Notes under the pieces: model-generated | Told to the model about the DNA's origin: nothing | Databases searched by the model: none | Seen by the model: only the letters and a program-made list of their open reading frames with translations | Shown: positions 1-21,373 of the stretch, piece by piece | Layout of the letters: the number at the start of each line of letters is the position of its first letter | How positions within the stretch are numbered: position 1 is the first letter of the stretch | Virus record (IMG/VR): IMGVR_UViG_3300021957_000377 | Span: 1-21,373 of that record | Strand: one strand, 5' to 3' | Length of the DNA stretch: 21,373 nt | Source: a virus | Program-made: the position numbers and the translations under genes

Positions 1-1579
1 TACCAAAATATCCGTATACAGTGTTGATTAAAATCTTTAATGTGAATTGTTTTATATCGAGTTGGTCTGCTTTTCTTTGAACTTGTTGTCGATCCGGGTC
101 ATCTTTGCTCATTTTTGAGAGTCTGATCTTCAACTTCTTCAATTCTTTCTTAACTTCCACGCGCTGCTGATATATACCATCCACAATCTCTGGCATGATA
201 CCTTTTTTCTTTTGTGAGAATAGAACTTTTGCTTTAGACACAGCTATGTCATCCTTACGCACAAACTCCATGAATCCTTGGTGTGTTAATTTGAATTCCT
301 TTCCAGTGACGTGCTTGATGTATATATGTGTTTCATCCTTGTGTGTTATTTTACCCACTTTTGTCTCTGGACTAAGGTTCAGGCTGATCATTGTGTTTGG
401 ATACAGGCTATTGGCATCAAAACTTATCACATCATGTTGAAAACCTCGCTGAGGTTCACCTACATATGCACCCTCATACTTACCTGCATTGTTAATGTCC
501 TTGACGAATGTAGGTACAACTAAATTCTTACTACGTGCCTTGATAACAGTGGCTCCTGTTATCACACTCAATGTTCCCATCGCACTTTCTATAGTGGTCA
601 GTCCAGTGTATGCTAACATGCGAAGTAATTCCAAATACCGGAGTTTATCCTCCATTGCAACGAGTAGATTTACGTCTTGTACGTTATACTCTACAAACGT
701 CTGCCAGTCATCGTCCGCCAACGCGCTCAAATTAGTGTTACCATAATCAACCTTACGCTCACCTAACTCTAGTTCAGCTATAGCATCAAGTTTGTAACTC
801 TCTCTCAACCCTATGCTGAATTTTTTATAAATGTCTAAATAGTCAACACACGCGACACCACTTATATACCATCTCTGTTGCTCTCGACCGAACGCACCCG
901 TAACCATTCGACTGTATATGTTTTCAATCGGGCTCATTTTCTTGATACTATCTTCACCGAGGATTCGAGTGGATCGGTTGATTATATATGGCATATCAAA
1001 CCCTTCACTATTCCAGCCGCTTATTATGTCTGGAACACTTCGTGAAACATAATTGAGGTAACATTCCAACAACCGCTGTTCAGTTTCACAATAAACATAT
1101 TCACAGTTATCTATCTTCTTCTCAAGTCTCTTGGTGCCCCATGTGTAGAAGCATTTATCCAGACTATCATACACCGTGATAACATTGATCGGTTGACTGG
1201 CCTCCTCTGGTGTGGGGAAGAAGTCCGGGCAATACACCTCAATATCTACATATTGTATTCGTAACGGATTTTTGGTGAACTCAAGATCATCATTCTTCTT
1301 CCAAAATGTATCTATCAAGAATTGTTGTTCTGGTCTCAAGTTTTCAAAAACACGATTGGTTCCACATTCTCGTATAAAATTGTTTCGTTGCCTGGTGTCT
1401 TTAAATAGTTTTTTTCTTAATGGTGTCTCGAATATACTGGTCGAATCTCCCTGTAACGTTGTCTCAACATACAAATACGGGTTGAAACTCATATCCATCA
1501 TCACACGCTTACCATTATCATCCCATGTGAGTAGTGTTACTGTCTCATCCCTAGGGTTATAACAAACATTTCTATACAT
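1..1579 (-). CDS. 43: DNA polymerase, family B, T4 gp43-like (3' end beyond window)
   Basis: Replicative phage DNA polymerase with 3'-5' proofreading. The 526 residues seen here run from the ATG at 1579 to the window edge, with no stop. Exonuclease motif Exo I is VDIEVY with D112 and E114, the same numbers as in T4 gp43. Exo II is SGWNSEGFDMPY (187-198) and Exo III is YNVQDVNLL (298-306). Polymerase motif A is DANSLYPNTM (388-397) and motif B is KILINTVYGYFG (515-526, pattern Kx3NxxYG). The palm motif C (DTD) and the thumb lie outside the window, so catalytic completeness cannot be judged. All visible catalytic residues are intact. The start is supported by a sigma70-like promoter just upstream. 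Its divergent neighbour is a Nudix gene. Confidence 0.97.
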   Translation of the reverse strand, partial: MYRNVCYNPRDETVTLLTWDDNGKRVMMDMSFNPYLYVETTLQGDSTSIFETPLRKKLFKDTRQRNNFIRECGTNRVFENLRPEQQFLIDTFWKKNDDLEFTKNPLRIQYVDIEVYCPDFFPTPEEASQPINVITVYDSLDKCFYTWGTKRLEKKIDNCEYVYCETEQRLLECYLNYVSRSVPDIISGWNSEGFDMPYIINRSTRILGEDSIKKMSPIENIYSRMVTGAFGREQQRWYISGVACVDYLDIYKKFSIGLRESYKLDAIAELELGERKVDYGNTNLSALADDDWQTFVEYNVQDVNLLVAMEDKLRYLELLRMLAYTGLTTIESAMGTLSVITGATVIKARSKNLVVPTFVKDINNAGKYEGAYVGEPQRGFQHDVISFDANSLYPNTMISLNLSPETKVGKITHKDETHIYIKHVTGKEFKLTHQGFMEFVRKDDIAVSKAKVLFSQKKKGIMPEIVDGIYQQRVEVKKELKKLKIRLSKMSKDDPDRQQVQRKADQLDIKQFTLKILINTVYGYFG

Positions 1580-1585
1580 ACTACG

Positions 1586-1614
1586 ATTATATGTTGACAA
1601 GATAATAATTGCAA
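1586..1614 (-). promoter_or_regulatory. sigma70-like promoter for gene 43
   Basis: Read on the minus strand: -35 TTGCAA (1614-1609), a 17-base spacer, and -10 TATAAT (1591-1586). The polymerase ATG follows after only 6 bases (1585-1580), so the expected transcription start falls at or next to the start codon. No Shine-Dalgarno sequence fits between them. Predicted by eye from consensus and spacing. Confidence 0.6.
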
Positions 1615-1621
1615 CTAAATA
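1614..1621 (+). promoter_or_regulatory. late-promoter-like box before the Nudix gene
   Basis: ACTAAATA matches the T4 late consensus TATAAATA at 6 of 8 positions and lies 6 bases before the ATG at 1628. This is the same position as the stronger late boxes elsewhere in the window. Confidence 0.45.
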
Positions 1622-1627
1622 CTTGTT

Positions 1628-1990
1628 ATGAGTCTAGACACTAACAAAGTTGCGAAGGTTATCATGATGTGGAAGAACAGATGTTTGATGCTCGAGCGTA
1701 TCAACGGTGACGGATGGGAACTACCAGGTGGTCATTTGAATATCGGGGAGACATTCTCACAAGGTGCCAAAAGAGAAGTCATGGAAGAAACAAAAATAAA
1801 AATATCAAAGCTGAAAACCATATTAAAACAAACCGACTTTCAGTTGTTTGTTGCTACACCTAAAATATTAAAGGTTGTGCTGTCTGATGAACATAAAAGC
1901 TACAAGTGGGTAAACAAGAGACAATTTTTAAAGCTCAAACACTCTAAAGGTACCAAGATAAACATGGTAGCAATTCTTGCCACTCTATGA
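1628..1990 (+). CDS. Nudix hydrolase
   Basis: Small (120 aa) Nudix-fold pyrophosphohydrolase, cleaving a nucleoside diphosphate linked to some other group. The Nudix box GX5EX7REUXEEXGU is seen as G35-X5-E41-X7-R49-E50-V-M-E53-E54-T-K-I57. The catalytic REVMEE core is complete, and only the usual Gly near the end is replaced by Lys. WELPGG just before the box is typical. The substrate cannot be read from the sequence; T4-type phages carry Nudix enzymes of several kinds (for example NudE acting on ADP-ribose or Ap3A). It lies alone on the plus strand between two minus-strand genes, and its 3' end overlaps the 3' end of the glycosyltransferase gene by 6 bases. Confidence 0.9.
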   Translation: MSLDTNKVAKVIMMWKNRCLMLERINGDGWELPGGHLNIGETFSQGAKREVMEETKIKISKLKTILKQTDFQLFVATPKILKVVLSDEHKSYKWVNKRQFLKLKHSKGTKINMVAILATL

Positions 1991-3241
1991 ACTTGGTGTC
2001 ACTCCGTTGAACGAGTTCAGCAACTTACGATCTGGATGAGCGTAAGGCAATGTATACAACTCCACATATTTGCCTAGATTGTCTGGATTCTCTAACCACC
2101 TTTTTTCGGCTTCAACTCTACCTTTTCTTACTGCCTTCATGAACGTGTTTTTATCCTTCATGACATGGTCAATCTGATCAACCATCTCCTCTCCGGTCTT
2201 GAATTTGTAATGCGCGTTTTCATATGTGCACATATCTTGACATATAGCAGGTACACCAAACGCACAACCTTCCACAAACTTCAAGTCACTCTTCGATCGG
2301 TTAAACACGTTATCCACCAACGGAGCCACCATCACATTAGGTTTTATTTTCTTAACCAATCTAGGGTATTCATACAGGTTTGTCCATGGGTGAAACTCAA
2401 TCTTTCCTTGTTGTATCAAACTTCTCAACCCATTCGGGAACGCGCCTATGAACACCCACTGATACTTGTTCACTGTCTTCTTGACCACATCAATTATATG
2501 ACAAAAGTCGTCCTTCTGTCCAGCTAAGTTATCAACATCAAAATGAGCCCCACTACCGGCGTACAACACTCTCGGTTTCTTTTTTCTTTTGCTGTAGTTC
2601 TTGTCTATCATGAGTTCATCATACTGATCCAACCAATACCTAGGCGGGTAGTTGGGTATGACTGTTATATTCTTATTACCAGTTTTGTTGATATAGTACT
2701 CCTTCATGTAATCGCATGTGACTGTTATCTCATCACACATGCTCATCATCGCGGTTGTCGCCTCTTTTATCGCCTCATCAACAAACGCACCTTTGAATTT
2801 GTTGTAATCAGGTATATCTTCATGAAACACAATGTCGTCTATCTCATACACTAAACTGAATTTCATTTTTTCACCCAACCTCTTTAGATATTCTATAAAC
2901 TTTTGCTGACTCGGTGTGGCTTGTCTTTGAACACGCACACACTTGGTGTTGGTGTAGTACTTTTCATCTGTGACCATCACGGTGCTACCGTGTATTACGG
3001 CTCGTTGATATGCATTCATGGTGTGCTCAGGCCACAACATGCGCCAAAAACCACAACCACTAAAATCAGCATAATAGTTTATACCTCTCGGCATGTCTAC
3101 CTCACGAGGTCGTGTCTTAGGTGTTATACGTTGAGGTTGTGGAGACTGTGGCCGGAGAAATGATATTGTGTCACGTGGTTTGGACCCAATCACCGAACCA
3201 GGAATATTACCACCTATTATAGAACTGTTTGTGTTTAACAT
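1985..3241 (-). CDS. glycosyltransferase, GT-B fold (GT4-like)
   Basis: A 418-residue protein with the two-domain layout of GT-B glycosyltransferases. Residues 1-50 are Pro/Ser-rich and probably disordered. The N-terminal Rossmann domain contains YEIDDIVFHEDIP (132-144), a pattern seen in phage and bacterial GT4-like enzymes. The second domain begins near PRVLYAGSGAHFDV (223-236). The donor-binding stretch KFVEGCAFGVPAICQ, with the E-x-x-A-x-G-x-P layout of family 4, lies near the C-terminus. The acceptor (DNA base, virion protein or host surface) is unknown. It follows gp46 after 8 bases on the same strand and could be read through from the recombination operon. Confidence 0.8.
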   Translation of the reverse strand: MLNTNSSIIGGNIPGSVIGSKPRDTISFLRPQSPQPQRITPKTRPREVDMPRGINYYADFSGCGFWRMLWPEHTMNAYQRAVIHGSTVMVTDEKYYTNTKCVRVQRQATPSQQKFIEYLKRLGEKMKFSLVYEIDDIVFHEDIPDYNKFKGAFVDEAIKEATTAMMSMCDEITVTCDYMKEYYINKTGNKNITVIPNYPPRYWLDQYDELMIDKNYSKRKKKPRVLYAGSGAHFDVDNLAGQKDDFCHIIDVVKKTVNKYQWVFIGAFPNGLRSLIQQGKIEFHPWTNLYEYPRLVKKIKPNVMVAPLVDNVFNRSKSDLKFVEGCAFGVPAICQDMCTYENAHYKFKTGEEMVDQIDHVMKDKNTFMKAVRKGRVEAEKRWLENPDNLGKYVELYTLPYAHPDRKLLNSFNGVTPSS

Positions 3242-3249
3242 ATACTGTA

Positions 3250-5064
3250 TTATTTAAGCTCACTCTCAGGTGTTTCAACTCGTGTTGTCATTCCATTTTG
3301 CTTCTCAAGGAATATGACTTCACCAGTGGCGAGTTTGGTGCTCTCTTTACGGTGACTTATCACAATCACACATTCTTTGTAGTTCTCTATACGTTCATTC
3401 AGTATATCGATCACCAACTCAACACCACGCTCATCTAAACTGCTATCAAACAGCTCATCATACATGCTGAAGTTGAATGCGACATCTCCTTGCAGTCTTC
3501 TGATGTCCATGAACGCGAACAAACAAGCAAGATCGATGTTCTTACGCTCCGCACCACTGAAGTTGAAGTACGAGCACGGCTTACCTTTCTCATCTATTAT
3601 CTCATCTTCGAAATATTCATTGAAAACACAGATGCAATTACTATCCATCTTCTTCAAGTAGTACGAAAGCTTGGCGTTGAACAATTGTAATATTTTCTTG
3701 ACAATATATGACTTAACACCTTCCTCACTCACAACAAACTTTATGATTTCCAACTTTGCGAGCTTGTTTTTAATGACATCAATCCCAGTTTGAGCTGTTT
3801 CCAATCTCTTCTCAGTTGATGTTATCGTCTTATCGTATTCATCGTGTGTGTTGCTTATAGATTTTAGATCATCCTCAATGTCATTCAACTGACTGTTCAA
3901 TTGCTCGATTTGTTTGCCAATATTCCTGTTGTTTGTTATTTCGATCTGTGTTTGTTGTAATTTTTTTGTCTGCTTTAGACGTTTTTCAGATAGCAATGAT
4001 TTCAACTTACGTGCCTCGTCAAGCTTATTGTCACATTCAGTTTTCCCGCCGGATAAGTCACTCAATTGTGCTTGCAATTTACTCTTCTCTTGATTGATTA
4101 AATCTTTATGTGTTTCATCCAGTTTGTGCAGACATGTCGGGCATGTGCTGTGCTCAGAACTTATACGTGAGTGCTTCGATTGTGTTACATCTATTAATGT
4201 TGTTATTTGACTCCTTTTAGAAATTATTTTTTGTATTTTCTCATCAACTTCAGGTAACAGCTCATCAACCTTGGCAATACTCTCGGTTATACCGGTTGTA
4301 TCGGTTTGTGTCGCATTTTGTATCTTTTCTTGTAAAGCTTCGACCTCTTTGACACAATTAGCGCGCCTCAATTGTAGTTTGTCATGTGCTCGCATGCGAG
4401 TCGCGTCTGCATTACGCTTTTGCTCCTGTTGTGTGGCGAGTGTGTTTGATATTTCCTCATATCGTGCACACTCTATATCTAGTTCCTTAGAGACACCGTT
4501 ATATTCTTGCCTCACATCAGTCAACATGTTGCTAAAAACTTGTAAGTTGAAAATACCTTCAATAAACTTGCGTTTTTCAAGCTTCTTCTTGGCCATGAAT
4601 GGTGTCGCATTGTTTATGGTCATTATCACACAATTCTGAAACACTTCAGCTGTGGTGTTCAAGAGATCTTGTATGTAATTTGTTGTGTTTTGAATTGTGT
4701 CGCGAGTTATGTCCTCTCCGTCCTTGTATAAATAACACTTTGTTGGTGTCAGCTGTCGAATTATCTTATATTCGTAGGATTTACCGTCAGTGTTAACATC
4801 AAATGACAGCTCCACAACACAACCACGTTGTGTCGTGTTGTTCACAATATGTTCTTTCTTCAACTCTCGTAATGTGCTACCAAATATTGCGAAATATATA
4901 CTATCAGCAACAGTACTCTTACCGACACCGTTACGGCGATCCAGTTTATCTTTATTATTGCCTGTGATTATGTTCAACCCGGTGTTGAAATCGATACTCA
5001 CTGGTGTTTCTCCAACACTCAGAAAGTTTTTTATCACCACATTTTTAAAATTTACATACTTCAT
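3250..5064 (-). CDS. 46: recombination endonuclease subunit gp46 (Rad50/SbcC-like ATPase)
   Basis: ATPase subunit of the phage Mre11-Rad50-type complex that resects DNA ends for recombination-dependent replication. It has 604 residues (T4 gp46 about 560). The N-terminal ABC half has a Walker A ending GVGKST (46-51). Central coiled coils flank a zinc hook CPTC (C308, C311), the Rad50 dimerisation motif. The C-terminal half carries the signature NFSGAERKNIDLA, a Walker B region (FNFSMYDELFD) and an ISH switch (VIVISHRKE). The P-loop is unusual: seven or so residues (KDKLDRR) are inserted between GNN and NGVGKST. It overlaps gp47 by 4 bases (ATGA-type coupling), as expected for partner subunits. 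Confidence 0.95.
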   Translation of the reverse strand: MKYVNFKNVVIKNFLSVGETPVSIDFNTGLNIITGNNKDKLDRRNGVGKSTVADSIYFAIFGSTLRELKKEHIVNNTTQRGCVVELSFDVNTDGKSYEYKIIRQLTPTKCYLYKDGEDITRDTIQNTTNYIQDLLNTTAEVFQNCVIMTINNATPFMAKKKLEKRKFIEGIFNLQVFSNMLTDVRQEYNGVSKELDIECARYEEISNTLATQQEQKRNADATRMRAHDKLQLRRANCVKEVEALQEKIQNATQTDTTGITESIAKVDELLPEVDEKIQKIISKRSQITTLIDVTQSKHSRISSEHSTCPTCLHKLDETHKDLINQEKSKLQAQLSDLSGGKTECDNKLDEARKLKSLLSEKRLKQTKKLQQTQIEITNNRNIGKQIEQLNSQLNDIEDDLKSISNTHDEYDKTITSTEKRLETAQTGIDVIKNKLAKLEIIKFVVSEEGVKSYIVKKILQLFNAKLSYYLKKMDSNCICVFNEYFEDEIIDEKGKPCSYFNFSGAERKNIDLACLFAFMDIRRLQGDVAFNFSMYDELFDSSLDERGVELVIDILNERIENYKECVIVISHRKESTKLATGEVIFLEKQNGMTTRVETPESELK

Positions 5065-6116
5065 TTATTTCTTCTGTATAACTCTATTGTATAATCAATT
5101 ATCTCTCGCTTGTTGGGTACATCCTCTAGCAAGTTGACAAATTCCTCGATAGCCACAGCTATATCCACACCTGATAGGTCATGATCATCCTCACACTCCA
5201 GTCCGAATTTATCAAAATTCACATCATAATCAGCTGTAATACTCTTAGCATCCAGTTCTAGGAATTTTTTCAACAAAATGTCCATATCATCAGGAGCCAC
5301 CGGCAGGTCTACTATCATTTTGACGATATTATTTTTGAAAACTGTTCTCACTTCATCTGTCAACCCTTCATGTTGTATGAGCTCGGATAGTTTTATTTTC
5401 TGATGTGTGGGTGACATGGTGTTTTCATAAAACTTATAATCACTAGTCATCACATCGAGTATGTAATACCCCTTGGTACTATACACATCTCCGAAATCCA
5501 TCTGGTATGGGCAACCTAGATACAATATAGTACCATTTCTATACTTACGCTCTTCACGCAGGTGAAAATGTCCTGTTATTACCAGAGGTGAACGCTTGAG
5601 TAACTCTCCACTCTTTATACCGTCTTCACAAACTTTGTGTTGATTGAACTTAAATGACTGAATCTCGAAATGACCGAATATGATATCACATTCTTCTATT
5701 TGTTTCACTGTCGTACCCCACGGACACATCATTAGTTTTTTATTATTATACTCGTATAGTGTCGGCTGTTCCACCACTGTTATATTGGACCATCCGCTCA
5801 ATATACTCAACGAGTTTATCTCAGACTTATCCTTATAAAATGCATCATGATTACCCACTAACAACACGATGTTGAAATCCGACCAGATCCTCAACATGTC
5901 TGTCACTACTTGTATCGTGTTCACCGCAATCTCATCACGATAATGAAACAGATCTCCTGGTAATATTATATCAGTTATACCCTTCTGTTTGAGTTCGTCT
6001 CGCAACCACCTAGCCCAATTTAATGATATGTCATGCCACATCGCAGAGTTTTGATGTACACCTACATGTACATCAGAGACACAACAAACTTTTCTTTGAT
6101 TCAGATCAAGTCTCAT
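5061..6116 (-). CDS. 47: recombination endonuclease subunit gp47 (Mre11/SbcD-like nuclease)
   Basis: Nuclease partner of gp46. Metallophosphoesterase motifs appear in order: SDVHVG (14-19), PGDLFH, GNHDAFY, GHFEIQ and GHFHL. With the ATG at 6116 the protein has 351 residues, close to T4 gp47 (339). An in-frame ATG at 6173 would add 19 residues with no family counterpart and lie deep inside the gp55 gene, so I prefer 6116, which still overlaps gp55 by 11 bases. The GTGGTG just before 6116 is a weak ribosome binding site at best. Translation is probably coupled to gp55 upstream and gp46 downstream. Confidence 0.93.
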   Translation of the reverse strand: MRLDLNQRKVCCVSDVHVGVHQNSAMWHDISLNWARWLRDELKQKGITDIILPGDLFHYRDEIAVNTIQVVTDMLRIWSDFNIVLLVGNHDAFYKDKSEINSLSILSGWSNITVVEQPTLYEYNNKKLMMCPWGTTVKQIEECDIIFGHFEIQSFKFNQHKVCEDGIKSGELLKRSPLVITGHFHLREERKYRNGTILYLGCPYQMDFGDVYSTKGYYILDVMTSDYKFYENTMSPTHQKIKLSELIQHEGLTDEVRTVFKNNIVKMIVDLPVAPDDMDILLKKFLELDAKSITADYDVNFDKFGLECEDDHDLSGVDIAVAIEEFVNLLEDVPNKREIIDYTIELYRRNK

Positions 6117-6543
6117 CACCACCGGAATCAGATGTTTGATTGGCCATCTTGTACTCACTTGCCAACTCCTCATACACCATTTCCTGATAATCGTTCACAA
6201 CTTGTCTCTGCTTCTTTTCTTTCTTGATACGATTGATAAACGCATGGAAGGCAATTGTTGTGAAGTATGAAAATGGATTGTTACCGGTTTCAATATTAAA
6301 TTTTTTACTCTGTAATGCCGAGAACATCTTAACAATCGCGTCACCAACCATGTCATCCTTATACGAGTAGTTTATGAAGTTGGGAGCATAACTCAAACCT
6401 TTGGCGATTTTGAAAATACTCTCACCAAGCTTGTCCCCTATATCATCTGTACCACTATTGTAGTATTCAATTATATCTTGTGTGAACTCTTTTCCGTTCA
6501 CATAATGTGGTTTTTTATCTTTCTTCGATTTTTTTGATGCCAT
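6106..6543 (-). CDS. 55: late-transcription sigma factor gp55
   Basis: Minimal sigma factor that directs host RNA polymerase to late promoters. The protein has 145 residues from the ATG at 6543. It matches T4 gp55 in layout: YVNGKEFTQDIIEYY near the N-terminus, ESIFKIAKGLSYAPNFINYSY in the middle, then DDMVGDAIVKMF and NPFSYFTTIAFHAFINRIKKEKKQ, the region-2-like core that recognises the -10 box. It is shorter than T4 gp55 (185 aa), and the C-terminus ends QTSDSGGDET without the hydrophobic SLDFLYE-type tail with which T4 gp55 binds the gp45 clamp. An in-frame TTG at 6549 is better spaced from the AGGAG at 6556-6560 and would add two residues. Many TATAAATA boxes in the window fit its presence. 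Confidence 0.9.
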   Translation of the reverse strand: MASKKSKKDKKPHYVNGKEFTQDIIEYYNSGTDDIGDKLGESIFKIAKGLSYAPNFINYSYKDDMVGDAIVKMFSALQSKKFNIETGNNPFSYFTTIAFHAFINRIKKEKKQRQVVNDYQEMVYEELASEYKMANQTSDSGGDET

Positions 6544-7972
6544 AATCAATTCGTTCTCCTTTATATAAACTGAGCCGTTTAGAATAGTGTTGTAATCCGT
6601 AATGTAACATATCTGCTATGTCTATTATTATAACACCTTTCTTGTCTTTATGCAACCTAAGACCTCTACCAATACTCTGTATTATCTTGACCTTGGCTTT
6701 ACCACCTCCGGCGAAGACTATGTAATGTAAGTTTTTGATGTTGATACCGGTAGAGAATATTTTAGATATCGCGATACACACAACGTTGTTGGACTTCTCC
6801 ATCAACTTCTTGACCTTGTCACGTTCTTCCACTTCTACCTCACCTCTGATGAAGAAAACTTGCTTATCTTTGCAACTTGATCTCAACTTACCATACAATT
6901 CTTCTCCATGCTCAATATAATCAACCATTATCAGACTGTTGTTTTCAAAATTGACAGACAGCTTGCTTATCACATCATTCCGGAATGGGTGTTTGGCGAT
7001 GAATTGTTGTTCTCTACGGAATTTTGCCCCTGGATCATATCTATCAGCCGGGAATGTCGGTGGTTTGTCTTTGTATTGTATTTTTATCACCTGTACCTTG
7101 GCTCGAGCCACATATTGCTGTTCTCGTAACTGATAACTGTTACGTTCATACAACACTTTACCTATATGACCAATTATATTCCATTGATCTAGTTGTTGTT
7201 CTGGCATGGTACCAGTGAATCCAAATTTATGTGGTGTGCGGATGGTCTTGATCAGTTTGTTTATCTTGTTGTCTTTACGCAACTTATGGACCTCGTCTAT
7301 TATTAGCAGGTCAATGTCCTTTATCCAATCAACATCCGACTTGTCACTCTGCAGAATACCCATGTTGGCTATGATGACATTGCTACCCATGTTCAACTTG
7401 TTGCTACCGGACCATTTACTGTGCAAGAATGTTGCTTTGTATTCATGAAAATCTGATGATGTTTGATTCACTAGACCCAGGTCAGGTACCAGTATCAAAC
7501 ACTTGAGATGTTTGTGTTGATGGTATATCGATTCTATCAAACTCGCGATTGTTAATGTTTTACCACCGGCAGTTGCAAGTATTGTCACTCCTCGACCGCT
7601 CTTCAAACAAACATCCACAATGTTTTGTTGATAGTCTCTTAACTCTAGAGATAATTTCGGTCTTTCTGCATGAAACACGCGTGAATACCCCGGGCTGATG
7701 ATTTCCCTGAGTTGATCTGTTATATGTATGTTTGTTTCAGGAGAATTTTCCTTCACGAAACCTCTTATTGAGTGAAACAATCCTGGCTCAAAGCGACCTT
7801 GAGGTGTTATTACATATCTGCGACTGGGTATGAATCTACTTTTGTATCTTGCGTATTTTGCGGCGTCATTATGCACTGAGAAGTGTTCACGTATCTCATC
7901 AAAATGATCTCCCGACATGATTGCCAATCGCTTTCGATTGTCGAAATCAAATGTGATGGTGTACTTGCTCAT
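6515..7972 (-). CDS. uvsW: UvsW-like recombination helicase (SF2)
   Basis: ATP-dependent SF2 helicase that in T4 processes branched recombination intermediates and R-loops, promoting the switch from origin to recombination-dependent replication. It has 485 residues (T4 UvsW about 500). An N-terminal accessory domain of roughly 100 residues precedes the helicase core. Motif Q-like region is LRDYQQ (111-116), motif I is ATAGGKT (133-139), motif II is DEVH (226-229), motif III is FTGT (252-255), and motif VI is QSIGRGLR near 440. Motif I has AGGKT where GxGKT is common, as in other phage UvsW proteins, which vary here. It starts one base inside the uvsY stop (TAATG) and overlaps gp55 at its end. 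Confidence 0.93.
   Translation of the reverse strand: MSKYTITFDFDNRKRLAIMSGDHFDEIREHFSVHNDAAKYARYKSRFIPSRRYVITPQGRFEPGLFHSIRGFVKENSPETNIHITDQLREIISPGYSRVFHAERPKLSLELRDYQQNIVDVCLKSGRGVTILATAGGKTLTIASLIESIYHQHKHLKCLILVPDLGLVNQTSSDFHEYKATFLHSKWSGSNKLNMGSNVIIANMGILQSDKSDVDWIKDIDLLIIDEVHKLRKDNKINKLIKTIRTPHKFGFTGTMPEQQLDQWNIIGHIGKVLYERNSYQLREQQYVARAKVQVIKIQYKDKPPTFPADRYDPGAKFRREQQFIAKHPFRNDVISKLSVNFENNSLIMVDYIEHGEELYGKLRSSCKDKQVFFIRGEVEVEERDKVKKLMEKSNNVVCIAISKIFSTGINIKNLHYIVFAGGGKAKVKIIQSIGRGLRLHKDKKGVIIIDIADMLHYGLQHYSKRLSLYKGERIDYGIKKIEER
6556..6560 (-). promoter_or_regulatory. Shine-Dalgarno AGGAG before gp55
   Basis: AGGAG on the minus strand lies 12 bases from the ATG at 6543 but 6 bases from an in-frame TTG at 6549. 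The spacing favours TTG, codon type favours ATG. This is one of the few clear Shine-Dalgarno sites in the window. Confidence 0.55.
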
Positions 7973-8367
7973 TAAAGTGTTTCTAGCTTCATCACTTCAA
8001 TTATGTTTTTGATGTCAAAGCTCATTCCGCTGAATATACGTTCACCCTTTTCAAGGAAGTCTACAATCAATCGATTCTCCTTGATAGACTCATCAATGTT
8101 CTTTATGTTCGGGTGTTTTTCAGCTGCTTTTTGTGCTGTAGCGAGGGTGACTTGATATGTCGCGGTGTCTATCATCTCTTGAGCGATCATCTTGATGGTG
8201 TTATCACGAGATGATTTTAATCGCTCCAACTCACCTTTGGCTCTTATCAATCGACCAACCCACTTGTGCTTGAGAGCCGGGAGTTTCATTTGTACCTCTT
8301 TCAGGTTGAATTCGTCGAGATCAACATCCACGCCCATTTCCTTAATATATTGTTCTAGTTGTTTCAT
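7972..8367 (-). CDS. uvsY: UvsY-like recombination mediator
   Basis: Small protein (131 aa; T4 UvsY 137 aa) that in T4 loads UvsX recombinase on gp32-coated single-stranded DNA. The support is size, position directly before uvsW, and end-to-end resemblance: an N-terminal LEQYIKEMGVDVDLDEFNL segment, KHKWVGRLIRAKGELERLKSSRD (a basic helix for DNA binding), and the C-terminal FDIKNIIEVMKLE that parallels T4 FAIKHIQDMRAFE. It is the first gene of the uvsY-uvsW-55-47-46 operon and has its own upstream promoter. I see no Shine-Dalgarno sequence before the ATG. Confidence 0.82.
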   Translation of the reverse strand: MKQLEQYIKEMGVDVDLDEFNLKEVQMKLPALKHKWVGRLIRAKGELERLKSSRDNTIKMIAQEMIDTATYQVTLATAQKAAEKHPNIKNIDESIKENRLIVDFLEKGERIFSGMSFDIKNIIEVMKLETL

Positions 8368-8380
8368 TTAATGTTAACAA

Positions 8381-8388
8381 CATAAATA
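8381..8388 (+). promoter_or_regulatory. T4-type late promoter box
   Basis: CATAAATA (7 of 8 to TATAAATA) lies 26 bases before the ATG at 8415, a longer distance than at the other late boxes here. A second partial box CATAAATC (8405-8412) lies only 2 bases from the ATG and is less likely. Confidence 0.55.
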
Positions 8389-8414
8389 ATAGCATACATT
8401 GCACCATAAATCAA
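8386..8414 (-). promoter_or_regulatory. sigma70-like promoter for the uvsY operon
   Basis: Read on the minus strand: -35 TTGATT (8414-8409), a 17-base spacer, and -10 TATTAT (8391-8386). The uvsY ATG lies 18 bases beyond the -10, giving a short leader of roughly a dozen bases. The site sits in the 47-base divergent gap and overlaps the plus-strand late box. Confidence 0.55.
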
Positions 8415-8735
8415 ATGAAACTTTTCGAAACTATATTTTACAAACATTTAAACGAGACCAACATGTCAGGAGCTGGCGGTGTTTTTGGTGATACTGGCAG
8501 CATGGGGTTCGGAGGAGCGGTTACCCCTGCCACTGACTTTTACGCACCTGGTGATAGTAGAATACCTAAAGGTGGTGCGAAGAAAGGTTCTGGATTCAAG
8601 CATTGTGACCATTGCAAGACCAAATCCAAGTGCCGCAAGGCTGGTAAATGTTTAGGACAGAACATGAAGGAAAAGAATGGTTCGATACAACCGCTGATTC
8701 CAATGCAACGTAGACCTTTGAACGGCGCGATGTAA
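8415..8735 (+). CDS. Gly-rich Cys-cluster protein with putative capsid-targeting N-terminus
   Basis: Function unknown; 106 residues. The N-terminus MKLFETIFYKHLNET is an amphipathic stretch ending LNE, like a T4 internal-protein targeting peptide with a gp21-type L-x-E cleavage site. It is followed by a Gly-rich linker (about 18-60) and then a compact basic Cys/His cluster HCDHCKTKSKCRKAGKC (63-79), which could bind zinc. The gene is the first plus-strand late gene after the divergent promoter region, with a late box upstream. An internal ATG (residue 17) could start a form without the peptide. The late box supports a virion or late role; zinc binding is inference. Confidence 0.75.
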   Translation: MKLFETIFYKHLNETNMSGAGGVFGDTGSMGFGGAVTPATDFYAPGDSRIPKGGAKKGSGFKHCDHCKTKSKCRKAGKCLGQNMKEKNGSIQPLIPMQRRPLNGAM

Positions 8736-8738
8736 ATA
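8731..8738 (+). promoter_or_regulatory. T4-type late promoter box
   Basis: TGTAAATA (7 of 8 to consensus), 5 bases before the ATG at 8744. It overlaps the last codon and stop of the preceding gene (ATG TAA). Confidence 0.55.
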
Positions 8739-8743
8739 AGTGC

Positions 8744-9244
8744 ATGACTTCTCCACAAAAGGCCAAGGGCAATGGGTTCGAGCGCATCATTGCTAAACAT
8801 CTTTCCAAAATATTTGATAGTAATTTCACACGAGTTCCAACTAGCGGGGCCATGACAGGTGGTATGAATGCTCATGTGTTAGAGAAGTTAACAGACTCAC
8901 AGAAGTTGCTACTCGAGGGAGATATCATTCCGCCTGACCACCTTTACAACATGAAGATTGAATGCAAGGCTCATAAGAACTTTTCATTCGCGAAGCTCTT
9001 TTCGAGAAACAAGCAGTTGGATGATTGGATCACACAGGCGTGGAGTGATGAAAAGGTTTGGTTTTTGATATTTAAGATAAACAACCAAGGCACGCACCTA
9101 TGTTTTGGTCGCGACGTTTTCAACAAGTGTGATGAATTGAAGAATCGGAACTATCTGGTTTATAATAAAGACATGTACATCACCAGCATGGACAATTTCT
9201 TTGAACAATACAAACAGATTTTGTTGCAAATTTGCACTAAGTAA
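8744..9244 (+). CDS. PD-(D/E)XK nuclease, Holliday-junction-resolvase-like
   Basis: Small endonuclease of the restriction-enzyme fold, 166 residues. The motif set fits the fold: GNGFER with E13 in the first helix, LEGDII with D60, and IECK with E73 and K75. The downstream FSFAKLF and DDWITQAW resemble the resolvase-like subgroup (RecU/Hjc and phage resolvases), where a patterned Thr/Ser-rich loop (VPTSGAMTGG, 31-40) precedes the active site. T4 uses gp49 for branch cleavage before packaging; this protein could play a related part, which is inference. A homing or repair nuclease is an alternative. A late box lies 5 bases upstream. Confidence 0.75.
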   Translation: MTSPQKAKGNGFERIIAKHLSKIFDSNFTRVPTSGAMTGGMNAHVLEKLTDSQKLLLEGDIIPPDHLYNMKIECKAHKNFSFAKLFSRNKQLDDWITQAWSDEKVWFLIFKINNQGTHLCFGRDVFNKCDELKNRNYLVYNKDMYITSMDNFFEQYKQILLQICTK

Positions 9245-9258
9245 TACACAATATACAC

Positions 9259-9840
9259 ATGCGGTTTATCGATTTAAACAATCATGGCCTACGTGTGCTG
9301 AACTTCGAGTATATTTTTATCGATGCATACAAACACATAGTGAATGACCTGTTCATGTACGACAAGCATCATGATTTGAATCTCAGGTCCCAAGACACGA
9401 AGCGTATATATTATTATCACATGATAAAACACGTGTGCGATGTAGTAGTGTCAAGTGGTAGCAACAACAGAATCATTGTTTACTATAGTGAGAAAGACAT
9501 CAAATGTGATTTCAAACAATGTGTAAATAATAGAACACGAAAAGGAGCTAAAAAAGACACACAACCGGATTTTCGGTTGTTCATGACAAGATTCTTCAAA
9601 CAAGTAAAGACTGTGTTACCAATAAAGGTTTTCCAGTCACCGGTGAAATTCAACACGTTCGTACAATATTACAACACCAATAAAGGCAAGTATATGGAAT
9701 TGATCAACATGATGAAACAGAGTAAACCGGTACCAAGTAACATGGAGAAGTTCAAGAAATTCACAAGTAAATACAAACTCAATTATCTTGACAAACACTA
9801 CGTAAATAACGTGAAGATCAAGTGCATGATGTATAAATAA
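9259..9840 (+). CDS. hypothetical phage protein
   Basis: I do not recognise this 193-residue protein. It is basic and Tyr/Lys-rich. It has an alpha/beta look at the start (FEYIFIDAYKHIVNDL, then SNNRIIVYYSEKDIKCDF) and a Lys-rich C-terminal half (MEKFKKFTSKYKLNYLDKH). The pattern of a hydrophobic strand followed by an acidic residue (FIDAY, VYYSEKD) could suit a nuclease or PIN-like fold, but no full motif set is visible. It starts 14 bases after the nuclease gene without a clear Shine-Dalgarno site or late box, so it is probably co-transcribed. Its last codons (Tyr-Lys-stop) form the next late promoter box. A perfect 7-bp inverted repeat lies inside it. Confidence 0.8.
   Translation: MRFIDLNNHGLRVLNFEYIFIDAYKHIVNDLFMYDKHHDLNLRSQDTKRIYYYHMIKHVCDVVVSSGSNNRIIVYYSEKDIKCDFKQCVNNRTRKGAKKDTQPDFRLFMTRFFKQVKTVLPIKVFQSPVKFNTFVQYYNTNKGKYMELINMMKQSKPVPSNMEKFKKFTSKYKLNYLDKHYVNNVKIKCMMYK
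9561..9580 (+). repeat. short inverted repeat (hairpin) inside coding sequence
   Basis: ACAACCG (9561-9567), loop GATTTT, CGGTTGT (9574-9580): a perfect 7-bp stem with a 6-base loop. No T-run follows, so it is not a classic terminator. It may be chance or an RNA processing or pausing element. Confidence 0.4.
9832..9839 (+). promoter_or_regulatory. T4-type late promoter box (perfect)
   Basis: TATAAATA, 8 of 8, 8 bases before the ATG at 9848. The box is made by the Tyr-Lys-stop codons (TAT AAA TAA) that end the preceding gene. Confidence 0.75.
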
Positions 9841-9847
9841 GTATATC

Positions 9848-10342
9848 ATGACTAAAGGTTTTGTAAATTCACTCCAGCAAGCACAAAAAAGATACATCAA
9901 TTCACAAGCAAATGTGGTGGTGGAATCAAACAAAACGTCCAATCTCATGAACGAAGTGTTTGGTAAGATCAGAAAGGCTGCCAACAAGATAGACAGGGTG
10001 TATCAACGAACAAAGAATAGTGGTGATGCTCTCGGTTCCATAGCCAGAGAGTACAAACCAACAGAAAAGGAACCGGAGCAACAGGACCCTAACAGTATAT
10101 TCGCTCCTCTACCAGGTAACAACCAACAAACACAGGGCCAAGATCAAGACACGAGCACACAACAGAATCAAAATTCCAGACGACCAACAGAAGATGTTGA
10201 GGATGATTGGGAGGAATATTTAGAGCCTGGGTGGAGTAAGATGGACACCGAGACTAGGTCGTTCTTTGACGATGATTTTCGAAAATTTGTACAGTACAAG
10301 ATGAAAGAAGCTAATTTGAAAAAAGCAGGAGCAAAATTATGA
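9848..10342 (+). CDS. hypothetical late protein, Gln/Pro-rich linker
   Basis: Function unknown; 164 residues. The basic helical N-terminus (about 1-65, with KIRKAANKIDRVYQRTKN) is followed by a Gln/Asn/Pro-rich low-complexity linker (about 70-115) and an acidic to mixed C-terminal domain (EDDWEEYLEPGWSKMDTETRSFFDDDFRKFVQYKM). A possible cleavage-type motif VVE-S occurs at about 24-27, but the N-terminus is less like the targeting peptides of its neighbours. A perfect late promoter precedes it and the next gene overlaps it by 4 bases, so a structural or head-core role is plausible but unproven. Confidence 0.8.
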   Translation: MTKGFVNSLQQAQKRYINSQANVVVESNKTSNLMNEVFGKIRKAANKIDRVYQRTKNSGDALGSIAREYKPTEKEPEQQDPNSIFAPLPGNNQQTQGQDQDTSTQQNQNSRRPTEDVEDDWEEYLEPGWSKMDTETRSFFDDDFRKFVQYKMKEANLKKAGAKL

Positions 10343-10683
10343 AATTTGTAAACATAATAGAAGAAAAGTTAAAGGTTTTGAACGAACAAGAACCTCCACC
10401 AGAAGATACAGATGTACCACCAGAAGATGAGGTCACCGAACCACAATCAACTGAGACTCCGTTGAGTGAATTACCGGATGAAGGAGATGGTGAAGATGAT
10501 ACATCAAAGCTCAAGGTGGATTATGTAGAGATGATCAGAAAAGCGTTGATCATGGCTCCCAAACATATCGATGATGTCGATTATGCTCGGTTGACCAAGA
10601 TAGTTGACACAGAAAATTTAGAAGAGATGCAAGAGTTGGTGAGCAGAATTGTTCGCAACAACTATCCACATCCTGATTTGTGA
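10339..10683 (+). CDS. acidic late protein with putative capsid-targeting N-terminus
   Basis: Function unknown; 114 residues. It starts MKFVNIIEEKLKVLNEQ, a helix containing IEE-K and LNE-Q, both of the (I/L)-x-E type used by T4 prohead protease. A very acidic Pro-rich segment follows (about 18-55), then a folded-looking helical C-terminus (VDYVEMIRKALIMAPKHIDD onward). The ATG overlaps the upstream stop (ATGA) and has a good Shine-Dalgarno sequence, AGGAG at 10327-10331, 7 bases away. The acidic composition recalls small T4 prohead-core proteins such as gp67, but I cannot show homology. Confidence 0.8.
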   Translation: MKFVNIIEEKLKVLNEQEPPPEDTDVPPEDEVTEPQSTETPLSELPDEGDGEDDTSKLKVDYVEMIRKALIMAPKHIDDVDYARLTKIVDTENLEEMQELVSRIVRNNYPHPDL

Positions 10684-11834
10684 TGAGTGACGGTGATTTG
10701 AGAAATTTGTACGAAAATGTTCGTCGCGGTGCTGAATATGTTGCTCCTCGGCGTGAGAGTGAGTTATACAAAAATGTTTACATGGAGAAAAGTGGTAATA
10801 ATGAACTCAAAGTGTTGTGTAGGAAATTAAACGATATTGGTGACAGGGGCTATCTCTCAGATAGTGACCTTCTATATTTAAATCAATTTTTAGACTCACG
10901 TGCATATTTACCTATGATAATTAGTTACTTGAATGAGAGTAATATAACAGATAAGACGTTGTCAGATAAGAATGCTGTTGATGGTATAACAAATATATTA
11001 CAATCTGCTGGAGTTACTGATAAATTTGTCGATTATCTTGGCTCTCAGATAAGTTTTAATATTTTAGGTAAATCTGGCAATCTACTTGATATCATCTCTA
11101 GTAAGTTGAGTAAATTTAATATATCACGTGATGTTATTGTACGGTTAATGCAATTTGAGGGTACCGAAGGTGGTAGAGGTGTAGGTCAATGTGAGTTAGG
11201 GCTCGCGACGATATTTAACGATGTTACTGTTCGTGATAGTCATGGAGATCTTAGTTGGAGAGGTGAATATCTAGAAGTGAAAGGTAGTAAGGCTAGACTC
11301 GGTGGTAGAGATGTACCGCTTACAGGGTTTGAGCAAACGATTTTAGGTTCTTTTGCAATCCAACACGATTTACCATTTAGTACTATAAAGAGTGGTGGTA
11401 ATAAATACAATATCGTTGACACATTAATTGGTTTAAGTAAAGTTGGTGTGCCACCGGCTCAGTTGAAAGCTGGTGTAATTGAATTTGTTAAGAAGTGCTA
11501 TCCGAACTCAGGCAATATAACTATACCAGGCTCGTTTAAAGACAAAAATAAGCTGAGAAACTACTTAGAGACATGTTATTTCACTCACTACGCATTAACA
11601 GAGGGAGTTGAACATTTTATCTTTATTAATACAGGAACATCTCTAAAGGGTGGTTCAGAAATTAAAACACCTACTGCAAACTTTGGTAAGTATATAATAT
11701 TTCAAACACAAAACATACCTAAACTGGTAAATGCTGGTGCTATTGGTGCGAGCACAATAACATCAGCCAACATTTACCCTAGCCTCGGTGCACCAAATGT
11801 TAGTCAAGTACCATTAGAAGGAGCGATGGAATAA
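10683..11834 (+). CDS. probable PD-(D/E)XK nuclease-like protein
   Basis: A 383-residue protein that I do not recognise as a named family. A central segment reads GVGQCELGLATIF, then GDLSWRGEYLEVKGSKARLGGR. E171, D189 and the E198-V-K200 pair are arranged as in PD-(D/E)XK nucleases (E in a helix, D, then ExK on the next strand, followed by a basic ARLGGR). The N-terminal 160 residues look helical and the C-terminal 170 mixed. Codon use is richer in T- and A-ending codons (GAT, AAT, GGT, TTA) than in both neighbours, suggesting recent transfer. The ATG at 10683 overlaps the upstream TGA by one base; an in-frame GTG at 10680 is possible. No Shine-Dalgarno sequence is seen. Confidence 0.65.
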   Translation: MSDGDLRNLYENVRRGAEYVAPRRESELYKNVYMEKSGNNELKVLCRKLNDIGDRGYLSDSDLLYLNQFLDSRAYLPMIISYLNESNITDKTLSDKNAVDGITNILQSAGVTDKFVDYLGSQISFNILGKSGNLLDIISSKLSKFNISRDVIVRLMQFEGTEGGRGVGQCELGLATIFNDVTVRDSHGDLSWRGEYLEVKGSKARLGGRDVPLTGFEQTILGSFAIQHDLPFSTIKSGGNKYNIVDTLIGLSKVGVPPAQLKAGVIEFVKKCYPNSGNITIPGSFKDKNKLRNYLETCYFTHYALTEGVEHFIFINTGTSLKGGSEIKTPTANFGKYIIFQTQNIPKLVNAGAIGASTITSANIYPSLGAPNVSQVPLEGAME

Positions 11835-11835
11835 A

Positions 11836-13164
11836 ATGAACTTCAAAGCATACAACAGAGTGATAGAGGAAGGTGGCGCATATGGCCACATGATGAACGT
11901 GCATGAAGATTACACTTTACAGTTTGAAGACCTGCAACGCATCATCAAACAAGCACTGACCGGTGGAATCAAAGGAGAAATCAAAGAAAAGACCGATGGA
12001 CAAGCGTTAGCAGTGAGCCACCGTGCAAATCGTGTGATATTTGCACGCAACAAAGGGCATTACAAAGCATTTGGTAAAAACGCCATCCGAGGCGCCAAGG
12101 GCATTGCAGAATTTTTTGGAGAACATCCGAATGACAACGTGAAAGAAGCATTCACATTTGCAGCAAAGGACCTAGAAAAAGCCATCCTGGCTTTGAGTGA
12201 CAGGCAGAAGCAGTTGTTGTTCGCGGACGGCAAAAGATGGATCAACATTGAGATAATCTGGCCGGCAACCGTGAATGTGATCCCATACAACCATGAATTG
12301 ATCGTGTTGCACAATTTCCGGGAATATGATGAAGATGGTAACACGTTAGATGGTGATTTTGATGAATATGGTCGCATGATGGCGGGTATGATTCAGCAAG
12401 TGAACCAACATGTACAAGATAAGTTCACGATCACGAGCATGCCATTGATGAAGTTACCACAGGTCAAGAATTTTGAATCCGGAATGGGTGAATACATTGG
12501 CACATTGAATGGCTTGATGAATCAACATGGTTTGAATCCGAGTAACAGTGTGGGAGATTACTGGGTGAGTTACATGAGCGGGGTAATACAAAACGGAGCA
12601 CGAGAGTTTGGTTACAATGTACAAACGGACACACTGAAGCGCATCGCTTACAGATGGGCGTTCAAGATGCTCACACCAGGTAAGCGACCAAAAGACTACA
12701 ACTCACTAGCACTCAGTAGGTTGCCAGACTTGAAAGGTATTGTTGATAATAAAGAATTTATACAATGGATAGGAGCCACAGAACGTGGAGGTGAACTCAA
12801 GACCCACTACAATAACATGATCGAACCACTTAAGGCGTTGTTCCTAAAATTAGGAGTTGAATTGAACAACAATATAACTAACCTCTTGACACTAAATCCG
12901 TCACAAGCTGTACAAGAGATCCGGCAAGGTATAGAGGAGGTTACACGCGAGATACAAGCAACTGGAGATTTAGCGTTGATGGACAAGTTGAACCATGAAT
13001 TGAAAATGATCAACAAGTTGGGTGGTCTTGACAACATAGTACCTACCGAGGGTTTGACCTTTACATACACTCCAGATGGAGAAACAGAACCCAGAATATA
13101 TAAATTCACTGGGATATTTGCACCCGTGAATCAGATACTGGGTAGCTTAAAATTTAGTCGTTAA
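11836..13164 (+). CDS. RNA/DNA ligase-like nucleotidyltransferase with putative capsid-targeting N-terminus
   Basis: A 442-residue protein carrying motifs of the covalent nucleotidyltransferase superfamily (ligases, capping enzymes). Motif I is K52-T-D-G55 in KEKTDGQALAVS, K52 being the expected AMP-accepting lysine. A motif III-like strand is RWINIEIIWP with E139. Near the C-terminus, TEGLTF (E405, G406) and YKFTG (K423) resemble motifs IV and V. The large insert between motifs III and IV is unusual. It starts MNFKAYNRVIEEGG, where IEE-G matches the T4 prohead protease rule (I/L)-x-E then G/A/S, so the enzyme may be packaged. AAGGAG lies 12 bases upstream. It could equally be an inactive structural relative. 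Its 3' end overlaps the next, convergent gene by 11 bases. Confidence 0.7.
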   Translation: MNFKAYNRVIEEGGAYGHMMNVHEDYTLQFEDLQRIIKQALTGGIKGEIKEKTDGQALAVSHRANRVIFARNKGHYKAFGKNAIRGAKGIAEFFGEHPNDNVKEAFTFAAKDLEKAILALSDRQKQLLFADGKRWINIEIIWPATVNVIPYNHELIVLHNFREYDEDGNTLDGDFDEYGRMMAGMIQQVNQHVQDKFTITSMPLMKLPQVKNFESGMGEYIGTLNGLMNQHGLNPSNSVGDYWVSYMSGVIQNGAREFGYNVQTDTLKRIAYRWAFKMLTPGKRPKDYNSLALSRLPDLKGIVDNKEFIQWIGATERGGELKTHYNNMIEPLKALFLKLGVELNNNITNLLTLNPSQAVQEIRQGIEEVTREIQATGDLALMDKLNHELKMINKLGGLDNIVPTEGLTFTYTPDGETEPRIYKFTGIFAPVNQILGSLKFSR

Positions 13165-13429
13165 GGTCTTTTGTTATCTGATTTAATTTCTTGTCAGCCT
13201 TGTTGTATATCTTTTGCACACCAGGAGTAGGTTTTTTACCAGCCATCTGTTGACGTTCTTCTTCTTGTTTCAACTTAATAGCAGCTGCAGTTTCAGCTCC
13301 CTCATCCTCTTCATCATCTGCAGCCTCTTCAACTGGTTTTGATGCTTCAATTTGTGCCATTCTAGACTCATATACTCTCAGATATGCCTGTTCCAACAGG
13401 ATATTTTCATCTTTTGATGTGTTTGTCAT
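13154..13429 (-). CDS. small acidic late protein with putative capsid-targeting N-terminus
   Basis: Function unknown; 91 residues, on the minus strand against its neighbours. The N-terminal region includes ENILLEQAYLRVYESRMAQIEASKP, with LLE-Q and VYE-S as candidate prohead protease sites. An acidic Glu/Asp/Ala run (about 38-50) is followed by a Lys/Gln-rich C-terminus (KPTPGVQKIYNKADKKLNQ). A perfect late promoter on the minus strand lies 5 bases before the ATG, which argues strongly that this is a real late gene although it runs against the block. Confidence 0.8.
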   Translation of the reverse strand: MTNTSKDENILLEQAYLRVYESRMAQIEASKPVEEAADDEEDEGAETAAAIKLKQEEERQQMAGKKPTPGVQKIYNKADKKLNQITKDLND

Positions 13430-13434
13430 GTGAT

Positions 13435-13442
13435 TATTTATA
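13435..13442 (-). promoter_or_regulatory. T4-type late promoter box (perfect), minus strand
   Basis: TATAAATA on the minus strand, 8 of 8, with 5 bases to the ATG at 13429. It lies back to back with a plus-strand box at 13471. Confidence 0.75.
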
Positions 13443-13470
13443 ATAAATGTAGAAAATAACCATATTTAAA

Positions 13471-13478
13471 ACTAAATA
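13471..13478 (+). promoter_or_regulatory. late-promoter-like box
   Basis: ACTAAATA (6 of 8), 6 bases before the ATG at 13485; identical to the box before the Nudix gene. Confidence 0.5.
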
Positions 13479-13484
13479 GGTTGT

Positions 13485-13664
13485 ATGAGTAACTCACATG
13501 ATAGTTTGACAGCTCTTTTTGAGCAATACGTTAGCGAGAACGAAAAGTTCAACGAGAAACAAAATAAAGCCGCCGGTACCCGAGCGAGAAAGGCACTTAT
13601 GGAAATCACTAAACTCTGCAAAGAGCGGAGAAAAGAGATTCAAGAAGCTAAAAATAACAACTAA
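13485..13664 (+). CDS. histone H1-like (Hc1-type) protein with putative capsid-targeting N-terminus
   Basis: A 59-residue protein. Residues 22-57, FNEKQNKAAGTRARKALMEI followed by a KERRKEIQEAKN tail, match from memory the Hc1/histone H1-like family of small basic DNA-compacting proteins known from Chlamydia and Bacteroidetes (typical core: EKGNKAAGTRxRK). The first 20 residues differ from that family: MSNSHDSLTALFEQYVSE ends in LFE-Q and VSE-N, as expected for a T4-type head-targeting propeptide. This suggests a DNA-binding protein packed with the genome in the capsid. It has its own late-like box 6 bases upstream and no Shine-Dalgarno sequence. Confidence 0.75.
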   Translation: MSNSHDSLTALFEQYVSENEKFNEKQNKAAGTRARKALMEITKLCKERRKEIQEAKNNN

Positions 13665-13669
13665 ACCTG

Positions 13670-13677
13670 AATAAATA
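13670..13677 (+). promoter_or_regulatory. T4-type late promoter box
   Basis: AATAAATA (7 of 8), 5 bases before the ATG at 13683, filling the 18-base gap after the histone-like gene. Confidence 0.6.
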
Positions 13678-13682
13678 CTTCT

Positions 13683-14117
13683 ATGCACAACAACACATGG
13701 AAGAAGGAAAGGGATCTCTTATCAGAAGCTTACAACGCTGTAACTGAAACAGATCACGGCAACATCCAAACCGCTCTAGGACCAGATGAAGAAGAGCAAG
13801 AGGATGGTAGTATCAAAAATACAAAAACCGGCGAGACTGTTCACAAGCCTAAAAGCAAAGTAAATGAAGAGATTGGTGACCCTCTTGGTGATGAAGTTGG
13901 TGAGATTCAACCTGAAATAGATGCAGAGTTCACACGTGAGCCTGATGAGGTTGATGCTGAAATCGACTCGCTCAAGAGCCTAATTCTCAACCCACCGGTT
14001 GACAAGATTGAAGAATATGCTCGTCAAGGTCAACTGCATGTTTATGTTGATATGTTGAAGAAGAAGCTTGAAGCAGCAGAAGCTGTGAAGGCTGCAGTAC
14101 GTGGTGAGGCTGAATAG
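13683..14117 (+). CDS. acidic late protein with putative capsid-targeting N-terminus
   Basis: Function unknown; 144 residues, strongly acidic (many Glu/Asp between 30 and 105). The start MHNNTWKKERDLLSEAYNAVTE contains LSE-A, a textbook T4 prohead protease site, and VTE-T a little later. The C-terminal third is helical (VDKIEEYARQGQLHVYVDMLKKKLEAAEAV). Size and charge recall T4 scaffold-core or internal head proteins. It ends 7 bases from the convergent stop of FolE2. A late promoter box precedes it. Confidence 0.82.
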   Translation: MHNNTWKKERDLLSEAYNAVTETDHGNIQTALGPDEEEQEDGSIKNTKTGETVHKPKSKVNEEIGDPLGDEVGEIQPEIDAEFTREPDEVDAEIDSLKSLILNPPVDKIEEYARQGQLHVYVDMLKKKLEAAEAVKAAVRGEAE

Positions 14118-14124
14118 TCAACCA

Positions 14125-15165
14125 TCACCTCAATCCAGTAGTTTCAAAAACATCTCTAGCAACTCCAGCAGAGAACCCACCCTGCACACCCTTCACAATC
14201 ACTGATACAGCGTTGTGACTATGCAAACTCTCGTTATGAGAAGCAACAATCTTAAAGTCCTTAATTCTAGGCTCGTTGTTTAGCTTCTCGTACATCAATC
14301 TCACTGCATCTTCTACAAACTTGAGATAAGATCCATTCAACTCTGCAAAGGCTTGTTCATCCTCTCGTTTGACCATCACCTGTGTCTCTGTCTTTAGTGC
14401 TGCCAGGCATAATTCCTGTACATCCTCGATCCACAACATGTCATCGAATCGAACACTAACACGAGCCACGCTGCGTTGACTGTGTGGTACGGTTGCTCGG
14501 TTGCGATATTTTTCTGCATGTTCACTCAACTCAAAACTACAAGGGCATGCGGATGAATATACAAAGTCAAAGTGTATATATTTTTTAAACTCACCATCCT
14601 TTGTTAAATCTCCTTCGAAAACCACATCATAGTATTGAAACCCCTCCAAACCACTTCGCAGACTCTTCTGCCGGATTGGGTATGATATCTTCAACATTAT
14701 CCTTGAATCAAAACACATCAGATTCTTTTTATATGTCTCGAGAACATCTTTGATCTTGTCGATGTTGAACAATTCATCCTTGTGATTGTAAAAGCTTCGC
14801 ATGATTCGTGACATGTTGATACCCTTCTTATGTGCTTCCAAGCTAACACTACCGGTTACACTTGTTTCAAGCTCGATTGTCTTACCACTTCTCTTTTTAT
14901 ATGTTAATGGTAATCTGAAGTTATGTATACCTACTTGCTGAATCGCAACCGGGGCACCTTGAATCAGACTTGACGGACCGTTTTGTAAATCAGGGAGTGA
15001 CGAGATATATTTTTTATCAGCATCTATCTTTGTATCGTACACTCTTATGGGTGATTCGTAACCCTTGCTATACTCTTCTCCCATTATTTCCTTGGCGATG
15101 CTATCCTTCTCACCAGTAAGTTCATCATCACCTAACCATTCATAGTTGTTCGATTTATCAGTCAT
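14125..15165 (-). CDS. folE2: GTP cyclohydrolase FolE2 (type IB)
   Basis: Converts GTP to 7,8-dihydroneopterin triphosphate, the entry step for both folate and 7-deazaguanine (preQ0/queuosine) synthesis. The 346 residues include the family marks VSLEAHKKGINMSR (107-120, usually GxHMSR, here Asn for His), the metal-binding CPCS (C207, C209) in YSSACPCSFELSEHAEKY, and PHSQRS (227-232). The first 75 residues are a less conserved extension. Since QueD and QueE are encoded nearby, supply to the deazaguanine pathway is the likely role rather than folate. It lies alone on the minus strand, divergent from the QueD/QueE operon, with a sigma70-like rather than late-type promoter. Confidence 0.93.
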   Translation of the reverse strand: MTDKSNNYEWLGDDELTGEKDSIAKEIMGEEYSKGYESPIRVYDTKIDADKKYISSLPDLQNGPSSLIQGAPVAIQQVGIHNFRLPLTYKKRSGKTIELETSVTGSVSLEAHKKGINMSRIMRSFYNHKDELFNIDKIKDVLETYKKNLMCFDSRIMLKISYPIRQKSLRSGLEGFQYYDVVFEGDLTKDGEFKKYIHFDFVYSSACPCSFELSEHAEKYRNRATVPHSQRSVARVSVRFDDMLWIEDVQELCLAALKTETQVMVKREDEQAFAELNGSYLKFVEDAVRLMYEKLNNEPRIKDFKIVASHNESLHSHNAVSVIVKGVQGGFSAGVARDVFETTGLR

Positions 15166-15172
15166 ACGTCAT

Positions 15173-15201
15173 ATTATAGATACTTTACACGTGTAATTCA
15201 A
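15173..15201 (-). promoter_or_regulatory. sigma70-like promoter for folE2
   Basis: Minus strand: -35 TTGAAT (15201-15196), 17-base spacer, -10 TATAAT (15178-15173). Only 7 bases separate the -10 from the folE2 ATG, so the mRNA is predicted to be leaderless or nearly so. Confidence 0.62.
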
Positions 15202-15209
15202 CTTATTAT

Positions 15210-15217
15210 GATAAATA
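15210..15217 (+). promoter_or_regulatory. T4-type late promoter box for the QueD/QueE operon
   Basis: GATAAATA (7 of 8), 7 bases before the ATG at 15225. No other clear promoter is seen on the plus strand until 18610, so this box may drive all seven genes up to QueE. Confidence 0.62.
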
Positions 15218-15224
15218 ATTTAGT

Positions 15225-15671
15225 ATGTCCAAGTTCAATTCATTGATGGAGAGTAATCTCAATAAAACAAATCTACTTCGCATCCGTATCAAACATGATC
15301 CTGCCAACGGTATTGGTGAGATGAATGATTATGTTGGCTATGTACTAGAGGAGGATGGAATGGGCAATGTGGTTGCGATTGTTCCTCAAATGGGTGGTGA
15401 TACTATGTCCTTTGGACCTGGTCAATACACACATGATGATGTACCTTGTGGAGATGACGAGCAACAAGCAGATCCATTGAGTACGTTCAAGAAACACATT
15501 GTCAAACACTTGATTGAGCGTGGTTATCATGACAAGGTCAAAAATCATATGGATGAAATAATTAACGCGAAGGATGTTTCACAGTTGGAAAATCTATTAC
15601 ACGGATGTGGTTGTAATGGTGTTGCTGTATTGAACATGTATAGAGATTTTGTATCAGATGCAACGGTTTGA
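15225..15671 (+). CDS. hypothetical late protein with putative capsid-targeting N-terminus
   Basis: Function unknown; 148 residues. It begins MSKFNSLMESNLNK, where LME-S fits the prohead protease rule. A beta-rich middle (LRIRIKHDPANGIGEMNDYVGYVLEEDGMGNVVAIVPQM) is followed by a helical C-terminus with a HGCGCNG motif (about 126-132), two close cysteines that might bind metal. It is the first gene of the operon and overlaps the nucleotidylyltransferase start by 14 bases. Confidence 0.8.
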   Translation: MSKFNSLMESNLNKTNLLRIRIKHDPANGIGEMNDYVGYVLEEDGMGNVVAIVPQMGGDTMSFGPGQYTHDDVPCGDDEQQADPLSTFKKHIVKHLIERGYHDKVKNHMDEIINAKDVSQLENLLHGCGCNGVAVLNMYRDFVSDATV

Positions 15672-16305
15672 TTCATTGTATGGCTCGCTGTTGACCGAGC
15701 AAGATGAGAATGTTCTCAAGATAGGTATATTTCCTGGCGCATTCAAACCACCTCATGTAGGTCACTACACGACTGCGTATGATGCATGCAAGAACAACGA
15801 TAAGGTCTACATTTTCGTGTCAGACAAGCCGAGACCATTAACCACACAACACAAGGGGAACAAGAAAGAAGTACCAGATTCTGCTAGATATGCCAATATT
15901 CTCAAATCTGACAAATACACAGACCGATTGTTAGGTGTACAAACAGCAGGTGTGGCGAGAATGACAAGCGCGACTGCGTTCCGGTCTGCAATTTCTATTA
16001 AAGACAAAGTAACCATTTCCAAGAACATTCCCGAGGGGGTTGACAGTGACAGAGTCTATGATATCTTGATGAAGAGCAATGATCTTGACAATCCTGGTTA
16101 TGGTCATATCACAGTAGAACAAACCATGGACATCTGGATGCTCTACAAGCCACTACTAATTAATCTCACCGGGATGAATCCAGAAGATATAATAATACAA
16201 GTATCCAAACCAAGTCCTGTGAAAGACACATACGACTTGGTTGATCAACTTAACAAATCTGAACAAGCGGGTAACATAGGAGTAAGACTTTACGTAGGAG
16301 AGTGA
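15658..16305 (+). CDS. cytidylyltransferase-like nucleotidylyltransferase (NMNAT/CTP-type fold) with putative capsid-targeting N-terminus
   Basis: Transfers a nucleotidyl group to a phosphorylated substrate. It has 215 residues from the ATG at 15658; a TTG at 15649 would add three and is less likely. The fold is marked by KIGIFPGAFKPPHVGHY (21-37) with HVGH (33-36, the HxGH nucleotide-binding motif), and by MTSATAFRSAI (102-112), corresponding to the second ISSTxxR-type motif. The substrate (NMN, a sugar-1-phosphate, phosphopantetheine and so on) cannot be fixed from sequence. The first 14 residues, MQRFDSLYGSLLTE, precede the enzyme domain and end LTE-Q, as in a head-targeting propeptide. 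It sits in an operon with QueD and QueE. Confidence 0.82.
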   Translation: MQRFDSLYGSLLTEQDENVLKIGIFPGAFKPPHVGHYTTAYDACKNNDKVYIFVSDKPRPLTTQHKGNKKEVPDSARYANILKSDKYTDRLLGVQTAGVARMTSATAFRSAISIKDKVTISKNIPEGVDSDRVYDILMKSNDLDNPGYGHITVEQTMDIWMLYKPLLINLTGMNPEDIIIQVSKPSPVKDTYDLVDQLNKSEQAGNIGVRLYVGE

Positions 16306-16730
16306 TGAAGAGATTTGGACGTTACGATAATGACTTTAATGGTCTGTTTGAATGTTACCGACAGGTGAACAGTCTGGTGGTTGAGCGTGAGCTACCCAGT
16401 GCAACCAGACAGCCCACCTCAATAACAACCGGTGATTCATTTCCTGGTATAAAGACTATCAAAGTTTTTGTGCAGCGACCAGGTAGAGGTGCAGATCTGA
16501 CCAATATAATAGATGTGAACAGACTGGGTAGTGATAATGGTGATAATGGTACTGTTATCTCAGGGACTGAAGGAGATAAGATATTCAATGTCACAACCAC
16601 ATCTAAAGGATCACAAATAAAGACTTACGACAATGAAAATAACCTGGAGAATGATTTCGTCACCAACATAGCACCTAGATATGATAGTGAGGCGAGGGAA
16701 CTGGTTATTATACATGTAGAAGAATTATGA
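16305..16730 (+). CDS. hypothetical protein with putative capsid-targeting N-terminus
   Basis: Function unknown; 141 residues from the ATG at 16305, which overlaps the upstream stop by one base (TGATG). AGGAG at 16296-16300 is 4 bases away; a GTG at 16302 would be too close to it. The N-terminus has FNGLFECYRQVNSLVVEREL, with LFE-C and VVE-R as candidate cleavage points. The rest looks beta-rich and Gly/Asn/Thr-rich (VFVQRPGRGADL, NGDNGTVISGTEGDKIFNVTTT). Confidence 0.78.
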   Translation: MKRFGRYDNDFNGLFECYRQVNSLVVERELPSATRQPTSITTGDSFPGIKTIKVFVQRPGRGADLTNIIDVNRLGSDNGDNGTVISGTEGDKIFNVTTTSKGSQIKTYDNENNLENDFVTNIAPRYDSEARELVIIHVEEL

Positions 16731-16930
16731 AACAACAATTGAGACATGATGAAAAAACACAAACAGTTATATTGTGTTGTGGTAGCAAAAGATGCCCGGA
16801 GTTGAAGATCGAAGACGATCAAGTCACGATAACAGACGATTATGGACAGAAAATCAATATTTCAAAGGAACAGGCATCATTGATACCACAAGCTTTGGAA
16901 ATGTTGAGCGACAAACCAACAGATGCTTGA
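16727..16930 (+). CDS. small Cys-motif protein
   Basis: Function unknown; 67 residues. The core is TVILCCGSKRCPELKIEDDQVTITDDYG: a beta-hairpin-like segment with a CCGxxxCP motif (C17, C18, C23) that might bind metal, followed by a helix (SKEQASLIPQALEML). The start overlaps the upstream stop by 4 bases (ATGA), and the next gene overlaps its end by 8, so translation is probably coupled within the operon. Confidence 0.75.
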   Translation: MKQQLRHDEKTQTVILCCGSKRCPELKIEDDQVTITDDYGQKINISKEQASLIPQALEMLSDKPTDA

Positions 16931-17189
16931 ATTGCTCGCGTGTGTTGGTTTGCATTGGATCATAAAGTATGGTACAATTTTTGATAAACCTCGCAATTTA
17001 ATTAAGATGGTTGGTGTTTTGAGAGAATTACTGAACTGTAGCTTGTGTTTGGGGTTCTGGTGCGGTGTTGTGGTGGGTGCTCTCGTGAATAACATCATCA
17101 TGTACTCATTCGCGAGTGCTGCTTGTTGTTGGTTTGCTGACAATCTAAACAACACACTACAGAGTGTTGAAATAAAGTTGGATAAATGA
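16923..17189 (+). CDS. DUF1360-like small membrane protein
   Basis: An 88-residue hydrophobic protein with two or three membrane segments (about 1-15, 38-58 and 60-75). The motif LLNCSLCLGFWCGVVVG, CxxCxGFWxG, is characteristic of the DUF1360 family found in bacteria and phages; its function is unknown. The start ATG lies 8 bases inside the upstream gene. Why a membrane protein is placed directly before the QueD and QueE genes is not clear from the sequence. Confidence 0.78.
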   Translation: MLELLACVGLHWIIKYGTIFDKPRNLIKMVGVLRELLNCSLCLGFWCGVVVGALVNNIIMYSFASAACCWFADNLNNTLQSVEIKLDK

Positions 17190-17213
17190 TTGTTATGTAG
17201 CTATAATAATCGG

Positions 17214-17804
17214 ATGTATAGTAGCACAAAGATAATTGAATTAGGTAGCTGTGCTTTTAGACAACCTAAAGCGGTCTCACACTGCAGGTTTATTCATGGC
17301 TACAGACTAACAGCGAAATTTTGGTTTAATGCAACCACACTTGATGATAACAACTGGGTTGTTGACTTCGGAGGTTTAAAGAAACTCAAAAGCACACTAC
17401 AAAATCAATTTGATCACACTCTGTGTGTATCAGCAGATGATCCTTATTTACATGCATTTGAGAAACTGAAAGACATGGGTGCAGTAGACTTGAGAGTAAT
17501 GGACGGTGTTGGTATTGAAATGTTCGCTGAATGGTGTCATGGCCAGGCAGACGTTTATGTGAATGAGTTGACTGATGGTAGGTGCAGATGTACCAAAGTT
17601 GAGTTATTTGAACATGAGAACAACTCAGCCATTTACGAATGTGATTTGACTGGTGAATCATTCTCAGAACCGGAACACAAACAACAAGTGGAGACACCAA
17701 CTGAACAAATCAAACCAGATACAGCTGTGTCTGTTAACTCGAACGAACGTAAATTAAAAAACAAGTGGGTTGATGAAAAATCCACCAACGTTTGGGGATT
17801 ATAA
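17214..17804 (+). CDS. queD: QueD-like 6-carboxytetrahydropterin synthase
   Basis: Converts 7,8-dihydroneopterin triphosphate (the FolE2 product) to 6-carboxytetrahydropterin. It has 196 residues from the ATG at 17214; an in-frame TTG at 17190 lacks support. The PTPS-fold marks are SCAFRQ (12-17), HCRFIHGYRL (23-32), VVDFGGLK (49-56) and DHTL (67-70). The usual metal ligands are changed: the first His region reads CAFRQ and the HGH motif reads HGY, leaving H23, C24 and H28 nearby. I recall phage and alphaproteobacterial QueD-like proteins with the same CFRQ/HGY form, so this looks like a subfamily, not decay. About 50 hydrophilic residues extend past the enzyme domain. QueE starts 2 bases after the stop. 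Confidence 0.88.
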   Translation: MYSSTKIIELGSCAFRQPKAVSHCRFIHGYRLTAKFWFNATTLDDNNWVVDFGGLKKLKSTLQNQFDHTLCVSADDPYLHAFEKLKDMGAVDLRVMDGVGIEMFAEWCHGQADVYVNELTDGRCRCTKVELFEHENNSAIYECDLTGESFSEPEHKQQVETPTEQIKPDTAVSVNSNERKLKNKWVDEKSTNVWGL

Positions 17805-17806
17805 TT

Positions 17807-18589
17807 ATGCAAGAAGAACCAACATCATTAGATCTTTCAGAGAGTTTCTACTCTGTACAATGTGAAGGTAACACAACAGGATACCCAGCATACTTTATTC
17901 GATTAAAATCGTGCAATTTGATGTGCGGGGGAAAGAATGGTGAGTTAATGAAAACCGGAGAAGCTACCTGGTGGTGTGACACGGAAGCTGTTTGGAGAAA
18001 GGGGTTCGAAAAACCATTCTACAAGCTCATACAACAATGGGAACAAGAAGAGATTGATCAATGGATATATAATGGTAGAATACATCTGATATGGACTGGT
18101 GGTGAACCTACAATACCCAAACATCAGAGAGCTATACCAGCTTTTCATGAACATTTGAAGAGTTACGTTAAAGACAAACACGACCTGACGTTAAACACCT
18201 TTGATGAGATCGAAACTAACGGCACTCTCATTATCAAAGATGATTTGTTTGAGATATTGGATCAGATCAACTGCTCGGTCAAGCTAGCTAATTGTGGCAT
18301 GCCAGAAAACCGCCGGATTATCCCGGAGGCACTGGAGAAAATAATGTCTCATAAGAACTACTGGTTCAAATTTGTGATCAGCACAGAGGATTGCTTGAAG
18401 GAGATTGAAAGAGATTTCATCAAACCTTTCAACATACCACATGATCGTGTCATGATGCAACCAGGTCTTGACAGACAAGAAAATTTCCATGAACGTACAC
18501 GATTCACGTTAGAGATGGCCAAGAAATATGGTTACATTGGATTGTCCAGGCTGCATGTCAGTGCATGGGACAAGCTTACAGGTGTGTAG
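17807..18589 (+). CDS. queE: QueE-like 7-carboxy-7-deazaguanine synthase (radical SAM)
   Basis: Radical-SAM enzyme that contracts 6-carboxytetrahydropterin to 7-carboxy-7-deazaguanine. It has 260 residues from the ATG at 17807, 2 bases after the QueD stop; a TTG at 17792 is unlikely. The marks are SFYSVQCEGNTTGYPAYFIRL (the SxQGEGxxxGxP region), the cluster cysteines C36, C40 and C57-D-T, TGGEP (97-101), EIETNGT, and SVKLANCGMPENR for the SPK loop. The cluster is CX3CX16C instead of the usual CX3CX2C, with about 14 extra residues (including Gly and two Trp) between the second and third Cys. It closes the operon. Confidence 0.92.
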   Translation: MQEEPTSLDLSESFYSVQCEGNTTGYPAYFIRLKSCNLMCGGKNGELMKTGEATWWCDTEAVWRKGFEKPFYKLIQQWEQEEIDQWIYNGRIHLIWTGGEPTIPKHQRAIPAFHEHLKSYVKDKHDLTLNTFDEIETNGTLIIKDDLFEILDQINCSVKLANCGMPENRRIIPEALEKIMSHKNYWFKFVISTEDCLKEIERDFIKPFNIPHDRVMMQPGLDRQENFHERTRFTLEMAKKYGYIGLSRLHVSAWDKLTGV

Positions 18590-18609
18590 TTGAACAAGTT
18601 GTAATCATC

Positions 18610-18617
18610 AATAAGTA
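18610..18617 (+). promoter_or_regulatory. weak late-promoter-like box
   Basis: AATAAGTA (6 of 8 to TATAAATA), 5 bases before the ATG at 18623. It is placed like the other late boxes but is the weakest match. Confidence 0.4.
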
Positions 18618-18622
18618 GTTAC

Positions 18623-19330
18623 ATGCGATTAGCAATATCAGGCACTGCAGGTCAAGGCAAAACAACACTGCTCAACGAATTCCTAGAAAATTGGAAGATG
18701 TACACAACTCCGGAGAAGAGCTACCGGAGTTTGCTCACAACAGACAACCATAGCAAGAACACAAGCAAGGAAACTCAATGGAGTATACTCAATTTGATGC
18801 TCGATCAATTGGAACAGAGCAGCAGTGATGATTTTGTCATCTTTGATAGATGTCCTCTCGACAATCTCGTGCATACCATGTGGGCATACCACAAGAATGT
18901 AGGTGACATCGATGAATTGTTTGTGGAGAAGTGTATACCAATCGTGAGAGAGAGTATGCGGTTGTTAGATATCATATTCATGATTCCAATAACTAACGCC
19001 GCACCAGCGGATATTCAAGACGATGGCGTTAGAGAGACAGATGCTGATTATATAGCAGAGATTGACAACTTCTTCAAGGCTATGTACACAAACTGGAGTA
19101 AAGATGATCAGCGATTTTTTCCTAAGGATGACCGGACGGCTATCATCGAAATCTTCGGTACAACAGAAGAGAGAATCAAATTGTTAGGATTTTATGTCGA
19201 TGATAGTGGTAAGATGTTTGGAGAAGACGACTCACTAGTGGATACTAACACATTATACGACCAGTTCGGTATACCAGTGGCTGCGGATGCTAGTGAAGGT
19301 GCAGAAGATAACATCAAAATATATAAATAA
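18623..19330 (+). CDS. P-loop ATPase/kinase, AAA_28 (NadR kinase-like)
   Basis: A 235-residue nucleotide-binding protein. Walker A is GTAGQGKTT (7-15), directly at the N-terminus as in small-molecule kinases. ETQWSILNLMLDQLE, then DDFVIFDRCPLDNLVHTMWAY with the DRxPxD pattern, match AAA_28, the family holding the ribosylnicotinamide kinase part of NadR and other nucleoside kinases. The tail after about residue 185 is acidic and may be a separate segment. The substrate is unknown; nucleoside, nucleotide or nicotinamide riboside are options. The gene ends Tyr-Lys-stop, forming the next late box. Confidence 0.78.
   Translation: MRLAISGTAGQGKTTLLNEFLENWKMYTTPEKSYRSLLTTDNHSKNTSKETQWSILNLMLDQLEQSSSDDFVIFDRCPLDNLVHTMWAYHKNVGDIDELFVEKCIPIVRESMRLLDIIFMIPITNAAPADIQDDGVRETDADYIAEIDNFFKAMYTNWSKDDQRFFPKDDRTAIIEIFGTTEERIKLLGFYVDDSGKMFGEDDSLVDTNTLYDQFGIPVAADASEGAEDNIKIYK
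18706..18731 (+). repeat. short inverted repeat inside coding sequence
   Basis: AACTCCGG (18706-18713), 10-base loop, CCGGAGTT (18724-18731): a perfect 8-bp stem near the 5' end of the ATPase gene. No T-run follows. It could form an mRNA hairpin that affects translation or decay, or be chance. Confidence 0.4.
19322..19329 (+). promoter_or_regulatory. T4-type late promoter box (perfect)
   Basis: TATAAATA, 8 of 8, 7 bases before the ATG at 19337. It is formed by the terminal Tyr-Lys-stop codons of the ATPase gene. Confidence 0.75.
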
Positions 19331-19336
19331 ACATAT

Positions 19337-19591
19337 ATGAAAAACTTCAACGACACATTAGAGAATATCTCCGAGAATTTCGGATTACATAAAACCGTTG
19401 TTCGTGAGAGATTTCCACGAAAATTGCAACTCAGTGAGGAGTTTGTTGAGAGTTTTAAAAAAGAATTTCAATCACAAGTTGAACCAACATACACAGAGGA
19501 TACAGAAGGTCAACGTGTGGTTGCAAGAGAAGCTCGCAATCCTGCACAAGTTTTAAAAGAATTTCAAAAAGCTCTTAAGTTTTTGATTTAA
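19337..19591 (+). CDS. small late protein with putative capsid-targeting N-terminus
   Basis: Function unknown; 84 residues, charged and largely helical (LQLSEEFVESFKKEFQSQVE, PAQVLKEFQKALKFLI). The start MKNFNDTLENISENFG resembles the targeting peptides of its neighbours, with ISE-N as a weaker cleavage candidate. It has a perfect late promoter and no Shine-Dalgarno sequence. Its 3' end overlaps the convergent next gene by 17 bases, so the two transcripts are complementary at their ends. Confidence 0.8.
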   Translation: MKNFNDTLENISENFGLHKTVVRERFPRKLQLSEEFVESFKKEFQSQVEPTYTEDTEGQRVVAREARNPAQVLKEFQKALKFLI

Positions 19592-19862
19592 TTTTTATCT
19601 GATCCAAGCTTTTTTTCAAACGATCACCCTTTTCTGCATTGGTTGTATCGTTTGTCACTTCATACTCTACATCACTACCTGGTATGTTGTGTTTATTTTT
19701 TACTTTGCTGCTGTTCTCTTCCGGTCTAGACTTTATCTTCTTGATAACACCTTCTGACCCATGATGCTCACAGTCTGGGTTGATATTTCTTATTTTATCA
19801 CCCACTTTGACGTCCTTTTTAAGAACTTCTGCTATAAACTCTCGAAATGATGGAAGCTTCAT
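19575..19862 (-). CDS. KOW/SH3-like small protein with clear capsid-targeting N-terminus
   Basis: A 95-residue protein. The first 12 residues, MKLPSFREFIAE, closely match the T4 internal-protein targeting peptide MKTYQEFIAE, including the EFIAE end cleaved by the prohead protease. After it comes VKVGDKIRNINPDCEHHGSEGVIKKIKS (about 17-45), a KOW/SH3-barrel-like segment, then a polar linker and VEYEVTNDTTNAEKGDRLKKSLDQI. I recall similar VGDKVRxINP...HHGSEG proteins in other marine T4-like phages, without known function. It has minus-strand late boxes just upstream. Virion packaging is inferred from the peptide. Confidence 0.82.
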   Translation of the reverse strand: MKLPSFREFIAEVLKKDVKVGDKIRNINPDCEHHGSEGVIKKIKSRPEENSSKVKNKHNIPGSDVEYEVTNDTTNAEKGDRLKKSLDQIKIKSKT

Positions 19863-19867
19863 GTAGG

Positions 19868-19875
19868 TATTTATT
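19868..19875 (-). promoter_or_regulatory. T4-type late promoter box, minus strand
   Basis: AATAAATA on the minus strand (7 of 8), 5 bases before the ATG at 19862. An overlapping second box GATAAATA (19879-19872) lies 9 bases away. Both are formed by the Asp-Lys-stop codons that end phoH and the bases just after. Confidence 0.6.
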
Positions 19876-20626
19876 TATCTCCAAGTTTTCTCACGATAAA
19901 TTTTAACATTTCACTACGCATTATGTCTTTCTCAGTAAACTTGAAACAAAACACCCCGTTGCTCTCGCTCTCTGTATCATTGAACGTGTTGTAAATATCC
20001 TGGAACCCACTCTTGCTTATATCAGTCTGTAATGTATCTCCTATGACTAACATTTTACTATCCTCACCAAATCTCGTGAGGATGGTGATCAACTCGCTCC
20101 GAGTCAGGTTTTGTGCCTCATCAACTATGACAACACTATCCTTGAATGTCAACCCTCTCACATAATTCACAGGAACCGCTTTGACAGTACCTGTTGAGAA
20201 CAGTGTGGATATTGTGGAGCTCGGTATCAATTCACTAAGTTTCTCTTGCAATGGTAATGTCCATGGGAGAAATTTATCATCCACTTCTCCCGGGAGGCTG
20301 CCCATGCTCTTACTAGCACTCTCAATGATGCTCCTGATGTACACAACCTCATCAACACGGTGACTTTTGAGCATGTTCAGTGCCACATAAGCCGCGCAGT
20401 ACGTCTTTGCTGTACCAGCTGGCCCATCTATAAATGCAATCTTAGTATCGTTATTGTAACATAACTCGACAAAACTATTATGTACATCGGTTAGTTGGTA
20501 TTTGGTTGTGATTTTAAAGGTACGATCCATGGTGTTCCTGGTGATTATATCTGGTATCTCTTCAATCTCAGTATCCTTGCGGGGTTTAGTTGTAGTCCTT
20601 TTATATGATGATTTGCGTTTTGCCAT
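19871..20626 (-). CDS. phoH: PhoH-like ATPase
   Basis: Predicted P-loop ATPase common in marine phages; its biochemical role in phages is unsettled. It has 251 residues. Walker A is GPAGTAKT (68-75), VVYIRSIIESASKSMGSLPGE (95-114) fits the family block PxVEAGExLGFLPG, Walker B is VVIVDEAQN (165-173), and GDTLQTD (196-202) fits the GDxxQxD motif. The basic first 20 residues (KRKSSYKRTTTKPRK) may contact nucleic acid. It has a late-type box upstream and is divergent from the GT-A gene. Confidence 0.93.
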   Translation of the reverse strand: MAKRKSSYKRTTTKPRKDTEIEEIPDIITRNTMDRTFKITTKYQLTDVHNSFVELCYNNDTKIAFIDGPAGTAKTYCAAYVALNMLKSHRVDEVVYIRSIIESASKSMGSLPGEVDDKFLPWTLPLQEKLSELIPSSTISTLFSTGTVKAVPVNYVRGLTFKDSVVIVDEAQNLTRSELITILTRFGEDSKMLVIGDTLQTDISKSGFQDIYNTFNDTESESNGVFCFKFTEKDIMRSEMLKFIVRKLGDK

Positions 20627-20632
20627 CGTGTT

Positions 20633-20640
20633 TATTTATT
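20633..20640 (-). promoter_or_regulatory. T4-type late promoter box for phoH, minus strand
   Basis: AATAAATA on the minus strand (7 of 8), 6 bases before the phoH ATG at 20626. It overlaps the -35 element of the divergent promoter by 2 bases, so the two may compete. Confidence 0.58.
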
Positions 20641-20667
20641 GATTTCACAGCGTTGTTATACTATAAT
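20639..20667 (+). promoter_or_regulatory. sigma70-like promoter for the GT-A gene
   Basis: TTGATT (20639-20644), 17-base spacer, TATAAT (20662-20667). The ATG follows after 7 bases, so the transcript is predicted to begin at or beside the start codon. Confidence 0.62.
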
Positions 20668-20674
20668 ATAATCA

Positions 20675-21373
20675 ATGACCATAGGAATTGCAATTATAAC
20701 ATGTGATAGAGAGAAAATGTTGCACGAGTGTGTCGAGTCGATCTATAACACACACAAAAACATATACAATCGATTGATTGTAGTTAATGATGGCGAACAT
20801 CCTGTCAAGTCTAGTCTAGTTGATCATGTTGTGAACAATGAAACCAATTTAGGTGTAGGAGCCACTAAAAATGTCGCGATAAGTGACTTGTTCGACAATG
20901 ATTGTGAGCATCTGTTCATAGTGGAAGATGATGTTAAATTCATCTCGACATCAACCATACAAGATTATATAAAACTTTCAGAATTGAGTGGTGTGAGGCA
21001 TTTGAATTTTTGTTTGCATGGATCCGCGAATTTGAACCAAGGCAAACCGGCTCCCAAATTGATTATAGATTACAGAGAGATAAAGATGGCTCTCTACCAT
21101 AATGTCACTGGAGCGGTGAGCTATTATCATAGATCAGTCATAGACCAGTGTGGTTTGATGGACATGGAGTATAGAAATGCCATGGAACATGTTGATCACA
21201 CCATGCGTGTGATCAAGGCAGGGTTTCATCCGCCATTCCGATGGTTTGCTGATGTGTGTCATGCTGATAGGTTGATTGGTGATCAGGATCCAAGTCTAGG
21301 ATCAAGCAAAATACGCAACGAACAAGAATGGAGAGACAATTTCGCACATGGAGTGAAGTTGTTTCATGAAAGA
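20675..21373 (+). CDS. glycosyltransferase, GT-A fold (GT2-like), 3' end beyond window
   Basis: The first 233 residues are in the window and no stop is reached. The GT-A nucleotide-sugar domain is clear: TIGIAIITCDREKML at the start, IVVNDGE (35-41), NLGVGATKNVAI (58-69) and the metal-binding VEDDV (83-87, DxD-like). Later residues MEHVDHTMRVIKAGF fit the acceptor-side block of GT2 enzymes. The donor and acceptor are unknown; with the GT-B enzyme at 1985 the window holds two different glycosyltransferases, which might act on modified DNA, virion proteins or host surface glycans. It is divergent from phoH. Confidence 0.85.
   Translation, partial: MTIGIAIITCDREKMLHECVESIYNTHKNIYNRLIVVNDGEHPVKSSLVDHVVNNETNLGVGATKNVAISDLFDNDCEHLFIVEDDVKFISTSTIQDYIKLSELSGVRHLNFCLHGSANLNQGKPAPKLIIDYREIKMALYHNVTGAVSYYHRSVIDQCGLMDMEYRNAMEHVDHTMRVIKAGFHPPFRWFADVCHADRLIGDQDPSLGSSKIRNEQEWRDNFAHGVKLFHER

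Follow-up and report, generated by a model that had tools for sequence, protein, structure and literature searches.

The window, the whole 21,373-nucleotide stretch of viral DNA that was analysed, carries a block of genes on both strands (minus-strand positions are written with a trailing minus) whose products begin with leaders ending in hydrophobic-x-E (h-x-E; Table 1). A sequence-only reading had claimed that eleven ORFs here begin with an amphipathic stretch ending in (L/I/V)-x-E. The motif was present in 11/11 at the starts proposed, within the first 9-22 residues, and the leaders proved only moderately amphipathic, with hydrophobic moments of 0.19-0.72 against a background median of 0.28 and 90th percentile of 0.51. 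Leaders end in L/I-x-E at 8415, 10339, 11836, 13429-, 13683, 15225, 15658, 16305, 19337, and 19862-; the hydrophobic or aromatic residues at IPIII positions 4 and 7 (positions per PMC9026906) recur in those of 10339, 11836, 15658, and 19862- and are absent from those of 8415 (H at position 7), 13683, and 15225. The remaining claimed leader, that of 13485 (...FEQYVSE|N), was rejected, since the product is histone Hc1-like (Pfam, E = 7e-17) with its domain starting at residue 6, and the N-terminus therefore belongs to the fold. Two further genes, 9848 and 10683, appear to be tagged with longer leaders, whose own ends (MNE and YME) become L/I-x-E in relatives only; positional counterparts of the 9848 leader end ILE|G, LLE|G, LIE|G, and FME|S. 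A near-identity search of phage records returned no match to the window.

Table 1. Leaders, late-promoter-like elements and associated features of the window.
Feature	Position	Strand	Support
gp55 late sigma factor	6106..6543	-	phrog_234, E = 4e-34
Late-promoter-like CATAAATA, before 8415	8381..8388	+	
Leader MKLFETIFYKHLNE, then T	8415..8456	+	leader of 8415-8735 product
Capsid-arm mimic SGAGGVFG...TDFYAPGDSRIPK, basic linker, LIPMQRRP end	8457..8735	+	kept in G001-G007 and distant G020 154675
Late-promoter-like TATAAATA, before 9848	9832..9839	+	
Probable long leader, 36 aa, ending NLMNE	9848..9955	+	N-termini of positional counterparts
Leader MKFVNIIEEKLKVLNE, then Q; acidic Pro-rich protein	10339..10386	+	relatives compared
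35-aa N-terminal segment ending ELYKNVYME, payloads exchanged behind	10683..10787	+	G000, G001, G003, G004, G006
Leader MNFKAYNRVIEE, then G; KxDG (ligase-like) protein	11836..11871	+	jumbo-phage homologue
Type II leader MTNTSKDENILLE, then QAYLRVYE, then S	13391..13429	-	D/N-x-x-LLxE-AY pattern of other genomes; late promoter 13435-13442-
Late-promoter-like TATAAATA, before 13429-	13435..13442	-	
Late-promoter-like AATAAATA, before 13683	13670..13677	+	
Type II leader MHNNTWKKERDLLSE, then AY	13683..13727	+	relatives compared
Late-promoter-like GATAAATA, before 15225	15210..15217	+	
Short leader MSKFNSLME, then S	15225..15251	+	MS(K/R)FN..hE kept in relatives
Leader MQRFDSLYGSLLTE, then Q; nucleotidylyltransferase (GIFPGAFKPPHVGH)	15658..15699	+	relatives compared
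Leader MKRFGRYDNDFNGLFE, then C	16305..16352	+	relatives compared
Late-promoter-like TATAAATA, before 19337	19322..19329	+	
Leader MKNFNDTLENISE, then N	19337..19375	+	relatives compared
IP-like leader MKLPSFREFIAE, then V	19827..19862	-	relatives compared
Late-promoter-like GATAAATAAATA, before 19862-	19868..19879	-	

T4-type late promoters had been proposed for most of these genes, on either strand, and this was borne out: NATAAATA lies 13-34 nt upstream of 8415, 13429-, 13683, 15225, 19337, and 19862-, and also of 9848, the first gene of the run 9848-10339-10683-11836. From these elements and the gp55 gene, we take the tagged genes to be expressed late. In three relatives, NATAAATA preceded 28/57 tagged vs. 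35/213 untagged genes (~3-fold); in other genomes the excess was weak (27/128 tagged vs. 95/672 untagged; p = 0.03), and the cytidylyltransferase of 80 cyanophage loci lacked the element upstream. Tagged and untagged genes could not be told apart by the exact TATAAATA, and the switch to NATAAATA was made once that outcome was known.

With one protein counted per family across the window and ten relatives, a regular expression (regex) for the leader matched 31/144 N-termini, compared with rates of 7.7% for internal windows, 8.3% for C-termini, and 6.1% for N-termini after shuffling. The h-x-E leader is ~3 times commoner at protein starts than inside proteins in this clade, with the qualification that the motif is short and the regex was composed with leaders already seen. 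In the window alone, 11/31 genes matched (P = 1e-5 at the 7.7% rate); two of these 11, gp46 and the UvsY-like gene 7972-8367-, are false, and 7972 was dropped as a leader. On contigs found via the capsid or portal protein, not via the motif, the same regex gave N-terminal vs. background rates of 18.4 vs. 9.2% (G021; p = 0.0025), 18.5 vs. 12.3% (G020; p = 0.006), 13.8 vs. 10.0% (G018; p = 0.04), and 15.2 vs. 7.2% (G011; p = 0.02), with no excess in G022. The excess on these contigs was smaller than in the window and its ten relatives, and narrower type I and type II patterns reached significance in some genomes only. The leaders might simply be the ordinary N-terminal helices of each fold, h-x-E being a by-product of amphipathic helix composition; this holds for 13485 and the gp46 and 7972- matches, and so short a motif is met in internal helices at the 7.7% rate, but the threefold N-terminal excess speaks against it, as do the observations that follow.

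The search for the peptide in relatives, which the sequence-only reading had suggested, was rewarded: orthologous leaders vary in length and sequence while h-x-E is retained, and at 10683 the leader is kept with its payload changed. The 10683 segment is 64-82% identical over 32-40 aa among G000, G001, G003, G004, and G006, several pairs of which lack any body similarity. Leader and body are, respectively, 55 and 19% identical at 10339, 79 and 35% at 13683, and 75 and 25% at 16305. Eight members of the 15658 family have seven distinct leaders, every one ending in h-x-E; relatives of 19337 also have seven, with E retained (...YNFIME in the G018 homologue), and those of 19862- have FDTLVNE or FNKHIQE in place of MKLPSFREFIAE. 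A jumbo-phage homologue of the 11836 product begins MKFLKSYEEFLNENLILE|GG, and the E|GG junction is retained in the Mel-JY01 fusion and gone from the L269 fusion. The cytidylyltransferase of the 80 cyanophage loci has the N-terminus MKxFSAFLxE|A, with F7, L8, E10, and A11 fixed and the adjoining x alone variable (T/N/I/S/V), as L/I-x-E cleavage predicts (PMC9026906). Since the leader is missing from some homologues (HTVC008M, Cr30) and found on others (C48C1), it is separable from the fold. Leaders conserved ahead of diverged bodies and the reverse, one leader before different payloads, capsid-arm homology that begins at xE (see below), and enrichment of the leader among S-CREM2 virion proteins all count against ordinary helices, which we consider distinctly unlikely.

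Among the payloads, the 15658 product carries the GxFxPxHxGH signature as GIFPGAFKPPHVGH and matches PF01467 (E = 5e-5) and TIGR00125 (E = 7e-8, from residue 22). It is assigned by sequence to the NMNAT/cytidylyltransferase superfamily, its substrate unassigned; scores against equivalog models were all far below cut-off. The 11836 product, a possible DNA/RNA ligase-like nucleotidyltransferase, shows EKTDG, NxE, and EG motifs by eye only, has no Pfam, NCBIfam, or PDB match, and gave an AlphaFold model (pLDDT 39) too poor for use. PADLOC assigned none of eight cargo proteins to a defence family.

The 8415-8735 product copies the mature N-arm of the capsid protein and has a basic, Cys-rich tail. 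The G022 capsid protein as tblastn query matches 8364-8570 (E = 4e-5), the arm of the L081 capsid protein is a near match to the product after xE, and the gp23 arm alone is present, without the HK97 fold. As judged from alignment, xE coincides with the capsid protein's inferred cleavage site (T4 gp23 is cleaved after FLTE-65), making the copy an internal marker for the protease cut position. The leaders might instead dock uncut on the prohead or some other late structure, their proteins staying in the virion or falling off uninjected. Targeting and processing are indeed separable in T4, where an E-to-D change permits targeting but blocks the cut (PMC9026906), and cleavage of the tagged proteins, whose mature N-termini have yet to be determined, is inferred; however, E is dispensable for targeting in T4 and yet is the most constant position here, and 8415 is aligned at a processing site. 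We consider docking without cutting unlikely. A gp21-type protease and scaffold, which the earlier reading had proposed to look for elsewhere in the genome, were located in relatives as a gp21-gp22-gp23 cassette but not here: S77 protease and gp23 searches drew a blank on the window and on the ten contigs closest to it, which are fragments; the head genes lie off those contigs. The gp21 (S77) protease was found in L055 and 8/10 further relatives, which were reached with portal and capsid queries (a topoisomerase query gave the same contig only); its presence in this exact phage is inferred.

Presence of a tagged protein in virions is documented for cyanophage relatives alone, not for the window's own proteins, and rests on published proteomics. 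The leader-bearing cytidylyltransferase was detected by mass spectrometry in purified S-SM1 virions (PMC3037559), and a cytidylyltransferase is also present in those of S-SZBM1 (PMC9146016). Leader-bearing S-CREM2 virion enzymes include a SAM hydrolase, a kinase, the cytidylyltransferase, and a Cas9-like nuclease, and an S-CRM01 virion kinase begins MISFDQFLSE|K. In S-CREM2, a strict leader occurs in 6/28 detected non-structural, 1/165 undetected, and 0/24 structural proteins (p = 4e-5), and the regex fixed earlier on the window's clade matches 11/28 detected non-structural vs. 17/165 undetected proteins (p = 4e-4). Since tblastn of the window's enzyme (P0002) found no match in phages, the cyanophage virion enzyme is at most its distant relative. 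Such enzymes could be proteins abundant in the lysate that follow the particles into CsCl bands, uninformative on packaging, as the S-CREM2 authors themselves raised, and the cyanophage authors could not tell packed from carried-over enzymes. Carry-over would not, however, select leader-bearing proteins as the strict counts show, and similar enzymes are reported from several isolates; we regard it as highly unlikely.

Together, the capsid arm, h-x-E conservation, payload exchange, promoters, and cyanophage proteomics support the proposal that these leaders are a portable T4-type capsid-targeting tag on unrelated proteins, enzymes included. We are quite confident that this block of a marine T4-like myophage is an island of late genes, most of whose products bear an N-terminal capsid-targeting sequence and are docked, cut, packed, and probably delivered. 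By inference, the leader would dock its protein to the scaffold core while the prohead is growing, a gp21-type (S77) protease would cut after h-x-E to free the mature protein inside the head, and the protein would be packed with the DNA and probably enter the host with it. The phage thus probably carries a prepacked protein set into its host, injection being inferred. The type II leaders (13429-, 13683) may likewise be capsid-targeting, although without virion evidence. More tentatively, and doubtful as it stands, a two-class open packaging code (F..F(L/I)xE and D/N-x-x-LLxE-AY-xx-V-x-E) might load exchangeable enzymes acting on the host at entry, including linked nucleotidylyltransferase, KxDG ligase-like, ParB-like, and nuclease-like proteins, with leaders that stay and payloads that swap, as in polymorphic effector systems. 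A sequence signal linked to the head protease would settle which metabolic and anti-defence-type virion enzymes are packed and which carried over, predict the injected proteins of abundant marine phages straight from genomes, and name candidate effectors of the first minutes.

Many head and ejection proteins of phiKZ and SPN3US also shed an N-terminal propeptide after x-x-E (PMC5694885); those propeptides often exceed 100 residues and are cut at A-x-E or S/A/G-x-E, whereas the window's leaders are short with L/I-x-E, and its relatives encode a T4-type S77 protease. In cyanophage virions, the cytidylyltransferase/NMNAT-like proteins, SAM hydrolase, and kinases have an IP-like leader, although the window's enzyme is only a remote relative; the available parts of the cyanophage virion proteomics papers do not mention a targeting leader, and expanded use of such a sequence would account for these enzymes, whose presence in virions the literature leaves unresolved. 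The T4 capsid-targeting sequence (CTS) of the gp21-cut IPI-III and Alt, which for the IPs and Alt leads to delivery with the DNA (PMC9026906), shares with the window a 10-16 residue N-terminal leader, L/I-x-E, late expression, and a conserved leader before variable cargo, and with the IP-like leaders an aromatic residue 6 and a hydrophobic residue 3 positions before E. The internal-protein leader of laboratory T4 already serves to package foreign proteins. The idea of such a tag is not wholly new, the CTS having been proposed as a possible route for T4-like phages to incorporate various proteins (PMC9026906). The window's leaders are an expanded use of it: T4 tags few proteins, whereas here about ten, enzymes included, are tagged in one 12 kb block, with longer (35 aa) leaders and a second type (D/N-x-x-LLxE-AY) besides.

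Leaders, i.e., short N-terminal stretches ending in hydrophobic-x-E (h-x-E) like the T4 capsid-targeting sequence, had been proposed for a set of late proteins by the sequence-only reading and were borne out at the positions it gave. The window, a 21.4-kb piece of an uncultured virus genome, carries the T4-like phage genes gp46, gp47, gp55, UvsW, PhoH, and a UvsY-like gene, and no near-identical match was found in the phage records searched. Its proteins recur in ten IMG/VR relatives, G002 (88 kb), G004 (98 kb), G006 (82 kb), and seven shorter contigs, which were examined at full length with gene calling. A loose motif, defined after the leaders of this clade had been read, occurred at 21.5% of N-termini (one per family), against backgrounds of 7.7% in internal windows, 8.3% at C-termini, and 6.1% at shuffled N-termini. 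Since it was chosen on the window clade, the motif was frozen and applied to viral contigs reached via capsid or portal proteins, where G011, G020, and G021 showed an enrichment, G018 a weak one, and G022 none. Genes in G018, G020, and G021 have starts like MNKDSHLIFEAYKTVVTES or MKTKDQMLLEQAYNKILNE; the core of this second pattern was 36-fold denser at N-termini than within proteins of G018 (7 vs. 2 matches, P = 1e-6). Window genes 13683 and 13429 (minus strand) match it, so far without virion data in its support.

Features of the window and related genomes
Feature	Genome	Coordinates	Strand	Remark
Cys-rich module CxHCxTxSKCxxAGKCLG	window	8415-8735	+	tagged (leader-bearing) proteins otherwise different
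Same module	G006	80668-81009	-	
10683 locus	window	10683-11834	+	
Hc1 histone H1-like protein	window	13485-13664	+	PF07432, E = 7e-17; amid late genes
FolE2 gene	window	14125-15165	-	7-deazaguanine pathway
QueD-like gene	window	17190-17804	+	7-deazaguanine pathway
QueE-like gene	window	17807-18589	+	7-deazaguanine pathway
QueC-like gene	relatives, e.g., G002	41723		by eye
Leader MKPFKQYYTEQQTLLE, then directly twin-arginine-like signal RRTFLRTLFGGAAAMA	G006	73115-74452		likewise G005, G007
11836-type KxDG domain fused to nucleotidylyltransferase	Mel-JY01 (L043)	11243-13162		
182-aa 'major head protein'	S-SM1	152805-153353		
Cas9-annotated nuclease, IP-like leader	S-CREM2 (OR473000)	7704-10313	-	virion-detected

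The sequence-only reading had placed late promoters on most tagged genes. In the window, which encodes its own gp55, NATAAATA lies a short distance before six of the eleven genes of that reading, and before 9848, which heads a gene run. Among the three long relatives, NATAAATA preceded 49% of tagged vs. 16% of untagged genes (background ~1.4%; P = 1e-6), a value that overstates independence because these genomes are kin. Elsewhere the difference was small (27/128 vs. 95/672, P = 0.03).

A gp21-type protease and a scaffold, which the sequence-only reading had named as a check, were located in a relative: the G006 portal protein led to L055, with the gene order portal, S77 protease, scaffold, capsid. 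Its capsid protein retrieved 80 further capsid loci. The G022 capsid protein matched the 8415 gene (E = 4e-5), most strongly along the arm after its ...WCLxE, which sits at the position of the FLTE behind which T4 gp23 is cut to remove a 65-residue propeptide. Since KHLNE, the end of the 8415 leader, falls at the WCLxE position, the h-x-E of this one tagged protein corresponds by homology to a head-protease site, which in this family is inferred rather than measured. Capsid-arm copies may be common, since the S-SM1 182-aa protein seemingly holds a gp23 N-arm-like stretch (GPNAGYDPVL).

Virion evidence comes from cyanophage isolates. A cytidylyltransferase was detected in virions of S-SZBM1 (PMC9146016), and the putative cytidylyltransferase T4-GC190 in those of S-SM1 (Sullivan et al., 2010; PMC3037559). 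The N-terminus of T4-GC190 in S-SM1 is MKKFSAFLNE/AERSF, and the leader is nearly invariant in 80 loci with T, N, I, S, or V before E, as expected for L-x-E; the S-CRM01 virion kinase begins MISFDQFLSE/K. The best test was S-CREM2, whose 217 annotated proteins of at least 40 residues were compared with the detected proteins in Table 3 of PMC10665884. A strict leader resembling that of T4 internal proteins was present on 6/28 detected proteins that lack a structural assignment (the SAM hydrolase, Cas9-like nuclease, APH-like kinase, cytidylyltransferase, two unknowns), 1/165 undetected, and 0/24 structural proteins (P = 4e-5). Because this pattern was composed after part of the genome had been seen, the frozen motif is fairer, and it also discriminated virion proteins (11/28 vs. 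17/165 undetected, P = 4e-4). The S-CREM2 authors leave packaging of such enzymes undecided, and within the accessible parts of published virion work we found no link between a targeting leader and these enzymes.

Homologues of the cytidylyltransferase in HTVC008M and Cr30 have no clear leader, and that of C48C1 has MKNFSQYLLE directly before its annotated start. Tagged proteins of relatives include M15-peptidase-like and P-loop-kinase-like proteins; a jumbo-phage homologue of 11836 begins MKFLKSYEEFLNE, and in jumbo phage L269 the KxDG domain is joined to ParB-like and nucleotidylyltransferase domains. Tagged proteins G011 49210, G005 13410, and G006 74439 have in common a basic module at the C-terminus (GKSRPGRVKKAGTSCNGSV...WCANMKSGKKK), and the last carries an additional internal leader-like KTFRQFYTE. 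Leader and body followed two conservation patterns: in 15658, 19862 (minus strand), 8415, and 19337 the leader is less conserved than the body, yet E is kept, whereas 10339, 13683, and 16305 combine a conserved leader with an unconserved body. Orthologues at the 10683 locus share a conserved N-terminal segment (64-82% identity over the first 32-40 residues among G000, G001, G003, G004, and G006) behind which the bodies have diverged strongly or been exchanged, and BLAST detected no similarity past it in several pairs (G000 vs. G003, G005, or G006). Since a GD...ExK motif is retained (by eye), these bodies need not be unrelated and could be nuclease-like relatives that diverged rapidly.

The tagged proteins are best explained, with considerable confidence, by packaging through a cleavable T4-type leader. 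Direct demonstration is lacking that they enter the host, which is likely by analogy with the T4 internal proteins and Alt.

Follow-up and report, generated by a model that had tools for sequence, protein, structure and literature searches.

A tail-less Hc1-domain protein behind a late-promoter element in a T4-type phage fragment and in the baseplate operon of other T4-type phages

The window, i.e., the whole 21,373-nucleotide stretch of viral DNA that was analyzed (IMG/VR record IMGVR_UViG_3300021957_000377), encodes a UvsW-like helicase, UvsY, PhoH, an SMC-type ATPase and a metallophosphatase in gp46/gp47 order, and a sigma-like protein. These genes mark it as a fragment of a T4-type phage, in agreement with the setting proposed in the initial annotation; both gp21 and gp23 were found in a close relative (G005), ~61 kb from the gene described here. 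The features at the locus are:

13485..13664, + strand: Hc1-domain (PF07432) protein, the whole protein being the domain (open reading frame, Pfam)
13472..13478, + strand: T4-type late-promoter element CTAAATA, ending 6 nt before the Hc1 ATG (motif, kept in relatives)
13435..13441, - strand: back-to-back late-promoter element ATAAATA, before the divergent neighbor 13154-13429 (motif)
13491..13559, + strand: predicted helix 1, residues 3-25, including LFEQYVSE at residues 11-18 (AlphaFold2 model)
13566..13658, + strand: predicted helix 2, residues 28-58, with the NKAAGTRARKAL core (AlphaFold2 model, alignment)
13683..14117, + strand: downstream neighbor with its own late-promoter element (ATAAATA, 13671-13677) and the N-terminal motif LLSEAY (sequences of relatives)

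The Hc1 open reading frame was confirmed to run on the + strand from the ATG at 13485 to the stop codon ending at 13664 and to encode 59 amino acid residues (pI 9.25, net charge +3). PF07432 was the one significant Pfam family for this protein (E 6.7e-17; 61.5 bits against a cut-off of 23.5), and the alignment covered profile positions 5-57 of 57, i.e., the full-length domain. The Hc1-like family call of the initial annotation was borne out by this near-complete match. A six-frame search also scored above the cut-off (60.2 bits), and the conserved K-A-x-x-x-R-x-R-K core of the family is present. Searches of NCBIfam and PHROGs with the protein returned only weak, uninformative matches, and a sequence search of the PDB gave only chance matches to antibodies, which were discarded. 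The relatives confirmed in viral contigs numbered at least 559, and 80 were retained. Between close relatives, pN/pS of the gene was 0.13-0.29 at a pS of 0.62-0.91, which indicates a protein-coding gene under purifying selection. The open reading frame is thus a genuine gene, and its resemblance to Hc1 is far beyond chance.

The gene order around Hc1 is common to eight viral records. When the neighboring gene 11836-13164 was used as the query, nine loci were recovered; two of them stop short of the Hc1 position at a contig edge and were left out, and Hc1 was present in all seven usable loci. Hc1 therefore looks like a standing gene within the clade of the window.

No Shine-Dalgarno sequence was seen before the Hc1 ATG. 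TAAATA occupies the same place before Hc1 in the relatives L001, L002, L003, L006, and L007/L008. Within the window, this hexamer lies no more than 20 nt from the start of 11 of the 29 listed genes, compared to 0.28 expected from random sites (P about 2e-15). This random-site comparison is the valid test, because the ATAAAT spacing control is not independent of the motif, with which it overlaps. Throughout the clade, the distances between TAAATA and the start codon form a sharp peak at 5-6 nt. The 11 gene starts in the window carry the element mostly 5-9 nt upstream (e.g., 13472-13478, 13671-13677, 15211-15217, 19323-19329, and 20633-20639), and a Shine-Dalgarno sequence is absent at nearly all TAAATA-bearing gene starts in the window and its relatives. 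An element 5-6 nt from the start codon that lacks a Shine-Dalgarno sequence suggests that the late mRNAs would be leaderless or nearly so. Hc1 is probably expressed late in infection.

The structure predicted by AlphaFold2 from 36 sequences is a two-helix hairpin (mean pLDDT 93.8, pTM 0.75). On helix 2, the residues K28, R33, R35, K36, R49, and K56 are invariant among 36 phage and bacterial sequences. The basic moment of this helix lies ~150 degrees from its hydrophobic moment, which argues for an exposed basic face. Such an invariant face hints at nucleic-acid contact and goes no further than a hint. A Foldseek search of the PDB with the model returned nothing at E ≤ 0.001, only generic helical hairpins; the small terminase gp16 of phage 44RR (E 4) was rejected as a structural match, since this score is no evidence of one.

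In chlamydial Hc1, the conserved N-terminus mediates dimerization, whereas the lysine-rich C-terminus binds DNA (PMC2848022). The window protein shares with Chlamydia trachomatis Hc1 (HctA) the N-terminal domain, described as the dimerization part (PMC2848022), but not the lysine-rich DNA-binding C-terminal half or the strong positive charge, as it ends at residue 59. Other phage copies, including those of S-SRM01 and the Lak phages, are likewise tail-less (~50-70 residues). Judged from their sequences, all phage Hc1 proteins examined here consist of the N-terminal (dimerization) domain only. The label "histone" given in the initial annotation consequently stands as a family name, but it overstated the chemistry of a protein with a net charge of +3 and without the chlamydial tail. 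With the eukaryotic linker histone H1 the protein has only the name in common, by way of chlamydial Hc1: it is modeled as a two-helix hairpin and not as a winged helix, and no eukaryotic H1 family was among its Pfam matches. No binding data and no function for tail-less Hc1 domains were found in the literature searched.

The closest counterparts are the stand-alone Hc1 proteins of Spirochaetota, Balneolota, and Bacteroidota, which resemble the window protein in length (about 57-66 residues), region of the domain, NKAAGTRARKAL-type core, and invariant basic residues; the identity to a Sphaerochaeta protein is 65%. Unlike these bacterial genes, the window copy is phage-borne and lies behind a T4-type late-promoter element, and related phages place the gene in the baseplate operon. 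Synechococcus phage S-SRM01 (MW015081) encodes the same tail-less domain, annotated as "histone H1" and 58% identical to the window protein, with no adjoining annotated baseplate genes. In this genome (L082), Hc1 (8001-8189) lies ~3 kb from a Dps-like gene (11247-11681) that is annotated as a DNA starvation/stationary phase protection protein. PF07432 has also been described in moraphages, where genome compaction during packaging was offered as speculation (PMC12619734). Hc1 genes in phages are thus already annotated, in S-SRM01 and the moraphages. Their late baseplate-operon context looks new; neither the late promoter nor the Hc1-gp25-gp6 trio was found described in the literature searched, in which a single paper named PF07432 and which left most subscription journals outside its range. 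The Lak phage copies resemble the Bacteroidota type, and Hc1 was probably acquired by phages from bacterial genes more than once, although a tree of 122 Hc1 sequences rested on too few columns for the phage copies to be placed or transfers to be counted.

The initial annotation had read the N-terminus of the protein (LFEQYVSE) as propeptide-like and had suggested that the protein may be packed in the phage head. The T4 internal head proteins IPI-IPIII and Alt bear capsid targeting sequences. In T4, gp21 cleaves after L/I-X-E, and the targeting sequences comprise about the first ten residues (PMC9026906). The window protein resembles these head proteins as a late gene of a T4-type phage with an L/I-x-E triplet at E13. 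This triplet occurs in five of the six lineages of the clade: E13 is preceded by LF in the window, L001, and L002 and by LV in L003 and L006, whereas L007/L008 have QVE. The second site (E18) reads VSE in the window and L002, TSE in L001, ISE in L003, VDE in L006, and IQD in L007/L008. However, the same N-terminus is found in chromosomal Hc1 proteins of Sphaerochaeta and its relatives (e.g., MTVHEQLVGLFETYVHENQKF), where spirochaete proteins have LFETYVHE in place of LFEQYVSE. These chromosomal genes adjoin housekeeping genes (U32 peptidase-like, Lon-like, and valyl-tRNA synthetase-like), and no phage genes were seen among the neighbors, which were examined by eye. Across the whole Hc1 set, L/I-x-E proved frequent in bacterial proteins too, occurring within the first 25 residues of 46/74 bacterial Hc1 proteins and 15/17 of the spirochaete type. 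The triplet at E13 therefore says little. An acidic residue occupies position 13 in 92% of 36 aligned Hc1 proteins, and together with the segment shared with chromosomal Hc1 this ruled out the propeptide as independent evidence. LFEQYVSE also lies inside both the profile match and predicted helix 1, and in the modeled hairpin that helix would not survive a cut after E13 or E18. The segment is thus best read, on the model, as ordinary Hc1 helix 1, a structural helix common to the bacterial proteins, and not as an added leader.

Better candidates for targeting sequences than Hc1 appear to be encoded by the genes at 13683 and 10339. LLSEAY is present in the product of the former in 6/6 lineages, where it would be an L/I-x-E site of the kind expected in a packaged T4-type protein, and an L-x-E triplet lies near the start of the latter, again in 6/6. 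An N-terminal L/I-x-E triplet was found in all relatives compared for four genes on the + strand (10339-10683, 13683-14117, 15649-16305, and 16302-16730), and their products are candidate packaged internal head proteins. A further small protein (8415-8735, + strand) has, by eye, a targeting-like N-terminus (MKLFETIFYKHLNE) and a cysteine-rich C-terminus; the stretch after its N-terminus resembles, also by eye, the gp23 N-arm of relative G005 (GAGGVFGDTGSMGFGGAVTPATDFYAPGDSRIPK).

The order gp5-(PAAR)-Hc1-gp25-gp6 was found in many other T4-type phages, and Gp5_OB, PAAR, GPW_gp25, and Gp6 were confirmed by Pfam in the Hc1-containing run. Among the 74 viral loci that do not belong to the clade of the window, 55 have a gp25 gene that starts 5-44 nt past Hc1. 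As these 74 loci had been found via Hc1 itself, the search was repeated from three gp6 proteins. Hc1 was then present in 116/182 loci with enough upstream sequence and, after clustering of gp6 at 90%, just upstream of gp25-gp6 in 69/93 clusters; the gp6 queries came from Hc1-carrying phages, and distant relatives were more often without Hc1. The gap between Hc1 and gp6 measured 350-500 nt in 115/116 loci, which is room for gp25 alone. Among nine gp25 clusters, the median identity was 35% for gp25 and 69% for Hc1. In the clade of the window, the baseplate region is arranged differently, with gp25 ~54 kb from Hc1 in G002. No Hc1 was detected anywhere in the genomes of HTVC008M, Mosig, Melnitz-3, and Syn1, where other small genes fill the operon slot and a search of that slot for a hidden copy was negative; HTVC008M and Syn1 have both gp25 and gp6. 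In HTVC008M (L178), a very basic 47-residue protein is encoded upstream of gp25 (2597-2740).

We favor, tentatively and at somewhat less than an even chance, the explanation that Hc1 forms basic-faced dimers that act on nucleic acid inside the cell at a late stage of infection. This explanation builds on what the analysis established, namely the family, the fold model, the late-promoter association, and the conserved late-operon context. By analogy with chlamydial Hc1, the stand-alone hairpin would dimerize. Its synthesis would be late, driven by the T4-type late promoter, and other T4-type phages would express it together with the rest of the baseplate operon; late expression is the common factor of these two contexts. 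The invariant basic residues may contact the phosphate backbone, so that the protein would behave as a small nucleoid-type protein, and we infer that its target would probably be replicated phage DNA around packaging. The phage proteins are close both to the bacterial copies (65%) and to one another (69%, against 35% for gp25), which suggests that an ancestral biochemical activity was kept and not recast as that of a structural part. The promoter element and the baseplate-operon synteny place the action late. Conservation with the bacterial copies thus favors a nucleoid-type activity, whereas the tight gp25-gp6 linkage points in the opposite direction and could signal a job in tail assembly. 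The absent DNA-binding part of chlamydial Hc1, the net charge of only +3, and the negative Foldseek search of the PDB also speak against a nucleic-acid role.

That linkage is central to the idea that Hc1 is a baseplate assembly factor or a small baseplate part that works through protein contacts and not through nucleic acid. It persists across gp25 proteins of 35% median identity, with the gene upstream of gp25-gp6 in most gp6 clusters and a gap that fits only gp25. Yet the clade of the window keeps Hc1 in every usable locus while it is unlinked from gp25, bacterial chromosomal Hc1 adjoins housekeeping genes, and relatives such as HTVC008M and Syn1 have gp25 and gp6 without any Hc1, so we regard this role as unlikely. 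A virion component of the head or of the tail and baseplate, entering the cell with the DNA and, in the head version, coating or condensing the packaged DNA, is slightly more credible but still improbable. It would fit a late-promoter element beside neighbors with capsid-targeting-like N-termini, the placement of Hc1 between the hub/spike genes (gp5, PAAR) and gp25 in other phages, and the related idea of compaction in moraphages (PMC12619734). Against it, the protein has no targeting sequence beyond features of chromosomal Hc1, and gp21 and gp23 are distant in G005. No proteomics of an Hc1-carrying phage was found in the literature searched, and none appears in the main text of the S-SRM01 paper.

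Chlamydial Hc1 represses transcription and condenses the nucleoid of E. coli (PMC2848022). A phage protein that binds the host nucleoid or RNA in a similar manner, for late shut-off or regulation, would also suit a gene probably acquired from bacteria more than once. The tail through which chlamydial Hc1 binds is nevertheless missing. Moreover, host shut-off by T4-type phages is usually early, whereas Hc1 has a late-promoter element, and we consider this the least probable of the roles weighed here. Hardly more probable, and a little less so than the baseplate role, is a broader proposal in which a large group of uncultured T4-type phages would have Hc1 as an integral component of their injection apparatus or head. 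Such a bacteria-derived nucleoid-type protein would be assembled with the spike-hub region of the baseplate or packaged with the DNA and delivered to protect or organize the genome on entry.

Under the favored explanation, a protein acting on nucleic acid inside the cell, Hc1 is not a cleaved internal head protein, and the tempting story of a phage histone in the head gives way to one that can be tested. In a large group of aquatic T4-type phages, a conserved late gene encodes a bacterial-type Hc1 domain and is usually tied to gp25-gp6. Should it bind nucleic acid, Hc1 would be a nucleoid-type protein made by phages when they package DNA, and the function of tail-less Hc1 domains becomes tractable through a phage copy with a late promoter in front of it.

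Elsewhere in the window, FolE2 (PF02649; 14125-15165, - strand) and a 6-pyruvoyl tetrahydropterin synthase/QueD-like protein (PF01242; 17190-17804, + strand) are encoded, and the product of 17792-18589 (+ strand), which has no Pfam match, is QueE-like by eye. These three genes may represent a preQ0 pathway for a modified guanine in DNA.
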